From Pseudomonas triticicola (GTDB lineage Bacteria > Pseudomonadota > Gammaproteobacteria > Pseudomonadales > Pseudomonadaceae): DNA of 64,000 nt. Of this stretch, positions 1-64,000 are shown piece by piece. Under the pieces are notes generated by a model, which worked only from the letters and a program-made list of their open reading frames with translations, was not told the origin of the DNA and searched no databases. The translations under genes and the position numbers were made by a program. The DNA lies in assembly GCF_019145375.1 (NCBI RefSeq), contig NZ_JAHSTX010000001.1, forward strand, positions 434,001 through 498,000. Direction: 5' to 3'. Numbering within the stretch: the first letter of the stretch is position 1; each line of letters starts with the position of its first letter.

Positions 1-452
1 GCGGCGAGCCAGTGGCTGACTTGCGCGTGCGCGCAGCTAAACTCAAAGGTATCGAGATTCCGGAAGAGCTGGTGCCGCTGGCGATCGACGAATTCCCGGT
101 CCTGTTCGTTGCGGCTGCGTGCGCCGAAGGGCGTACCGTGCTCACCGGCGCCGAAGAGCTGCGGGTCAAGGAATCCGACCGGATTCAGGTCATGGCGGAC
201 GGTTTGCTGGCGCTGGGCGTCAAGTGCGAACCGACCCCGGACGGCATCATCATCGACGGCGGCCAGATCGGCGGCGGTGAAGTGCACGGGCACGGCGACC
301 ACCGTATCGCCATGGCCTTCAGCGTCGCCTCGTTGCGCGCTACCGCACCGATCCGCATCCACGATTGCGCCAACGTCGCGACCTCGTTCCCCAACTTCCT
401 CGCGCTGTGCGGGCAAGTCGGCATTCGTGTGGCACAAGAGGCTCAGTCGTGA
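1..452 (+). CDS. aroA: EPSP synthase, C-terminal part (probably of a TyrA-AroA fusion)
   Basis: This is the C-terminal end of 3-phosphoshikimate 1-carboxyvinyltransferase, the shikimate-pathway enzyme that joins phosphoenolpyruvate to shikimate 3-phosphate. The gene is cut by the window edge; about 150 codons remain, in the frame whose first whole codon is at 3. Visible family motifs are the [11 protein letters not shown] segment, the [14 protein letters not shown] segment and a final SFPNFL. In Pseudomonas this domain is normally fused behind prephenate dehydrogenase (TyrA), but the upstream part is outside the window, so the fusion is inferred. The stop codon overlaps the GTG start of cmk by 4 bp (GTGA), which suggests translational coupling. 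Confidence 0.93.
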
Positions 453-1138
453 AAAACATTGCACCGGTCATCACCATCGATGGGCCAAGCGGCTCCGGCA
501 AAGGCACGGTCGCCGGGATTCTGGCCAAACGTCTGGGCTGGAACCTGCTGGATTCCGGTGCGCTTTATCGCTTGCTCGCGTTTGCTGCGCACAACCATGG
601 CGTCGACCTGACCAATGAAGAGCTGCTGAAGACATTGGCCGCTCATCTGGATGTGCAGTTCATCGCCGCGACCGAAGGTCAGCTGCAGCGGATCATTCTA
701 GAAGGCGATGAAGTCAGCGATGTCATTCGCACCGAAAGCGTCGGCTCCGGCGCCTCGCAAGTGGCTGCGCTGCCCGCCGTGCGCGAGGCGCTGCTGCAGC
801 GCCAGCGTGCGTTCCAGGAAGCGCCGGGGCTGGTGGCGGACGGTCGCGACATGGGCACGGTGGTTTTTCCAGATGCACCACTGAAGATTTTCCTCACCGC
901 CAGTGCCGAGGAACGGGCGCGCCGTCGATATTTGCAGTTGAAGGGCAAAGTCGAGGGTGTTAGTCTGTCGAGTCTGCTAGATGAGATCCGTGCACGCGAT
1001 GAGCGTGACACCCAGCGCGCAGTAGCCCCGCTCAAGCCGGCGGCCGACGCGATTCAGCTGGATTCAACGGAGCTTTCCATCGATCAGGTGCTTGAACGCA
1101 TCATGAGCGAGATCGCCATTCGCGATATCGCCGGGTGA
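449..1138 (+). CDS. cmk: Cytidylate kinase
   Basis: CMP/dCMP kinase of 229 residues, which phosphorylates CMP and dCMP with ATP in the cytoplasm for nucleotide recycling. The P-loop GPSGSGKGT lies at residues 12-20. The CMP-binding segment and the [15 protein letters not shown] motif in the middle are typical of bacterial Cmk, as is the length. The GTG at 449 is preferred over upstream in-frame codons because the protein then begins directly with the beta strand before the P-loop and overlaps the aroA stop by 4 bp. The order aroA-cmk-rpsA is widely conserved in gammaproteobacteria. Confidence 0.97.
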
Positions 1139-1140
1139 CC

Positions 1141-1257
1141 AAGAAGGCCGCAGGGGACCAGTCATAGTCCTGCGGTGCTTCTTTTAAATGAAACTAACCC
1201 ACACCGTCTGGGGTGTGGAGATGGGCGTTTACTTCGCCCTCATCTACAGGAATTAAA
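1141..1257 (+). promoter_or_regulatory. cmk-rpsA intergenic leader with stacked hairpins
   Basis: Just after the cmk stop, CCGCAGG and CCTGCGG, flanked by AAGAAG/CTTCTT, form a strong hairpin (about 1141-1182) followed by CTTTTAAA; this could be an intrinsic terminator or a processing site. A second hairpin pairs CCACACC (1199-1205) with GGTGTGG (1212-1218). A third pairs GATG/GGCG around 1219-1226 with CGCC/CATC around 1235-1245. An AGGA Shine-Dalgarno lies about 7 bases before the rpsA start. S1 is known to autoregulate through a structured leader in enterobacteria; that this leader does the same is inference. Confidence 0.5.
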
Positions 1258-2943
1258 ATGAGCGAAAGCTTTGCGGAACTCTTTGAAGAAAGCCTGAAAA
1301 CCCTGAACCTTCAGGCAGGCTCCATCATCACCGGTGTTATCGTTGATATCGATTACCAGGCTCGCTGGGTAACCGTTCACGCTGGTCTGAAGTCTGAAGC
1401 ACTCATCCCGCTTGAGCAGTTCTACAACGATGCTGGCGAACTGAACATCAACGTTGGTGATGAAGTTCACGTTGCTCTGGATTCGGTTGAAGACGGCTTT
1501 GGCGAAACCAAGCTGTCCCGTGAAAAAGCCAAGCGCGCTGAATGCTGGATCGTTCTGGAAGCAGCCTTCGCAGCCGAGGAAGTGGTCAAGGGCGTTATCA
1601 ACGGTAAGGTTAAAGGCGGCTTCACTGTCGACGTTAACGGCATCCGTGCGTTCCTGCCAGGTTCCCTGGTTGACGTCCGTCCAGTGCGCGACACCACGCA
1701 CCTGGAAGGCAAAGAGCTGGAATTCAAGGTCATCAAGCTGGACCAGAAGCGCAACAACGTTGTCGTTTCCCGTCGCAGCGTCCTCGAAGCCGAGAACTCC
1801 GCCGAGCGTGAAGCTCTGCTGGAATCCCTGCAGGAAGGCCAGCAAGTCAAAGGTATCGTCAAAAACCTCACCGATTACGGCGCATTCGTCGATCTGGGTG
1901 GCGTGGACGGCCTGCTGCACATCACCGACATGGCCTGGAAGCGCATCAAGCATCCTTCCGAGATCGTCAACGTTGGTGACGAAATCGACGTCAAGGTTCT
2001 GAAATACGATCGCGAACGCAACCGTGTTTCCCTGGGCCTGAAGCAACTGGGCGAAGATCCATGGGTTGCTATCAAAGCCCGTTACCCAGAAGGCACTCGC
2101 GTAACCGCTCGTGTAACCAACCTGACCGACTACGGCTGCTTCGCTGAGCTGGAAGAAGGCGTTGAAGGTCTGGTACACGTTTCGGAAATGGACTGGACCA
2201 ACAAGAACATCCACCCTTCGAAAGTCGTACAAGTCGGCGACGAAGTGGAAGTCATGGTTCTGGACATCGACGAAGAGCGTCGTCGTATCTCCCTGGGCAT
2301 CAAGCAGTGCAAGTCGAACCCATGGGAAGACTTCTCTGGCCAGTTCAACAAGGGCGACAAGATCTCCGGCACCATCAAGTCGATCACCGATTTCGGTATC
2401 TTCATTGGTCTGGACGGCGGCATCGACGGTCTGGTTCACTTGTCCGACATCTCCTGGAACGAAGTGGGCGAAGAAGCCGTACGTCGTTTCAAGAAGGGCG
2501 ACGAGCTGGACACCGTCATCCTGTCGGTTGACCCAGAGCGCGAGCGCATCTCCCTGGGCATCAAGCAACTGGAAAGCGATCCGTTCTCCGAGTACGTCTC
2601 GGTTAACGACAAGGGCGCTATCGTGACCGGTACCGTGAAAGAAGTTGACGCCAAAGGCGCCATCATCGTTCTGGCCGACGACATCGAAGCTACCCTGAAA
2701 GCCTCCGAAATCAGCCGTGACCGCGTTGAAGACGCGCGCAACGTTCTGAAAGAAGGCCAGGAAGTTGAAGCCAAGATCATCAGCGTTGATCGCAAGAGCC
2801 GCGTAATCCAGCTCTCGATCAAGTCGAAAGACGATGCTGAAGAGAAAGAAGCCATCCAGAGCCTGAAAGCAGCTCCGGAAGGCGAAGCAGCTGACACCAC
2901 TATGGCGGCACTGCTGCGTCAAGCAATGGCCAAACAGAACTGA
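1258..2943 (+). CDS. rpsA: 30S ribosomal protein S1
   Basis: Ribosomal protein S1, 561 residues, the usual length for gammaproteobacteria. It brings mRNA to the 30S subunit and unwinds structured 5' ends. Six S1/OB-fold repeats can be read, with the recurring motif [18 protein letters not shown] near residues 195-220, again near 280 and 370, and more diverged copies at the N-terminus and C-terminus. The ATG at 1258 has AGGA upstream and gives the standard [13 protein letters not shown] start. Codon use is strongly biased, as expected of a highly expressed gene. A clear intrinsic terminator follows. Confidence 0.98.
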
Positions 2944-2960
2944 GTTCTGCTTGATCATTA

Positions 2961-2988
2961 AAAAGGGCGACTTCGGTCGCCCTTTTTT
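2961..2988 (+). terminator. Intrinsic terminator of rpsA
   Basis: GGGCGAC pairs with GTCGCCC around a TTCG tetraloop, followed by a run of six T. It starts 17 bases after the rpsA stop. Confidence 0.93.
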
Positions 2989-3135
2989 GTGTCTGCGATT
3001 TGGTCTTTGTACGTCCGTGCATGAAACCAATGCCGACGCCTGCGGGTCTGTTTCTTTAATCGGATCAATCGCCTATTCGCGACTAAGCTTGATCGTGAGC
3101 ATTAGTCGTCAGGCTAGCCTGGCATAAGGAAGTGG

Positions 3136-3414
3136 ATGAACAAGTTATTTGTTGTTGCGGTGGTATTGGCGCTGGCAGGTTGCACCACCAGTGCGAAAAC
3201 CCATGCGGTGCGCGGCGTCAGTGGTATCGAGATCGATTGCTCCGGGTTGGGTTCCGGTTGGGAGAAATGCCAGAAGCGTGCAGCGAAGGAGTGCAAAGGC
3301 AAGGGCTATAAGGTCATCACCCGTTCTGACGATGCCAAAGATGAAGACGAGTACCCGTTTGGCTTTAATCCGGCGGGTTTCGTGACCCGGACCATGCTGG
3401 TGATGTGTCGTTAG
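3136..3414 (+). CDS. Small conserved lipoprotein
   Basis: Predicted lipoprotein of 92 residues and unknown function. The N-terminus has a short hydrophobic signal ending in the lipobox LAGC, so the mature protein should start at Cys16. The mature part contains several cysteines (CSGLGSGWEKC, KECKGKG) that could form disulfides in the periplasm. A good AAGGA Shine-Dalgarno precedes the ATG by 5 bases. It lies alone between rpsA and ihfB with its own spacing; a weak hairpin (GCCC/GGGC near 3445-3459) followed by TTTT could end it. I do not recognise a named family. Confidence 0.8.
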   Translation: MNKLFVVAVVLALAGCTTSAKTHAVRGVSGIEIDCSGLGSGWEKCQKRAAKECKGKGYKVITRSDDAKDEDEYPFGFNPAGFVTRTMLVMCR

Positions 3415-3567
3415 GGCAGCGGCGATCCGACTCGCCACTGGAGTGCCCTGAAAATGGGCGTTTTGACCCCGGGAAAGATATGTCAATCCCTGGGCTGTTC
3501 AAAATCTTCCGGGCATGCTAAAACCTTTCAAGCGCTGATCTAGCTGCTTGAAAAAGAAGGGAAAAAT

Positions 3568-3864
3568 ATGACGAAGTCGGAGTTGATCGAACGAATTGTC
3601 ACCCATCAAGGGCTACTCTCATCCAAAGATGTGGAGCTGGCCATCAAGACCATGCTTGAACAAATGTCTCAGTGCCTCGCCACCGGTGATCGTATCGAGA
3701 TCCGTGGTTTCGGCAGCTTCTCCCTGCACTACCGCGCACCGCGCGTCGGCCGCAATCCAAAGACCGGCCAGTCGGTAAGTCTGGACGGTAAATTCGTTCC
3801 GCACTTCAAGCCGGGTAAAGAATTGCGTGACCGCGTGAATGAGGAAGAGGAGGAGGGCGCTTGA
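3568..3864 (+). CDS. ihfB: Integration host factor subunit beta
   Basis: IHF beta, 98 residues, a DNA-bending HU/IHF-family protein that pairs with IHF alpha (encoded elsewhere). The start [10 protein letters not shown], the motif [13 protein letters not shown] and the beta-arm segment [10 protein letters not shown], with the intercalating proline, are all present. AAGGG precedes the ATG. The acidic EEEEEG tail is common in Pseudomonas IhfB. The position downstream of rpsA and upstream of lapA is the conserved gammaproteobacterial order. Confidence 0.97.
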
Positions 3865-3894
3865 TCTTCGCTATTCAAATTCAAGGGGGCGTGA

Positions 3895-4134
3895 ATGCGT
3901 AACCTCAAACGCATACTGCTTGGCATTTTTCTTCTGCTGATGGTTCTGGTTGTTCTGGCGTTTGTGCTGGAAAACCAGCAATCGGTTTCGCTTTTGTTTC
4001 TGGGTTTTTCCGGCCCGCAGTTGCCGGTGTCGGTTGTTGCGGTGCTGGCGTTGCTGATCGGCATGCTCATCGGTCCAATTTTGGGCTGGTTTCTTGGACG
4101 CTCGTCCAGAGCTGCACGCAAGCGACTGGTCTAA
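3895..4134 (+). CDS. lapA: LapA domain (DUF1049) inner-membrane protein
   Basis: Small inner-membrane protein of 79 residues with two hydrophobic segments, about residues 6-26 and 44-66, joined by the ENQQSVSLLFLGF segment typical of the LapA/DUF1049 family, and a basic C-terminal end (RSSRAARKRLV). In E. coli LapA works with LapB in controlling LPS synthesis; here only the family is certain. It follows ihfB by 30 bases and immediately precedes the O-antigen locus. The next 223 bases (4135-4357) hold no gene and probably the promoter of that locus. Confidence 0.85.
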   Translation: MRNLKRILLGIFLLLMVLVVLAFVLENQQSVSLLFLGFSGPQLPVSVVAVLALLIGMLIGPILGWFLGRSSRAARKRLV

Positions 4135-4357
4135 AAGCGACAGGCGCACGGCATCTGTCGAAATTGCGCCTCAGCCTGTCTTTATCCATTAGTAAAAGCA
4201 TCATTAAGCTGTAAAATGCGTCCCTTGTTCGATCGTGCCTTAATGCATGTCGATTCAGACTGACTCTGACGGATGCCAACTGATAGTGGCTTCTGCATTC
4301 ATGGATTAGACCGCGCTCGCTGGCAGCGCTGTCCGCAGCTCAAGGGTATCGTTTCGC

Positions 4358-5434
4358 GTGAAAATTCTAGTTACCGGCGGTGCCGGCTTCATTGGCTCGG
4401 CAGTCATTCGTCACATCATCTCCAACACTTCCGATGCAGTCGTTAACGTCGACAAGCTGACGTACGCCGGCAATCTGGAGTCCCTGGCAGAAGTCAGCCA
4501 GAATTCGCGTTACGCCTTCGAGCGCGTCGATATCTGCGATCGTGATCAGATCGACCGTGTCCTGCGTGAACACCAGCCCGATGCAATCATGCACCTCGCG
4601 GCAGAATCCCACGTAGACCGCTCGATCTCCGGCCCGTCCGAGTTCATCCAGACCAACATTATTGGCACCTACACGCTACTCGAAGCAGCGCGCCACTACT
4701 GGGCTGCGCTGGACGACACCCGCAAAGCCAACTTCCGCTTCCACCACATTTCGACTGACGAAGTTTACGGAGACCTCGAAGGTCCGGAAGACCTCTTCAC
4801 TGAAACCACGCCTTACCAGCCAAGCTCGCCATACTCCGCCAGCAAAGCCAGTTCTGATCACCTTGTTCGCGCCTGGGCCCGCACCTATGGCCTGCCGACA
4901 CTGGTGACCAACTGCTCGAACAACTACGGCCCATGTCACTTCCCAGAGAAGCTGATCCCGCTGATCATCCTCAACGCCCTCGAAGGCAAGCCGCTGCCGG
5001 TGTATGGCAAAGGCAACCAGGTCCGTGACTGGCTGTATGTCGAAGATCACGCGCGCGCATTGTACAAAGTCGTCACCGAAGGCGTGATCGGCGAGACTTA
5101 CAACATCGGTGGTCATAACGAAAAACAAAACATCGAAGTAGTGCATACCCTGTGTGCCTTGCTCGATGAGTTGCGTCCGGATTCGGCCCATCGTCCACAC
5201 GCCAGTCTGATTACTTATGTTCAGGATCGTCCTGGGCATGACGTGCGTTATGCAATTGATGCGAGCAAGATTCAGCGTGAGCTGGGATGGACGCCGGAGG
5301 AGACTTTTGAAACCGGTATTCGCAAGACTGTTGAGTGGTATCTCAATAACACTGAGTGGGTTGAGCACGTGAAGAGCGGTAGCTACCAGCAGTGGATTGA
5401 TCAGAACTATGCGGATCGTTCGAGCAAAGCATGA
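4358..5434 (+). CDS. rfbB: dTDP-glucose 4,6-dehydratase
   Basis: RmlB/RfbB, 358 residues, an extended short-chain dehydrogenase that turns dTDP-glucose into dTDP-4-keto-6-deoxyglucose, the second step of dTDP-L-rhamnose synthesis. It has the NAD motif GGAGFIG at residues 7-13, the STDEVYGDL motif and the catalytic YSASK at 159-163. The start is GTG at 4358, with AAGGG about 12 bases upstream, and gives the standard N-terminus ([10 protein letters not shown]). The stop overlaps the start of rfbD by 4 bp. It is the first gene of the surface-polysaccharide locus. Confidence 0.97.
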
Positions 5435-6324
5435 AGATACTGCTTCTAGGAAAGAGCGGTCAGGTTGGCTGGGAGCTGCAACGCTCCCTCGCTCCGCTTG
5501 GCGAACTCGTCTCTCTTGATCGTCATCTTGTCGATGGCCTCTGTGGTGATCTGTCCAATCTAGAAGCCTTGCGCGCGACAATTCGTCAGGTGAAGCCCGA
5601 CGTTATTGTTAATGCCGCTGCCTATACGGCGGTTGACAAGGCCGAGTCGGAAACCGAGCTGGCGGATCGCGTGAACGGTTTTGCAAGTGGCGTGATGGCG
5701 GAAGAAGCCGCATCGCTGGACGCATGGCTGGTTCACTACTCAACCGATTATGTTTTCAATGGCCAAGGCGTCATGCCATGGCAGGAGACAGACGCTGTTG
5801 CGCCGGTGAACCATTACGGTTCCAGCAAGCTAGCCGGCGAACAGGCAATCATCGCGTCGGGTTGCAAGTATCTGATCTTCCGTACTAGCTGGGTTTACGG
5901 AGCTCGCGGCAACAACTTCGCGAAGACCATGCTGCGCTTAGCGAAAGATCGCGAAGCGTTGAGCGTGATTGCGGATCAGATCGGAGCGCCGACGGGGGCT
6001 GATCTGATTGCTGATGTAACGGTGTTGGCTATCCAGCAAGTTCTGAGGCGTCCAGAGCTGGCCGGTCTCTATCATCTAGCCGCTGCCGGTGAAGTGTCCT
6101 GGCATGGCTATGCCACTCATGTCATTGACTTCGCAAAAGCCCAAGGCGAGGAGTTGGCTGTGACAACGGTCAATCCTATCGAGACTACTGCCTATCCGAC
6201 ACCTGCGCGTCGCCCTCTGAACTCACGTTTGAATACCCAGAAGCTGCGCGACAATTTTTCTCTACACTTGCCGGATTGGCAAAGTGGTTTAACCAGAATG
6301 CTTAGGGAAGTTTTGAACAAATGA
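5431..6324 (+). CDS. rfbD: dTDP-4-dehydrorhamnose reductase
   Basis: RmlD/RfbD, 297 residues, which reduces dTDP-4-keto-L-rhamnose to dTDP-L-rhamnose with NAD(P)H, the last step of the pathway. The N-terminal nucleotide motif is [10 protein letters not shown], the STDYVFNG motif follows, and the catalytic YGSSK is in the middle. It overlaps both neighbours by 4 bp (ATGA), so rfbB-rfbD-rfbA should be one translationally coupled transcript. Confidence 0.97.
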
Positions 6325-7211
6325 CCACGACAAATCGTAAAGGCATCATCCTCGCCGGCGGCTCAGGTACTCGTCTGCACCCGCTGACTCTTGGCGTATC
6401 GAAGCAGATGTTGCCGATCTACGACAAGCCGATGATCTTTTATCCGTTGTCGGTACTGATGCTTGCGGGTATGCGCGAGATCCTGATTATCTCCACTCCG
6501 GAAGATTTGCCATGTTTTCGCAAGTTGTTGGGCGATGGCAGCCAGTACGGTATCAAGCTTACCTACGCCGAACAGCCTAGTCCGGATGGTCTCGCCCAAG
6601 CGTTCATTATCGGAGAAGAGTTTATCGGCAAGGATCCTTGCTGCTTGATTCTGGGTGACAACATTTTCTACGGTCAGCATTTCTCGGATAACTTGCGCTC
6701 GGCAAGCTCTCAGCAGCAAGGTGCTACTGTATTCGGCTACCACGTGTCTGATCCGGAGCGTTTTGGTGTTGTCGAGTTCGATAAAGATGGCCGAGCGTTG
6801 AGCATTGAAGAAAAACCGCTGAAGCCCAAGTCGAACTATGCTGTAACCGGCCTGTATTTCTATGATAACGACGTCGTTGAAATCGCCAAGAACATCAAGC
6901 CTTCTGCACGTGGCGAGCTGGAAATCACCGACGTTAACCGTGCTTACCTTGAGCGAAAAACCCTTAACGTTGAGATGTTGGGCCGTGGTTTTGCGTGGCT
7001 GGACACCGGTACACATGACTCCCTGCTGGAAGCGAGTCACTTCGTGCATACCATCGAACATCGTCAGGGCTTGAAAGTCGCTTGCCTGGAAGAAATTGCC
7101 TATCACAACCGCTGGATCACTGCTCAGCAATTGGGCGCCCAAGCCGATGCGCTGAAGAAGACGGGCTACGGTCAGTACTTGCAAAAGCTTCTGGACTCGC
7201 CCTCTCACTGA
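6321..7211 (+). CDS. rfbA: Glucose-1-phosphate thymidylyltransferase
   Basis: RmlA/RfbA, 296 residues, which makes dTDP-glucose from glucose 1-phosphate and dTTP and so opens the dTDP-L-rhamnose pathway. The nucleotidyltransferase signature [11 protein letters not shown] is near residue 14, followed by [11 protein letters not shown] and later GDNIFYG. The length is normal. RmlC, the 3,5-epimerase needed between RmlB and RmlD, does not follow and is nowhere in this window, so it must be encoded elsewhere. Confidence 0.97.
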
Positions 7212-7266
7212 TTTGAATATTCTGTCGTTCGAACAGTAGCGCTCAATCGGCTCAAGCAGGAATTGC

Positions 7267-8190
7267 ATGCCAGTAAATTATCCCAAGGTCGCGGTTTTAC
7301 TGGCGGCCTACAATGGTGAGCAGTGGATCGAAGAGCAGTTGGCCTCGATCCTTCGCCAGTCGGCAGTTGAGTTGACGGTCTACATCAGCATCGATCCTTC
7401 CTCCGATGGCACTGAAGCTCTGTGCTGCGCTATTTGCGCTGAGCACCCAAGTGTTATTGTGCTGCCGGCCGCCGGCGTATTTGGCGGTGCTTCTCGTAAC
7501 TTCTTTCGCCTTATTCGTGATGTAGACTTTGACTGTTTTGACTTCGTCGCTTTTGCAGACCAAGATGATGTCTGGCACTCGAACAAGCTTCAGCGCGCCC
7601 TTCAAGCAATCGAGACGCATCGTGCAGACGCTTATTCGAGTAACGTGACGGCCTTCTGGCCGGATGGCAGGACTCACTTGCTGGACAAGGCACAGCCTCA
7701 GGTCGAATGGGATTTTTTGTTCGAGGCGGCGGGGCCGGGCTGCACCTATGTAATGAGCAGAAAGCTTGTCGATAGCCTGAAGGCTTCGATGCTGTCGCAT
7801 TGGCAGCTATTACAAAATGTGAGTCTGCATGATTGGTACTGTTACGCGTTTGCTCGGAGCAAAGGCTTTCGCTGGTACATAGACCCAGTCCCGTCTATGG
7901 ATTATCGCCAGCATGAGCGTAACCAGGTGGGGGCCAACAAGGGGTTGAGTTCGTTGATTGACCGCTACAGAACCATTCATGACGGTTGGTGGTTTAATCA
8001 GGTTCGATTGATAGCTCGGTTAGTTGGGCTTGGCAGTGATTCCTTTGTAAGGACATGGTTGAGCTTTCGTCGTCTCCAGTTGTTGACGCTCTCCTTCAGC
8101 GCCTGGCGTTGTCGGCGTCGTTTGCGCGATAAAGTTTTTTTCTTTTTTGTCTGCTGGATGACTGCTTTGATAGGACGGAAAACCAAATGA
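7267..8190 (+). CDS. Glycosyltransferase family 2 (rhamnosyltransferase-like)
   Basis: GT2 glycosyltransferase of 307 residues with a GT-A fold. The N-terminus reads VAVLLAAYNGEQWIEEQL, followed by SIDPSSDGT. The metal/nucleotide motif is FADQDDVWH near residues 96-104, and the conserved C-terminal segment is DYRQHERNQVGANKG. This arrangement is typical of O-antigen rhamnosyltransferases; acceptor and linkage cannot be read. It follows rfbA by 55 bases and overlaps the next gene by 4 bp. A paralogue with the same landmarks sits on the minus strand at 17767-18756. Confidence 0.85.
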   Translation: MPVNYPKVAVLLAAYNGEQWIEEQLASILRQSAVELTVYISIDPSSDGTEALCCAICAEHPSVIVLPAAGVFGGASRNFFRLIRDVDFDCFDFVAFADQDDVWHSNKLQRALQAIETHRADAYSSNVTAFWPDGRTHLLDKAQPQVEWDFLFEAAGPGCTYVMSRKLVDSLKASMLSHWQLLQNVSLHDWYCYAFARSKGFRWYIDPVPSMDYRQHERNQVGANKGLSSLIDRYRTIHDGWWFNQVRLIARLVGLGSDSFVRTWLSFRRLQLLTLSFSAWRCRRRLRDKVFFFFVCWMTALIGRKTK

Positions 8191-9143
8191 CTGCCCCCAA
8201 GGTGCTAGTGACAGGGGCGAGCGGCTTTGTTGGTGAGGCCGTGGTGTTAAAATTATTGGTTGATAAGAAGTTTTCGCCAATTGCGGCTGTTCGTGGTGCC
8301 AGCCGATTGCACGGGTTATGTCCTGCGGTAGCCTTTGACTTGACACACACCGTACTGCCAGATCTTGGCGACGTTCAGGTAGTTATTCATGCTGCAGCCC
8401 GCGTTCATGTCATGAATGAAACGTGCGTGGATGCCTTGATCGAATTTCGAAAGGTCAACGTTGAAGGGACCCTTAGACTTGCAAGGCATGCTGTGCAATC
8501 GGGCGTTAAGCGCTTCATTTTCATAAGCTCAATCAAGGTTAATGGCGAGAGCACAATCGTTGGGCAGCCTTTCACGGCCGATGATCAACCGAGACCACTG
8601 GATCCTTACGCAATATCCAAGTTCGAAGCGGAAGAAGCCCTAATGCAAATTGGCCAGAGCACAGGAATGGAGGTTGTGATCATCCGTCCTCCACTCGTTT
8701 ATGGTCCCGGCGTAAAAGCCAATTTTTTGAGTTTGCTGAGTCTGGCAAATACGGGAATTCCGCTACCGTTGGGGGCAATTCGAAATCAGCGAAGTCTCGT
8801 GGCGATTGGCAATCTGGTTAGTTTTGTTGTCACTTGTATTGATCATCCTCGCGCCGTTAATCAGAGATTTCTGGTCAGTGATGGGCAGGACTTGTCGACG
8901 ACACAACTGTTGCAGCGGTTATCGAAGGCACTAGGTAAACGCGTTTGGCTCCTGCCGATACCGGAACGGTTATTGAAACTGGCAGCGTTCATCTTGGGCA
9001 AGCAAGCGGTTGTCCAGAGGCTTTGTGGTTCATTGCAACTTGATATCGCCAAAAATCGAGAATTACTGGCATGGGTGCCCCCGGTGCGTATGCATCTTGC
9101 CATGCGCCGGACCGCTAGCCATTTTTTGGAAAAACAGACGTAA
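8187..9143 (+). CDS. NAD-dependent sugar epimerase/reductase, WbpV-like
   Basis: Extended SDR of 318 residues that acts on a nucleotide sugar. It has GASGFVG near residue 10, ISSIKVNGE, and the catalytic YAISK near residue 143. Its position directly before wbpL matches WbpV of P. aeruginosa, which helps make UDP-6-deoxy-HexNAc (QuiNAc) from the WbpM product; a 4-epimerase or 4-reductase role is therefore likely but not proven. The stop codon and the wbpL start share one base (TAATG), indicating coupling. Confidence 0.8.
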   Translation: MTAPKVLVTGASGFVGEAVVLKLLVDKKFSPIAAVRGASRLHGLCPAVAFDLTHTVLPDLGDVQVVIHAAARVHVMNETCVDALIEFRKVNVEGTLRLARHAVQSGVKRFIFISSIKVNGESTIVGQPFTADDQPRPLDPYAISKFEAEEALMQIGQSTGMEVVIIRPPLVYGPGVKANFLSLLSLANTGIPLPLGAIRNQRSLVAIGNLVSFVVTCIDHPRAVNQRFLVSDGQDLSTTQLLQRLSKALGKRVWLLPIPERLLKLAAFILGKQAVVQRLCGSLQLDIAKNRELLAWVPPVRMHLAMRRTASHFLEKQT

Positions 9144-10147
9144 TGAAAAGTTGGTGGTTTTTACTCCTGGTATTTGCAATGTCCTGGGGGCTGACTTTTT
9201 TCTTGCGTCGTTATGCGCTGGCGAAGAGTTTGATGGATATACCAAACGAGCGCAGTTCCCACACGATACCAACGCCACGTGGAGGAGGAGTCGCCATTGT
9301 GATCTCCTTTCTATTGGCTCTACCTGTTATCAGCGGTCTTGATTTGTTGAGCCACTCTGTTCTTTACGGGGTATTTGGCGCAGGCCTGTTCGTGGCCATC
9401 ATTGGATTTGCTGATGATCATGGACATATCGCCGCAAGGTGGCGACTGCTTGGACATTTCACTGCCGCTGCATGGGTGCTCTACTGGCTAAGCGGGCTGC
9501 CGCCGATCGGTTTTTTGGGGTTTACGGTAGATTTGGGCTGGTTCGGTAATACTTTAGCGGTGGTATATCTTGTCTGGATGCTGAATCTATACAACTTCAT
9601 GGACGGAATTAACGGATTGGCGAGTATCGAAGCTATCAGTGCCTGCGTGGGGATGTGTCTGATTTATTGGTGCCTCGGGCGTGTTGAACTGATTTGGCTG
9701 CCGTTGATTCTGGCGACTGCAGTGGCGGGGTTCATGTACTGGAACTTTCCACGTGCGCGGATCTTTATGGGTGATGCGGGAAGTGGGTTTATCGGAATAG
9801 TTCTAGGTGGAATGGCGCTACAGGCAGCGCATATTTCGATCGAGTTGTTTTGGAGTTGGCTCATTCTCCTCGGTGTTTTTATTGTTGACGCCACCTGGAC
9901 GCTGATCCGGCGCTTGGTACAAGGCGAGAAGTTGTATCAAGCACATCGTAGTCACGGATATCAAAAAGCCGCTCTCCGATGGGGGCACCAGCGAGTGACC
10001 TGGATGGTGGCAATCCTGAATATTGGTGTTTTGCTTCCGGTGGCAGCATTGGTGGCCACAGGTGTGTTCGATGGCATGCTCTCAATATTGGTGACTTATG
10101 CCTGCCTCTCGTACCTGGCGTATATGGCGAAAGCAGGTATTAAGTAG
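9143..10147 (+). CDS. wbpL: WbpL-like undecaprenyl-phosphate HexNAc-1-P transferase
   Basis: Polytopic MraY/WecA-family enzyme of 334 residues. It transfers a HexNAc 1-phosphate to undecaprenyl phosphate on the inner membrane and so primes O-polysaccharide. Recognisable motifs are the IPNERSSHTIPTPRGGG loop, FADDHGHI (aspartates near residue 90), NLYNFMDGINGLA and FMGDAGSGF. About ten hydrophobic segments are visible. WbpL is the known initiating enzyme for both O-antigen types in P. aeruginosa. It ends the first half of the locus; the next 1 kb has no convincing gene. Confidence 0.92.
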   Translation: MKSWWFLLLVFAMSWGLTFFLRRYALAKSLMDIPNERSSHTIPTPRGGGVAIVISFLLALPVISGLDLLSHSVLYGVFGAGLFVAIIGFADDHGHIAARWRLLGHFTAAAWVLYWLSGLPPIGFLGFTVDLGWFGNTLAVVYLVWMLNLYNFMDGINGLASIEAISACVGMCLIYWCLGRVELIWLPLILATAVAGFMYWNFPRARIFMGDAGSGFIGIVLGGMALQAAHISIELFWSWLILLGVFIVDATWTLIRRLVQGEKLYQAHRSHGYQKAALRWGHQRVTWMVAILNIGVLLPVAALVATGVFDGMLSILVTYACLSYLAYMAKAGIK

Positions 10148-11162
10148 CGATGTCTTGTCACGCGGGGAGTGGCAAATCTGTTGTGATCAGGTCGGTTAAT
10201 GATCAGCGCGCAGGCGTCTTTGCGGCTTGGGTGCTTCGCCGAGTCTACAAGGGATCTGTTGTAGCAACGATGGCTTGCTGTCTTACGAACGGGAGGCACC
10301 GTCTTCGCTCTCGGCCCCGTCTCACCATATAGGCAGCCCCATGCTGATTGAGTTTTGGTGAGTCTGACTCTGAGAGTGATTATCAAGGATTTTTGACCGT
10401 AATCCCTGGTAAAACCGGATTGTAGATAACGCTTTTTACTGGGATAATCTCTTCTTTTTATGCTCGCATTCAGTATTTCTGATAGAAAAGGGTGGTCAAT
10501 CCTAGGGGAGGGTGTCTAGTTTTATGATGAATTCGCTTCTCCGTCATGAATCACCCGCCTGTCAGTGATTGTTTCAAGGTAAATATTTTGTCTCAGTTCT
10601 GTCCATATAGCGGCTTGGCGGCATGTATCAATTGGTTCAGACCGTTTGGGTATAAGATTTAGCTTAACCACATGTTTTCTGCTGATCGCTGGAATTGCAT
10701 TCTATGAAGTGCAAATGGTCGTGATCGTAAAGGCATTGAGCCATCCCTTCGCATTGGTTTGGAAATTTCCGGCTTAATCGTATGAACATGGATACAGCGA
10801 GCCATCATCAGGCTTCATCGACCTCCACGATAGTGGGCCTGCACAAACCGCTCACCACTCGCAGTCCGAAGTCGCCTTCGGAGGCTAGTGTAGGGGTGTC
10901 AAAAAAACATCTTTCAGCTTTACATGCTTTGCAGGCTTTCAGCTCAAGTAGCGAAAAGCCTTTGAGCGTGCCTTCCCAGCGCATCAATTGTTCGCGAATC
11001 TTTGCATCGCCCTTTGGCGTCTGGCATTTGCAGCTTTCATATGTGCCAGCAACGTCCGCGAGCATAATCTCTCAAGAAAATATCACCAAACATACAGTTC
11101 TGGTGACAGCTTTATTATGAGCGTTTTTTTCTTTTTTTAATTTGTAAGAACAGGAATTCTTA
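10148..11162. other. About 1 kb without a convincing gene, within the O-antigen locus
   Basis: Between wbpL and wzm no reading frame looks like an ordinary protein on the plus strand. The base composition shifts from GC-richer near wbpL to clearly AT-rich just before wzm (a long T run near 11126-11140). A 7-bp hairpin, TCCGAAG/CTTCGGA, is at 10865-10882. One minus-strand reading frame (10808-11065) is listed separately. The stretch probably contains the promoter for wzm and may be the scar of a cassette exchange. Confidence 0.6.
10808..11065 (-). CDS. Possible small ORF or gene remnant, unrecognised
   Basis: An open frame of 85 codons with ATG at 11065. The N-terminal half reads like real protein (CKCQTPKGDAKIREQLMRW) and is followed by ACKACKAERCFFDTPT. 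The Shine-Dalgarno is weak (GAGAG). It runs against the direction of all neighbouring genes except the one at 17767, with no partner. I do not recognise a family. It could be a remnant of an older gene or a chance frame; the overlapping plus-strand frame looks less protein-like. Confidence 0.25.
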   Translation of the reverse strand: MLADVAGTYESCKCQTPKGDAKIREQLMRWEGTLKGFSLLELKACKACKAERCFFDTPTLASEGDFGLRVVSGLCRPTIVEVDEA

Positions 11163-12017
11163 ATGAAGGATTTAGTTGAGATTATTAATCCACACGCTAG
11201 AAGGTCAATTACGTTAAGAGGGCTTCTCGGGAGTTTGTGGCGAAATAAGCGATTGATTTCGCAGATGACAAAAAGAGAAGTCGTCGGACGATATAAAGGA
11301 TCCGCTATGGGCTTGGCGTGGTCGTTTTTTAATCCGATCGTTATGCTCGCTGTGTACACCTATGTTTTCTCTGAAATATTTAAAACCCGCTGGGTAGGGA
11401 CCGCTGCGGACGAAAGCAAGGCGCAATTTGCGTTGATTCTGTTTGTCGGTATGATCGTGCAAGGACTTTTTGCAGAGGTTTTCAACAAATCGCCGGGTTT
11501 GATCATTTCTAATGTTAATTACGTTAAGAAAGTTGTTTTTCCTTTGGAGATTCTCCCAGTAATCACGTTGGGAGCGGCACTGTTCCATAGTTTGGTAAGT
11601 TTTCTGGTTCTGATAATGGCGCTTTTCATTTTCAAAGGATCGGTGCACTGGACAGCTATCTTCATGCCAGTTGTAATCTTTCCGTTGATTGTCATGATCA
11701 TGGGTTTTTCGTGGTTTCTGGCGTCGCTCGGTGTTTTTGCTCGCGACATAGGACAGTTCACCGCGATTATCACCACGGTACTCACATTCCTGTCTCCGGT
11801 TTTTTACCCTGTCTCCGCCGTTCCAGAGGCTTTCCGCCCATTCATGATGGCAAACCCCCTGACGTTCATCATTGAACAGGCGAGGGAGGTGCTCATATGG
11901 GGCCATTTGCCTGACTGGACAGGCCTGTCTGTATATATGTTGACGGCTACAGTTTTTGCTTGGGCAGGTTTTGCCTGGTTTCAGAAAACACGAAAAGGTT
12001 TTGCCGATGTCCTCTGA
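11163..12017 (+). CDS. wzm: O-antigen ABC transporter permease
   Basis: ABC-2 type permease of 284 residues, the membrane half of the polysaccharide exporter that moves finished undecaprenyl-linked O-chain across the inner membrane. About six hydrophobic segments are visible. The N-terminal signature LISQMTKREVVGRYKGSAMG is typical of the Wzm/KpsM/TagG group, and a conserved FLSPVFYPVSAVPE lies before the last segment. AGGA stands 8 bases before the ATG. It overlaps the ATPase gene by 11 bp. The coding sequence is noticeably AT-rich compared with rpsA or kdp, suggesting transfer. Confidence 0.93.
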   Translation: MKDLVEIINPHARRSITLRGLLGSLWRNKRLISQMTKREVVGRYKGSAMGLAWSFFNPIVMLAVYTYVFSEIFKTRWVGTAADESKAQFALILFVGMIVQGLFAEVFNKSPGLIISNVNYVKKVVFPLEILPVITLGAALFHSLVSFLVLIMALFIFKGSVHWTAIFMPVVIFPLIVMIMGFSWFLASLGVFARDIGQFTAIITTVLTFLSPVFYPVSAVPEAFRPFMMANPLTFIIEQAREVLIWGHLPDWTGLSVYMLTATVFAWAGFAWFQKTRKGFADVL

Positions 12018-14082
12018 TCAAATTGCAATACGCGTGACGAATGTCAATAAACGCTATGAGATTTATGGCGCGCCATTGGATCGGCTAAAGCAATTTGTTT
12101 TGCCTCGTGTTCGGTCTCGTGAGCAGAATGGGGAGCGCCGCAAATACTTTGATGAATTTTGGGCGTTGAAGGATGTCTCCTTCGAGATAAAACGCGGCGA
12201 AACCATTGGTGTTATCGGTCGTAACGGTAGTGGCAAGTCTACACTTTTACAAATGATCTGCGGGACCCTGACTCCAACAAGTGGAGAAATTGAAACCCGT
12301 GGCAGAATTGCTGCATTGCTTGAATTGGGCTCTGGATTTAATCCCGAATTCACCGGACGTGAAAACGTCTATATGAATGCAGCAATCCTGGGTCTCACGA
12401 AAGAAGAAATCGACGAGAAGTTCCACGATATCGAATCATTTGCTGATATAGGGCATTTCCTCGATCAGCCTGTAAAGACATATTCAAGTGGTATGGTCGC
12501 AAGGCTGGCGTTTTCGGTAGCGGTACAAGTGGATCCCGATATTCTAGTGGTTGACGAGGCGCTAAGCGTCGGCGACATGGCTTTTCAGGAGAAGTCCTTC
12601 ACACGAATGAAGAAAATTCGCGATGCTGGAACGTCGATTCTGTTCGTGTCGCACTCAACATCAGCCATTCGAAATTTCTGCGATCGCGCTATTTGGCTCG
12701 ACAGAGGTGTGGTGCGGTCAATTGGTGAGCGTCAAAGCGTTTGCGACCTGTATCAAACGGAAATGGAATCGGAAATACGCAAGGAAAACAACACGCCAAC
12801 AGCGGCTCTTAACCAACCACTCGCCGCACCGTTCGTGCCGAGAGCCAAAACGATATCTATCGTTTCAGTCTCAATCGATAAACCTTCCTACAAGATGGGA
12901 GAAGACATACGGGTTGACGTGAAGCTGGCGTTCTCGGATGTAGTTCCGACTTACGGCATTGGATTGATCATTTATGATGCAAACGAGAAAGTGGTTACGA
13001 TTCTCAGCAGCCTGAGAGATGACCTGTTTTTCTCCTCGGCTAAACCCGGTGTTTCTCTAGTCATTAGAAATAATAATTTTGTACCTGGTTCATACAGAGC
13101 CACCCTCTCTGTCTCTGATGAGCAGGGTATGTTTTCTTACGATAAGCTCGAGTCATGCTTCAAGTTCGAAGTCGATATGGAACGTAGTTCGCGTGGCCTT
13201 GCGAAAGTTGATGGCATGCTCAGGTCTGACCATGAATGGATTGATAATTCCGGCTGGAGCCTGAATGAGGGTGAGGCCCTCTGGGTGCGTCCGGGTCTAC
13301 CCTCCAGGACTGGTGACAAGGTTCCTCTACTAGTATTGCTGAGGGTGCGTAATGAGGAGCTTATTCTAAAAGATACGCTCGACCATCTTTCGACGTTTGC
13401 TGACTATATCTGTGTATACGAAGATGCCAGTACGGATAGTACTCGCGAGATACTGAAATCTTGCGAGAAAGTCGTGCTCATTGTAGAAAACAACCACTGG
13501 CAATCTGGGATTGATAATCGCCTTCTATCTGAAACCCGGCATCGTGGGATGCTTCTGGATTTTGCTCGTCTACACTTTGATTTTCAATGGTGCATGTGTT
13601 GCGACGCTGATGAACGCTATATCGGTCCCATCCGTGAGTATGTGACTGCGTCTCCGGAAATGAAGCCGGAAGCGGTCAGGATACAACTATTCGACGCTTA
13701 TATGACCCCGGGAGATGATGCGCCTTACTTGCCGGGAACACCGCTGTTGAACTTTCGGCGGTACTTCGGTGTGGAACGACGAGATATCTTGATGCTGTGG
13801 CAGAACAACGACACTGTGAAGTTTCAGGGGTTGGATGCCAGGGAGCCGGTTGTTTCAGGTGTTACGGACGTCAACTTTTATTGCCAGCATTATGGCAAGA
13901 GTCTCTCGTATGAACATTGGGATGCAACGTGTGATTACTACAGTGCGAATTTTCCCTGGATACCTTACGGGGAGAAGTGGTCGAAACGGAAGGGGCATGC
14001 GCTCCATGATTTATCCGATTTTGGCCGCGAATTGCACCAGTGGTGCGTCACGTTGTTTGAAAACTCAATAAAGATTAATTGA
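12007..14082 (+). CDS. wzt: Wzt export ATPase fused to a C-terminal glycosyltransferase
   Basis: 691-residue protein with three parts. Residues about 1-250 are an ABC ATPase of the polysaccharide-export type: Walker A GRNGSGKST near 71, signature YSSGMVARLAF near 159, Walker B ILVVDEALSVGD near 178. Residues about 285-395 look like the Wzt C-terminal beta-sandwich that binds the O-chain end. From about 439 to the end is an extra domain that looks like a GT2-type glycosyltransferase: LLVLLRVRNEELILKDTL, then EDASTDST, then CDADERY near 531. Ordinary Wzt proteins end after the second part (about 400-450 residues). I chose ATG 12007 because it gives the normal N-terminus (MSSDQIAIRV); it overlaps wzm by 11 bp. 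What sugar the extra domain handles is unknown. Confidence 0.9.
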   Translation: MSSDQIAIRVTNVNKRYEIYGAPLDRLKQFVLPRVRSREQNGERRKYFDEFWALKDVSFEIKRGETIGVIGRNGSGKSTLLQMICGTLTPTSGEIETRGRIAALLELGSGFNPEFTGRENVYMNAAILGLTKEEIDEKFHDIESFADIGHFLDQPVKTYSSGMVARLAFSVAVQVDPDILVVDEALSVGDMAFQEKSFTRMKKIRDAGTSILFVSHSTSAIRNFCDRAIWLDRGVVRSIGERQSVCDLYQTEMESEIRKENNTPTAALNQPLAAPFVPRAKTISIVSVSIDKPSYKMGEDIRVDVKLAFSDVVPTYGIGLIIYDANEKVVTILSSLRDDLFFSSAKPGVSLVIRNNNFVPGSYRATLSVSDEQGMFSYDKLESCFKFEVDMERSSRGLAKVDGMLRSDHEWIDNSGWSLNEGEALWVRPGLPSRTGDKVPLLVLLRVRNEELILKDTLDHLSTFADYICVYEDASTDSTREILKSCEKVVLIVENNHWQSGIDNRLLSETRHRGMLLDFARLHFDFQWCMCCDADERYIGPIREYVTASPEMKPEAVRIQLFDAYMTPGDDAPYLPGTPLLNFRRYFGVERRDILMLWQNNDTVKFQGLDAREPVVSGVTDVNFYCQHYGKSLSYEHWDATCDYYSANFPWIPYGEKWSKRKGHALHDLSDFGRELHQWCVTLFENSIKIN

Positions 14083-14083
14083 T

Positions 14084-17000
14084 ATGAGTCAGACTGAACC
14101 GAATAAAAAAAAGGCGCTGGTGGCCTGTTCAAGGCTGGTGGATTTCGCGGGTGCAGAGATTGCCACCTTGGAAATTGCCACTACCTTGGCTGATCTTGGT
14201 TTTGATGTTGTGCTTGCTGCGCTTGAGGTCGGTGGCGCCATTGAGTCCGAATTAAACGCCGCTGGGATTTCCTATGTTGATTTATCAGTCACTCGCTTGA
14301 GTAATGCGAGTTTTGATTTTGTATGGCTAACGCATTACGTTGTCGTCTATCAATTATTCGCCCGGGATCGGATATCGGCGAAGAGCGGGTTTTATTCTTC
14401 GCTATCACACTTTGAGCCTCTCGAAAGTCCACCAGTCCCCAGTATCTTTTTCTCCCAGTATCTGGTCCACTCGCAAGAAAATTTTGAACACTTTTCTCAG
14501 AAATACCCTCAGTTTGTCGGAAGAGTCAGCATCTTTCCTAACTCCTCTCCGGAGGGGTATTTCCAGATGCCACGGCGCGCGATCTCCAGCACGCTTGAGT
14601 CAGTGTGCATTGTCTCAAATCATGCACCTGATGAAGTTCTTGAACTGGTCGGTTTACTTGAGGCGCGCGGAATTGACGTCGACATAATTGGTATTCAAGG
14701 CACACCTGAGCGGGTGACCCCGGAAGTTTTAGGCCGTTACAGTGCTGTTATAACCATCGGCAAAACAGTGCAGTATTGCTTGGCTGGAGGCGTGCCCGTT
14801 TATTGTTATGATCGTTTTAGCGGACCGGGTTGGATCACGCCAGCTGTCGTAGCCCAAGCCTCTGAGAGGAATTTTTCTGGTAGATGTACTCCGGTAAAGA
14901 AGTCGGCTTCACAAATTGTCGATGAATTGATTATAGGGTATCGTTCCGTTTTGGAGCAGTCCGAAGTACTTAAAAATATTGCCAACGAAAGATACTCACT
15001 CAAGAATAATGTAGCCAAGCTTATTGAGACTTTTGATCGGCTGCCTATGTGCGTAACTCTTTCGGAGACCGAGATTGAGGTTCTCTCCAAGGACTCAGAA
15101 ACCTTTTGTTCGCAGCGCAATGTTATAAGAAACTACCAGGAAGTTGTTAAGAATTCTGAATTAAGGTTGAGCCTCCTCGCCAAATCGGAACATGAGAAAG
15201 AAATAAAGATGAATGAGATTAGTAAAGCGTTGGCCGATCGGGAAGCTCAAATTGATCTCGTTACTTCAACGCTCGCAGATTTCGAGGATAAAATTGCGCG
15301 GTTGACTAGCGTTTTAGGCAGTCGGGAGATGGATGTTGAATCGTTCAATATGATCCTCGCAAATCGAGAGGAAAAGAATGTTGCAACCTCAGCTGCCGTG
15401 ACGGAGGTCACTGACCAGATTATTCTCGATCGTTATATTACTCAAAAGGAGTCGCAGATCTCCATTTTCAGTAAAGTCCTTTCCGAGCGAGAAGCAGAAG
15501 TTGCAAGATTGAACCAAGAGCTTTCTCTATTACGGCAGGAGTTAAAGCAGTCGCTGGAATCGAGTAAGTCCAATGCCAGCAGTACTGATGATCGGCTTGC
15601 TGAGCTGGAGCGTTGTCTGGCGTTGTCTCGTGAAGAGTTGCGAGCCGTTTTGAACTCCAATAGCTGGAAAATCACCTCTCCGGTTCGTCGTCTAGCAACA
15701 AAGTTTTCGCTGAAAATAGCGTATTTGAAATTGCTGGCCAGGAATTCTGTGTTTGTTCTGCGGCAAGAAGGAGTGTCGGCGTTTGTTCGTCGGACCGGCA
15801 GTTTTTTAGTACGTCGCAGACAGCGCAAGATCGCGTCTTCAGCGCTGGAGCGGTTTAGCCGGGAAAGAGATGTTTTGGGCGCGAATCCAGCGCCTCTGGT
15901 TTCATTTGTCATACCTATTTACGATCGGGTCGATGTACTGCGAGTCACTGTCAATTCAGCGCTTGCTCAGACGCAGCAGGTATTTGAAGTCATATTGGTC
16001 ACTGACGGTTCGCCTGCCCAGACCATGGCGGTCGTGGAGGAATTTCGGAATAACCCTCTTGTAAGAATTTTTAGTTTCCCCACTAGTTCCGGAAACGCAG
16101 TGCGTGGCCGAAATAAGGGGATTCTCGAAGCCAAGGGTAAATATATTGCATTTCTGGATAGCGATGATATTGCAGCCCCTGATCGCTTGGAAGTATGCCT
16201 TCCAATTCTCGAGTCGGGTGTAGATGTCGTTTATGGCGGTTGGCGAGCACTGTTGGATGGTAGTCGTGAAATTGATGGACTCGTTAATGGTCAGGAGGTT
16301 TACAGTCCTGATTGTGATTTGAGCATGCTGGAAAAAGTCTGTGTTCCTTGCCAAAGTACGGTGATGGTAAGAAGAGAAGTACTTCTGAATACGGGGTTTC
16401 TGAAACACAAAATGGAGTACCGTGAGGACCACGAATTGTGGTTGCGCCTCGCTTACAATGGCGCGAAGTTCAAATCCGTTCCTCACGTATTGACTGATCT
16501 CCGATTGCATGCCGGGAATAATGAGCTGAATTTCAAGGATAATGACGGTCATTGGGAAACTCTGCTTAAAGAAGAGTATCGGAGAAAGGGGCCTGTGCCT
16601 AAAAAAATAGCCTTTTTACTCGCTGGGCTGGGTATTTCGGGTGGTGCTGCAGTTGTCCTGAAGCATGTAAGTCTGCTCATTGAGGAAGGTCACGATGCGT
16701 TCGTGATAGATTTGGGTGGCTACGGAGATATTCAATGGTTTGGGAACCCGGCAATTCGCGTATATACCATAAATGATATATACCAGTGTGGTGTCGATAA
16801 CATCGATATGCTCTTCGCTACATTCTGGACGACAGTCGAATGGCTTGAGAAGATTCAAGCCAAGAGGAAACTGTATCTGGTGCAGTCTGATGAGCGTCTT
16901 TTTTATGATGATTATTTATTAAAAGAGCGCGTCGAACAGACTTATAAGAAGGATATTGAGTATGTCGGTATCGCGCAGTGGATTGTCGATTTTTTAAGAT

Positions 17001-17584
17001 TGGAGTTTGGTCATTCTCCAGTCTACTTACCCAATGGTCTGGACCCGGCATTATTTTATCCAGATTCCCCTTTACAGGAAAAGAATCCCACGCGTTTGCG
17101 CGTATTGATTGAAGGACCTATTTCAGTCCCGTTCAAAGGTATGGCCGACGCTTATGCCGCCGTTAGCGGACTCGATTGCGACTTGTGGATAGTCAGCAGT
17201 GATGGCATGCCTGAACCGCATTGGCAACATGAGCGTTTCTTCCAGAAGGTGAAACAGGAAGACATGCGGAGAATATATTCGTCCTGTGATATTTTGCTGA
17301 AGATGAGCAAGATAGAGAGCTTTGCATATCCTCCACTTGAAGCCATGGCCTGCGGCTGCACGGTTGTCATCATGGATGTTAACGGCGGTATTGAGTATGC
17401 AGTTGATGGGGTGAACGTCTTGAAGGTCGGAAAGGGCGATATCCAGGGTGCGCGACAGGCTGTCAAGAGTTTGCTCGATGATGATTCGCTACGTAACAAG
17501 TTGAGGCAGGCCGGCTTCGATACCGTGCAAAATTGGACTTGGGACCCAGCGAAGAAAGTATTGGCCGAGTTGACATCATCTTGA
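14084..17584 (+). CDS. Multidomain glycosyltransferase with central coiled coil
   Basis: 1166 residues, no signal peptide. Residues about 1-330 resemble a GT4-like Rossmann region (VACSRLVDFAGAEIATLEIA) but lack an obvious donor-site motif. About 366-525 is a heptad-rich coiled coil with an imperfect repeat around L..RE (KALADREAQI, SVLGSREMDV, KVLSEREAEV). SWKITSPVRRL near 523 is the linker often seen before GT domains. About 604-800 is a GT2 domain (PLVSFVIPIYDRVDV, then FLDSDD). About 839-1166 is a GT4/GT-B domain with VPFKGM near 1016 and SKIESFAYPPLEAMACG near 1075. It starts two bases after the wzt stop. Probably a polymerising O-chain glycosyltransferase; rhamnose as donor is an inference from the rml genes. 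Confidence 0.85.
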   Translation: MSQTEPNKKKALVACSRLVDFAGAEIATLEIATTLADLGFDVVLAALEVGGAIESELNAAGISYVDLSVTRLSNASFDFVWLTHYVVVYQLFARDRISAKSGFYSSLSHFEPLESPPVPSIFFSQYLVHSQENFEHFSQKYPQFVGRVSIFPNSSPEGYFQMPRRAISSTLESVCIVSNHAPDEVLELVGLLEARGIDVDIIGIQGTPERVTPEVLGRYSAVITIGKTVQYCLAGGVPVYCYDRFSGPGWITPAVVAQASERNFSGRCTPVKKSASQIVDELIIGYRSVLEQSEVLKNIANERYSLKNNVAKLIETFDRLPMCVTLSETEIEVLSKDSETFCSQRNVIRNYQEVVKNSELRLSLLAKSEHEKEIKMNEISKALADREAQIDLVTSTLADFEDKIARLTSVLGSREMDVESFNMILANREEKNVATSAAVTEVTDQIILDRYITQKESQISIFSKVLSEREAEVARLNQELSLLRQELKQSLESSKSNASSTDDRLAELERCLALSREELRAVLNSNSWKITSPVRRLATKFSLKIAYLKLLARNSVFVLRQEGVSAFVRRTGSFLVRRRQRKIASSALERFSRERDVLGANPAPLVSFVIPIYDRVDVLRVTVNSALAQTQQVFEVILVTDGSPAQTMAVVEEFRNNPLVRIFSFPTSSGNAVRGRNKGILEAKGKYIAFLDSDDIAAPDRLEVCLPILESGVDVVYGGWRALLDGSREIDGLVNGQEVYSPDCDLSMLEKVCVPCQSTVMVRREVLLNTGFLKHKMEYREDHELWLRLAYNGAKFKSVPHVLTDLRLHAGNNELNFKDNDGHWETLLKEEYRRKGPVPKKIAFLLAGLGISGGAAVVLKHVSLLIEEGHDAFVIDLGGYGDIQWFGNPAIRVYTINDIYQCGVDNIDMLFATFWTTVEWLEKIQAKRKLYLVQSDERLFYDDYLLKERVEQTYKKDIEYVGIAQWIVDFLRLEFGHSPVYLPNGLDPALFYPDSPLQEKNPTRLRVLIEGPISVPFKGMADAYAAVSGLDCDLWIVSSDGMPEPHWQHERFFQKVKQEDMRRIYSSCDILLKMSKIESFAYPPLEAMACGCTVVIMDVNGGIEYAVDGVNVLKVGKGDIQGARQAVKSLLDDDSLRNKLRQAGFDTVQNWTWDPAKKVLAELTSS

Positions 17585-17656
17585 TTGGGATCGCTTAGCC
17601 GTTTTTACCTCATCGACGCAGCGAGGTTTAAGGCTTTCATCAAGTTAATTTGCTTT

Positions 17657-17696
17657 CCAGACCCGCGAGGTACATTAAGTTATCTCGTGGGTCTGG
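17657..17696 (+). terminator. Strong hairpin between convergent glycosyltransferase genes
   Basis: CCAGACCCGCGAG (17657-17669) pairs with CTCGTGGGTCTGG (17684-17696), 13 bp with one G-U, followed by CTTTATTT. It sits between two convergent genes and could serve both, although the T run is imperfect and the minus-strand side is not T-rich. Confidence 0.6.
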
Positions 17697-17766
17697 CTTT
17701 ATTTGGGGCTCATTGCCCGCTGATGTAGGCGAAGGTTGAATTGGCAGCTGTCGGCGTGCTTGGAAA

Positions 17767-18756
17767 CTATATCTTGTTAAAAAGAATTGCGAGACAAAGG
17801 CTGATGTTCCCTTTTAGTGTCTGCCGGTAGATTCCGGATTTTTTTAACAGATAAATTCTTTTAAAAAAATTGCTTTCACGACCTTGCTTGAACTCATTAA
17901 TCGTTTTTCTACTGGTCGCTGTTAATTCAGTTTCTACGCAGTCGAGTACCTTGAGGTTTGAATCGCTCCAATTGCGAAACTGTCCATCGATTACTTTTCC
18001 GAATCTGATGATGCGTTCCTTGATTCCGCTATTGGCGCCAATCACGTTACCGCTATGTTGTCGATAGTCCAGTGTTGGTTGGATGTCATAAATTACTTTG
18101 CCACCACAACCACTGGTTAAGAGATATGTCAGCCAGTCATGCGCAATGATGTTGATATCTGCAGGTATGCAATTCAAAAGCTTTCGTGTTGAATTGTTTA
18201 TAAGCATCGTATTAGCACCCGCGATGCTCTGAATCAATGCATTCTGAAAGTTCGGGTTTCGAATGAATTTCGGAGAATAGCCGATAATATTTCGATTCTC
18301 ATCAATCAATCGAGTGCGCGAACAATACATGGCTGGCAGGTTTTGCGGTAATAACTTTAATTGATCAATACTTCGTTCCAGCTTGTCCGGGAACCAGATG
18401 TCATCCTGATCGCTGAAAGCAAAATAATCCGCGACTATTTGATCGTTCCTGATAAGCGATATAAAGTTTTGGGCAAACCCGGTGCGAGGTCCGGTGAATA
18501 TTTTAATGCGATTTTTCGCAATAAGATTCCTGTATTCTTCGAACACGGCGAGTGTGCCATCGCTGGATCCATCATCAGACACATAAAGCGTCCAGTTTTT
18601 ATGGGTTTGCGCTATGAAAGACTCAATTTGTTCTTTGAGAAATGGCCGCCCGTTGTAGGTGCAGAGAAGAATGGCCACTTCAACAGCAGACGCCCCATCG
18701 GCGGGGGACTCCACGGAGTGAGTCAGTTGAAGGGCTTGCGGCGTTGGGTGCTCCAT
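17767..18756 (-). CDS. Glycosyltransferase family 2, reverse-strand paralogue
   Basis: GT2 glycosyltransferase of 329 residues. It has EVAILLCTYNGRPFLKEQI near residue 26, SDDGSSDGT, FSDQDDIWFPDKL near 118, and the C-terminal landmark LDYRQHSGNVIGANSG. These landmarks match the plus-strand GT2 at 7267-8190 one for one, so the two are paralogues of the same rhamnosyltransferase-like group. GAGGA precedes the ATG at 18756. It is the only reliable reverse gene in the O-antigen locus and is AT-rich, which suggests independent acquisition. The 275 bases upstream (18757-19031) hold only promoter space shared with wbpM. Confidence 0.85.
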   Translation of the reverse strand: MEHPTPQALQLTHSVESPADGASAVEVAILLCTYNGRPFLKEQIESFIAQTHKNWTLYVSDDGSSDGTLAVFEEYRNLIAKNRIKIFTGPRTGFAQNFISLIRNDQIVADYFAFSDQDDIWFPDKLERSIDQLKLLPQNLPAMYCSRTRLIDENRNIIGYSPKFIRNPNFQNALIQSIAGANTMLINNSTRKLLNCIPADINIIAHDWLTYLLTSGCGGKVIYDIQPTLDYRQHSGNVIGANSGIKERIIRFGKVIDGQFRNWSDSNLKVLDCVETELTATSRKTINEFKQGRESNFFKRIYLLKKSGIYRQTLKGNISLCLAILFNKI

Positions 18757-19031
18757 GCGTCCTCACACTTGAAATATTGAGTTATGACTACTACAAAAAA
18801 AGCACGCTGATGGCTTCTTGATATCGTTTTGCATGAATAATACTCGCTGAACGCTAATTTTATCTGTCCGAAGGGTTAAATCTCTACTCTTTTGCGCTTT
18901 AATGGAGTGCGCTCGTTAGCCCATGTCTAGTCTGGCAACACTCTGTGCTGTTGCATGTCGGGTAGGATGTAAAACGGGAGTGACATCTTTGGCTGGTCGG
19001 AGCAACCGAGATTGAAATGGAACATCGTGTA

Positions 19032-21026
19032 ATGGACAAATTGCGACTTTTCCTCCTTAGGATGCCGCGTCAGAGAAAACGTCTGATTCAGGTAGTGATG
19101 GACGTGTTTCTGGTCTGGATTTCATTGTGGGGCTCCTTTGTGGTTCGTTTGGGGATCGAGGATGTCTTGGATCCTCTCAGAACCCATCTCTGGTTGTTTA
19201 TTTGCGCCCCGATAGTCGCGATTCCCCTGTTCATCCGCTTCGGCATGTACCGTGCGGTCATGCGATATTTCGGGAATGACGCGCTGATCGCGATCATCAA
19301 GGCCGTCAGCCTTTCCTCCCTCATTCTTGCGCTGGTCGTCTTCTGGTACAGCAATCATCAGGCTGTCGTGCCGCGCTCGATCATCTTCAACTATTGGTGG
19401 TTGAGTCTGGTGATAATCGGCGGATTGCGACTTTGCATGCGCCAATACTTCATGGGCAACTGGTTCACTGCCGCTCAGCACGTACCGTTCGTCAACCGCG
19501 AAGACGGTCTAACCAAGGTGGCTGTTTACGGTGCGGGTGTCGCGGGTAATCAATTGGTCGCAGCTCTGCGTATGGGGCGTGTCATGCGTCCGGTGGCATT
19601 CATCGACGATGACGCGAGTATTTCCGAGCGATCAATTTCCGGCCTCCAAGTCTATAAACCCAAACACATCCAACAGATGATTGATGAGACCGGCGCACAG
19701 GAAATTCTTCTGGCTCTACCTTCCTCTACGCGTGCCAGGCGGAGGGAAATATTGAATCTGCTCGAAGGTTTCCCGCTTCACGTGCGGAGTGTCCCCAGTT
19801 TCAGCGATTTGGCCAGTGGGCGTGTCAAAGTGGAGGATATTCAGGAGGTCGATATTGCCGACCTGCTTGGTCGTGATGCAGTACCGGCACAGTCGGATCT
19901 TCTGGAGCGCTGTGTCAAAGGCAAGGTTGTGATGGTCACCGGTGCCGGCGGTTCGATCGGCTCTGAACTCTGTCGGCAGATTTTCGCTTTGGCTCCGACC
20001 ACGCTAATTTTATTCGAACACAGCGAGTTTAACCTTTATACGATTGCGTCAGAGCTGGAAGGCCGCGGGTGCCGTGAATCGGCGCCAGTTCGACTGCTGC
20101 CAATTCTTGGATCTATTCGTCATCAGGAAAAGCTTCTCGATGTAATGAATACCTGGAGGGTAGATACCGTTTATCACGCTGCCGCTTATAAGCATGTGCC
20201 GATGGTTGAGCACAACATTGCTGAAGGTGTTCTCAACAACGTAATAGGTACGCTCAATACCGCTCAGGCTGCTTTGCAATCAGGCGTTTCGAACTTTGTC
20301 CTGATTTCGACTGACAAGGCCGTTCGTCCAACCAATGTCATGGGTAGCACAAAACGCCTGGCAGAGTTGACGCTTCAAGCCTTGAGTCGGGAGATTGCAC
20401 CGGTGCTGTTTGGTGATAAATCCAATGTTTCGCGAGTAAATAAAACCCGGTTCACCATGGTGCGTTTCGGTAATGTGCTGGGCTCCTCCGGTTCTGTGAT
20501 CCCGCTGTTCCACAGTCAGATAAAGTCCGGCGGACCGTTGACGGTTACTCATCCAAAAATCACTCGATACTTTATGACCATTCCTGAAGCCGCGCAGTTG
20601 GTTATCCAGGCCGGCTCATTGGGGCAGGGGGGAGATGTATTCGTCCTGGATATGGGAGAACCGGTAAAAATCGTCGAGCTTGCAGAAAAAATGATCCACC
20701 TTTCCGGTTTGAGTATTCGTTCCGAACGCAATCCTCAAGGTGATATCTCTATCGAGTTCACCGGGCTGCGCCCAGGTGAAAAACTCTACGAGGAGCTGCT
20801 GATCGGCGACAACGTGGCCGCTACACCCCATCCGATGATCATGACAGCAAGTGAAGATCACTTGCCTTGGGATGTGCTCAAGAACCGGTTGCATGATTTA
20901 CTGGTTGCGGTTGAGAAGGATGATTACTCACGCGTCCGCCAACTCCTGCGCGAAACCGTCTCCGGCTACACCCCCGATGGCGAAATCGTTGACTGGATCT
21001 ACCAGCAACGTCGCCTCGAGCCCTGA
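19032..21026 (+). CDS. wbpM: UDP-HexNAc 4,6-dehydratase, membrane-bound
   Basis: WbpM family, 664 residues, very close to the length of the P. aeruginosa protein. It makes the UDP-4-keto-6-deoxy-GlcNAc precursor of QuiNAc/FucNAc. The N-terminus has four hydrophobic segments up to about residue 130. A first Rossmann motif (VYGAGVAGNQLV) is near 165 and the catalytic SDR domain starts at TGAGGSIGSELC near 303. TDKAVRPTNVMGSTKR carries the Met-Lys pair that replaces the usual Tyr-Lys in this family. An in-frame ATG at 19017 would add five residues; 19032 (MDKLRLFLLRMPRQ) fits the family better. wbpM conventionally closes Pseudomonas O-antigen loci. Confidence 0.95.
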   Translation: MDKLRLFLLRMPRQRKRLIQVVMDVFLVWISLWGSFVVRLGIEDVLDPLRTHLWLFICAPIVAIPLFIRFGMYRAVMRYFGNDALIAIIKAVSLSSLILALVVFWYSNHQAVVPRSIIFNYWWLSLVIIGGLRLCMRQYFMGNWFTAAQHVPFVNREDGLTKVAVYGAGVAGNQLVAALRMGRVMRPVAFIDDDASISERSISGLQVYKPKHIQQMIDETGAQEILLALPSSTRARRREILNLLEGFPLHVRSVPSFSDLASGRVKVEDIQEVDIADLLGRDAVPAQSDLLERCVKGKVVMVTGAGGSIGSELCRQIFALAPTTLILFEHSEFNLYTIASELEGRGCRESAPVRLLPILGSIRHQEKLLDVMNTWRVDTVYHAAAYKHVPMVEHNIAEGVLNNVIGTLNTAQAALQSGVSNFVLISTDKAVRPTNVMGSTKRLAELTLQALSREIAPVLFGDKSNVSRVNKTRFTMVRFGNVLGSSGSVIPLFHSQIKSGGPLTVTHPKITRYFMTIPEAAQLVIQAGSLGQGGDVFVLDMGEPVKIVELAEKMIHLSGLSIRSERNPQGDISIEFTGLRPGEKLYEELLIGDNVAATPHPMIMTASEDHLPWDVLKNRLHDLLVAVEKDDYSRVRQLLRETVSGYTPDGEIVDWIYQQRRLEP

Positions 21027-21088
21027 TTGTTTCACATCCTGTAACGCTCGCATTTTTGACTTCCCTTCATCATGACCTACGTTTGGAG

Positions 21089-21113
21089 AGCAGCTTCGGA
21101 AAAGCTGCTTTCT
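21089..21113 (+). terminator. Hairpin after wbpM
   Basis: AGCAGCTT pairs with AAGCTGCT around a CGGAA loop, followed by TTCTAAAA. It ends 23 bases before the comEA start and could terminate the O-antigen transcript. Confidence 0.65.
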
Positions 21114-21136
21114 AAAACGATGATGGAGCGTCACTT

Positions 21137-21472
21137 ATGCGTACCGGTTATTTCTATTCGCTGATCTTTGCTTTCCTCACTAGCGCTTCGATCGCTGCGA
21201 TTGCTGCCCCTGTAGCGCCTTCGGAGACGACGAAAGCGCCTTTGTTGATGGATGCAGCTGCGCCTTCTCAGACTGCCAAGGTCGATCTCAACGGTGCGGA
21301 TGCGGCAACGTTGCAGAAGGAGTTGGCGGGTGTGGGTGAGGCCAAGGCCCAGGCGATTGTTGCGTATCGGGATACAAACGGGCCGTTTGCGTCGGTGGAT
21401 GAGTTGCTGGAAGTGAAGGGGATCGGCAAGGCGATTCTGGATCGCAATCGTGAAAAGCTGGAAGTGAACTAA
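21137..21472 (+). CDS. comEA: ComEA-family helix-hairpin-helix DNA-binding protein
   Basis: 111 residues with an N-terminal signal peptide (hydrophobic to about residue 24, AIAAIAAP) and a C-terminal ComEA helix-hairpin-helix pair: VDLNGADAATLQKEL, then GVGEAKAQAIVAYR, then VKGIGKAILDRNREKLEV. ComEA proteins bind incoming double-stranded DNA in the periplasm; in Pseudomonas the role in uptake is less established. GGAG lies 9 bases before the ATG. Its place right after wbpM is conserved in the genus. Confidence 0.9.
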   Translation: MRTGYFYSLIFAFLTSASIAAIAAPVAPSETTKAPLLMDAAAPSQTAKVDLNGADAATLQKELAGVGEAKAQAIVAYRDTNGPFASVDELLEVKGIGKAILDRNREKLEVN

Positions 21473-21492
21473 GCTGACAGTTCAACGCCGAG

Positions 21493-21517
21493 AGGCCGGT
21501 CATTGACCGGCCTTTTT
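21493..21517 (+). terminator. Intrinsic terminator of comEA
   Basis: AGGCCGGTC pairs perfectly with GACCGGCCT around a 3-base loop, followed by five T. Confidence 0.9.
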
Positions 21518-21677
21518 ATTGGGTGCCGATCTGGTGGATGCCTGAGCGCTTAAAATTACGGGTATCATATTGCGCCTTGATTATGCCTATAATAATTTCA
21601 CTCGGGACTGATTCAGCAGTCGAATCGCCGCACACCGATGCACGTCGAATTTTGAATTGATAAGGGGTAACCACGGT

Positions 21678-22952
21678 ATGAACCAACGTCGAGTCGTCGT
21701 CACGGGCATGGGCCTGGTTTCACCTTTGGGCAGTGATGTTGAAATCGTCTGGCAGCGTCTGCTGGCCGGGCGTTCCGGGTTGCGTAATCTGCCGGACGCT
21801 GTGGTGGCTGATCTGCCGACCCGGGTCGGCGGCAGTGTGCCGACGGTGGAGGAAGACGCCGAGGCCGGATTTGATCCGGATCGTGCGACGCCGCCCAAGG
21901 AACAGAAGAAGATGGATCGCTTCATCATGTTTGCCATGGAAGCGGCTCGGCAGGCGCTGGAGCAGGCCGGCTGGCATCCGGCGGACACTGAAAGCCAGGA
22001 GCGGACCGCAACAATCATCGGCTCGGGTGTCGGTGGTTTCGGGGCCATTGCCGATGCGGTGCGTACCACCGACAGCCGTGGTCCTCGGCGTTTGTCGCCG
22101 TTCACCATTCCATCGTTTCTGGTCAATCTCGCGGCTGGTCATGTATCGATCCAGCATGGCCTCAAAGGGCCGTTGGGCGCACCGGTTACCGCCTGTGCCG
22201 CCGGGGTTCAGGCGATCGGCGACGCAGCCCGGTTGATCCGCGCAGGTGAGGCGGACATTGCCGTGTGTGGCGGTGCGGAGGCATCGATCGATCGCGTCAG
22301 TCTCGCCGGTTTCGCGGCGGCGCGGGCGCTGTCCAGCGGCTACAACGACACTCCGGAAAAAGCTTCGCGTCCCTTCGACAGTGGGCGCGATGGTTTCGTA
22401 ATGGGCGAGGGCGCTGGTCTGTTGGTCATCGAATCTCTGGAGCATGCCTTGGCACGCGGTGCGACGCCGTTGGCCGAACTGGTCGGCTACGGCACCACGG
22501 CCGATGCCTACCATCTGACCGCCGGGCCGGAAGACGGCAGTGGCGCGCGGCGGGCGATGCAATTGGCACTGGCTCAGGGCGGTGTGACGCCGGAGCAGGT
22601 GCAGCATCTCAACGCACATGCGACGTCGACGCCGGTCGGTGACCTCGGCGAGTTGGCGGCGATCAAGGCGTTGTTTGGCACGCAGAACAAGATCGCCGTG
22701 ACTTCGACCAAATCCGCTACCGGTCATTTGCTCGGCGCGGCGGGTGGGCTGGAGGCGATTTTCACGCTCTTGGCGATTCGTGACCAGGTAGTGCCGCCAA
22801 CGCTCAACTTTGAAAACCCGGATCCAGCGAGCGAAGGGGTGGACATTGTCCATGGCGAGGCGCGGTCGATGGTGATCGAATATGCCTTGTCCAACGGCTT
22901 CGGTTTTGGCGGGGTCAATGCGAGCGTGTTGTTCAAGCGCTGGGAAGGTTAA
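21678..22952 (+). CDS. Beta-ketoacyl-ACP synthase, FabF-like
   Basis: 424-residue thiolase-fold condensing enzyme that extends acyl-ACP with malonyl-ACP. The Cys-His-His triad is complete: C173 in VTACAAG, H314 in NAHATSTPVGD and H350 in KSATGHLLGAAGG, and GFGFGGVN is near the end. ATG 21678 (MNQRRVVVTGMGLVSP) is the standard family start. It is not flanked by acpP or fabG, so it is probably an accessory FabF paralogue rather than the essential one. Its 3' end overlaps that of the convergent TetR gene by 4 bp. Confidence 0.9.
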   Translation: MNQRRVVVTGMGLVSPLGSDVEIVWQRLLAGRSGLRNLPDAVVADLPTRVGGSVPTVEEDAEAGFDPDRATPPKEQKKMDRFIMFAMEAARQALEQAGWHPADTESQERTATIIGSGVGGFGAIADAVRTTDSRGPRRLSPFTIPSFLVNLAAGHVSIQHGLKGPLGAPVTACAAGVQAIGDAARLIRAGEADIAVCGGAEASIDRVSLAGFAAARALSSGYNDTPEKASRPFDSGRDGFVMGEGAGLLVIESLEHALARGATPLAELVGYGTTADAYHLTAGPEDGSGARRAMQLALAQGGVTPEQVQHLNAHATSTPVGDLGELAAIKALFGTQNKIAVTSTKSATGHLLGAAGGLEAIFTLLAIRDQVVPPTLNFENPDPASEGVDIVHGEARSMVIEYALSNGFGFGGVNASVLFKRWEG

Positions 22953-23506
22953 TCGCTCGATTGCTTGAGGTGATCGCGGGTGACGTCGAGGATGCGTTGA
23001 GCAAAGTCGGCATCCGCGACGCTGCGTGACAGCAGCAGTGCACCGGCCAGGGTCGCCATGATGACAATGCTGCGATCGGCGCTGTTCTCGCCTTCGAGCG
23101 TGCCCTGAATTTGTTCGAGGCGAGCATTGAGGACTTCGTCACTGGTGGGGCTTGGCTGGCCGCGCAGACCCAGCTCCGAGGAAATGGTCAGCAGCGGGCA
23201 GCCTTCGTGGGGCGAGGTCTGGTGCCACTCCGACAGGTAGGTGTCGATGAACACTTGCAGCGGGTTTTCCTGCGCGAAGATTTCTTCGCACAGGCCCGCG
23301 ACTTGCTCGCCGGCCTCTTGCAGGGCTTTTTCGACCAGTTCTTCCTTGGATTTGAAGTGCGAGTAGAAACCGCCATGGGTCAAGCCCAGGGCTTTCATCA
23401 AAGGCTGCAGGCCGGTGGCGCCGATACCGTCCTTGCGAAATCGGGCGGAAGCTTCCTTGATGATGCGTTGATGGGTCTGGGCTTTGTGATCTGGCGAGTA
23501 ACGCAT
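22949..23506 (-). CDS. TetR/AcrR-family transcriptional regulator
   Basis: 185 residues. The N-terminal TetR helix-turn-helix is clear: IIKEASARFRKDGIGATG, then LMKALGLTHGGFYSHFKSKEEL (residues about 14-60). The C-terminal ligand domain is of the type found with small-molecule efflux or catabolic genes (GCPLLTISSELG). It converges on the FabF-like gene with a 4-bp overlap, and no divergent target lies close by, so the regulated gene is unknown. Confidence 0.9.
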   Translation of the reverse strand: MRYSPDHKAQTHQRIIKEASARFRKDGIGATGLQPLMKALGLTHGGFYSHFKSKEELVEKALQEAGEQVAGLCEEIFAQENPLQVFIDTYLSEWHQTSPHEGCPLLTISSELGLRGQPSPTSDEVLNARLEQIQGTLEGENSADRSIVIMATLAGALLLSRSVADADFAQRILDVTRDHLKQSSD

Positions 23507-23608
23507 GTGGAGCTCTCCGCGACGATGCTGCCATCTTAACCACGGAAGATTAAATGGTGACTGTACTTCTAAAATCTAAACAGCCTGCGGGTGAGTCCGA
23601 CTGTGCTG

Positions 23609-23637
23609 AAAAAACCAACCCCGCCATTGCGGCGGGG
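23609..23637 (-). terminator. Intrinsic terminator of the DUF2897 gene
   Basis: CCCCGCC (23619-23625) pairs with GGCGGGG (23631-23637); on the minus strand the hairpin is followed by AACCAACC and then a T-run (A-run at 23609-23614 on the plus strand). It lies 6 bases after the stop of the minus-strand gene at 23644. Confidence 0.75.
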
Positions 23638-23643
23638 CTCGTA

Positions 23644-23811
23644 TCAGCGGTCTTGTGCATCCTTGGCATCCGCTTCGGCATTGCGCTGTGCGACGCGCTT
23701 GCGTTCTTCATCGGTCAGTTCGACCTTGTTGGCGGTGTCGCGCAACATCATCAATCCGCCGACAATCGAGCCGATCGCAACGACCAGAATCAACCAGGCA
23801 TACCAGGGCAT
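23644..23811 (-). CDS. DUF2897-type small membrane protein
   Basis: 55 residues: a single N-terminal transmembrane segment (WYAWLILVVAIGSIVGGLMML) followed by a charged, probably helical cytoplasmic tail rich in Glu, Arg and Ala. I chose ATG 23811 because AAGGAG lies 6-7 bases upstream and the protein then begins MPWYAWLIL, as in related Pseudomonas proteins; longer readings would add a non-hydrophobic leader without a good ribosome site. Function unknown. A terminator follows directly. Confidence 0.75.
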   Translation of the reverse strand: MPWYAWLILVVAIGSIVGGLMMLRDTANKVELTDEERKRVAQRNAEADAKDAQDR

Positions 23812-23940
23812 AACGGCTCTCCTTAATGGCAGCTCGACGGGCGAGGACTTCGCCGTGCGATGCTGCATACCACCTTTGAGCGAAACGACTTCGCAGTGGT
23901 TCCATTCTAGGCCGCTTATGCCTGGCACACCCGAACCGTG

Positions 23941-25305
23941 TCACAGACCGGTCAACATCGCATCCGCCGGCGCATCGGCACGCAGTTGCCCAGTGAGCAT
24001 GAAGTAGCAGAACCCGACCGCCATGAAGCCGAGGAAAATCAAGCCGATCAGTGTGTTGAACCACGCCATCGCCACCAGGCAAACCACCGCCAGCATCAGC
24101 GCGATCAGCGGAACAAGCGGATAGCACGGCGCGCGGAAAGTACGTTCCAGATTTGGTTCGGATTTACGCAGTTTGAACAGGCTGAGCATGCTCATGATGT
24201 ACATCACGATCGCGCCGAACACGGCCATGGTGATCATCGCTGCGGTGAGCGTCATGCCGCCGAGGTTGATCAGGCCGTCGCTGTAGATCGCCGCGATGCC
24301 GATCAGGCCGCCAGCGATGATTGCGCGGTGCGGGGTCTGGAAGCGCGACAGTTTTGCCAATGAGGCAGGCAGGTAACCGGCGCGGGCGAGGGCGAAGAAT
24401 TGTCGTGAGTAGCCGAGGATGATGCCGTGGAAACTGGCGACCAGGCCAAACAGGCCGATCCACACCAGCATGTGCAGCCAGCCGGAGTTGTCGCCGACCA
24501 CGGTTTTCATTGCCTGCGGCAGTGGGTCGTTGATGTTGGACAAGGTGCGCCAGTCGCCGACGCCGCCCGCGAAGAACATCACGCCCATGGCCAACAGCAC
24601 CAGGGTCAGAATGCCGCTGATGTAGGCTTTCGGGATCGTGCGTTTCGGGTCCTTGGCTTCTTCGGCGGCCATGGCGGCGCCTTCGATGGCGAGGAAGAAC
24701 CAGATCGCGAAGGGAATCGCCGCGAACATGCCGGCAATTGCCGGCGCGCCGAAGACGTCGGAACCGGCCCAGCCGTTCAGTGCAAAGTTGCTGAAGCTGA
24801 ACGCTGGCGCGACCACGCCCATGAACACCAGCAGTTCAGCCACCGCCAGCACGCAGACGATCAGCTCGAACGTCGCGGCCAGTTTCACCCCGAGAATGTT
24901 CAGGCCCATGAATACGATATACGCGCCGACCGCTGCGTGTTTCGGGTCGAGCGCCGGAAACTGCACATTCAAGTAAGCGCCAATCGCCAGAGCAATTGCC
25001 GGCGGCGCGAAGACAAACTCGATCAGCGTGGCCAGTCCGGCGATCAATCCGCCTTTTTCGCCAAACGCGCGGCGGCTGTAGGCAAACGGCCCGCCGGCAT
25101 GGGGAATCGCGGTGGTCAGTTCGGTGAAACTGAAAATGAAGCAGGTGTACATGGTCGCGACCATGAATGAAGTCACCAGAAAACCCAGCGTACCGGCCAC
25201 GCCCCAGCCGTAACTCCAGCCGAAATATTCCCCGGAAATCACCAGCCCCACGGCAATGCCCCACAGGTGCAACGTGCCCAGCGTGGGTTTGAGTTGTGTG
25301 TTCAT
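23941..25305 (-). CDS. eat: Ethanolamine permease (APC superfamily)
   Basis: 454 residues with about twelve hydrophobic segments. The opening TLGTLHLWGIAVGLVISGEYFGW and the following segment are characteristic of the ethanolamine permease subgroup of the amino acid/polyamine/organocation family, which imports ethanolamine across the inner membrane. GGGAG precedes ATG 25305. In many pseudomonads this gene heads an eat-eutB-eutC set; here the next minus-strand gene is a DUF2897 protein, so the lyase genes are not adjacent and the substrate call is less certain. Confidence 0.8.
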   Translation of the reverse strand: MNTQLKPTLGTLHLWGIAVGLVISGEYFGWSYGWGVAGTLGFLVTSFMVATMYTCFIFSFTELTTAIPHAGGPFAYSRRAFGEKGGLIAGLATLIEFVFAPPAIALAIGAYLNVQFPALDPKHAAVGAYIVFMGLNILGVKLAATFELIVCVLAVAELLVFMGVVAPAFSFSNFALNGWAGSDVFGAPAIAGMFAAIPFAIWFFLAIEGAAMAAEEAKDPKRTIPKAYISGILTLVLLAMGVMFFAGGVGDWRTLSNINDPLPQAMKTVVGDNSGWLHMLVWIGLFGLVASFHGIILGYSRQFFALARAGYLPASLAKLSRFQTPHRAIIAGGLIGIAAIYSDGLINLGGMTLTAAMITMAVFGAIVMYIMSMLSLFKLRKSEPNLERTFRAPCYPLVPLIALMLAVVCLVAMAWFNTLIGLIFLGFMAVGFCYFMLTGQLRADAPADAMLTGL

Positions 25306-25475
25306 GCGCTTGCTCCCGCAATGGTTGGAAAGCTCAGGGGAGGGCGTGTGCAGTGGGCGTGCCATCGCCATGAAACAAGTCGTAATAAGTTGAAAGCTGT
25401 CGTATCGGGGATGTTCGCGGGGGAATAGCTGCTATTTGTGCGCCAGTTGGGTGCGATGTTGTCGGTGATGCCGTC

Positions 25476-25542
25476 TTCGCGAGCAGGCTCGCTCCCACAT
25501 TTTGCAATGCGTTGCCCCGGTGGGAGAGAGCCTGCTCGCGAA
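25476..25542. repeat. REP doublet (REPIN), short-spacer type
   Basis: TTCGCGAGCAGGCTCGCTCCC at 25476 and an imperfect inverted copy ending at 25542, separated by about 20 bases. It lies in the 399-base gap between the permease gene and kdpF (25306-25704), which otherwise holds no gene; the kdp promoter should lie between 25550 and 25700. Confidence 0.9.
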
Positions 25543-25704
25543 GGGGCCAGCCCAAACACCACGAAACTCAGCCGTAAAGCCCGCATAAACCCACTCTTTA
25601 CGCTTTTTTTATGCCCCACGCCGGCCCTCGCTCTCGTTCCTTTACAGCCTCCTTCCCGACAATCGCTGCACACACGGCAATACGCCGTTACACGGAGATC
25701 TTCC

Positions 25705-25794
25705 ATGAGCGTTCTGGACGGGGTGTCACTGCTGTTGGCAGTGGGGCTGTTCATTTATCTGTTGGTTGCGCTGTTGCGCGCGGACCGGAACTAG
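25705..25794 (+). CDS. kdpF: K(+)-transporting ATPase subunit F
   Basis: 29-residue single-span membrane peptide that stabilises the KdpABC complex: MSVLDGVSLLLAVGLFIYLL and then the VALLRAD end typical of KdpF. It is followed after 8 bases by kdpA, in the normal order. Confidence 0.88.
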   Translation: MSVLDGVSLLLAVGLFIYLLVALLRADRN

Positions 25795-25802
25795 GAGCGG
25801 CT

Positions 25803-27497
25803 ATGCACAGTTATGACTATTGGCTGATCCTCGGGTTTTTTGCGCTGGTCCTGCTGCCGGCGCCGTTCCTGGGGCGCTTCTATTACAAAGTGATGGAGGG
25901 CCAGCGCACCTGGCTGACGCCGATTCTCGGCCCGGTCGAGCGCGGTTGCTATCGTCTTGCCGGGGTCGATGCGCAGGCGGAGCAGAGCTGGCAGAAGTAC
26001 ACGCTGGCGCTGCTGGCGTTCAACCTTGCAGGTTTCCTGTTGCTGTTTGCGATTCTGCTGTTCCAGGATCACCTGCCGCTGAACCCGCAAAACCTGCCGG
26101 GCCAGGAATGGACCCAGGCGTTCAACACCGCGGTCAGTTTCATGACCAACACTAATTGGCAGTCCTACAGCGGTGAAGCGACCCTCAGCTACCTGAGCCA
26201 GATGGTCGGTCTCACCGTGCAGAACTTCGTCAGCGCCGCCACCGGCCTCGCTGTGCTGGTCGCGCTGTGTCGTGGCATCGGCCGTAAGTCGGCGCAGACC
26301 CTCGGCAATTTCTGGGTCGACATGACCCGTGCCACCCTCTATGGCCTGCTGCCGCTGTGCCTGCTGCTGGCGCTGTATCTGGTCTGGCAGGGCGTGCCGC
26401 AAACCTTCGCGCAGTATGTAAATGCCGTGACGCTGCAAGGCGTCGATCAGGTGATCCCGCTCGGCCCGGCCGCCAGCCAGATTGCGATCAAGCAATTGGG
26501 CACCAACGGTGGCGGTTTCTTCGGCGTCAACTCGGCGCATCCGTTCGAGAACCCGACCGCGTGGAGCAACCTGTTCGAAGTCGCTTCGATCATTCTGATC
26601 CCGGTGGCGCTGGTGTTCACTTTCGGCCACTACGTCAAGGATCTGCGCCAGAGCCGCGCGATCATCGCCTGCATGTTGGCGTTGTTCCTGATTGGCGGCG
26701 CGACGTCGTTGTGGGCTGAGTATCAGCCGAATCCGACCCTGGACAACGCCGCTGTCGAACAGGCTGCGCCGCTGGAAGGCAAGGAAGCGCGCTTCGGCAC
26801 TACCGCGACGGTGCTGTGGTCGGTGACTACCACGGCGGCCTCGAACGGTTCGGTCAACGGCATGCACGACAGCCTCAACCCGCTGAGCGGCATGGTCGCG
26901 CTGGTCAACATGATGGTCGGCGAAGTGATCTTCGGCGGTGTCGGCGCCGGGCTCTACGGCATGTTGCTCAACGTGCTGATCGCGGTGTTCCTCGCCGGTC
27001 TGATGATCGGTCGGACGCCGGAATACCTCGGCAAGAAACTCCAGGCCCGCGAAGTGCAGTTGCTGGTGGTGACGCTGCTGGTGATGCCCGTCGGCGTGCT
27101 GGTGCTCGGCGCGATTGCCGCCACGGTTCCCAGCGCTGCGGCAACCATCAGCAACCCCGGCGCGCACGGTTTCAGTCAGTTGCTCTATGCCTACACCTCG
27201 GCCAGCGCCAACAACGGCTCGGCGTTCGGTGGCCTGGGCGCGAACACGCCGTTCCACAACCTGATGCTCGGTCTGGGCATGTTGATCGGCCGCTTCGGCT
27301 ACATCCTGCCGGTGCTGGCACTGGCCGGTAGCCTGGCGATGAAGAAAAGCGCACCGGTCGGCCAGAACAGCTTCCCGACTCACGGCCCGCTGTTCGTCAC
27401 CCTGTTGACCGTGACCATTTTGCTGGTGGGCGGCCTGACTTTCTTGCCGACGCTGGCGCTCGGTCCTGTCGCCGAACATTTAAGTATGGGCTTCTAA
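25803..27497 (+). CDS. kdpA: Potassium-transporting ATPase subunit A
   Basis: 564-residue channel-like subunit of the Kdp high-affinity potassium pump, related to the Trk/Ktr/HKT family. Selectivity-filter-type loops can be read ([32 protein letters not shown], and [13 protein letters not shown]). About ten transmembrane segments are visible. It starts at ATG 25803 with GGAG upstream and ends 10 bases before kdpB. Confidence 0.97.
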
Positions 27498-27507
27498 GGA
27501 ATCCATC

Positions 27508-29565
27508 ATGAACATGCCTGCAATCAAACCCGCCGCCGTCAAAGCGCCGGAACAAGCCAAAACCGCGATCTCGGCCCTGTGGCGCCCGGCGCTGGCGCAA
27601 GCCTTCGTCAAGCTCGACCCACGACAACTGGCGCGTTCGCCGGTGATGCTGGTGGTCGAACTGACGGCGATTTTCACCACTGTGCTGTGCTTCCTTCCGG
27701 ATGCCGACGTGCCGACCTTCGTCGCCGCGCAAATCGCTCTGTGGCTGTGGTTCACCGTGCTGTTCGCCAACTTCGCCGAGGCCCTGGCCGAAGGTCGTGG
27801 CAAGGCCCGCGCCGACAGCCTCAAGGCCGGCAGCGAAGGCCTCAGCGCCCGCTGCCGTCAGGCTGATGGCAGCTTCAGGATTGTCCCCGCCGCCAATCTG
27901 CGCAAGGGCGATGTGGTGCGAGTCGAAGCCGGGGAAATGATCCCCGGTGACGGCGAAGTCATCGAAGGTATTGCGGCGGTCAACGAAGCGGCGATCACTG
28001 GCGAATCGGCGCCGGTGATCCGTGAGTCCGGCGGCGACCGCTCGGCCGTCACCGGCAACACGCGGCTGGTCTCCGACTGGCTGCTGGTGAAGATCACCAC
28101 CAACCCTGGTGAATCGACCCTCGACCGCATGATCGCCCTGGTCGAAGGCGCCAAGCGTCAGAAGACCCCGAACGAAGTCGCGCTGGATATCCTGCTGATC
28201 GGCCTGACCCTGATCTTTCTGCTGGTGGTCGTCACCCTGCAACCGTTCGCGCACTTTGCCAATGGCAGCCTGCCGCTGGTGTTCCTCGTGGCGTTATTGG
28301 TCACGCTGATCCCGACCACCATCGGCGGTCTGCTGTCGGCCATCGGTATCGCCGGGATGGATCGGCTGGTGCGCCTGAATGTGATCGCCAAATCCGGCCG
28401 CGCGGTGGAGGCGGCGGGTGACGTGCATGTGCTGCTGCTCGACAAGACCGGCACCATCACTTTCGGCAACCGTCGTTGCAGCGCGGTGTATGCCGCGCCG
28501 GGTGTGAGCGGCCGTGAGCTGGCCGAAGGCGCGTTATTTGCTTCGCTGGCCGACGAAACCGCTGAAGGCAAGTCGATCGTCGAGTTCCTTCGTGGCCTGC
28601 ATCCGCAACCGGAGCCGGCTCCGGAAACCCTGACCGCCGTACCGTTCAGCGCGGAAACCCGCTTGTCCGGCGTCGATTATCAGGGCCGCGTGTATCGCAA
28701 AGGTGCGGTGGATTCGCTGCTGGCGTTTCTCGGTCAACAGCGTACCGATCTGGCCCCGGCGCTGGCGCGGGAAATCGACAAGATCGCCCAGAGTGGTGGC
28801 ACGCCGTTGCTGGTCTGCGCTGACGGCAAATTGCTTGGCGCGATCCATCTCAAGGACGTGGTCAAACCAGGCATCCGCGAGCGCTTCGCCGAGCTGCGCA
28901 AACTGGGAATTCGCACGGTGATGGTCACCGGCGACAACCCGCTGACCGCTGCTGCGATCGCCGCTGAAGCAGGCGTCGATGATGTGCTCGCCGAAGCCAC
29001 GCCGGAGAAGAAACTCGCGCGGATTCGTCACGAGCAGAACGACGGTCGCCTGGTCGCCATGTGCGGCGACGGCGCCAACGACGCCCCGGCGCTGGCCCAG
29101 GCAGACGTCGGCATGGCCATGAACGATGGCACACAAGCAGCACGCGAAGCGGCGAACATGGTCGACCTCGACAGCGACCCGACCAAGCTGCTCGACGTGG
29201 TGCAGATCGGCAAGGAATTGCTGGTGACCCGTGGCGCGCTGACGACTTTTTCCATCGCCAACGACATCGCCAAATACTTCGCGATTCTGCCGGCGCTGTT
29301 CGCCTCGATTTACCCGCAGTTGGGCGTGCTGAACATCATGCATCTGAGCAGTCCGCAGAGCGCGATTCTCTCGGCCATCGTCTTCAACGCACTGATCATC
29401 GTTGTGCTGATTCCACTGGCATTGCGCGGCGTGCGGGTGCAGGCGGCGAGTGCGGCGGCGTTGCTGCGGCGCAATCTGCTGATCTATGGCGTCGGCGGGA
29501 TTGCCGTGCCGTTCGTGGGGATCAAGGTGATCGACATGCTGCTTACGGCGTTGCATCTGGTGTAA
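27508..29565 (+). CDS. kdpB: Potassium-transporting ATPase subunit B (P-type ATPase)
   Basis: 685-residue catalytic subunit. The phosphorylated aspartate is in [12 protein letters not shown] at residue 312; the actuator motif [14 protein letters not shown] and the hinge motif [11 protein letters not shown] are intact. AAGGA precedes the ATG. Unlike the tight spacing between A and B, 311 bases filled with repeats follow before kdpC. Confidence 0.97.
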
Positions 29566-29578
29566 GGCTGAAAAGAGC

Positions 29579-29820
29579 CCCTCACCCTAGCCCTCTCCCG
29601 GGGGAGAGGGGACTGACCGAGGTGTTTGCGAGAGGTACGCCGACTTGGGATACCGAGGTGAATGCGCGATTGGAAAGCCAATCACCGTAGGGGACTGACC
29701 GAGGTGTTTGTGCGAGGTTCGCCGACCAGAAATTCCGAGCCGAACTCAGGTTTTGAACAGCATGAAGATCGGCTCCCTTTCCCCCTCGCCCCCTTGGGGG
29801 AGAGGGCTGGGGTGAGGGGG
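29579..29820. repeat. Repeat-rich insert between kdpB and kdpC
   Basis: The 311-base gap (29566-29876) carries CCCTCACCCTAGCCCTCTCC at 29579 and an inverted counterpart (GGAGAGGGCTGGGGTGAGGG) ending near 29819, each with its own local GGGGGAGAGGG-type palindrome. Between them GGACTGACCGAGGTGTTTG occurs twice, at about 29610 and 29692. No protein is likely here. The structure suggests a small mobile intergenic repeat inserted into the operon; the local palindromes could stall or terminate transcription. Confidence 0.75.
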
Positions 29821-29876
29821 AAAGGATCTCCCTGACACCCGGCAAAAGTTTGTCCAACGAATTCGAGGATCTTGAA

Positions 29877-30422
29877 ATGTCCACAATGATACGCCCGGCC
29901 CTGACCCTGTTGGCGCTGATGACCCTGATCACCGGCGTCGCCTATCCACTCGCGGTCACCGGCATCGCCCAGGTCGCTTTCCCGGCTCAGGCCAACGGCA
30001 GCCTGATCCACGACGCCGACGGCAAAGTCCGCGGCTCGGCGCTGATCGCCCAGGATTTCAGCGGCGACAACTGGTTCCACCCACGCCCGTCCGCCGGGGC
30101 TTATGCCACCGTCGCCAGCGGCGCCAGCAACCTCGCGCCGAGCAATCCGGCCCTCGCGACCCGCGTAATCGAAGACGCGCAAAAACAACAAGTCGCTGGG
30201 CAGGGGCCGGTGCCATTGGCCTTGCTGACCACCTCCGCCAGCGGCCTCGATCCGCACTTGCCACCGGCGGCAATTGCCTATCAACTGGCGCGTGTCGCAG
30301 CAGCGCGCAACCTGCCGGTGTCGACCTTGCAGCAACTGCTCGATAAGCACATCGAACAGCCGCTGGTTGGGCCGCCGGTGGTGAATGTGCTGGAGCTGAA
30401 TCTGGCACTGCAAAACCTGTAA
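29877..30422 (+). CDS. kdpC: Potassium-transporting ATPase subunit C
   Basis: 181-residue single-span subunit that stabilises the complex and promotes ATP binding. It has the N-terminal membrane segment ([21 protein letters not shown]), [20 protein letters not shown] and the family's [15 protein letters not shown] motif (here [12 protein letters not shown]). GAGGAT precedes ATG 29877. An ATG at 29886 is a possible alternative start. It is separated from kdpB by the repeat insert and from kdpD by a REP doublet. Confidence 0.95.
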
Positions 30423-30438
30423 TCGGCGGCGCGGCCAT

Positions 30439-30502
30439 TCGCGAGCAGGCTCGCTCCCACCTTTGGAATGCATATCCATGTGGGAGCGAGCCTGCTCGCG
30501 AA
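30439..30502. repeat. REP doublet (REPIN), short-spacer type
   Basis: TTCGCGAGCAGGCTCGCTCC at 30439 and the inverted GTGGGAGCGAGCCTGCTCGC ending at 30502, with about 19 bases between. It occupies the kdpC-kdpD gap and could fold as a long hairpin in the operon transcript. Confidence 0.92.
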
Positions 30503-30554
30503 GGCGCCCTGACAGTCACCGCATAAACCTCAGAAGAAAGAGAGCATCCCCAGC

Positions 30555-33206
30555 ATGAGCGACTCCGGCCGCGCCGACGCACTGTTAGCAGACCTGCCCC
30601 GCGATGGCCGTGGCCGGCTCAAGGTTTTTCTCGGCGCGGCGCCCGGGGTCGGCAAGACCTACGCCATGCTCCAGGCTGCCCACACGCAACTGCGCCAAGG
30701 CGTGAAGGTCCTCGCCGGCGTGGTCGAAACCCATGGCCGCGCCGAAACCGAAGCCTTGCTCGGTGGCCTGCCGCAGCAACCACTGGTGCGCAGCGAATAC
30801 CGTGGCGTGCTGCTTGAGGAAATGGACCTCGACGGCATTCTCGCGGCCAAGCCGAAGCTTGTGCTGGTGGATGAACTGGCCCACAGCAACGCCCCCGGCA
30901 GCCGTCACGCCAAGCGCTGGCAAGACATTCAGGAACTGCTCGCCGCCGGCATCGACGTGTTCACCACGGTCAACGTCCAGCACCTGGAAAGCCTGAATGA
31001 TCAGGTGCGCGGCATCACTGGCGTGCAGGTGCGCGAAACCCTGCCGGACTGGGTGTTGCAGGAAGCTTTCGAGCTGCTGCTGATCGACTTGCCGCCGCGT
31101 GAATTGCTCGAGCGTCTGCGCGAAGGCAAGGTCTACGTGCCGGAACAGGCCCGCGCAGCGATCGATGCGTTTTTCACCCAGACCAACCTCACCGCGTTGC
31201 GCGAACTGGCGATGCAAACCGCCGCTGCGCAGGTCGATAACGATCTCGCTCAAGGCTATCGCCAGCTCGGTCAGGCCGCCCCGGCAGTGCGCGGGCGATT
31301 GCTGGTCGGCGTCGATGGTGATGCGCAAGCCGAACGCCTGGTACGGCATGCCAGTCGTGTCGCCCAGCGCCGGCATTTACCGTGGAGTCTGGTGCATGTC
31401 GATAACGGCAGCGTACGCGACGAGCAATCGCGGTTGCGTTTGCAAAGCGCCCAGCAACTGGCCGAACGCCTCGGTGGCGAAGTGGTGCTGTTGCGGGCCG
31501 GCGAAGTGGCGAAAACCCTGATTCAACACGCCGCCGAGCGCCGCGCCAGTCTGTTGCTGGTCGGCCAGTCGCGGCCACGCTTGCGCCGTCGCCTGTTCGG
31601 CGGTGGTCTGGCGGCGCGCCTGCTGCGTCAGGCTCACGGTCTGGAAATCAACGTGCTCGACAGTGATCACGAGCAGCACCAACCGCGCCCGCGCAATTCA
31701 GTCACGCTGGTATGGTTCGACTACGCGCTGGCGCTGGTCGCGACGTTGTTGGCCACGGCCTTGGCCTGGGCGGTGTCGAGTGTGTTGCCGTTGCCGAACA
31801 TCTCCTTGGTGTTTCTCGCGGCGGTGTTGCTGGTGGCGGTGCGCAGCAGCCTCGGCCCGGCGCTGGCCTGTGCGGCGCTGTCGTTTCTCACCTACGATTT
31901 TCTATTCATCCCGCCGAATTTCTCGTTCAGCATTCAGCGCGAAGAAGACGTGCTGACGCTGCTGTTCTTCCTGTTGATGGCGGCGCTCACCGGCAACCTT
32001 GCGGCGCGTCAGCGGCGGCAGTTGCAGGCTTTGCGCGATACCCAGGAAGAGACCAGCGAACTGCTCGACCTGTCGCGCAAACTCACCGCCGCGACGGATC
32101 GCCAAGCCGTGATCAGCGCTGCCGCGCAACACCTCGAAGGCTGGAGCGATGTGCAATTGTGCTTGCTCAACCGCGACGGCCAGGGCGGCTGGAAAGTCGA
32201 AACCGGCGGGCCACTGCAATTTACCGAGGCCGAACGCGCCGCCGCCGATTGGGCCTGGCAACACGATCAACCGGCGGGCAAGGGCACCGGTACCTTGCCG
32301 CTGGGGCGTTGGTGGTGGTGGCCGTTGTCGGTGGAGGACGGGCCGCTGGCGTTGCTTGGTGTTTGCGCCAAGGAAAGCCAGAGCTTGAGCGGTCAGCGCC
32401 GACGTTTGCTCACTGCGCTGAGCCAGCCGTTGGCGCAAGCCCTGGCCCGCGCGCAATTGGCCGATGACCTTGAAGCGGCGCGTCTGCACGGCGAAACCGA
32501 ACAGTTGCGCAGCGCCTTGCTGGCCTCGGTGTCCCACGATTTGCGCACGCCGCTGACGGCCATGCGCGGCAGCATCGACAGCCTGTTGGCCCTCGGCGAA
32601 GCGATCCCGCTGGAGGATCGCCGCGAGCTGCTCGAAGGCACCCGCGATGAGGCCGAACGCCTCGACCGCTACATTCAGAACCTGCTCGATATGACCCGCC
32701 TCGGCCACGGCGCCTTGAAGCTGGCGCGGGACTGGGTGTCGCCAGCCGATATCGTCGGCAGTTCACTCAACCGCCTGCGCGCGGTGCTGGCGCCGCTGCA
32801 GGTCAGCACCGAGGTGCCGGCCGAGTTGCCGCTGCTGTATGTGCACGCGGCGCTGATCGAACAGGCGCTGGTTAACGTGCTGGAAAACGCCGCGCGATTT
32901 TCCCCCAGCCACGGTCGCCTGCAACTGCACGCCGGCGCCGATGAGCAGGAGATTTTCTTTGCGGTCAGCGATGAAGGCCCGGGGATTCCCGAAGAGGACC
33001 GAGCGAAGATTTTCGACATGTTCTACACCGCCGCGCGCGGCGATCGCGGCGGGCAGGGCACGGGGTTGGGGCTGGCGATCTGTCAGGGCATGGTCGGCGC
33101 CCACGGTGGGCGCATTTCCGTGGCTGACGGCATCGACGGGCGCGGCACCTGCATCACCTTGCACCTGCCGTTGCAGGCGCAGCCGGGGATGGACGGTGAA
33201 GCTTGA
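30555..33206 (+). CDS. kdpD: Two-component sensor histidine kinase KdpD
   Basis: 883-residue membrane sensor of potassium limitation. The N-terminal KdpD domain begins with FLGAAPGVGKTYAM (residues about 25-38), followed by a universal-stress-like domain (about 250-370). Four transmembrane segments (about 385-480) and a GAF-like region come next. The phosphorylatable His is in SVSHDLRTPL near residue 661, and the ATPase core carries NVLENAARFSP and DEGPGIPEEDR. It phosphorylates KdpE, encoded 48 bases downstream. Confidence 0.96.
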   Translation: MSDSGRADALLADLPRDGRGRLKVFLGAAPGVGKTYAMLQAAHTQLRQGVKVLAGVVETHGRAETEALLGGLPQQPLVRSEYRGVLLEEMDLDGILAAKPKLVLVDELAHSNAPGSRHAKRWQDIQELLAAGIDVFTTVNVQHLESLNDQVRGITGVQVRETLPDWVLQEAFELLLIDLPPRELLERLREGKVYVPEQARAAIDAFFTQTNLTALRELAMQTAAAQVDNDLAQGYRQLGQAAPAVRGRLLVGVDGDAQAERLVRHASRVAQRRHLPWSLVHVDNGSVRDEQSRLRLQSAQQLAERLGGEVVLLRAGEVAKTLIQHAAERRASLLLVGQSRPRLRRRLFGGGLAARLLRQAHGLEINVLDSDHEQHQPRPRNSVTLVWFDYALALVATLLATALAWAVSSVLPLPNISLVFLAAVLLVAVRSSLGPALACAALSFLTYDFLFIPPNFSFSIQREEDVLTLLFFLLMAALTGNLAARQRRQLQALRDTQEETSELLDLSRKLTAATDRQAVISAAAQHLEGWSDVQLCLLNRDGQGGWKVETGGPLQFTEAERAAADWAWQHDQPAGKGTGTLPLGRWWWWPLSVEDGPLALLGVCAKESQSLSGQRRRLLTALSQPLAQALARAQLADDLEAARLHGETEQLRSALLASVSHDLRTPLTAMRGSIDSLLALGEAIPLEDRRELLEGTRDEAERLDRYIQNLLDMTRLGHGALKLARDWVSPADIVGSSLNRLRAVLAPLQVSTEVPAELPLLYVHAALIEQALVNVLENAARFSPSHGRLQLHAGADEQEIFFAVSDEGPGIPEEDRAKIFDMFYTAARGDRGGQGTGLGLAICQGMVGAHGGRISVADGIDGRGTCITLHLPLQAQPGMDGEA

Positions 33207-33254
33207 AGTCGACTGCGCTACTCTCTTGCCACTCTTTTGTGTTGATGTGAATTC

Positions 33255-33950
33255 ATGAGCCAGACCGCGACCATTTTGGTCATCGATGACGAACCGCAGA
33301 TCCGCAAATTCCTGCGCATCAGCCTCGCTTCACAAGGCTACAAAGTGCTCGAAGCCGGCACCGGCGCTGAAGGCCTGGCGCAAGCCGCGCTGAGCAAACC
33401 GGACCTGGTGGTGCTCGACCTCGGGTTGCCGGACATGGACGGTCAGCAGGTCCTGCGCGAGTTGCGCGAGTGGGCGACCACGCCAGTGCTGGTGTTGTCG
33501 GTGCGTGCCAGTGAAGGGCAGAAGGTCGAAGCGCTGGATGGCGGCGCCAATGACTACGTGACCAAACCGTTCGGCATTCAGGAATTTCTCGCCCGGGTTC
33601 GTGCGTTATTGCGTCAGGCACCAGCGGGCGAGGCGCAACCGGCGGCGCTGAGTTTCGGCCCGTTGACTGTAGATCTGGCCTATCGGCGCGTGCTGCTCGA
33701 CGGCGCCGAAGTCGCCCTGACCCGCAAGGAATACGCGGTGCTCGCGCAATTGGCGCGGCATCCGGGGCGGGTGATCACCCAGCAGCAGTTGCTCAAGGAT
33801 ATCTGGGGGCCGACGCACACCGAGGACAGTCATTACCTGCGCATCGTGGTCGGGCATCTGCGGCAGAAACTGGCGGATGACCCGACCCGGCCGCGGTTTA
33901 TCGTGACTGAGGCGGGGGTTGGGTATCGGTTGTTGAGTGAAGCTGGTTGA
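33255..33950 (+). CDS. kdpE: Two-component response regulator KdpE
   Basis: 231-residue OmpR/PhoB-type regulator that activates the kdp promoter. The receiver domain starts ILVIDDEPQIRKFL; the phosphoacceptor Asp is in VVLDLGLPDMDG, and the conserved Lys is in YVTKPF. The C-terminal winged helix has LTRKEYAVLAQLARHPG and HYLRIVVGHLRQKL. It ends the Kdp cluster; a REP doublet follows within 10 bases. Confidence 0.96.
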   Translation: MSQTATILVIDDEPQIRKFLRISLASQGYKVLEAGTGAEGLAQAALSKPDLVVLDLGLPDMDGQQVLRELREWATTPVLVLSVRASEGQKVEALDGGANDYVTKPFGIQEFLARVRALLRQAPAGEAQPAALSFGPLTVDLAYRRVLLDGAEVALTRKEYAVLAQLARHPGRVITQQQLLKDIWGPTHTEDSHYLRIVVGHLRQKLADDPTRPRFIVTEAGVGYRLLSEAG

Positions 33951-33959
33951 GCTGACGCT

Positions 33960-34024
33960 TTCGCGAGCAGGCTCGCTCCCACAGGGGAATGCATTTCAAA
34001 TGTGGGAGCGAGCCTGCTCGCGAA
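33960..34024. repeat. REP doublet (REPIN), short-spacer type
   Basis: TTCGCGAGCAGGCTCGCTCC and its inverse 20 bases later, between the convergent kdpE and patatin genes, where it may act as a transcription end. Confidence 0.92.
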
Positions 34025-34059
34025 GAGGCCATCAAATACTCCGAAAAATCCGCATCAGA

Positions 34060-35097
34060 TCAACCCTGCTCCTGCTCATACCGATCCAGCGTATCACTGG
34101 CAATCTCCCGCCCCAGCGCGATCAGTTCCGGCGCTTTGTAGAACTCGAAAAACCGGCACACCCGCTTCGGCACGTTGATCAGGATATCCGGCGGATACCC
34201 GGCAATCTTGTACTGCGCCAGTGAGGTCTGCATCACCTCGAAACTCTGGTTGATCAAATCCAGCAGCGACGCCGGCCCGACGTTATCGATGATGAATGAA
34301 CCGGTAGCGGATTTCGGCGCGCCTTCGCGTTCCGGGGCGGCGGCCGGTTGCTGGCTTTCCGGTTCGACGCCTTCGAGCCACGGATTGATCTCCGCCGCCT
34401 CGGCGCGCAAGGCTTCCTGTTCCAGCTTCAACAATTGCTCGGCCTGTTTACGGCGGAATGGCAACTTCGAACCCATGGATTTGATCAGACTGTCGAAGCG
34501 CGAACGGAACGCCGCTGGCCGCTCGATCACCGGCAACTTGTACTGCCGCTGGTTGGTGGCGTTGAGGTTGACCGCGATGATCAGATCGCAGTGGCTCGAC
34601 ACCACCGGAACGATCGGCAACGGATTGAGAATGCCGCCGTCGACCAGCATGCGATTGCCCTGCATCACCGGGGTAAACAGGCTGGGAATCGCCGCAGAGG
34701 CGCGCATGGCCTGGTGCAGGCAGCCTTCCTGAAACCAGATTTCCTGCTGATTGGTCAGGTCGGCGGCGACGGCGGTGTAGGGGATGCGTAGGTCTTCGAT
34801 GTTGATCTCGCCGACGATCTTGCGAATCTGCCCGAAGACCTTTTCACCGCGAATCGCGCCGAGACGGAAACTCACATCGACCAGGCGCAGCACGTCGAGG
34901 TAATCAAGGCTTTCTATCCAGCGCCGGTACTCATCCAGTTTGCCGGCGGCATAGATCCCGCCGACCACCGCGCCCATCGAACAACCGGCAATGCAGGCGA
35001 TGTCGTAGCCGCGTTTTTCAATTTCTTCGATAACGCCGATATGGGCATAGCCCCGGGCGCCACCGGAGCCCAGCACCAGTGCGACACGCTTTTTCAT
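34060..35097 (-). CDS. Patatin-like phospholipase family protein
   Basis: 345-residue serine lipase/acyl hydrolase of the patatin/RssA group. The oxyanion loop GSGGARGYAH is at residues 10-19, the nucleophile Ser40 lies in GCSMGA, and the catalytic Asp of the Ser-Asp dyad is in VDGGILNPLP. There is no signal peptide, so it is probably cytoplasmic. GGGAGGAAG lies before ATG 35097. The C-terminal third is charged and poorly conserved. Substrate unknown. Confidence 0.88.
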   Translation of the reverse strand: MKKRVALVLGSGGARGYAHIGVIEEIEKRGYDIACIAGCSMGAVVGGIYAAGKLDEYRRWIESLDYLDVLRLVDVSFRLGAIRGEKVFGQIRKIVGEINIEDLRIPYTAVAADLTNQQEIWFQEGCLHQAMRASAAIPSLFTPVMQGNRMLVDGGILNPLPIVPVVSSHCDLIIAVNLNATNQRQYKLPVIERPAAFRSRFDSLIKSMGSKLPFRRKQAEQLLKLEQEALRAEAAEINPWLEGVEPESQQPAAAPEREGAPKSATGSFIIDNVGPASLLDLINQSFEVMQTSLAQYKIAGYPPDILINVPKRVCRFFEFYKAPELIALGREIASDTLDRYEQEQG

Positions 35098-35311
35098 CAA
35101 ACTTCCTCCCGACAAGCCTGCACAATGCACGCATCGGCCAAGCGGCTCAATCGCCAAGGTCGTTGCGCGAAGCGGTGACGTCGTTTTTCGTTCGCGGCGC
35201 ACGCTTGCGCGCTATGCTCTGCGCCACGTGGTTTGACCGGCGAGCGAGGCACTTTTTCGCCGCTTGGCCGTCTTACCTGCACGACTGTTGACCTACCTTG
35301 AGGTGTGAGTG

Positions 35312-35590
35312 ATGAAAGCCTGGATCTGTGTACCGTTGATGGCTCTGGTTCTGGCCGGTTGCGCCGGCAAAACCGCGTACCGCGACAGCTGCGGCAGCCA
35401 ACTCGACGCGGCCTGGCACGAACTGGACCTGGCCAAGGCTGAAGGCTTCGCCGGCACCGTCAGCTATTCCAAAGCGCTGTCGCTGCTGACCGCCGCCAAG
35501 ACCCAGCAACAATTCGAAGGCTTCGAAGGCTGCAGCAAGAAAGCCGAGAAAGCCCGCTTCTACATTCGCGAATCCCGCGCAGGACGTTAA
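35312..35590 (+). CDS. Small lipoprotein, unknown function
   Basis: 92 residues with a signal peptide and lipobox (LMALVLAGC; mature Cys near residue 17). The mature part is hydrophilic and helical, with two further cysteines (DSCGSQLD and FEGCSKK). GAGG lies about 8 bases before ATG 35312; a GTG one codon earlier is also possible. It precedes the CHAD gene, with a repeat between. I recognise no named family. Confidence 0.75.
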   Translation: MKAWICVPLMALVLAGCAGKTAYRDSCGSQLDAAWHELDLAKAEGFAGTVSYSKALSLLTAAKTQQQFEGFEGCSKKAEKARFYIRESRAGR

Positions 35591-35597
35591 AAAAGCA

Positions 35598-35676
35598 GCT
35601 GCAAGTTTCAAGCTCCAAGCGGCAAGCTTTGAAGCAAACGCATTCAGCTTGAAGCTTGTAGCTAGAAGCTTGCAGC
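35598..35676. repeat. Imperfect inverted repeat of the AAGCTTG type
   Basis: GCTGCAAGTTTCAAGCTCC.. (35598-35620) pairs with ..CTAGAAGCTTGCAGC (35654-35676), about 18 of 23 positions matching, around a 33-base centre that itself holds more AAGCTT units. It fills the gap before the CHAD gene; a second type of intergenic repeat besides the REP doublets. Confidence 0.7.
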
Positions 35677-35695
35677 CGTCTACGGAGTAGACCCC

Positions 35696-36457
35696 ATGAT
35701 CGATCGCTTGGTGGCTCATGTGTTGAGCCTGGATGTGCGGCTGCTGGCATGTCAGGCGCGCTTGACTGCGCGCACTGATCCAGAGGCGTTGCATGATTTG
35801 CGCACTACGGTGCGGCGCTTGCGCAGTCTGTTGCGGCCGTTGCGTGGCTTGCCGGGAGTCGAGCAACTGGAGGCGGCGGCTTCGGCAGTGGGTGATCTGA
35901 CCACACCGTGGCGTGATCGCGAAGTGCTGGCGGCGTATCTGCTCGAGCATGATCAACCCGAGGCTGCGCAGCGGCGTCTGGCGCAAATGGACGAGGCGTA
36001 TCCGGCGCTGGCGGCGAGTGCGGAACTGGCTTCGTTGCTGATGATTCTTGACGCCTTTCCACGATTTTTGCGCGCGTCCCAGCGTCAGGGTCTGCTCAAG
36101 GATCTGGATAAACGCATCGAAAAACGCTTGGGCAAACAATGGCAAAAGCTCGACGCGGCGCTGCACGATCCCGCCCATGACCGCCATCGTCTGCGCCTGC
36201 TGATCAAGCGCGTGCGCTATGGCATCGAAGCCTATCCCGAGCTGGATCGCTTGCCGAAACCGGCTTACAAACGCCTGAAATCCGCGCAAGGCGCACTGGG
36301 CGATTGGCACGATTGCTGGCAATGGCTGGCCCGCGCCGAGCAGGAAGCCGATCTGCAACCGTGCGTGGCGACTTGGCAGGCGGGGTTGATCAAGGCAGAG
36401 CTGAAGGCCGATCAAGTGCTGGAAAAGCTCAGCGTGACGTGTTTCAAACATTCCTGA
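35696..36457 (+). CDS. CHAD domain protein
   Basis: 253-residue all-helical protein with a CHAD domain, a histidine- and arginine-rich fold that binds inorganic polyphosphate. Typical features are DPEALHDLRTTVRRLRSLLRP (near residue 26), RDREVLAAYLLE and HDRHRLRLLIKRVRYGIE near residue 165. No CYTH triphosphatase domain is fused and none lies adjacent. GGAG precedes the ATG. Its role here, perhaps granule association, is inferred only from the family. Confidence 0.88.
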   Translation: MIDRLVAHVLSLDVRLLACQARLTARTDPEALHDLRTTVRRLRSLLRPLRGLPGVEQLEAAASAVGDLTTPWRDREVLAAYLLEHDQPEAAQRRLAQMDEAYPALAASAELASLLMILDAFPRFLRASQRQGLLKDLDKRIEKRLGKQWQKLDAALHDPAHDRHRLRLLIKRVRYGIEAYPELDRLPKPAYKRLKSAQGALGDWHDCWQWLARAEQEADLQPCVATWQAGLIKAELKADQVLEKLSVTCFKHS

Positions 36458-36474
36458 AGATGACTCCGTTCCCC

Positions 36475-36564
36475 TGTGGGAGCGAGCCTGCTCGCGAAGG
36501 GGCCGTGTCAGTCGCAATCGTTGTTGACTGATCGACCGCTTTCGCGAGCAGGCTCGCTCCCACA
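36475..36564. repeat. REP doublet (REPIN), long-spacer type
   Basis: GTGGGAGCGAGCCTGCTCGC first, then TTCGCGAGCAGGCTCGCTCC after about 42 bases: the mirror arrangement of the short-spacer doublets. The spacer contains GTGTCAGTC, shared with the doublet at 39643. Confidence 0.92.
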
Positions 36565-36692
36565 AGGGAATTCGTCGTTACACGAATCGGGTCAAGGCCT
36601 ATCTGTCAGCCCATTTGACCGGAATAGACGCTGCGCCGCTGCCCCAGGCTGGGTAAGATCCGCGCATTCCTTTCTCGTTTTCCGAGGTTGTC

Positions 36693-37487
36693 ATGCGCTT
36701 TTGCGATCTGCTCGATGCTGTCCGCCAACAACCTGAAGTGACCATCCCCGCCGAATGGGGGCAGGGCCGTGCCAGTTTTGGCGGGCTGGTGGCCGCGCTG
36801 CAGTTTGAAGCCATGCGCGCCGGGGTGCCGACGCAGCGCCCGGTGCGTTCGCTGGCGATTACCTTTGTCGGCCCGGTCGAGCCGGAAGTGCCGGTGAGTT
36901 TCGAAGTGGACGTGCTGCGTGAAGGCAAAGCCGTCAGCCAGGTGTTGGGCCGCGCCATGCAAAATGGCCAAGTGGTGACGATCATTCAGGGCAGCTTCGG
37001 TGCCTCGCGGCCCTCGGAAGTCGCCGTCGAAGCCTACCCGGCGCCAACGATGAAACACTGGGACGAATGCCAGGAGCTGCCCTACATCAAAGGCGTGACC
37101 CCGGAATTCATGCGCCATCTGGCGATGCGCTGGAGCGTCGGCGGTATTCCGTTCTCCGGCACGGCATCGCGCTTGATGGGCGGCTGGGTGCGGTTGCGTG
37201 GGGATGTCAAAGAGGAGCCGGTCAACGAGGCGCATCTGCTGGCGCTGGTGGATGCCTGGCCGCCGGCGCTGTTGCCGTATCTGAAGAAACCGGCACCGGG
37301 TAGCACGCTGACCTGGACCATCGAATTCGTGCAGCCGTTACACGACTTGAGCACGCTGGACTGGTGCCAATACCTGGCCGACATCGAATACGCAGCCGAC
37401 GGCTACGGCCATGTCGCCGCGAAGTTGTGGAGTGCGAAGGGAGAGTTGATTGCCATGAGTCGGCAGACCGTGACAATTTTCGCCTGA
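36693..37487 (+). CDS. Acyl-CoA thioesterase family protein (TesB-like double hotdog)
   Basis: 264 residues with two hotdog-like halves. The N-terminal half has WGQGRASFGGLVAAL, the usual opening of TesB-like thioesterases, then TFVGPVEPEVPVSFEVDVLREGK. The C-terminal half has WTIEFVQPLHDLSTLDWCQY and ends SRQTVTIFA. It probably hydrolyses medium- or long-chain acyl-CoA; the substrate cannot be read. ATG 36693 has GAGG five bases upstream. It stands alone between a REP doublet and a convergent gene whose end is 1 base away. Confidence 0.85.
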   Translation: MRFCDLLDAVRQQPEVTIPAEWGQGRASFGGLVAALQFEAMRAGVPTQRPVRSLAITFVGPVEPEVPVSFEVDVLREGKAVSQVLGRAMQNGQVVTIIQGSFGASRPSEVAVEAYPAPTMKHWDECQELPYIKGVTPEFMRHLAMRWSVGGIPFSGTASRLMGGWVRLRGDVKEEPVNEAHLLALVDAWPPALLPYLKKPAPGSTLTWTIEFVQPLHDLSTLDWCQYLADIEYAADGYGHVAAKLWSAKGELIAMSRQTVTIFA

Positions 37488-37488
37488 C

Positions 37489-37854
37489 TCAATGCCGACG
37501 GTGGCGCTCACGCCAGGCGCGCCACCAGCCACCGCTGAGAAAGAACCGCGGAAAGGTCAGAAACTGCTCGACCAGCAAACGTGACACGGCATCTTTGCGA
37601 TCACTGAACGGCTCGGAGGCTTGCGCCTCCAGGCCGTGGCCGTGGCGCTGCAGACCCAGCGCCGCGACAATCCCGATCACACCGATGGCGACGCTGGCCA
37701 GACTCAGGCTGAACACTCCCGACACGATCAACAGAAACGCCACAATGAACAACGGCACGGCAATCAAGTGCAGGACCAGATTGGTCGGATGCTGATGATT
37801 GCCCGGGTAGGCGCGCCATTGCCACGCGGGAAGGTTGGGGTGACGTTTGCCCAT
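37489..37854 (-). CDS. DUF962/Mpo1-like membrane protein
   Basis: 121 residues. Begins MGKRHPNLPAWQWRAYPGNH followed by HPTNLVLHLIAVPLF, the His-rich start of the DUF962/Mpo1-like family, then two hydrophobic segments (about 30-75). The fungal member Mpo1 is an iron-dependent dioxygenase for 2-hydroxy fatty acids; whether the bacterial protein does this is unknown. GAGGAG stands about 8 bases before ATG 37854, which is why longer starts were rejected. Confidence 0.75.
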   Translation of the reverse strand: MGKRHPNLPAWQWRAYPGNHQHPTNLVLHLIAVPLFIVAFLLIVSGVFSLSLASVAIGVIGIVAALGLQRHGHGLEAQASEPFSDRKDAVSRLLVEQFLTFPRFFLSGGWWRAWRERHRRH

Positions 37855-37985
37855 GTTTGCTACTCCTCGATCCATGTTGAACACATGCTTGAAGAATAGG
37901 CCCGGGCGCGGAGGGCGGCGAATCAAGGTTGGCTATTGAAGTGATAGCCGTCATCGCAGGATTCGATGTAGATGCCTCTGACGCC

Positions 37986-38049
37986 TTCGCGAGCAGGCTC
38001 GCTCCCACATTGATTCTATGGCGCATGTGGGAGCAAGCCTGCTCGCGAA
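37986..38049. repeat. REP doublet (REPIN), short-spacer type
   Basis: TTCGCGAGCAGGCTCGCTCC at 37986 and GTGGGAGCAAGCCTGCTCGC (one change) ending at 38049, just after the end of the minus-strand chemoreceptor gene. Confidence 0.92.
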
Positions 38050-38056
38050 AGCGGAC

Positions 38057-39538
38057 TCACAATTTCAACTGACCTATCGCCTTGTTCAACTCCCCGGCCA
38101 ATGTCGCCAGCTCATTACTGGTCGTCGCCGAATCCACCGTCTGCTGCACGGTGTTCTCGGTCACGTCACGAATACTCACCACCGCCCGGTTCATCTCCTC
38201 GGCAACCTGACTCTGCTGTTCCGCCGCGACGGCAATCTGCGTGTTGCTTTCGCGCATCTGCGCCACTGCCCCGGTAATTTCCGCCAGCGCCGCGCCAGCC
38301 TCCTGGGCCTGCTGCACGCAGTCGTCGGCCTTGTATGAACTCTCCTGCATGAAATCCACCGCATCGCGGGTGCCAGCCTGCAACGCGGCGATCATGCCGG
38401 TGATCTCGTCGGTGGACGCCTGCACGCGCTTGGCGAGGTTGCGCACTTCATCGGCGACCACGGCAAAGCCGCGCCCCATCTCCCCGGCGCGGGCCGCTTC
38501 GATGGCCGCATTCAGCGCGAGCAGATTGGTCTGTTCGGCGATGCTGTGAATCACGCTGACCACGCCGTTGATCTTCTGGCTGTCCTCGGCCAGGCGTTGA
38601 ATCATTTCTGCCGTCTGCTGCACGCCGCTGGACAGTCCGGCAATCGACTGCTGCACCCGCGCGACTACTTGCTGGCCGCTGCCGGCGAGGCCGTCGGCGG
38701 TTTTCGACAGATCGCGGGTGGCGCCGGCGTGTTGAGCGATGTGATAAACGGTGGCGGTCATTTCGTTGATCGCGGTGGCGGCCTGATCGGTTTCGCTTTG
38801 CTGGCCGAGCATGCCGTGGCGCACATCATTCATGCTTGAGGCCAGCCGCGCTGCACCGTCGTCCAGTTGTCGCGCGGTGCTGGCAACGGTGCTCACGACG
38901 CGTTGATAACCGGCCTGCATGGCGTTGAAGGCATTGGCCATCTGCCCGACTTCGTCCTTGCCCACCAGCGGCACACGAGCAGAAAGATCGCCGGTTTTTT
39001 CAACGTGCAGCATCACGTCTTTCAACGTGTTGAGCTGGCTGAGCAGAAAACGGATCAACAGTTGCGAGGCGCCGAGCATCACCAGCATCAGGACGAAGAC
39101 CGCCAATGCATAGTTGGCGAAACGCTCGCTGAACACCTGGCTCAGGCTCGGGGCGGAGGCGATGACCGCCACTTGTTCGCCGTCGGCACGGCTGAACACT
39201 TCGGCGCCGATCAACGGGTCGTCACCGAACAGTGGCATTTCATTGGTGGCGTTCCAGCCGTTGCTGCCGCTGATTTCCAGCAGCGGTTGATCGTTGATAC
39301 GCGGCGCTTCACCGCGCTTGAAGGTCAGCACCTGAGCGGACTTGGGCAACGGTTGCCCGAGCGGCCAGGCCTTGAGCAACTGCGCCTGCGCCTGCGCGGA
39401 CACCTGCGCGGCGTGGCTGCGGGCCTGTTGTTCGAGATGCACGGCGTACAATACGAGCAGCAGGGTAGTGACAAAGGCGACCGCGTTGACCGCCCAGAAT
39501 TTGTATTTCAGCGAGATGTTGCTAAGCCAGGCACCCAT
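38057..39538 (-). CDS. Methyl-accepting chemotaxis protein
   Basis: 493-residue chemoreceptor. First membrane segment at about residues 16-33, a periplasmic region of about 120 residues without a recognisable Cache motif, second membrane segment near 155-180, a HAMP domain, and a cytoplasmic signalling domain. The highly conserved hairpin tip reads [19 protein letters not shown] and then [17 protein letters not shown]. It ends [12 protein letters not shown] with no CheR/CheB pentapeptide. ATG 39538 is preferred over an upstream TTG because it gives a short basic N-terminus before the membrane span. The ligand is unknown. Confidence 0.95.
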
Positions 39539-39642
39539 GGAGGTCTTCTCTGATAGCGGAAACAGTTTTGGCAAGGTGCCATTATTGTGCCGCTATGCAG
39601 GCTCGGGAGCTTTGATATGAATCAACAGATGCCGAGATCTAT

Positions 39643-39732
39643 TGTGGGAGCGAGCCTGCTCGCGAAGAGGGCGTGTCAGTCAACATCATTGCCATCTGAA
39701 CCACTGCTTTCGCGAGCAGGCTCGCTCCCACA
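39643..39732. repeat. REP doublet (REPIN), long-spacer type
   Basis: GTGGGAGCGAGCCTGCTCGC at 39644, inverted copy ending at 39732, spacer about 42 bases with GTGTCAGTC. It lies right after the end of tatD, 7 bases from the stop. Confidence 0.92.
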
Positions 39733-39738
39733 AGAGAA

Positions 39739-40554
39739 TTATGGTGTGTCAGGGAGGGCGGGGAGGTTGTAGAACGCCCGGGCACACGCGGTGGTATGCG
39801 CGGCCAGCGCTGACTCGGTCTCGCCGCGATGCAACGCCACCTCGCGCAACACTTCGGTCAGATACGCCGGCTCGTTGCGGCCGTTTTTTGGTTTCGGTCG
39901 CAGCGTGCGCGGCAGCAGATAGGGTGCGTCGCTTTCCAGCATCAGCCGTCCCGCTTTGATCTCTTTGACCAGCGGATGCAGATGCGTGCCCCGGCGTTCG
40001 TCGCAGATCCAGCCGGTGATGCCGATGTGCAGATCCAGATCGAGGTAGTTGAACAAGGCCTTTTGCTCGCCAGTGAAGCAGTGCACCACCGCCGCCGGCA
40101 GTTGATCGCGGAAGTCCTTGAGGATCTCCAGCAGGCGCTGGCTGGCATCGCGCTCATGCAGGAACACCGGCAATTGCAGCTCGACGGCCAGCGCCAGGTG
40201 TTCTTCGAGAACCTTTTCCTGTTGCGGGCGCGGGGAGAAGTCGCGGTTGAAATCCAGGCCGCATTCACCTACCGCGACGACACTGGATTCGTTCAACAGA
40301 CTGCGCAGGCGACGCGCGCTGTCAGCATTCCAGTCGCTGGCCGAATGCGGGTGAATACCGGCGGTGGCGAACAGCCGTTGGCCGCTTTCATCCAGTTGTT
40401 GGCACAGTTCCAGCGCCTGTTCGCTACCCTCGACGCTGGTGCCTGTCAGCACCAGTTGGCAGACGCCGGCGGCGTAGGCGCGGTCGAGCACGGCCTGGTG
40501 TTTGTCGGCGAAACTGGGGTTGGTCAGGTTGACGCCGATATCGATGAGTTGCAT
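39739..40554 (-). CDS. tatD: TatD-family deoxyribonuclease
   Basis: 271-residue metal-dependent hydrolase (TIM barrel). It begins [15 protein letters not shown], like E. coli TatD rather than the HxH start of YcfH/YjjV. It carries [38 protein letters not shown] and [12 protein letters not shown] in order. TatD degrades DNA in repair and oxidative stress. GAGG lies before ATG 40554. It is divergent from the transglycosylase gene, with 234 bases between the starts and no gene in them. Confidence 0.93.
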
Positions 40555-40788
40555 GGTGCTACCTCGGGCCGAAGGCCGGAAAGCATATCAGAGCTGTAGA
40601 TTTATAAGAAAAGCCAAGAACTACAAAGACTTATGGCTGTCTGTTGAGGCCGCGAAGGACTCCGGGGTGGCGACGATGCCATCACTGTGCCAGTCTCTCG
40701 CACTTTATCAGCGCTCAAAGCGCTCTGTTTTCGTCGGTGATGTCGTCTTTTTTGCGACGAATCGCCCCGTATTCTTTTCGGAGAGTGG

Positions 40789-42210
40789 ATGCATCGTCCC
40801 TCGGTTCTGCTGCTGTTGTGTGCTGCGTTGCTGCTGCCGATGACGGCGGTCGCGCGCCTGCCCGGGCCGCTGCAAGCAGTGCCGGCGAGCAAGGTTCGCG
40901 ACCTCTCGGACATTCGCAGCAGCCGCGTGTTGCGAGTGTTGGTCAATCAGAGCCGCAACAGCTCCGGCGAGGTCCAGGGCCAGGCCATCGGTGTCGAGTA
41001 CCACCGATTGCGCGCGTTCGAGCAATACCTCAATGGCCATGCTCGTGACGGCCAGGAAGTCACCCTCAAGATCATTCCCAAAGCCAAGGATCAATTGCTC
41101 GGCGCCTTGCAGCGCGGCGAAGGCGATATGGTCGCGCCCGGTGAATTGCTCGACCTGCCATCGGGCTATGCAGTGGCCAGCAGTGAGCCGATTGCCAGCA
41201 ACGTGCCGCTGGTGCTGGTCGGCATCAAGGGCCAGCGCCGTTACACCAAGGTCGAGCAACTGTCCGGCAAAACCCTGGCGCTGCCCACCGGTAGTGCGGC
41301 GGGGGAGGTGGTCAGTCAGCTTAACCAGAAACTGGCGCTGCACAAACTGGCGCCGATCAATATCGAATGGGTCGATCCGACGCTGGCGGTCGAAGATGTG
41401 CTGGAGATGGTTCAGGGTGGGATTTTTCACCTGACCATTGTCGAGCAACCGATTGCCGAGCGCTGGGGCAAGATACTGCCGAAGCTGCGCCTCGATCGGC
41501 AACTGAGCCTCGGCGAGCCGGGCGAAGAACATTGGTTCGTGCGCCGCGATGCGTCGATGTTGCGCGCGAGCATCGATCGCTTCCTCACCGGTTACAAGAA
41601 ACCGTCGGACGAAGACGCGGCGTTTCTGCGCATCTATCGACGCCTGTATCAGGTACACAATCCGCTGGCCAAGGCCGATCGCCAGCGTCTGGAAAAACTC
41701 CGTCCGACCCTGCAGAAGCATGCCGACGCACAGAACATGGACTGGCTCAATCTGGCGGCGCTGGCGTTCAAGGAATCGCGTCTGCAGCCCAACGCTCGCA
41801 GCGGCAGCGGCCCGACAGGGCTGATGCAGATCACCCCGTCCGCCGCGCAGCGGGTCGGCGTGAGCAATATCCAGAATCTCGATGCGAATGTGCAGGCCGG
41901 CGCCAGGTACCTGGCGCTGATCCGCCGCAAGTTCTTCAGCAGCCCGAAACTCAACGAGCGTGAGCGCATGGCTTTCACCCTCGCCGCTTACAACATCGGC
42001 CCCGAGCGCGTGCAGGGCATGCGCGCCGAAGCTCGCCGCCGTGGTCTCAATCCCAACCAGTGGTTCTTCCAGGTCGAGCGCATCGCCATGGAGCAGGTGG
42101 GGATGGGCGCCGTCAGCTATGTTAATAGCGTGAACAAGTATTACCTGGCATTCGACCGGGAGCGAGAGTCGCTCGAGCCCCGGCAGCAGAAAGTGGTCTC
42201 ACGGAAATAA
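40789..42210 (+). CDS. mltF: Membrane-bound lytic murein transglycosylase F-like
   Basis: 473 residues. A signal sequence (about 1-22, LLLLCAALLLPMTAVA) lacks a lipobox cysteine. Residues about 35-280 form a periplasmic solute-binding (SBP family 3) regulatory domain. From about 320 a goose-type SLT domain follows, with catalytic Glu in AFKESRLQPNA, then GPTGLMQITPSAA and AYNIGPERV. The architecture is that of MltF/YfhD, which cleaves peptidoglycan glycan strands. Pseudomonads often carry more than one MltF paralogue, so the symbol marks family, not strict orthology. Confidence 0.88.
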   Translation: MHRPSVLLLLCAALLLPMTAVARLPGPLQAVPASKVRDLSDIRSSRVLRVLVNQSRNSSGEVQGQAIGVEYHRLRAFEQYLNGHARDGQEVTLKIIPKAKDQLLGALQRGEGDMVAPGELLDLPSGYAVASSEPIASNVPLVLVGIKGQRRYTKVEQLSGKTLALPTGSAAGEVVSQLNQKLALHKLAPINIEWVDPTLAVEDVLEMVQGGIFHLTIVEQPIAERWGKILPKLRLDRQLSLGEPGEEHWFVRRDASMLRASIDRFLTGYKKPSDEDAAFLRIYRRLYQVHNPLAKADRQRLEKLRPTLQKHADAQNMDWLNLAALAFKESRLQPNARSGSGPTGLMQITPSAAQRVGVSNIQNLDANVQAGARYLALIRRKFFSSPKLNERERMAFTLAAYNIGPERVQGMRAEARRRGLNPNQWFFQVERIAMEQVGMGAVSYVNSVNKYYLAFDRERESLEPRQQKVVSRK

Positions 42211-42212
42211 TC

Positions 42213-42229
42213 TAACAATTCGATTGTTA
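42213..42229. promoter_or_regulatory. Perfect inverted repeat, possible operator upstream of the DoxX gene
   Basis: TAACAAT and ATTGTTA separated by TCG, starting 3 bases after the transglycosylase stop and about 95 bases before the DoxX start, in an AT-rich stretch. It has the size of a dimeric regulator site but no T run, so it is not a terminator. Confidence 0.4.
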
Positions 42230-42323
42230 TAGCGAATTTTTTGCGCTTTAAACATGAAATAAACTGATTAAGATAGCGACCAACCCAAACATACAAACAC
42301 TTCTGCACAACAAGGAATGCACC

Positions 42324-42758
42324 ATGAGCTCTCTGATCAACAAGGTTCTGTTCACCCGCGCCGGTTACGGCCTGACTGTCCTGCGCATTGCTGTCGGCGT
42401 GATCTTCGCCGCCCACGGTTCGCAGAAACTCTTTGGTCTGTTCGGTGGCTACGGCCTGGCCGGCACCGCCCAATGGATGGAAAGCATCGGTCTTACCCCG
42501 GGCTACCTGATGGCCTCGCTGGCTGGCGGTACCGAGTTCTTCGCCGGTCTGGCGCTGATCATCGGCCTGCTGGTACGCCCGGCGGCACTGGGTCTGGCGT
42601 TCCTCTCGCTGGTGGCGATCTTCTCGGTGCACATCGGCAACGGTCTGTTCATGGCCAACAACGGTTATGAGTTTGCTCTGGCTCTGCTCGCCGGCAGCAT
42701 CGCGGTACTGATCGAAGGTGCCGGCAAGCTCTCGGCGGATCGCGCCATCGCCGGTTGA
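42324..42758 (+). CDS. DoxX family membrane protein
   Basis: 144 residues with four hydrophobic segments. The first carries TVLRIAVGVIFAAHGSQKLF, the DoxX signature, and the second GTEFFAGLALIIGLLVRPAAL. DoxX/YphA-type proteins are small inner-membrane proteins linked to redox stress in several bacteria, with no proven reaction. AAGGA precedes the ATG by 7 bases. A monocistronic arrangement is supported by a strong terminator right after it. Confidence 0.9.
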   Translation: MSSLINKVLFTRAGYGLTVLRIAVGVIFAAHGSQKLFGLFGGYGLAGTAQWMESIGLTPGYLMASLAGGTEFFAGLALIIGLLVRPAALGLAFLSLVAIFSVHIGNGLFMANNGYEFALALLAGSIAVLIEGAGKLSADRAIAG

Positions 42759-42775
42759 AGGCTCTGGCTCAAGGC

Positions 42776-42804
42776 AAAGGCCCGCATTGTGCGGGCCTTT
42801 TTTT
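42776..42804 (+). terminator. Intrinsic terminator of the DoxX gene
   Basis: AAAGGCCCGCA pairs with TGCGGGCCTTT around TTG, followed by further T. Nothing else is seen in 42805-43007. Confidence 0.93.
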
Positions 42805-43007
42805 GTTGCGGGGGATTCTTGACACTGGTTGGTCACGTTCTCTAGGATGTTGCCCATGCGCCGATTTAAACAGCTACTTGCGGGGCGCCAGGTGACTTCT
42901 ACAGTTACCGTCAGAAGCCGGAACAGGGCTTCGAAATACCGCTAAAGCGCTGGTTCGGTGTTGCCTCTCACCTGCCATGCAGACTTTTGAGGCAGAGACA
43001 CGACACG

Positions 43008-43316
43008 ATGAACGCACTACGCCCTCCAGCACGTCCCGCGCCGATCACGGCACATGTCACCCAGCGCAACCCGAAAATTCTTCTTGGCGGCAAACACCAG
43101 CCGACGCTGTTGCGTTATCTCGATGGCTGGCCACGTCGCAGCGGCGGTCCTGCCGCGTTCCTGATCCAGTTTGTCGATGACGGCGAGTCGCTGGCGCGTT
43201 TCGCTACGGACAGCTTTGATCTGGCGGTGATTCAGGCGCCGAGCGCAGACGATGCGCCGGAAATGATCAAGCAACTCACCCGCGTAGCGCGGCAGGGCCT
43301 GATCACTCGGCGCTGA
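43008..43316 (+). CDS. Hypothetical protein, 102 residues
   Basis: Unrecognised soluble protein, no signal or membrane segment. Its N-terminus is proline-rich and basic (ALRPPARPAPITAHV); the rest has an alternating alpha/beta look with DSFDLAVIQAPSADDAPEMI near the end, loosely like the last strands of a Rossmann-type fold. ATG 43008 gives a protein whose codon use resembles neighbouring genes. It converges on greB with 6 bases between stops. No function can be assigned. Confidence 0.65.
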   Translation: MNALRPPARPAPITAHVTQRNPKILLGGKHQPTLLRYLDGWPRRSGGPAAFLIQFVDDGESLARFATDSFDLAVIQAPSADDAPEMIKQLTRVARQGLITRR

Positions 43317-43322
43317 TCAGTC

Positions 43323-43820
43323 TTACGGGTATTCAATCGCAACGATGTAAACGAACTGCTCGCCGGTCGGCGTCTGCACCCGCACTTCCGCGTCGAGTGC
43401 CTTGCCGATCAGCGCGCGGGCCAGCGGCGAGTCGATGCTGATCAAACCCTGTTTGAGGTCCAGTTCATCGGGGCCGACGATGCGGTAGCGCGACTGCTTG
43501 CCGTCCTCGTCTTCGATGGTTACCCAGGCGCCGAAATAGACCTTGTTCGGGTCGCTGGGTTTTTCGCTGACCACCTTGAGCGCTTCCAGGCGTTTGGTGA
43601 GAAAGCGCACGCGGCTGTCGATTTCGCGCAGCATCTTCTTGCCGTAGGTATATTCGGCGTTTTCCGAACGATCGCCCTGCGCCGCCGCTTCACTCACCGC
43701 CTGGGTGACCTGCGGGCGACGCACATGCCACAACTCATGGAATTCAGCGCGCATCCGTGCTTCACCCTCGGGGGTGATCAGCGCGGTGCCGGCGGTGCGG
43801 GGAGGGCGATAACGACTCAT
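43323..43820 (-). CDS. greB: Transcription elongation factor GreB
   Basis: 165 residues. N-terminal coiled coil with the acidic tip [14 protein letters not shown], which reaches into the RNA polymerase secondary channel, followed by [16 protein letters not shown]. The C-terminal FKBP-like domain has [17 protein letters not shown]. GreB rescues backtracked polymerase by transcript cleavage. Starts at ATG 43820 with only a weak Shine-Dalgarno. A more distant Gre-like protein is encoded at 56151-56633. Confidence 0.95.
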
Positions 43821-43854
43821 GGCGACTTCTTGTGATTAAGACCGCGTGAGTCTA

Positions 43855-46359
43855 TCAACCCTCGCGCAACACTGTCAGCGGGCTGGCATTCAGCGCCCGG
43901 CGAGTGCCGAACACACCGGCGCCACCAATCAGCGCGGCGCCAATCAGCGGCAGCACCAGCAGCCATGGATGCGGATGCCATGGCAGATCAAAGGCGAAGC
44001 GGTACAGCACCAGACTGACCACCTCCGAACCGATCGCCGCGAGCAGACCGCTGACCGCACCCAACAAGCCGAACTCGATACGCCGCGCCTTGATCAGCAA
44101 CTGCCGCTCGGCGCCCAGCGCGCGCAACAGCGCACCCTGGCGGATGCGTTCATCCAGCGTCGCTTGCAGGCCGGAGAACAGCACCGCCATCCCCGCAGCC
44201 AGAACAAACAACAACACATATTCCACTGCCAGGGTGACCTGAGCGAGGATGCTGCGCAGCTGTTCGAGCAAGGCTTCGACCTGCAGGATGGTCACCGCCG
44301 GGAAGGTCCGCGACAGCTCGACGATCTGCTGGTCATGCCCAGGGGCCAGGTAGAAACTGGTCAGGTAGGTGGCCGGCAGATCCTTCAGGGTGCCGGGCTG
44401 AAAGATCATGAAGAAGTTCGGCTGGAAGTTGTCCCAGTTGATCTCTCGCAGGCTGGTGACCTTTGCTTCGCGATTGACGCCGCCAACGCTGAACACCATG
44501 TGATCGCCGAGTTTGAGTTTCAGGCTTTCGGCCACCTTGCCTTCCACCGAAACCCCCGGCACGTCGTCGGACGGCTGGCCGCTCCACCACGAGCCGGCGG
44601 TGAGCTTGTTGCCGGCCGGCAGATCCGCCCCCCAGGTCAGGCTCAGATCACGCTGGATGGCGCGGTCACCGGCCGAGTCCTTGCTGACGATTTGTTGTAC
44701 CGCTTCGCCATTGATGCTGATCAATCGACCTGGCACCACCGGATACAGCGGCGCCGCTTGCGCGGACACCTTGATCAGGTGATCGGCGAAGGCTTGCTTG
44801 TCAGCCGGGAGGATGTTCAGCGCGAAGTAGTTCGGCGCATTTTTCGGCAACTGGTTTTGCCAGGTGTCGAGCAGCTCACCGCGCAGCAGCGCGATCAGCG
44901 CCATCGACAGCAGAATCAGGCCGAACGCCAGCGACTGCCCGGCCGCCGCCAATGGATGCCGCAACAACTGGCCAAGGCCCAGACGCCATGGCAACGAGGC
45001 GCGGGCGAGCAGGCGGCGCAGGCTTTGCAGCAACAACAGCAGCAGGCCGCCCAGCACCAGCGCGGCGACTACGCCACCGCCGAGCAGGGCGAAGGTCAGC
45101 AGCAGGTCGAGGCTCAGACGCCACATGATCAGGCCCAGCGCACCCAGCGCCGCGCCGTAGACCATCCATGTGCTCGAGGGGATCGGCAGCATGTCGCGGC
45201 GCAACACCCGCAGCGGCGGCACGCGACCCAGTGCGGCCAATGGCGGCAAGGCAAAACCGGCCAGCGCCACCAGCCCGGTGCCAATCCCGGCCATCGCCGG
45301 AAACAGCCCGCCCGGTGGCACGTCACTTGGCAGCAAATCATGCAGCAACGCGAACAGCCCCAGTTGCGCCAGCCAGCCGAGCAGCGCGCCACTGATGGCG
45401 GCAATCAGGCCGAGCACGGTCAGTTGCAGGCTGAACAGCACCATGGTTTCCCGGCGCGACAAGCCGAGGCAGCGCAGCAAGGCACTGGCGTCGAAACGCC
45501 GGCTGGCGAAACGGTTGGCTGACAACGCCACGGCTACGCCAGCCAACAACACCGCAACCAGACTGGCCATGTTCAGGTAGCGCTCGGCCTTACCCAGCGC
45601 GCCGCCAATCTGTCGGTTGCCGTCGCGGGCATCCTGGATTCGCTGATTGGCAGCGAGGCCTGGTTTGATCAATTCACGATAGGTTTCCAGCGTCTGCGGT
45701 TCACCGCGCCACAGTTCTCGATAGCTTACCCGGCTGCCCGGTTGCACCACGCCGGTCGCGGTGAGGTCGTCAAGATTGATCAGTACCCGTGGCGTCAGGC
45801 TGTAGAAGTTGCCAGCGCGATCCGGCTCGTAGGTCAGCACGCGGGTCAGCTTCAAGGTCTTCATGCCGACGTCAATGCTGTCGCCGATCTTCAGATCCAG
45901 CGCGGTCAGCAGACGCGCCTCGACCCAGGCTTCACCGGGTTGCGGTTCGCCGCCGACTTCTTCCTGGGCAAAGGGTGCGGGCGCGCTCTTCAGCTCGCCA
46001 CGCAGTGGATAGGCGCGGTCGACGGCTTTGATGCTGGATAACTGAATGCCGTTGTCGGTGGCAATGACGCTGGAAAACTCCACCACTTGTGCATGATTGA
46101 GGCGCAGTTCGGTGCCGCTGCGGATTTGCTCCTCGCGGGCCGGCGAGCTGCCTTCAAGGACCAGATCGGCACCGAGAAACTCGGTCGCGCGCAGCATCAT
46201 CGCGCCGTTGAGGCGGGCGCCGAAGTAGCCGATCGCGGTGCTCGCCGCGACGGCCACCACCAGCGCGAAGAACAACACGCGCAATTCTCCGGCGCGGGCA
46301 TCGCGCATGAGCTGGCGCAGGGCAAGACTGAACAGACGCAACAGCGGCAGACGTGCCAT
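43855..46359 (-). CDS. FtsX-family ABC transporter permease (YbbP-like)
   Basis: 834-residue permease with an N-terminal membrane segment, a large periplasmic region, and two FtsX/MacB-type membrane blocks (about residues 260-480 and 710-834), the architecture of E. coli YbbP. Exported substrate unknown; related systems handle lipids or lipoproteins. Its ATG and the stop of the ATPase gene share one base (TGATG), so the two are translated together. Confidence 0.92.
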   Translation of the reverse strand: MARLPLLRLFSLALRQLMRDARAGELRVLFFALVVAVAASTAIGYFGARLNGAMMLRATEFLGADLVLEGSSPAREEQIRSGTELRLNHAQVVEFSSVIATDNGIQLSSIKAVDRAYPLRGELKSAPAPFAQEEVGGEPQPGEAWVEARLLTALDLKIGDSIDVGMKTLKLTRVLTYEPDRAGNFYSLTPRVLINLDDLTATGVVQPGSRVSYRELWRGEPQTLETYRELIKPGLAANQRIQDARDGNRQIGGALGKAERYLNMASLVAVLLAGVAVALSANRFASRRFDASALLRCLGLSRRETMVLFSLQLTVLGLIAAISGALLGWLAQLGLFALLHDLLPSDVPPGGLFPAMAGIGTGLVALAGFALPPLAALGRVPPLRVLRRDMLPIPSSTWMVYGAALGALGLIMWRLSLDLLLTFALLGGGVVAALVLGGLLLLLLQSLRRLLARASLPWRLGLGQLLRHPLAAAGQSLAFGLILLSMALIALLRGELLDTWQNQLPKNAPNYFALNILPADKQAFADHLIKVSAQAAPLYPVVPGRLISINGEAVQQIVSKDSAGDRAIQRDLSLTWGADLPAGNKLTAGSWWSGQPSDDVPGVSVEGKVAESLKLKLGDHMVFSVGGVNREAKVTSLREINWDNFQPNFFMIFQPGTLKDLPATYLTSFYLAPGHDQQIVELSRTFPAVTILQVEALLEQLRSILAQVTLAVEYVLLFVLAAGMAVLFSGLQATLDERIRQGALLRALGAERQLLIKARRIEFGLLGAVSGLLAAIGSEVVSLVLYRFAFDLPWHPHPWLLVLPLIGAALIGGAGVFGTRRALNASPLTVLREG

Positions 46360-47042
46360 CAAGGCTCCAGAGGGGCGACCAGCAGCCCGGCTTCAAGACG
46401 GATCAGGCGCCGGCAGCGATGGGCCAGGCGTTCGTCGTGGGTCACCAGCACAAGGGTGGTGCCGCGTTCCTTGTTCAATTCGAACAGCAAGTCGCTGATG
46501 CGCTCGCCGGTGTGGCTGTCGAGGTTGCCGGTCGGTTCGTCGGCGAACAGCACGTCCGGTTCGGCAGCGAAGGCGCGGGCGATGGCCACGCGCTGCTGTT
46601 CACCACCGGAGAGCTGGCGCGGCGAGTGAGTCAGGCGCTGGCCGAGGCCGACGCGCTGAAGCAATTGCGTGGCGCGCTCGCGGGCATCTTTGCGGCCGTC
46701 GAGCTCAAGCGGCAGCATGACGTTTTCCAGCGCATTGAGGCTGTCGAGCAACTGAAATGACTGGAAGACAAACCCGACATGCTCGGCGCGGATTCGTGCG
46801 CGCTGGTCTTCGTCGAGATTGCTCAGGCCCTGGCCGGCGAGGGTGACTTCGCCGCTGCTCGGCAGGTCAAGGCCGGCGAGCAGGCCGAGGAGGGTGGATT
46901 TGCCGGAACCGGACGCGCCGACGATGGCCAGGCTGTCGCCCTTGTTCAGTTCCAGGCTGAGTTCGTGCAGGATAGTCAGTTCACCTTCCGCGCTAGGGAC
47001 CACTTTGCTGAGGTTCTTCGCGGTGAGAATGCTTGCGCCCAT
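46359..47042 (-). CDS. ABC transporter ATP-binding protein (YbbA-like)
   Basis: 227-residue ATPase of the MacB/LolD group. Walker A GASGSGKST is near residue 43, the Q-loop is VFQSF, the signature is LSGGEQQRVAIARAF and Walker B is VLFADEPTGNLD, then the H-loop THDERLA. Start ATG 47042 has no clear Shine-Dalgarno. It is divergent from tesA with 10 bases between start codons, the same head-to-head arrangement as ybbA-tesA in E. coli. Confidence 0.93.
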   Translation of the reverse strand: MGASILTAKNLSKVVPSAEGELTILHELSLELNKGDSLAIVGASGSGKSTLLGLLAGLDLPSSGEVTLAGQGLSNLDEDQRARIRAEHVGFVFQSFQLLDSLNALENVMLPLELDGRKDARERATQLLQRVGLGQRLTHSPRQLSGGEQQRVAIARAFAAEPDVLFADEPTGNLDSHTGERISDLLFELNKERGTTLVLVTHDERLAHRCRRLIRLEAGLLVAPLEP

Positions 47043-47052
47043 GGAGAATCCG

Positions 47053-47658
47053 ATGCGTGTATGGTTTTTGAGTGCTGGCCTGGCCTTGATGTGCATGGCC
47101 CAGAACGCAGCGGCGGGTACTGTCCTGATCGTTGGCGATAGTATCAGCGCCGGTTTCGGCCTGGATACCCGTCTGGGGTGGGTCTCGCTGCTCGAGCAGC
47201 GGCTCAAACAGGAGGGTTTCGACGATAAAGTGGTCAACGCCTCGATCAGTGGTGACACCAGTGCCGGAGGCCAGGCGCGGCTGCCGGCGCTGCTTGCAGA
47301 GCATAAGCCTGAGCTGGTAATCCTCGAGTTGGGTGGCAACGACGGCCTGCGCGGGATGCCGCCAACGCAATTGCAACAAAATCTTGCCTCGATGATCGAC
47401 AGCTCGCGGCAGAGCGGCGCCAAAGTGCTGCTGCTCGGCATGCAGTTGCCACCCAATTATGGCAAGCGCTACACCGATTCGTTCGCCGAGGTTTACGGCA
47501 AGCTCGCCGAAGAGAAAAACATCCCGTTGGTGCCGTTTTTTCTCGAAGGTGTCGGTGGTCATCCGGACCTGATGCAGGCCGACGGTCTGCACCCGGCGGC
47601 CGGTGCTCAGGGCAAGTTGCTGGAAAATGTCTGGCCGACGCTAAAACCGCTGTTATGA
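47053..47658 (+). CDS. tesA: Arylesterase / lysophospholipase / thioesterase TesA
   Basis: 201-residue SGNH-hydrolase. A signal peptide (about 1-21, ending NAAA) sends it to the periplasm. The nucleophile Ser30 lies in VGDSISAGFG, followed by LGGNDGLRG and the catalytic DGLHP near the end. The family hydrolyses acyl-CoAs, esters and lysophospholipids. ATG 47053 has GGAGA 5 bases upstream and fits the family; an in-frame ATG at 47041 would overlap the start of the divergent ATPase gene. Confidence 0.93.
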   Translation: MRVWFLSAGLALMCMAQNAAAGTVLIVGDSISAGFGLDTRLGWVSLLEQRLKQEGFDDKVVNASISGDTSAGGQARLPALLAEHKPELVILELGGNDGLRGMPPTQLQQNLASMIDSSRQSGAKVLLLGMQLPPNYGKRYTDSFAEVYGKLAEEKNIPLVPFFLEGVGGHPDLMQADGLHPAAGAQGKLLENVWPTLKPLL

Positions 47659-47715
47659 GGCTTTTCTAGAGGCAGGCTTTCGGCTAATGTGGCGCCCCCG
47701 AATTTGGAGCCCCCG

Positions 47716-48009
47716 ATGCCGCGTCCTGCCTGGTCCCTGTTTGCCTACCAACTGATCGAGCCTGACGAGCAGCTGGATCTGTTCGCCTGCCAGGAAGTGC
47801 GGGTGCATCTGGTGACGCGGCAGCTGGAACTCGGTGGCTCGGCCGATCGCACGCTGTGCGGCACTCTGCTGCCGGCGCAACCGCGCTGGTCGAATGTTGA
47901 TCGGCGGGTGTTCCAGGATCAGCGCCTGTGCTCCCTGTGCCGGGCGATTCTTGAATCGCAGAAGCGCGGCACCTCGCCGATCTGGCCCGAGCTTCGATTC
48001 GAACTTTAA
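47716..48009 (+). CDS. Hypothetical protein with CxxC, 97 residues
   Basis: Soluble, no signal peptide. Cysteines at four places (LFACQEV, RTLCGTL, LCSLCRAIL) could make a small metal site or disulfides; I recognise no named domain. GGAG lies 6 bases before ATG 47716. It follows tesA by 57 bases on the same strand and may be cotranscribed. A 37-bp perfect inverted repeat begins 6 bases after the stop. Confidence 0.7.
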   Translation: MPRPAWSLFAYQLIEPDEQLDLFACQEVRVHLVTRQLELGGSADRTLCGTLLPAQPRWSNVDRRVFQDQRLCSLCRAILESQKRGTSPIWPELRFEL

Positions 48010-48014
48010 GATCA

Positions 48015-48104
48015 AAAGATCGCAGCCTCGTTGCACTCGTCAGCTCCTACAGGGAATGAGTTGCAAATGTAGGAGCTGACGAGTGCAACGAGGCTGCGAT
48101 CTTT
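48015..48104. repeat. 37-bp perfect inverted repeat
   Basis: The arms (48015-48051 and 48068-48104) match at all 37 positions around a 16-base loop. Each contains GTAGGAGCTGACGAGTGCAA and GAGGCTGCGATC, resembling a second Pseudomonas intergenic repeat family distinct from the CGCGAGCAGG type. It ends about 100 bases before the L,D-transpeptidase start. Confidence 0.92.
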
Positions 48105-48204
48105 CAGGGCGCGACACGGTCTATCGGCGTGTCTCCCGAATCCCCAGGCCGCGGTGTACAATCGCGCCCTTATACCCTTGATGATCATGCGAAGGATTTT
48201 CCGG

Positions 48205-49176
48205 ATGTTGCCGCGCTTTCCTGCCGTCACCCGCTGCCTGTCACTTGCCGCCCTGTGTGTGGCCGGTCCCGTTGCTGCATTGGAGCTTCCCCTGCCACCA
48301 CCCGGCGAGGACATCGTCGGCCAGGTGCAGGTGATCAAAGCCAAGTACGAAGACACCTTCGCCGACCTGGGCACCACCTACGATCTGGGCTATTCGGAAA
48401 TGGTTGCGGCCAACCCGGGCATCGATGCCTGGCTGCCGGGCGCCGGTACCGAGATCGTCCTGCCGACGCGCTTCATCCTGCCGCCGGGCCCGCGTGAAGG
48501 CATCGTCATCAACCTCGCCGAATACCGTCTCTATTACTACCCGAAAGGCCGCGACGTGGTGTACACCTTCCCGCTGGGTATCGGCCGCGAAGGCTGGGGC
48601 TCGCCGATCGCGCACACCTCGATCATCGCCAAGACACCGAACCCGACGTGGACGCCTCCGGCTTCGATCAAGGCCGAACACGCTGCTGACGGTGATCCGC
48701 TGCCGAATGTGGTGCCGGCCGGTCCTGATAACCCGCTGGGGCCGTTCAAGTTCACCCTCGGCACGCCGGGCTACCTGATCCACGGTTCGAACAAGAAGTT
48801 CGGCATCGGCATGCGCACCAGCCACGGCTGCTTCCGCATGTTCAACAACAACGTGCTGGAAATGGCCGGCATGGTCCCGGTCGGCACCTCGGTGCGCATC
48901 ATCAACGACCCGTACAAGTTCGGTCGCAGTGGCGGCAAGGTCTATCTGGAAGCGCACACGCCGCTCGACGACAAGGGCAACCCGTCGGTAGTCGACAAGC
49001 ACACCGCGGTAATCAACGCGATGCTCAAGCGTGAAGACATCACCAGCAATTTGCGCATGAACTGGGATGTGGTGCGTGATGTGGTCGCCGCCGAAGACGG
49101 CCTGCCGGTGGAGATCGCCGTGCCGAATAACTCGGCGCCAATGGTCAGCAGTGCACCGATCGATCTGCAGCAATAA
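48205..49176 (+). CDS. L,D-transpeptidase (YkuD domain) with LysM-like N-terminus
   Basis: 323 residues with a signal peptide (to about residue 25), a LysM-like region (residues about 35-90, IKAKYEDTFADLGTTYDLG) and a YkuD catalytic domain. The active site is HGSNKKFGIGMRTSHGCFR with catalytic Cys209. Such enzymes make 3-3 peptidoglycan crosslinks or attach lipoproteins to peptidoglycan. AAGGA lies 8 bases before ATG 48205, which is preferred over 48187. Its neighbour oprI encodes a peptidoglycan-associated lipoprotein, a suggestive partner, convergent and separated by two terminators. Confidence 0.92.
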   Translation: MLPRFPAVTRCLSLAALCVAGPVAALELPLPPPGEDIVGQVQVIKAKYEDTFADLGTTYDLGYSEMVAANPGIDAWLPGAGTEIVLPTRFILPPGPREGIVINLAEYRLYYYPKGRDVVYTFPLGIGREGWGSPIAHTSIIAKTPNPTWTPPASIKAEHAADGDPLPNVVPAGPDNPLGPFKFTLGTPGYLIHGSNKKFGIGMRTSHGCFRMFNNNVLEMAGMVPVGTSVRIINDPYKFGRSGGKVYLEAHTPLDDKGNPSVVDKHTAVINAMLKREDITSNLRMNWDVVRDVVAAEDGLPVEIAVPNNSAPMVSSAPIDLQQ

Positions 49177-49187
49177 GCGCTGATCGA

Positions 49188-49222
49188 AACCCGCCGATGC
49201 GAGCAGCGTCGGCGGGTTTTTT
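49188..49222 (+). terminator. Intrinsic terminator of the L,D-transpeptidase gene
   Basis: AACCCGCCGATGC pairs with GCGTCGGCGGGTT (one G-U) around GAGCA, followed by TTTTA. Confidence 0.9.
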
Positions 49223-49246
49223 ATTGCGCGGAGAAAAGCACCGGGC

Positions 49247-49279
49247 ACAAAAAAGCCGACCCGGAAAACCGGATCGGCT
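49247..49279 (-). terminator. Intrinsic terminator of oprI
   Basis: On the minus strand AGCCGATCCGG pairs with CCGGGTCGGCT around TTTT, followed by six T. Confidence 0.92.
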
Positions 49280-49301
49280 CGATAACAATCCCGAGGGATT
49301 A

Positions 49302-49553
49302 TTACTTGCGGCTAGCTTTTTCCAGCATGCGCAGAGCACGCTCGTTAGCTTCGTCAGCAGTCTGTTGTGCTTTTTGAGCAGCAGCCAGAGCTTCATCAGC
49401 TTTACGGTAAGCTTCGTCTGCACGAGCCTGGGAGCGAGCAGCTGCGTCTTCAGTAGCGGTCAGACGTGCTTCGGTTTCTTTCGATGCGCTGCTGCAACCG
49501 GTAGCCAGAACTGCGGCCAGAGCCAGAGCAGAGAATTTCAGAACGTTGTTCAT
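49302..49553 (-). CDS. oprI: Major outer-membrane lipoprotein OprI
   Basis: 83 residues. Signal peptide with lipobox LATGCSS (mature Cys near residue 20), then a heptad-patterned alanine zipper ([20 protein letters not shown]) and a terminal SRK. OprI is the Pseudomonas equivalent of Braun lipoprotein, and the C-terminal Lys can be linked to peptidoglycan. AAGGGGAA precedes ATG 49553. High expression is expected from the strong ribosome site and terminator. It is convergent with the L,D-transpeptidase gene. Confidence 0.96.
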
Positions 49554-50192
49554 CGTGTTCCCCTTCAAGGACTTTCAAATTAAGTGGCTGTCTCCTCACG
49601 ATTGAGGAAATAGCCGGCGTACATACTACCCATTACTTGTAGTAAGTAAACTGACGTAGCGCAAGAAGCAAAAAAAATTGTAGGCGTTGATTCTTTTTCG
49701 AGCAACTTTTAACTGCGCTGTATAAAAAATATCCAGCTGCAAGCCCCGGCGTGAGCGACTCAAACGGAAAAAGTTCCCGCCCTCGTGCGCTGTTTTTGCG
49801 ACTTCGGCTAAAGTCTTTCTAAATGAATTCGTCCACACTTTTGTTCAGGTTCTGCGAAGCGCTTCGCGCATCTTTGTTGATGTACAGGTGACTTTAAAAA
49901 AGGTCGCACGTCTTAAGTCTCAACATTCCGGCAATGTTCAGGCAAACGGCACGCAAAGATTGTCTTGCGGCCGAACCTGCGACCATCGATGCCAATGCAC
50001 GCAAACCATCCGATGACGAGCGTACCTTGAGCATTTTCGTCAATGGTGCCTACTATTCAGCAGGTGTCAGATTGCGCGAGATCGGTGTGGCTCTTCTCGG
50101 TGTCCATCAGGCACGGGGTGGCGTAGATGTTCCTTCGCCGGAAAAACATCGGTAAGGTAGGGGTCACAATTCAAGACCCGCGAGGAGTAGTG
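49554..50192. other. oprI upstream region, AT-rich then unresolved
   Basis: 639 bases without a convincing gene. The part next to oprI (49570-49750) is AT-rich and should hold its promoter; TTACTT/AAGTAA at 49633-49649 is a small inverted repeat there. Further right, a 73-codon plus-strand frame (49934-50155) has no good ribosome site and no recognisable features. GAGGAG at about 50181 is the ribosome site of the next gene. Confidence 0.55.
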
Positions 50193-50474
50193 ATGAGCGA
50201 GGCGTTGTCCATCCACCATGACCAGGCTGGTCATCAATTCGAGACCACTGTGGACGGTCATCGTGCTTACCTGACCTACATGGATCTGGGCAAGCAGACC
50301 CTGGATATCTATCGCACCTTCGTGCCCAATGCCCTGCGCGGCCGTGGCATTGCCGCAGCGCTGACCGAACGCGCGCTGCAATACGCCGAAGAAATGGGCT
50401 ACACGGTGATCCCGTCGTGCTCCTACGTCGAGCGCTACATGGAACGCCATCAGCGTCGCGCCGCGAAGATCTGA
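50193..50474 (+). CDS. GNAT-type N-acetyltransferase, YjdJ-like
   Basis: 93 residues, a minimal acetyltransferase fold of the YjdJ type. DIYRTFVPNALRGRGIAAALTERAL contains the acetyl-CoA pyrophosphate loop (RGRGIA), and VIPSCSYVERYMERH follows. No substrate is known for this small family. GAGGAG lies about 6 bases before ATG 50193. It converges on the DAHP synthase gene with a shared bidirectional terminator. Confidence 0.88.
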   Translation: MSEALSIHHDQAGHQFETTVDGHRAYLTYMDLGKQTLDIYRTFVPNALRGRGIAAALTERALQYAEEMGYTVIPSCSYVERYMERHQRRAAKI

Positions 50475-50483
50475 ACCGCACAC

Positions 50484-50517
50484 ACAAAAAACGCCGGACA
50501 ATGTCCGGCTTTTTTTT
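50484..50517. terminator. Bidirectional terminator
   Basis: GCCGGACA pairs with TGTCCGGC, with an A run on the left (50486-50491) and eight T on the right, between two convergent genes. Confidence 0.88.
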
Positions 50518-50535
50518 ATGCCCATAAAACCGTGC

Positions 50536-51612
50536 TTAGGTGCGCTGACGCTTCGGCAATACGTCCTTGAGCTTGGCGTGCATGCTGCGCAAGGTGTTTT
50601 CGGTGGCGGACCAGTCGATGCAGGCATCGGTGATCGACACGCCGTATTGCAGGTCGGCGAGATCTTTCGGGATTGCCTGGCAGCCCCAGTTCAAATGGCT
50701 CTCAACCATCAGACCGATGATCGACTGGTTGCCTTCGAGGATCTGGTTGGCGACGTTTTCCATCACCAGCGGTTGCAGGGCCGGGTCCTTGTTGGAGTTG
50801 GCGTGGCTGCAATCGACCATGATGTTCGGCTTGATCTTCGCCTTGTTCAGCGCCTGCTCGCACAGGGCCACGCTGACCGAATCATAGTTCGGCTTGCCAT
50901 TACCGCCGCGCAGCACCACGTGACCGTAGGCGTTGCCTTTGGTGGTGACGATCGACACGCCACCTTCCTGGTTGATGCCGAGGAAACGGTGCGGGCTGGA
51001 CACCGACTGCAAGGCGTTGATCGCCACGGTCAGGCCGCCGTCGGTGCCGTTCTTGAAGCCGACCGCCGAGGACAGGCCGGAAGCCATTTCGCGGTGAGTC
51101 TGCGATTCGGTGGTACGTGCGCCGATGGCCGACCAGCTGATCAGATCCTGCAGATACTGCGGGGAGATCGGGTCGAGGGCTTCGGTCGCGGTCGGCAGGC
51201 CTTTCTCGGCCAGGTCGAGCAGCAACTGACGACCGATGTGCAGACCGTCCTGGATCTTGAACGAGTCGTCCAGATACGGATCGTTGATCAGACCTTTCCA
51301 GCCGACGGTGGTGCGCGGCTTCTCGAAATACACACGCATGACCAGATACAGGGTGTCGGAGACTTCCTCGGCGAGCACCTTGAGGCGATCGGCGTATTCG
51401 TGGGCCGCCTTGATGTCGTGAATCGAGCATGGGCCGATCACGACGAACAGACGGTGGTCGGTGCCATCGAGAATGTTGCGAATGACTTCGCGGCCCTTGG
51501 TGACGGTGCGCAGGGCGGCGTCGCTCAGGGGGATATCACGCTTGAGCTGATCGGGAGTGATCAGGGTCTCGTTAGAGGCGACGTTTAGGTCGTTGATCGG
51601 TAAATCAGCCAT
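50536..51612 (-). CDS. 3-deoxy-7-phosphoheptulonate (DAHP) synthase, class I
   Basis: 358 residues, the AroF/AroG/AroH group, which condenses phosphoenolpyruvate and erythrose 4-phosphate at the head of aromatic amino acid synthesis. Visible motifs are VVIGPCSIHD, VMRVYFEKPRTTVGWKG, SWSAIGARTTESQTHREM, GFKNGTDG and DCSHANSNKDP (metal-binding His). Pseudomonads carry several isoenzymes with different feedback inhibitors; which one this is cannot be read safely, so no symbol is given. Starts at ATG 51612. The 129 bases to the PilZ gene hold nothing notable. Confidence 0.95.
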   Translation of the reverse strand: MADLPINDLNVASNETLITPDQLKRDIPLSDAALRTVTKGREVIRNILDGTDHRLFVVIGPCSIHDIKAAHEYADRLKVLAEEVSDTLYLVMRVYFEKPRTTVGWKGLINDPYLDDSFKIQDGLHIGRQLLLDLAEKGLPTATEALDPISPQYLQDLISWSAIGARTTESQTHREMASGLSSAVGFKNGTDGGLTVAINALQSVSSPHRFLGINQEGGVSIVTTKGNAYGHVVLRGGNGKPNYDSVSVALCEQALNKAKIKPNIMVDCSHANSNKDPALQPLVMENVANQILEGNQSIIGLMVESHLNWGCQAIPKDLADLQYGVSITDACIDWSATENTLRSMHAKLKDVLPKRQRT

Positions 51613-51741
51613 CGTTTACTCGTCAGGTCACGGGTGCCGGCCGCCAGCGATCCCCGCGCGGCGGAGCACAGCAGATTTAGCGCGTCGGGGGAGCCGAACC
51701 TTAGCGCGTCAGAGGCGGCTCGACAATGGGCAAACCGTGCT

Positions 51742-52185
51742 TTAGTCCAGCGCTGGCTGCGCAAAAGCCTTGCGCAGGTTGTCGTGGGAGAACTCTTCGG
51801 CGTGCTCCTCGACCCATTGCAGGGCCAGCGCCTGACTATCCTGCAGATCGTCGTGGCTGTCCTGCATGCGCGAATAGCGTTCGATCTGACACACCTGCTC
51901 ACCCATTCGCGCGCTGAACAGGGTCTGTTCGTCAGTGAAGGCAATGCCCACCAGATAGCCTTTTTTGCGGCGCAGACACCAGGCCACGTAGCCCGGATAA
52001 CAGAAGTCGGCATTCAGCGTCGGCATGCGTACTTGCAGCGCAGTGCCGTGGCGCCAGGCGCGGTGGTAATTGCAAGCGATGCCGCCGAGGCTGATAGTGT
52101 GCAGCTGTTGTCTGGAAATGCATTCAGGCTTGAGTAACGTCAATTCAACCGGCACTTCGTCCGGATGAGGAATGAAACGTCCCAT
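51742..52185 (-). CDS. PilZ domain protein, c-di-GMP motif degenerate
   Basis: 147 residues with a PilZ-like beta barrel (about residues 10-110). The usual second motif (D/N)xSxxG reads TISLGG, and the first (RxxxR) is not evident in the preceding CISRQQLH, so c-di-GMP binding is doubtful. The C-terminus is acidic and helical. AGGGAG stands about 9 bases before ATG 52185. Its start codon and that of the divergent thioredoxin-fold gene occupy the same CATG (52183-52186). Confidence 0.75.
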   Translation of the reverse strand: MGRFIPHPDEVPVELTLLKPECISRQQLHTISLGGIACNYHRAWRHGTALQVRMPTLNADFCYPGYVAWCLRRKKGYLVGIAFTDEQTLFSARMGEQVCQIERYSRMQDSHDDLQDSQALALQWVEEHAEEFSHDNLRKAFAQPALD

Positions 52186-52570
52186 GAGCACAGACTCCCT
52201 GTGTCGGCCATCTGACATTGTTTCCCCCAGTATAGTGGTCGAATCCGAGCTGACCGACTTCGACGCCGACCAGCGGCTGCTGGCGATGCGCGGGGTTTCT
52301 CTGGTGATCTTCACCAGCGTCGGCTGCGCCAGTTGTCGCTATGCCCGCGAGGTGTTGCCGGGCATGCCGCTGGCGATCGATCGGCTGTGCTGGATCGACG
52401 CCGGCAACAACGGCGGCCTGGTCGAGCGTTATCAGGTGTTTCATTTGCCGGCGCTGTTTGTGGTGCGCGACGGCGAGTTCTTTGGCGCAGTGCACAGCCG
52501 TCTGACGGTTGCCGAGGTCAATCAGGCTGTGGCGCAGGCGCTGGGTCGAATTGCAGAGGAGTTGCCATGA
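52184..52570 (+). CDS. Thioredoxin-family protein
   Basis: 128 residues. The redox motif CASC sits in FTSVGCASCRYAREVLPG near residue 50, and the cis-proline loop is FHLPALFVVRDG. No signal peptide, so cytoplasmic. ATG 52184 (MSTDSLCRPSD) is chosen; ATG 52172 is also in frame but has its AGGA too close. The stop overlaps the panE-like gene by 4 bp (ATGA), so the two are coupled. Confidence 0.85.
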   Translation: MSTDSLCRPSDIVSPSIVVESELTDFDADQRLLAMRGVSLVIFTSVGCASCRYAREVLPGMPLAIDRLCWIDAGNNGGLVERYQVFHLPALFVVRDGEFFGAVHSRLTVAEVNQAVAQALGRIAEELP

Positions 52571-53523
52571 GCGAGACAGTCAGCAAACCGGTGGTGGGGA
52601 TTATCGGTACCGGTGCGATCGGTGGTTTTTACGGGGTGATGCTGGCGCGTGCCGGTTTCGATGTGCATTTCTTGTTGCGCAGCGAATTTTCCGCAGTGGC
52701 TGAGCGCGGTTTGCAGATCAACAGTGCAGTGCATGGGCCGTTGACGCTGAATCCGGCGAATGCCTATTCCGCTGCCGAAGACATGCCGCCCTGTGACTGG
52801 CTGCTGGTCGGCACCAAGACCACCAGTAATGCCGGTCTGGCCCCGGCGATCATTCAAGCCGCTAAACCCGATGCAAAAGTGCTGTTGCTGCAGAACGGTC
52901 TGGATGTCGAAGACAGCCTGCGACCACTGTTGCCGGAATCGCTGCATCTGCTCGGTGGTCTGTGCCTGATCTGCGTGCACCGCGAGGGGCCGGGGCAGAT
53001 TACCCATCAGGCCCTTGGCGCGGTGAATGTCGGTTATCACAGCGGCTCTGCCATCGATGAAGTGGCGCGCATGGCAATTGTCGAGGAGGGCGCCGGGCTG
53101 TTCCGTGCCGCCGGCATCGACTCTCAAGCGATGGCCAACCTGCATCAGGCGCGCTGGCAGAAGCTGGTGTGGAATATCCCCTACAACGGCCTTTCGGTGT
53201 TGCTCGGCGCGGGAACCGAAGCGCTGATGGCTGATGCTGACAGCCGCGTGTCGATTCAGGCGTTGATGGCGGAAGTGGTGCTTGGCGCCAAGGCCTGTGG
53301 ATACGAGATCCCGCCCGGTTACGCCGAGTACCTGTTCACCATGACGGAAAAAATGCCCGATTACTGGCCGAGCATGTACCACGACTTTGCACACAAGCGT
53401 CCGCTGGAGCTGGAGGCGATCTACGCCCGGCCACTGGCGGCGACGAAAGCGGCGGGCTGCGAGTTGCCGCGCATCGAGGCGTTGTATCGCCATTTGGGTT
53501 TTATCGACCGACGCAATACCTGA
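52567..53523 (+). CDS. panE: Putative 2-dehydropantoate 2-reductase
   Basis: 318 residues of the ApbA/PanE family, which reduces ketopantoate to pantoate with NADPH for coenzyme A synthesis. The dinucleotide motif is VVGIIGTGAIGGFYG near residue 8, followed by LLVGTKTTSN and the catalytic-lysine region RWQKLVWNIPYNGL. The order thioredoxin-panE-nucleotidase is one plus-strand run. Pseudomonads often carry several PanE-like proteins, so the substrate is not certain. Confidence 0.85.
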   Translation: MSETVSKPVVGIIGTGAIGGFYGVMLARAGFDVHFLLRSEFSAVAERGLQINSAVHGPLTLNPANAYSAAEDMPPCDWLLVGTKTTSNAGLAPAIIQAAKPDAKVLLLQNGLDVEDSLRPLLPESLHLLGGLCLICVHREGPGQITHQALGAVNVGYHSGSAIDEVARMAIVEEGAGLFRAAGIDSQAMANLHQARWQKLVWNIPYNGLSVLLGAGTEALMADADSRVSIQALMAEVVLGAKACGYEIPPGYAEYLFTMTEKMPDYWPSMYHDFAHKRPLELEAIYARPLAATKAAGCELPRIEALYRHLGFIDRRNT

Positions 53524-53546
53524 GTCGGTTGTTCTGGGGGGAAAGC

Positions 53547-54452
53547 ATGGCCAATAACATCGATGACAAACTGGTACTGGCGATTTCCTCGCGCGCCTTG
53601 TTCGACCTGAGCGAAAGCCACAAGGTCTACCTGTCGAGCGGCGTCGAAGCCTATCGGCAATATCAGATCGAGCACGAAGACGAAATCCTCGCGCCGGGCG
53701 ATGCGTTCCCGCTGGTGGAAAAACTCTTGAGCCTGAACAGTCGGCTCGGCCGCGCGCGGGTCGAGGTGATTCTGGTTTCCCGCAACAGCGCCGACACCGG
53801 TCTGCGGGTGTTCAATTCGATTCATCATTACGGCCTGGCGATTTCTCGTGCGGCGTTCGTCGGCGGGCGGAGTCCGTATCCGTATCTGAAAGCGTTTGGC
53901 TGCGACCTGTTTCTCTCGACCCACGCCGAAGACGTGCGTGCGGCGCTGGACGCCGGGTTCGCCGCCGCGACGATTCTCTCCGGTGGCGCCAGCCGCGCGG
54001 CCAGCGATGAATTACGTATTGCCTTCGACGGTGACGCGGTGATTTTTTCCGACGAGTCCGAGCGCGTCTATCAGTCCGGCGGCCTGGAAGCGTTTCAGGC
54101 CAAGGAACGCGAGTCGGCACGCGAGCCGTTACGCGGAGGTCCGTTCAAGGGCTTTCTGGCAGCGCTCAATCTGTTGCAGCGCGAGTTTCCCGATGACGAT
54201 TGCCCGATCCGCACGGCGCTGGTGACCGCGCGTTCGGCGCCGGCCCATGAGCGGGTGATTCGCACCTTGCGGGAATGGGATATTCGTCTCGATGAGTCGC
54301 TGTTTCTCGGTGGCCTGACCAAATCGGCGTTCCTCGAAGCCTTCGCCGCCGACGTGTTCTTCGATGACCAGACCGGCCATTGCGAACTGGCTCGCGAAGT
54401 GGTCGCCACCGGCCATGTGCCCCATGGCATCAGCAACGAACCGTCGATCTAG
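53547..54452 (+). CDS. Cytosolic 5'-nucleotidase family protein
   Basis: 301 residues of the cytosolic 5'-nucleotidase I-like family. It begins DDKLVLAISSRALFDLSESH and carries LVSRNSADTGLRVFNSI, FLSTHAEDVRAAL and ADVFFDDQTGHCELA, typical of this HAD-type family. Predicted to remove phosphate from nucleoside monophosphates in the cytoplasm. GGGGGGAAAG lies before ATG 53547. It follows panE by 23 bases. Confidence 0.88.
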   Translation: MANNIDDKLVLAISSRALFDLSESHKVYLSSGVEAYRQYQIEHEDEILAPGDAFPLVEKLLSLNSRLGRARVEVILVSRNSADTGLRVFNSIHHYGLAISRAAFVGGRSPYPYLKAFGCDLFLSTHAEDVRAALDAGFAAATILSGGASRAASDELRIAFDGDAVIFSDESERVYQSGGLEAFQAKERESAREPLRGGPFKGFLAALNLLQREFPDDDCPIRTALVTARSAPAHERVIRTLREWDIRLDESLFLGGLTKSAFLEAFAADVFFDDQTGHCELAREVVATGHVPHGISNEPSI

Positions 54453-54549
54453 AGCCTTTTCATTCAGGACGTTGCGTCGCACGTCGTACTCGCCAAGGCA
54501 CTGCTAAGCTGAATCAATCTCCGCCATCGTTGGCTCGCGAGGAGGTCCC

Positions 54550-55053
54550 ATGATTCGCTCAATGCTGTATGCCACCGACCTCGGTCTGTACGCACCGTTC
54601 GTGATGCAGCATGCCCTGGCCTTGGCGCGCACCTTCAATGCCGATCTGTATGTAGTACACGCGGTGGAACCCATGGGCCTGTTTGCCGAGTCGGTGCTGC
54701 AAAGCTATCTCGACGAACAGGCATTGAACGAATTCCATAGTCAGGGTCTGAAAACAGTCATCGCCAATATCGAACAACGGGTGCTCGACAGCTTTCGTGA
54801 AGAACTGGGGGACGACGGCGAACAGGATCTGCAGCGCATTCGCGCGGTGCGCGTGCTGCAGGGCGACCCGTCGCAGGTGATTCTCGACCAGGTGCACAAG
54901 CTCTCGGTCGATCTGCTGATCGTCGGCAGTCACAGCCATGGTGTCGGTGCGGAAACACCGTTGGGGCGCACGGCGGCGCGGGTCCTGCAATTGGCCAAGG
55001 TGCCGGTCTATCTGGTGCCGCTGATGGAACGCCGGCGGCGTGAGGATCGCTGA
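54550..55053 (+). CDS. Universal stress protein
   Basis: 167-residue single USP domain. It begins MIRSMLYATDLGLYAPFV and has the nucleotide-binding signature IVGSHSHGVGAETPLGRTA and then AKVPVYLVP. Expected to be cytoplasmic and stress-induced. GGAGG lies before ATG 54550. It stands alone before the AT-rich cysB promoter region. Confidence 0.92.
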   Translation: MIRSMLYATDLGLYAPFVMQHALALARTFNADLYVVHAVEPMGLFAESVLQSYLDEQALNEFHSQGLKTVIANIEQRVLDSFREELGDDGEQDLQRIRAVRVLQGDPSQVILDQVHKLSVDLLIVGSHSHGVGAETPLGRTAARVLQLAKVPVYLVPLMERRRREDR

Positions 55054-55157
55054 AGCAGGAATAATGGCGTTTTGATAAAAAAGTTCTAGATTTATTCTTC
55101 GAACCATTAATATAGTTATATACCGTCGCTGATGCCCGTGGCGTCTACCTGCTTTGA

Positions 55158-56141
<984 letters not shown>

Positions 56142-56150
56142 GCACCCGCT

Positions 56151-56633
56151 TCAGAGCACCTCGGTGACAGCAAACTGTTGCCGGGTGCCCGCCACCAGAA
56201 TCTCCACCTCATCGCCCTCGAACTTGCCCAGCAGGCTTTTGCCCAGCGGCGAGCGCGGGGTGATGACGGTAACCGGCTGACCCACCACGTCGACTTTCAG
56301 CCCCGCCGCATCCGGCGCCAGAAACAGCCATTGCTCGCGACCCTTTTCGTCCTCCAGGCCGAGCAGGGCGCCGACTTCAATGCCGCGATTTTCATCGTAG
56401 GCACGCAACGTCAGGTTCTGACATAGCGCCAGTGACTGGCGGATTTCCTCAACCCGCTTCGCCTGACCCGCCGCCAGATACGACGCCTCCAGCCCCAGCG
56501 TGTCGTACTTGTTTTCGGCGATGTTTTCTTCGTGGGTCGCGGTTTCGTAAGCGGTTTGCGCGGCGCGTTCGGCGATGTCGAGGTCGATGCGCAGCTTGTC
56601 GAGAATCAACTGGTGGACGCTGTGTTTGTTCAT
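56151..56633 (-). CDS. GreA/GreB-family elongation factor-like protein
   Basis: 160 residues: an N-terminal helical hairpin (about 1-75) and a C-terminal FKBP-like domain with GQPVTVITPRSPLGKSLLGK, the GreA/GreB signature. The hairpin tip reads EENIAENKYDTLGLEASY, so it is acidic but different from the canonical GD.SENAEY tip, and transcript-cleavage stimulation is uncertain. It follows the hypothetical membrane protein gene by 2 bases on the minus strand and converges on cysB. Confidence 0.8.
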   Translation of the reverse strand: MNKHSVHQLILDKLRIDLDIAERAAQTAYETATHEENIAENKYDTLGLEASYLAAGQAKRVEEIRQSLALCQNLTLRAYDENRGIEVGALLGLEDEKGREQWLFLAPDAAGLKVDVVGQPVTVITPRSPLGKSLLGKFEGDEVEILVAGTRQQFAVTEVL

Positions 56634-56635
56634 GA

Positions 56636-57052
56636 TCAATCGCAGAATTGCAAAACGTTGGCGCGGCTCTTTTCGGTCGGCGCGGTCTGGTCCTGCTGCA
56701 GCCAGAACTGGCATTTCGGATTGGACGCGTTACGCGAATTGGCGCGCGCCTGATCCAGTCGGGCCTGCTGTTCATTCTTGCGCAGGTTTTCTTCGTACTG
56801 TTGGAACAGCGGACTTTGCGGCGGAATGTCCGGCTGAACCTGCACGGGCGCCACAGCCGGCGGACTGACGCGCTGCTGCACCGCTTGCGCGACAGGGGCC
56901 AGTTGCTCGGGAAAGATAAAGCGCGAAAGCAGCCAGCAGGTCAGCGCAATCGCCAGGAACCCTAGCCACAGGCCCAGCGCAATGCTGCCGGTCAGATGCA
57001 GCGCGCTAAGCTGAACAGGCAAGGGACGACGGGGATTGGGACGGTAGGGCAT
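56636..57052 (-). CDS. Hypothetical single-span membrane protein
   Basis: 138 residues. A basic N-terminus (PYRPNPRRPLPV), one hydrophobic segment (about 24-46, GSIALGLWLGFLAIALTCWLL), then a proline-rich linker and a charged helical region (YEENLRKNEQQARLDQARAN) with two cysteines near the end. AGGAGG lies before ATG 57052. Function unknown; its tight link to the Gre-like gene suggests a shared transcript. Divergent from earP with 125 bases between starts. Confidence 0.75.
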   Translation of the reverse strand: MPYRPNPRRPLPVQLSALHLTGSIALGLWLGFLAIALTCWLLSRFIFPEQLAPVAQAVQQRVSPPAVAPVQVQPDIPPQSPLFQQYEENLRKNEQQARLDQARANSRNASNPKCQFWLQQDQTAPTEKSRANVLQFCD

Positions 57053-57177
57053 GGCGGCCTCCTGGCGGATGGTTGCGGGCAAGCGGCGATTGTCGCACGA
57101 AGATTAATCGCCGTCGGCTCTTCTGCGCGAGCGCATTTATGCGGACAATCGAGGTTTTTTGCCAACGGGAGAACGGC

Positions 57178-58320
57178 ATGCCTGAAGCGAAACCCCGCTG
57201 GGACATTTTTTGCACCGTGGTCGATAACTTCGGTGACATCGGCGTGACCTGGCGCCTGGCCCGGCAGCTGGTGGCCGAGCATGCGTTGCCGGTGCGCCTG
57301 TGGGTGGATGATCTGCGCGCGTTCGAGCGCCTCTGTCCTGAGATCGATGTCGACGTTGTGCAGCAATGGCAGCAGGGCGTCGAGGTGCGTCAGTGGCCGA
57401 GCGAGTGGCTGCACGCCGAGGCGGCCGACGTAGTCATCGCCGCCTTCGCCTGTCAGTTGCCCACTGATTACATGGACAGCATGGCTGCGCGGGAAACGCC
57501 GCCGCTGTGGCTCAACCTCGATTATCTCAGCGCCGAAGACTGGGTCACCGGCTGCCACGGCTTGCCGTCGGTAAAATACAAAACGGTGCAGAAGTTCTTT
57601 TTCTTTCCGGGCTTCAAGCCGGGCACCGGCGGCCTGCTGCGCGAATGCGGGCTGCTCGAACAGCGTCGGCAGTTTCAGCAGAATCGGCCGGCCCGGCAAC
57701 ATTTCCTGCAAGGTCTGGGTATTGATCCCGCGCCCGATGCGCAACTGATCTCGCTGTTTGCTTATGAAAATGCCGGGTTGGCCAGTTGGCTGGACGTGCT
57801 GGCGGCCGATGCGCGGCCGACTCACCTGCTGGTGCCGGAAGGACGGATTCTCGGCGATGTGGCGCGCTGGCTGGACGTGGAAACCCTGACGGTCGGCGCG
57901 ATTCATGTGCGCGAGTCACTGACCGTGCAAGTGCTGCCGTTCGTCCGTCAGGATCAGTACGACCATCTGCTTTGGTGCTGCGATTTCAACGCGGTGCGCG
58001 GTGAAGATTCATTCGTTCGCGCGCAATGGGCGGGGCGGCCGATGCTCTGGCACATCTACCAGCAGGACGATGACATCCATCTGGACAAGCTCGATGCTTT
58101 TCTCGAGCTCTACACTCACGGCCTTTCGCCCGCTGCGGCGCAGGCGATGAACGGTCTGTGGCGAGCGTGGAGCGCCGGGCAACCGATCGGCGAGCACTGG
58201 CTGGCGGTGCGAAATCATTGGCCGGAACTCGAGGAGAACGCCGAAGCATGGTGTCTGGAACAGGCCTTGCAGGCGGATCTTGCCACGGCGCTGGTACAGT
58301 TTTATGTAAATTGGATATGA
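57178..58320 (+). CDS. earP: EF-P arginine rhamnosyltransferase EarP
   Basis: 380 residues. EarP transfers L-rhamnose from dTDP-L-rhamnose to Arg32 of elongation factor P (GT-B fold). Recognisable parts are WDIFCTVVDNFGDIGVTWRLARQL (with the catalytic Asp), LNLDYLSAEDWV, and the donor-site FNAVRGEDSFVRAQWAGRP near residue 272. GGGAG precedes ATG 57178. It is immediately followed by efp, its substrate gene, as in other EarP bacteria. The donor is made by the rfb genes at 4358-7211 plus an RmlC not in the window. Confidence 0.96.
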   Translation: MPEAKPRWDIFCTVVDNFGDIGVTWRLARQLVAEHALPVRLWVDDLRAFERLCPEIDVDVVQQWQQGVEVRQWPSEWLHAEAADVVIAAFACQLPTDYMDSMAARETPPLWLNLDYLSAEDWVTGCHGLPSVKYKTVQKFFFFPGFKPGTGGLLRECGLLEQRRQFQQNRPARQHFLQGLGIDPAPDAQLISLFAYENAGLASWLDVLAADARPTHLLVPEGRILGDVARWLDVETLTVGAIHVRESLTVQVLPFVRQDQYDHLLWCCDFNAVRGEDSFVRAQWAGRPMLWHIYQQDDDIHLDKLDAFLELYTHGLSPAAAQAMNGLWRAWSAGQPIGEHWLAVRNHWPELEENAEAWCLEQALQADLATALVQFYVNWI

Positions 58321-58368
58321 TACGCGGCCTAGATTTTTGTAAATCCCATCCAAATTCGGATATTCGCA

Positions 58369-58938
58369 ATGAAAACTGGTAAAGAACTCAAACCCGGTAC
58401 CGTGATCCGTATCGACAACGATCCTTGGCTGGTTCAGAAAGCTGAATTCACCAAGTCGGGCCGTAACAGCGCGATCATGAAGACCAAGCTGAAGAACCTG
58501 CTGACCGGTTACAAGACCGAAACCGTTTACGGTGCGGACGACAAACTGGACGACGTGATCCTGGATCGTAAAGAAGCCACCCTGTCGTTCATCAGCGGTG
58601 ACACCTACACGTTCATGGACACCACTGACTACACCATGTACGAGCTGAACGCCGAAGACATCGAAAGCGTTCTGCCTTTCGTTGAAGAAGGCATGACCGA
58701 CGTTTGCGAAGCCGTGTTCTTCGAAGAGCGTCTGGTTTCCGTAGAACTGCCGACCACCATCGTGCGTCAGGTTGACTACACCGAAGGCTCCGCTCGCGGT
58801 GACACTTCCGGCAAGGTGATGAAGCCTGCCAAACTGAAGAACGGTACCGAGCTGTCGGTTGCCGACTTCATCGAAATCGGCGACATGATCGAGATCGATA
58901 CCCGCGAAGGCGGTTCCTACAAAGGCCGTGCGAAATAA
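58369..58938 (+). CDS. efp: Elongation factor P
   Basis: 189 residues, three OB-like domains. EF-P relieves ribosome stalling at polyproline. The modified loop reads TKSGRNSA with Arg at position 32, the EarP type, not the Lys of the EpmA/EpmB type. The C-terminal signature is [26 protein letters not shown]. It lies 48 bases after earP. Confidence 0.98.
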
Positions 58939-58958
58939 GCACTGCTTTTTGCGGAAAG

Positions 58959-58989
58959 AAAAAACCCGACCATTGAGTCGGGTTTTTTT
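58959..58989 (+). terminator. Intrinsic terminator of efp
   Basis: AACCCGAC pairs with GTCGGGTT around CATTGA, followed by T. Confidence 0.92.
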
Positions 58990-59021
58990 GTGCCTGCGCT
59001 TTGAGTTTCACACCTATCCCA

Positions 59022-59110
59022 TGTGGGAGCGAGCCTGCTCGCGAATGCGGTGTGTCATTCAATGAAGCGCTGTCTGACGGGACGCTTTCGCGAGCAGGCT
59101 CGCTCCCACA
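59022..59110. repeat. REP doublet (REPIN), long-spacer type
   Basis: GTGGGAGCGAGCCTGCTCGC at 59023 and its inverse ending at 59110. The 41-base spacer closely resembles that of the doublet at 60812 (both have CATTCAA, GCTGTCTGA and GGACGC). Confidence 0.92.
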
Positions 59111-59122
59111 ATGGGACGGTGG

Positions 59123-60133
59123 TTACTTCAAGTGTTGCTTCAGTTCTTCAGACGCCTGCAACATCGCCGAACGCACCGCCGGTACCTGGCTGACCACGTT
59201 GAGCAAACCGTAATCGTGGATCATGCCGTTGTAGCGCACCGATGTTACCGCAACCCCGGCCTCATCGAGTTTGCGTGCGTAAGCTTCGCCTTCATCACGC
59301 AGCACGTCGGCGCTGGCCGTCTGCACCAGTGCTGGCGGCAGGCCTTTGAGCTGTGCGGTAGTAGCGCGCAGCGGTGAAGCGTAGATCTCGTTGCGTTGTT
59401 TGGCGTCGGTGGTGTAGTTGTCCCAGAACCACTTCATCATGTTGCGGGTGAGGAAGTGCCCTTCGGCGTACTGATTGTACGAACCGGTGTCGAAGTTGGC
59501 ATCGGTCACCGGCCACAGCAGCACCTGGAATTTGATCGCCGGGGTGCCCTTGTCCTTGGCCATCAGCGCAACCACTGCGGCCATGTTGCCGCCGACGCTG
59601 TTGCCGGCCACGGCCAGGCGCTTGCCGTCGACATTGATCTCTTTACCGTGTTCCGCCACCCATTTGGTCGCAGCGTAGGCCTGGTTGATCGCCACCGGGT
59701 AATGCGCTTCCGGCGAAGGGGTGTAATTGACGAACACCGCCGCCGCCCCCGAACCGACCACCAGATCGCGCACCAGACGTTCGTGAGTCGGGAAGTCCCC
59801 CAGCACCCAGCCGCCGCCGTGGAAGAACATGAACACCGGCAGCTCACCCTTGACCCCAGCCGGCCGGACAATGGTCAGGCTCAGCGGTTGACCATCGACC
59901 TGCACCGTTTTCTCGCTGACATCGGCTTTGGGTAGCGTCAGTTTGACCCCGGACTGCGCGCCGACCAGCACGGCGCGGGCATCCTTGGGCGACAGCTGCT
60001 CGATCGGCTTGCCGCTGCCTGAATTCAGCGCATCGAGGAATGCCTGGGTGTTCTGTTCGACATCACCGGCGAAAGCGCTGTGTACCGAGAGGGCGAGAAG
60101 GGTACCGGTCAAGACTTTGCTGAAAGTGTTCAT
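59123..60133 (-). CDS. Alpha/beta hydrolase, HSL-type, exported
   Basis: 336 residues with a signal peptide (about 1-22, ALSVHSAFAG), so probably periplasmic or secreted. The hormone-sensitive-lipase-type oxyanion motif is FFHGGGWVLGD, the nucleophile is in GNSVGGN, and the acid and His are in SADVLRDEG and MIHDYGL. Likely an esterase for short acyl esters. ATG 60133 is 9 bases from AAGGA; ATG 60139 is only 3 bases away, so it is less likely. It follows ohr by 37 bases on the same strand and may share its peroxide control. Confidence 0.85.
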   Translation of the reverse strand: MNTFSKVLTGTLLALSVHSAFAGDVEQNTQAFLDALNSGSGKPIEQLSPKDARAVLVGAQSGVKLTLPKADVSEKTVQVDGQPLSLTIVRPAGVKGELPVFMFFHGGGWVLGDFPTHERLVRDLVVGSGAAAVFVNYTPSPEAHYPVAINQAYAATKWVAEHGKEINVDGKRLAVAGNSVGGNMAAVVALMAKDKGTPAIKFQVLLWPVTDANFDTGSYNQYAEGHFLTRNMMKWFWDNYTTDAKQRNEIYASPLRATTAQLKGLPPALVQTASADVLRDEGEAYARKLDEAGVAVTSVRYNGMIHDYGLLNVVSQVPAVRSAMLQASEELKQHLK

Positions 60134-60170
60134 GTTCATTTTTCCTTGTTCGGGCCGGGGGCTTGAGTGA

Positions 60171-60590
60171 TTACACAGTCACGTGCAGACGGACATCGAC
60201 GTTGCCACGGGTGGCGTTGGAGTACGGGCAGACCTGGTGAGCGGCGTCGACCAGCGACTGCGCGTCGGCTTGTTCCAGACCCGGCAGGCTGATGTGCAAA
60301 TCGATGTCCAGACCGAAACCGCCAGGGATCTGGCCGATGCCGACATGGGCGGTGATTGACGCGTCGTCAGGAATCTTGCGCTTGGTCTGGCTGGCGACGA
60401 ATTTCAGTGCGCCGATGAAGCAGGCCGAGTAACCGGCAGCGAACAGTTGCTCAGGGTTGGTCGCCGCACCGCCAGCACCGCCGAGTTCTTTCGGGGTGGC
60501 CAGTTTGACGTCGAGTACGTTGTCGCTGGAGATCGCACGACCGTCACGGCCGCCAGTGGAAGTTGCGATTGCGGTGTAGAGAGTTTGCAT
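60171..60590 (-). CDS. ohr: Organic hydroperoxide resistance protein Ohr
   Basis: 139-residue OsmC/Ohr-family thiol peroxidase that reduces organic and fatty acid hydroperoxides. The two catalytic cysteines are Cys57 in GYSACFIGAL and Cys121 in HQVCPYSNA, with the conserved Arg and Glu of the family near the N-terminal half (ATNPEQLFAAG). GAGG precedes ATG 60590. Two operator-like repeats lie upstream, and the OhrR gene follows further upstream on the same strand. Confidence 0.96.
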   Translation of the reverse strand: MQTLYTAIATSTGGRDGRAISSDNVLDVKLATPKELGGAGGAATNPEQLFAAGYSACFIGALKFVASQTKRKIPDDASITAHVGIGQIPGGFGLDIDLHISLPGLEQADAQSLVDAAHQVCPYSNATRGNVDVRLHVTV

Positions 60591-60619
60591 GGTGTGAGCC
60601 TCATTGGTTGTGGTTTTGT

Positions 60620-60684
60620 GCGCTAATTGTTTGCGCGCTAAGTAGGTGTGAACAGAATGTATAGCGCTAATGTTTAGCGCGCAA
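60620..60684. promoter_or_regulatory. Paired operator-like repeats upstream of ohr (OhrR candidate sites)
   Basis: GCGCTAA-TGT-TTAGCGC at 60664-60680 is a perfect 7-bp inverted repeat. A second, imperfect copy (GCGCTAATTGTTTGCGCGC) is at 60620-60638. TTGCGCGCTAA (60631-60641) and TTAGCGCGCAA (60674-60684) are also exact inverses. They lie 30-95 bases before the ohr start, where OhrR repressors bind in other bacteria. Confidence 0.6.
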
Positions 60685-60811
60685 GATAAATTTTTAATAA
60701 AAATCGCGTTTTGCTCAAGGGCATAGCGTGGAAGGGGCGGGTAAGGCTTGATTTAGAGCGCTTGACGAGGGAATGCAGGCGGGAAAAAATTTTTGTTGGC
60801 GCTGAAATCAC

Positions 60812-60900
60812 TGTGGGAGCGAGCCTGCTCGCGAAGGCGGTGGAACATTCAACGACTCGCTGTCTGATCGGACGCTTTCGCGAGCAGGCTCGCTCCCACA
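60812..60900. repeat. REP doublet (REPIN), long-spacer type
   Basis: GTGGGAGCGAGCCTGCTCGC at 60813 and its inverse ending at 60900, between ohrR and ohr. It forms most of the 327-base gap (60591-60917) together with the operator region, so it separates the two genes' transcripts. Confidence 0.92.
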
Positions 60901-60917
60901 GGAGAATGTAGCGGGGC

Positions 60918-61373
60918 TTAATTCAGGCTGTCTTGCAGATGTCCGCGCAGCGCTTGCAGCTCGGCCTGCAACTTCTGCAGACGTTCCAGGGTGAAGCCAC
61001 TGGCGCCAAGAATGCACTGCGGCACGGTCTGCGCCTTGTCGCGCAAGGCGCGGCCCGCTGCGGTCAGTTCGACAATCACCACCCGCTCATCTTCGCGACT
61101 GCGGGTGCGGCTGAGCAGGCCTTCGGCTTCCAGACGCTTGAGCAATGGCGTCAGCGATCCCGGATCGGTCAGCAGGCGTGCGCTGATTTCTCCGACAGTC
61201 AGACCGTCCTTCTCCCACAACACCATCATCGCCAGATACTGCGGATAGGTCAGGCCCAGCGCCTGCAACAGCGGCTTGTAGACCTTGGTCATCATCAGCG
61301 AGGTCGAGTGGAGGGCGAAGCACGCCTGATTGTCGAGCAGAAGGTCGTCGCAGTTGTCGCGTTCGCAAGTCAT
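60918..61373 (-). CDS. ohrR: MarR-family peroxide sensor OhrR
   Basis: 151 residues. MarR winged helix with the reactive cysteine in QACFAL (Cys18), the OhrR hallmark, and a second cysteine at 120 (PQCILGA), indicating the two-cysteine type. DNA-binding part: [29 protein letters not shown] and the wing RSREDERVV. Organic peroxides oxidise Cys18 and release ohr. AAGG lies about 8 bases before ATG 61373. Confidence 0.93.
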
Positions 61374-61456
61374 TGTCAAAGCCTTGATCGTTGATCGTTG
61401 ATCGTTTTTTAATCTAGCGCTCGAATCTTTAAGGCGCCAGATAAATATGTCCGGCG

Positions 61457-62413
61457 TCAGTGCCGGGCGAATTGCCGTTGCAACGCCAGATCCCACGGCG
61501 GCACCGGGCTGAAGCGGGTTTTCAGGTATTCCAGCAACAACCGACTGCGCGAATGGACCTGCTGTTCCATGCGCAGCGCGTAAATACCGGTGGACTCCGG
61601 CGGCGGCAGGCCGTTTTCGCAGAACAGTGGCACCAGTTCGCCACGCAGCAAGTATTCGCTGGCCAGCCAGGTCGGCAGGTGTGCGACGCCCAGACCCGCC
61701 GCCGCGCCACACGCCAGGGCTTCGGCATTGTTGGCGCTCAGCCGCACGCGCGATGGCCGGTGCAGTTGCATTTGCCCGTCCACTTCGAATTTCCAGGCAA
61801 AGGGCGGCGCAAGGCCTTCCCAGTCGAGCCCGTCGTGTTCACTCAACTGCGCCGGATGCTCGGGCACGCCGCGCTGCTTGAGATAGTCAGGGCTGGCGCA
61901 GGCGACGCGGACCATGCTCGCCAATGGCGTGGCGACCAGGCGCGAGTCAGCCAATTGGCCGGTACGCAGCACCAGATCGACCTTGCCCAGGCTGCTGCCG
62001 GCCATGTCGCTGAAGCTGTCGATCAGGTGCATCTGCACATCCAGTCCCGGATACAGCAGGAGAAAATCGGCAATCACCGGCGCCAGATGCCGCCGCCCGA
62101 AGGCTGCTGGCGCATCGATGCGGATCAGGCCTTCCGGTGCGCTGCTCAATGACACCGCTTCGGCACGCGCCAGTTGCAACTCGGCGATGATCCGTCGCGC
62201 CCGCTCGGCAAAGGCCAGGCCGGCCGAAGTCGGCAGCACGGCATGGGTGCTACGCACGAACAGCTGACTGCCGACGGCACTTTCCAGGCTATCGATGCGC
62301 CGCGCCACGGCGGATGGTGTCAGCGGATGACGGCGCGAAGCGGCAGAAAAGCTGCCACTCTCCAGCACATCGAGAAACAGGCCGAGCTGATCGGTCAATT
62401 GGTTGGGATTCAT
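61457..62413 (-). CDS. LysR-family transcriptional regulator
   Basis: 318 residues. Helix-turn-helix: DVLESGSFSAASRRHPLTPSA and then VARRIDSLESAVG; effector domain with ALACGAAAGLGVAHLPTWLA, typical of the CrgA/AphB-like group. Start ATG 62413 (MNPNQLTDQLGLFLDVLE) fits the family; the Shine-Dalgarno is weak. It is divergent from the TauE/SafE exporter gene with 111 bases between starts, the usual LysR-target arrangement, so it probably controls that gene. Confidence 0.92.
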   Translation of the reverse strand: MNPNQLTDQLGLFLDVLESGSFSAASRRHPLTPSAVARRIDSLESAVGSQLFVRSTHAVLPTSAGLAFAERARRIIAELQLARAEAVSLSSAPEGLIRIDAPAAFGRRHLAPVIADFLLLYPGLDVQMHLIDSFSDMAGSSLGKVDLVLRTGQLADSRLVATPLASMVRVACASPDYLKQRGVPEHPAQLSEHDGLDWEGLAPPFAWKFEVDGQMQLHRPSRVRLSANNAEALACGAAAGLGVAHLPTWLASEYLLRGELVPLFCENGLPPPESTGIYALRMEQQVHSRSRLLLEYLKTRFSPVPPWDLALQRQFARH

Positions 62414-62524
62414 GGAAACCACGGTTGTGCAAAATCGGCATAGCCATTGTGCGTTGCTATGCGTTTCCCCGCTAGGCGTGAGTGCGTAGCATTGGCCGCC
62501 TGTCGTTAGAGGATTACCGTTGTG

Positions 62525-63271
62525 ATGGATTTTCTGTTGTACCTGCTGTTCGGCGCCGCCCTGGGCACATTGGGTGGGATCTTTGGCATTGGCGGTGGCT
62601 TGATTGCGATTCCGTTGCTTGGCGTGTGGTTTGGGCTTGATCAGCAGATCGCCCAGGGCACGGCGCTGGTGATGGTGGTACCGAACGTGATGCTGGCGCT
62701 GTGGCGTTATCACCAGCGCAATCGCATCGAATTGCGCCATGCGCTGCCGCTGGCAGTGATGGGTTTCTGCTTTGCCTGGCTTGGCTCGATCTGGGCGGTG
62801 GGCATCGATGCGCAGACCATGCGCATCGGCTTTGTCGCCTTTCTGGTGGCGCTGTCGGCTTACAACCTGTTGAAAATGTTCGGTCCGCGCCCAGCGCCGA
62901 CTGCCGAGATGCGCCATTCCTGGCCGTGGTTGGGCGTGCTCGGCGCCGCCTCGGGGACCATGGGCGGTCTGTTCGGCGTCGGCGGCGCGGTGGTGGCGAC
63001 GCCGGTGCTGACCAGCCTGTTCGGCACCAGCCAAGTGGTTGCTCAAGGATTGTCGCTGGCGCTGGCCCTGCCGAGTACCGGCGTGACGCTGGTGACTTAT
63101 GCGGTACACCACGAAGTCGATTGGACGATCGGCTTGCCTCTGGCCGTCGGCGGTCTGCTCAGCATCAGTTGGGGCGTGAAGGTTGCCCACGCCATGCCGG
63201 AAAAACTCCTGCGTGGGCTGTTTTGCGGCTTCCTCGTGCTGTGTGCGGTGATGCTCGCGTTTAAAGTTTGA
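62525..63271 (+). CDS. Sulfite exporter TauE/SafE family protein
   Basis: 248 residues, about eight hydrophobic segments in two repeated halves, each with a glycine-rich motif: GTLGGIFGIGGGLIAIPLLG near residue 13 and GTMGGLFGVGGAVVATPVL near residue 147. Family members export sulfite, sulfoacetate or other organosulfur anions. Either ATG 62525 or GTG 62522 could start it (GAGGA 11 or 8 bases away). Its stop overlaps the convergent LysR gene by 11 bp. Confidence 0.9.
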   Translation: MDFLLYLLFGAALGTLGGIFGIGGGLIAIPLLGVWFGLDQQIAQGTALVMVVPNVMLALWRYHQRNRIELRHALPLAVMGFCFAWLGSIWAVGIDAQTMRIGFVAFLVALSAYNLLKMFGPRPAPTAEMRHSWPWLGVLGAASGTMGGLFGVGGAVVATPVLTSLFGTSQVVAQGLSLALALPSTGVTLVTYAVHHEVDWTIGLPLAVGGLLSISWGVKVAHAMPEKLLRGLFCGFLVLCAVMLAFKV

Positions 63272-64000
63272 AGCCCTCGACAATGTGTTCGGCCAGGCAC
63301 TCGGTGATCGGCGACGGGTTGTTCAGATTGCGGATCAGCATGATGCTCGCCTCGGGCAGCAGCGGCAGGTCTTCGGCGGCGCCAAGGATGCGCATGTCCG
63401 GGGTGATCAGACTCTCCAGTTGCGCGGTGATCGCCAGCCCCGCGCTGACTACCGCCATCAGCGCCGACAGGCTGCTGCTGTTGTAGGCGATGCGGTAATC
63501 GCGGCCCATCGCGTCCAGCGCATTGCACGCCCACAGGCGGCAGAAACAATCACTGTTGAACATCGCCAAGGGCAGCGGCGTCTGTTCGTGGGCGCTGAAG
63601 TTCTGCGCCTCGGCCCAGACAAAGCGCTCCTTGCGCAGCAACTGGCCGATCTCGTTGCCCGGCTCACGGGTGACGATCGACAAGTCCAGATCGGTGCGTT
63701 GCAGCAACTGTTTGCTTGACTCGCAATGCACCTCGATCTGGATCAGCGGATAGAACTGCGCGAACCGCGACAGAATCCCCGGCAGAAAACGCATCACGTA
63801 ATCATCCGGCGTACCGATGCGCACGGTGCCGACCATGTGCGGCTCGCGCAGGGTGTTGAACACCTCACTGTGCAGTTTGAGGATGCGCCGCGCGTAACCG
63901 AGCAGCACCTGCCCTTCAGCCGTCAAGCGCACCTGACGGCCATCGCGCTCGAACAGCTGGCGCTGCAACACGTCTTCTTCCAGGCGTTTCATCTGCATGC
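63261..64000 (-). CDS. LysR-family transcriptional regulator, N-terminus cut by window edge
   Basis: About 246 residues remain of a LysR protein; the first part of the helix-turn-helix lies beyond the window. What is visible starts within the recognition helix region (LQMKRLEEDVLQRQLFERDGR) and covers the effector domain (VRIGTPDDYVMRFLPGIL, ALMAVVSAGLAITAQ). The TAA stop lies within the 3' end of the TauE/SafE gene (11-bp overlap). Target unknown. Confidence 0.88.
   Translation of the reverse strand, partial: MQMKRLEEDVLQRQLFERDGRQVRLTAEGQVLLGYARRILKLHSEVFNTLREPHMVGTVRIGTPDDYVMRFLPGILSRFAQFYPLIQIEVHCESSKQLLQRTDLDLSIVTREPGNEIGQLLRKERFVWAEAQNFSAHEQTPLPLAMFNSDCFCRLWACNALDAMGRDYRIAYNSSSLSALMAVVSAGLAITAQLESLITPDMRILGAAEDLPLLPEASIMLIRNLNNPSPITECLAEHIVEGFKL

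What the first reader, a model, noticed from the sequence alone, without database searches (positions are those of the whole stretch)
12007..14082. Wzt export ATPase fused to a glycosyltransferase domain
An ABC ATPase, a Wzt-type carbohydrate-binding domain and a GT2-like domain with DAD-type residues sit in one uninterrupted 691-residue frame. In well-studied ABC-dependent O-antigens, a separate enzyme adds the terminal cap that the Wzt C-terminal domain reads. Here the sugar-adding domain is attached to the reader, suggesting capping and export licensing in one protein. The fusion is seen; the role is inferred.
Basis: partly seen in the sequence, partly recalled or inferred. Interest (0 to 1): 0.75.

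Follow-up and report, generated by a model that had tools for sequence, protein, structure and literature searches.

The report
O-antigen exporter ATPase fused to glycosyltransferase
In this Pseudomonas, the ATPase that exports the surface O-antigen sugar chain is joined to a sugar-adding enzyme that many relatives carry as a separate neighbouring gene, and the pair may finish the end of the chain before export.

Summary
The fusion is real. One open 691-residue frame (12007-14082, +) holds an ABC ATPase, a Wzt-type carbohydrate-binding domain and a GT-A glycosyltransferase with intact DAD motif. Nine other full-length relatives (62-83% identical), P. khorasanensis and two P. gingeri genomes share it, so it is no sequencing error.

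It derives from a widespread gene pair. Of 57 loci in GTDB genomes, 6 are fused and 20 have a separate wzt in the flank, usually directly upstream; fusion arose at least twice. A GT4-like protein, often with a probable coiled coil, accompanies 25 of those 26; here it opens the next, 1166-aa protein.

Capping is plausible but unproven. For: Anoxybacillus tepidamans GS5-97 has wzt-GT-GT4, and MurNAc/GlcNAc cap its glycan. Against: in Klebsiella and E. coli the terminator sits on the coiled-coil protein, here the neighbour; 31 of 57 loci show no Wzt in the flank held; two linked Wzt are too short for a binding domain; co-variation is not specific to it. My reading: the domain adds one chain-end residue, alongside the neighbour's GT4 domain.

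The parts
12007..14082 (+). Fused gene, 691 aa: Wzt ATPase + carbohydrate-binding domain + GT-A glycosyltransferase
12166..12564 (+). ABC ATPase (Pfam ABC_tran, residues 54-186); Walker A GRNGSGKST, signature YSSGM, Walker B ILVVDE (motif names recalled)
12889..13200 (+). Wzt_C carbohydrate-binding domain (residues 295-398; below the Pfam cut-off here, above it in several relatives)
13225..13245 (+). Fusion junction: corresponds to the short wzt/GT gene overlap of unfused relatives; the former GT start codon is still legible, out of frame
13234..14079 (+). GT-A glycosyltransferase domain, residues 410-691 (PF13704); D533, D535, E536, D563 and H628 conserved
11163..12017 (+). Wzm, ABC-2 membrane subunit (PF01061), overlapping the fused gene by 11 bases
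14084..17584 (+). 1166-aa multidomain glycosyltransferase immediately downstream
14105..15073 (+). GT4-like N-terminal domain of the 1166-aa protein; a homologue accompanies the wzt-GT pair in 25 of 26 linked loci
15053..15679 (+). Probable coiled coil (residues 324-532; home-made heptad test), candidate chain-length ruler
15902..17515 (+). C-terminal GT2 (607-767) and GT4 (1051-1144) domains, perhaps the polymerase
4358..7211 (+). rmlB, rmlD, rmlA-type genes (dTDP-rhamnose precursors; two rmlC-family genes lie elsewhere in the genome)
7267..8190 (+). GT2 glycosyltransferase
8187..9143 (+). NAD-dependent epimerase/dehydratase
9143..10147 (+). WbpL/WecA-type initiating sugar-phosphate transferase (PF00953; name recalled)
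17767..18756 (-). GT2 glycosyltransferase on the opposite strand
19017..21026 (+). WbpM-type dehydratase (PF02719; name recalled), end of the locus

Best explanation
The gene is a fixed fusion of two neighbouring genes, wzt and a GT-A glycosyltransferase of the GT2 kind, that in unfused relatives usually overlap by a few bases (shown). The ATPase and carbohydrate-binding domains pair with Wzm to export the lipid-linked O-antigen (inferred from homology). The glycosyltransferase adds one residue of a chain-end structure at the non-reducing end, together with the GT4-like domain that begins the next protein, and the binding domain then recognises the finished end (inferred). Fusion would hold the enzyme beside the loading site; that it changes the order or fidelity of the steps is speculation. 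From A. tepidamans the guess is that this domain adds a beta-linked HexNAc (GlcNAc) and the GT4 domain an alpha-linked one (MurNAc).
For: Conserved full-length fusions. At least two origins of the fusion on the tree (2 changes, forced by starred branches). Gene order wzm-wzt-GT-GT4 in Pseudomonadota, Nostoc, Bacillota and candidate phyla; a Wzm in 26 of 26 Wzt-linked loci, the GT4 homologue in 25 of 26, within 100 bp in 21. Of 107 Wzt and 105 GT database clusters compared, 42 pairs share a longest-contig length; shifted lengths give mean 0.58, maximum 4. GT and Wzt distances co-vary (r 0.90 with the binding domain, 0.89 with the ATPase, 71 pairs). GT-A fold, motif intact. No methyltransferase or kinase terminator among the 11 proteins of the rml-to-wbpM locus scanned. 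L036 is A. tepidamans DSM 16325 = GS5-97 (PMC11407518, passage); a review citing work on that strain lists MurNAc and GlcNAc as capping elements (PMC2943079, passages); its cluster has wzm, wzt, GT and GT4-coiled coil in a row and no methyltransferase among ten proteins scanned; its WsaF-like protein is probably the one called a retaining fucosyltransferase (PMC3898925, passage), leaving these two for other steps. Closest profile matches are GmaR and ThuS/SunS; that these use UDP-GlcNAc or UDP-glucose, and that GT2 enzymes invert and GT4 enzymes retain, is recalled.
Against: By the published rule the terminator is on the coiled-coil protein (PMC11231755), i.e. the GT4 neighbour, so this domain may be an adaptor or polymerase enzyme. 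31 of 57 GT loci have no Wzt in the flank held (some contigs are short, and for one, L059, a wzm-wzt-rml cluster lies about 24 kb away), and in 7 of 7 such alphaproteobacterial genomes the GT4 partner gave no match (no positive control). L060 and L061 have a Wzt of 242-244 aa. Partial correlation of GT with the binding domain given the ATPase is 0.49 over 71 pairs but 0.07 in the 19 GTDB loci, where it is 0.48 with the ATPase given the binding domain. In L018, L065, L067, L068 and L069 the GT shares a frame with the GT4-like domain, not with Wzt. L045's neighbour also has a methyltransferase domain. No O-antigen structure from a fusion carrier was seen.
Confidence: 0.48

Rival explanations
1. 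The glycosyltransferase domain is an ordinary adaptor or repeat-unit enzyme (for example a rhamnosyltransferase). The neighbour's GT4-coiled coil is the terminator, and the fusion only keeps a pathway enzyme near the exporter.
For: Terminators in Klebsiella O3, O4, O5, O7 and O12 lie on coiled-coil proteins (PMC11231755, passages); the window's 1166-aa protein has a probable coiled coil after its GT4 domain. In L018, L065, L067, L068 (weak, 28.5 bits) and L069 the GT shares a frame with the GT4-like domain instead of Wzt. rml-type genes lie in the window.
Against: rmlA/B/D homologues of at least 120 bits lie in the held flanks of only 9 of 26 Wzt-linked loci, so the module seems to travel with different polymers; a module shared across polymers fits a common end structure better than a repeat unit, but also fits an adaptor.
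Confidence: 0.35
2. The joining itself is a neutral by-product of gene overlap: a small change in the overlap joined two frames, and the fusion works as the two separate proteins do. (This can hold together with either reading of the enzyme's role.)
For: By the starts my script chose, 13 of 17 unfused pairs overlap by 4-29 bases and one more by a single base; in the window the former start codon persists out of frame. Fusion is rare: 2 of 398 genomes in the genus, and of 369 in the class only the window's own strong match.
Against: It persists over lineages down to 62% identity and arose at least twice.
Confidence: 0.45
3. Assembly or frameshift error joining two genes.
For: Two of the listed Pseudomonas entries are shorter (P0011, P0012).
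Against: Many independent sequences share the frame.
Confidence: 0.01
4. The gene makes two products, full-length and a separate glycosyltransferase by internal initiation.
For: An in-frame ATG lies at 13216; in P. gingeri L014 that codon is GTG, also a possible start.
Against: In the fusion P0004 the residue there is alanine, and the former glycosyltransferase start is out of frame.
Confidence: 0.06

Closest known systems
Wzt of ABC-dependent O-antigens with a cap-binding domain (E. coli O9a, Aquifex aeolicus)
   Same: ABC ATPase plus Wzt_C domain beside Wzm; best solved relative by sequence is 8dku, E 6.5e-68 over residues 7-263
   Different: Carries a further ~280-residue glycosyltransferase; A. 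aeolicus Wzt reads a methylated sugar cap (PMC9445017, abstract and passages)
Terminator enzymes WbdD, WbbB and K. pneumoniae O4 ORF7 (GT137)
   Same: Candidate chain-end enzyme in an ABC-exporter locus whose Wzt has a binding domain
   Different: In the passages seen the terminator is on a protein with a coiled-coil ruler and none is described as joined to Wzt (PMC11231755); no coiled coil was found in the fused protein
Anoxybacillus/Geobacillus tepidamans GS5-97 S-layer glycan cluster
   Same: wzm-wzt-GT-GT4-coiled coil in the same order
   Different: wzt and GT are separate, overlapping genes; the product is an S-layer glycan, with MurNAc/GlcNAc listed as capping elements (PMC2943079)
SunS/ThuS and GmaR, GT2-type glycosyltransferases
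   Different: 15-20% identity to SunS/ThuS; they modify peptides or proteins (entry titles or recalled)

Membership tests
Wzt with cap-binding domain | ABC ATPase with Walker A, signature and Walker B | tested here: met
   PF00005 87.8 bits; motifs
Wzt with cap-binding domain | C-terminal Wzt_C domain (PF14524) | tested here: met
   23.6 bits, E 5.4e-05 in the window, below the 30.4 cut-off, as in L013 and L014; listed by the database for the 83% identical fusion P0002 and for P0006-P0010, and above cut-off in L016, L036, L045, L047
Wzt with cap-binding domain | Adjacent Wzm membrane subunit | tested here: met
   11163-12017, PF01061 94.1 bits
Wzt with cap-binding domain | Binds the modified chain end and exports only capped chains | not testable with these tools
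   Needs binding and export assays
GT2-like GT-A glycosyltransferase (PF13704) | Family profile over cut-off | tested here: met
   42.9 bits against 27.5
GT2-like GT-A glycosyltransferase (PF13704) | GT-A fold with DXD-type motif | tested here: met
GT2-like GT-A glycosyltransferase (PF13704) | Sugar transfer activity, donor and linkage | not testable with these tools
   Needs enzyme assay
Coiled-coil chain terminators (WbdD/WbbB/GT137 type) | Extended coiled coil in the terminating protein | tested here: not met
   No segment in the fused protein; residues 324-532 of the neighbour have one (home-made heptad test)
Coiled-coil chain terminators (WbdD/WbbB/GT137 type) | Adds the terminal residue that stops growth | not testable with these tools
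   Needs enzyme assay or chain-end analysis

The most novel reading that the evidence does not exclude
Writer and reader in one protein: the glycosyltransferase adds a terminal HexNAc next to a second end residue added by the neighbour's GT4-coiled coil, making a two-sugar export ticket that the binding domain on the same chain checks. This would be a first sugar-cap writer covalently joined to its exporter, with the unfused wzt-GT-GT4 trio as a general but uncharacterised termination module across several phyla.
Probability: 0.35. Interest if true: 0.75.

Novelty: new variant of a known kind. Interest (0 to 1): 0.5.

Why it matters
How ABC exporters tell finished chains from unfinished ones rests on few models, with caps of methyl, phosphate or Kdo. 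A conserved wzm-wzt-GT-GT4 set across phyla, fused to the exporter in at least two lineages, points to enzymes for another kind of chain end, and A. tepidamans, whose cap has been described, makes the idea directly testable.

Tried and rejected
Full-length AlphaFold2 with 12 sequences was poor (pLDDT 57.9, pTM 0.39) and was not used; the glycosyltransferase was folded alone. That first model was of P0001, which differs from the window at 3 of 691 residues.

Testing whether the glycosyltransferase co-varies specifically with the carbohydrate-binding domain failed to discriminate. It used 42 pairs inferred from equal longest-contig length, the 10 full-length entries and 19 GTDB loci. Left out of the length comparison: the 12 GT clusters P0227-P0238 of the 118 new ones, and P0122, which has no contig length. 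Left out of the locus set: L013-L015, L050 and L060-L062.

The genome-contig scan is pattern-based (74 stretches matched, 57 confirmed), so its frequencies are lower bounds, and records near the window may be left out. Class survey: 4 of 369 genomes matched; the 3 besides the window's own had E 1.4e-4 to 5.4e-4 and are not counted as members. One search returned nothing in 7 genomes and has no positive control. The coiled-coil test is a home-made heptad count: it flagged a segment in 13 of 20 relatives' proteins, but the one in L065 lies inside the glycosyltransferase domain.

Whole-genome look for a Wzt in 7 genomes with an unlinked GT: all have ABC matches; the best is 58% identical over 1-252 in G398 (B. 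barranii), which lies about 24 kb from the GT copy L059 and beside wzm and rml genes. The best matches in the other six are E 3e-45 to 1e-15.

Literature on a Wzt-glycosyltransferase fusion: none of the titles or abstract starts listed (none found; 20 of 74 shown) and 81 describes one, nor do the passages seen of PMC4483657 and PMC5462993; the library holds only CC-licensed papers, so this is not proof of absence. sought MurNAc caps and added nothing beyond PMC2943079. Kahlig 2005 and Zayni 2007 are not held; the detail that the terminal rhamnose of A. tepidamans carries alpha-MurNAc at O3 and beta-GlcNAc at O2 is recalled from the abstract.

Rfam at gathering thresholds found nothing in the 10.1-11.2 kb gap.

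Full report
Observation. The frame 12007-14082 (+) is open for 691 codons. Pfam finds ABC_tran (54-186), Wzt_C (295-398, below its cut-off here) and Glyco_tranf_2_4 (448-537) in order. By sequence the best solved relatives of the N-terminal part are the ABC transporter chains 8dku and 7k2t (E 6.5e-68 and 1.7e-67). The first ten proteins of the homologue list are full length: the window's near-copy P0001 (3 of 691 residues differ) and nine others at 62-83% identity, one named P. gingeri. The window's genome holds one copy. The nearest genome with a name is P. khorasanensis SWRI153 (L013; 685 of 690 residues compared identical).

Locus. The gene lies between cmk-, rpsA- and ihfB-like genes (365-3864; the ihfB name comes from reading the sequence) and a wbpM-type gene with a comEA-like gene after it (19017-21472). 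Between them are rmlB, rmlD, rmlA, a GT2, an epimerase, a WbpL-type initiator, wzm, the fusion, a 1166-aa glycosyltransferase and a GT2 on the other strand (gene names partly recalled). No rmlC was seen among the frames listed; the genome has two rmlC-family genes elsewhere. GC is 46-51% from 8 to 20 kb against 57-65% after 22 kb. No methyltransferase or kinase of the known terminator kinds was found among the 11 proteins of this locus that were scanned.

Where the fusion came from. Searching with the glycosyltransferase alone found 797 proteins, of about 255-440 aa in the 120 listed (longer proteins were outside its length range). In the GTDB scan 57 loci encode it: 6 fused to Wzt (three Pseudomonas; L045, L047, L050 from unnamed bacteria, the last two nearly identical on the tree), 20 with a separate Wzt of at least 250 bits in the flank, 31 without. 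For 17 of the 20 the glycosyltransferase starts between 28 bases before and 48 after the end of the wzt stop codon, 13 of them overlapping by more than one base; L056 is 2 kb away, L060 has the domain inside a 927-aa frame that begins about 0.6 kb after wzt, and in L062 wzt follows (starts chosen by my script). In the Pseudomonas fusions the junction falls on the overlap, and the former start codon is still readable out of frame (window and L014). On the tree the fused label needs two changes, both forced by well-supported branches.

The third partner. The N-terminal ~330 residues of the 1166-aa protein have homologues in 25 of 26 Wzt-linked loci (21 within 100 bp; the exception, L050, ends at a contig edge; in L060-L063 the homologue is 1.2-3.1 kb away) and in 4 of the 31 others, L065, L067, L068 and L069, in one frame with the glycosyltransferase. 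L018 has the same joining, downstream of a separate wzt. A home-made heptad test flags residues 324-532 of the window's protein as a probable coiled coil, and a segment in 13 of 20 relatives tested, one of which (L065) is inside the glycosyltransferase.

Function. The paper on Klebsiella O4 and O7 (PMC11231755, abstract and passages) states that in each such complex the terminator is in the coiled-coil protein, and that the binding domain on Wzt reads the terminal epitope. By that rule the neighbour's GT4 domain is the first candidate for the terminator, and the fused domain is an additional enzyme. The best hint that both make the end structure is L036: it is the type strain of A. tepidamans, DSM 16325 = GS5-97 (PMC11407518, passage). 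A review gives N-acetylmuramic acid and N-acetylglucosamine as capping elements at the non-reducing end, citing the work on that strain (PMC2943079, passages). From recall of the abstract of the original paper (not held), the terminal rhamnose bears an alpha-linked MurNAc and a beta-linked GlcNAc. A retaining GT4 and an inverting GT2-type enzyme side by side would fit those linkages; this is inference. The WsaF-like gene of the cluster is probably the one named as a retaining fucosyltransferase in PMC3898925 (passage), so these two enzymes are left for other steps, though not by proof.

Results against. The glycosyltransferase occurs without Wzt in the held flank in 31 of 57 loci; 25 of these are one alphaproteobacterial clade (Bradyrhizobium, Hyphomicrobiaceae and L039; support 100/99) nested among Wzt-linked ones. 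For 7 such genomes no GT4 partner was found. Of two neighbourhoods looked at, L025 holds transposases, a kinase of the amino-acid kinase family and an epimerase-like frame, and L038 yebC and a two-component system; neither shows a polysaccharide cluster among the proteins scanned. L059 is a partial exception: a wzm-wzt-rml cluster lies about 24 kb from it. L042 and L064 sit on short contigs (5-7 kb), L042 at the very end. Two Actinomycetota loci, L060 and L061, have a Wzt of only 242-244 aa, judged too short for the binding domain. Distance correlations are about equally high with the ATPase and with the binding domain, and in the 19 GTDB loci only the ATPase correlation survives partialling (0.48 against 0.07). 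L045's neighbour has a methyltransferase domain.

Frequency. In the genus 2 of 398 genomes have the domain, both fused; in the class, of 369 genomes only the window's own gives a strong match.

Novelty. The ingredients are known families; a joining of Wzt to a glycosyltransferase was not seen in the titles and abstract starts listed (one search listed none). Public databases already hold such proteins under generic names (P0005). I rate it a new variant of a known kind, interest 0.5; the wider wzt-GT-GT4 set is the more valuable part.

Noticed in passing
L014:6487-7815 and L015:6486-7811: P. gingeri has a second complete wzt (442 aa; Wzt_C 103 bits in L014) just upstream of wzm and the fused wzt-GT, with only one wzm found in the held stretch: two ATPases for one channel, or a second wzm further off.
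   Followed up: partly
L016:309-2634 and 7824-9921: A Comamonadaceae locus has two wzm-wzt pairs within 10 kb, the second followed by the glycosyltransferase.
   Followed up: no
L023-L028, L030-L035, L037-L041, L044, L048, L049, L051-L053, L059, L066: 25 alphaproteobacterial copies of this glycosyltransferase form one clade without wzt in the held flank; L025 sits by an amino-acid-kinase-family gene and insertion elements, L038 by yebC and a two-component system. Their role is unknown.
   Followed up: partly
L059 and L084:10608-12798: In Bradyrhizobium barranii a second, shorter-matching copy of the glycosyltransferase lies about 24 kb from an rml-wzm-wzt cluster.
   Followed up: partly
window 15053-15679: Probable coiled coil of about 210 residues inside the 1166-aa glycosyltransferase, candidate chain-length ruler.
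   Followed up: partly
window 10148-11162: One-kilobase gap between the initiator gene and wzm, also in L013; no Rfam match and only one frame of 100 aa or more on record (112 aa).
   Followed up: partly
window 49592-49736 (-): Pseudomonas sRNA P14 (Rfam RF01669, 123.6 bits).
   Followed up: no
P0012: A 439-aa Pseudomonas sp. GM17 entry begins in the linker before the binding domain and lacks the ATPase; whether this is annotation or a truncated gene was not checked.
   Followed up: no
L045:4803-8615: The protein after the second kind of fusion combines GT4, methyltransferase and two GT2 domains.
   Followed up: no
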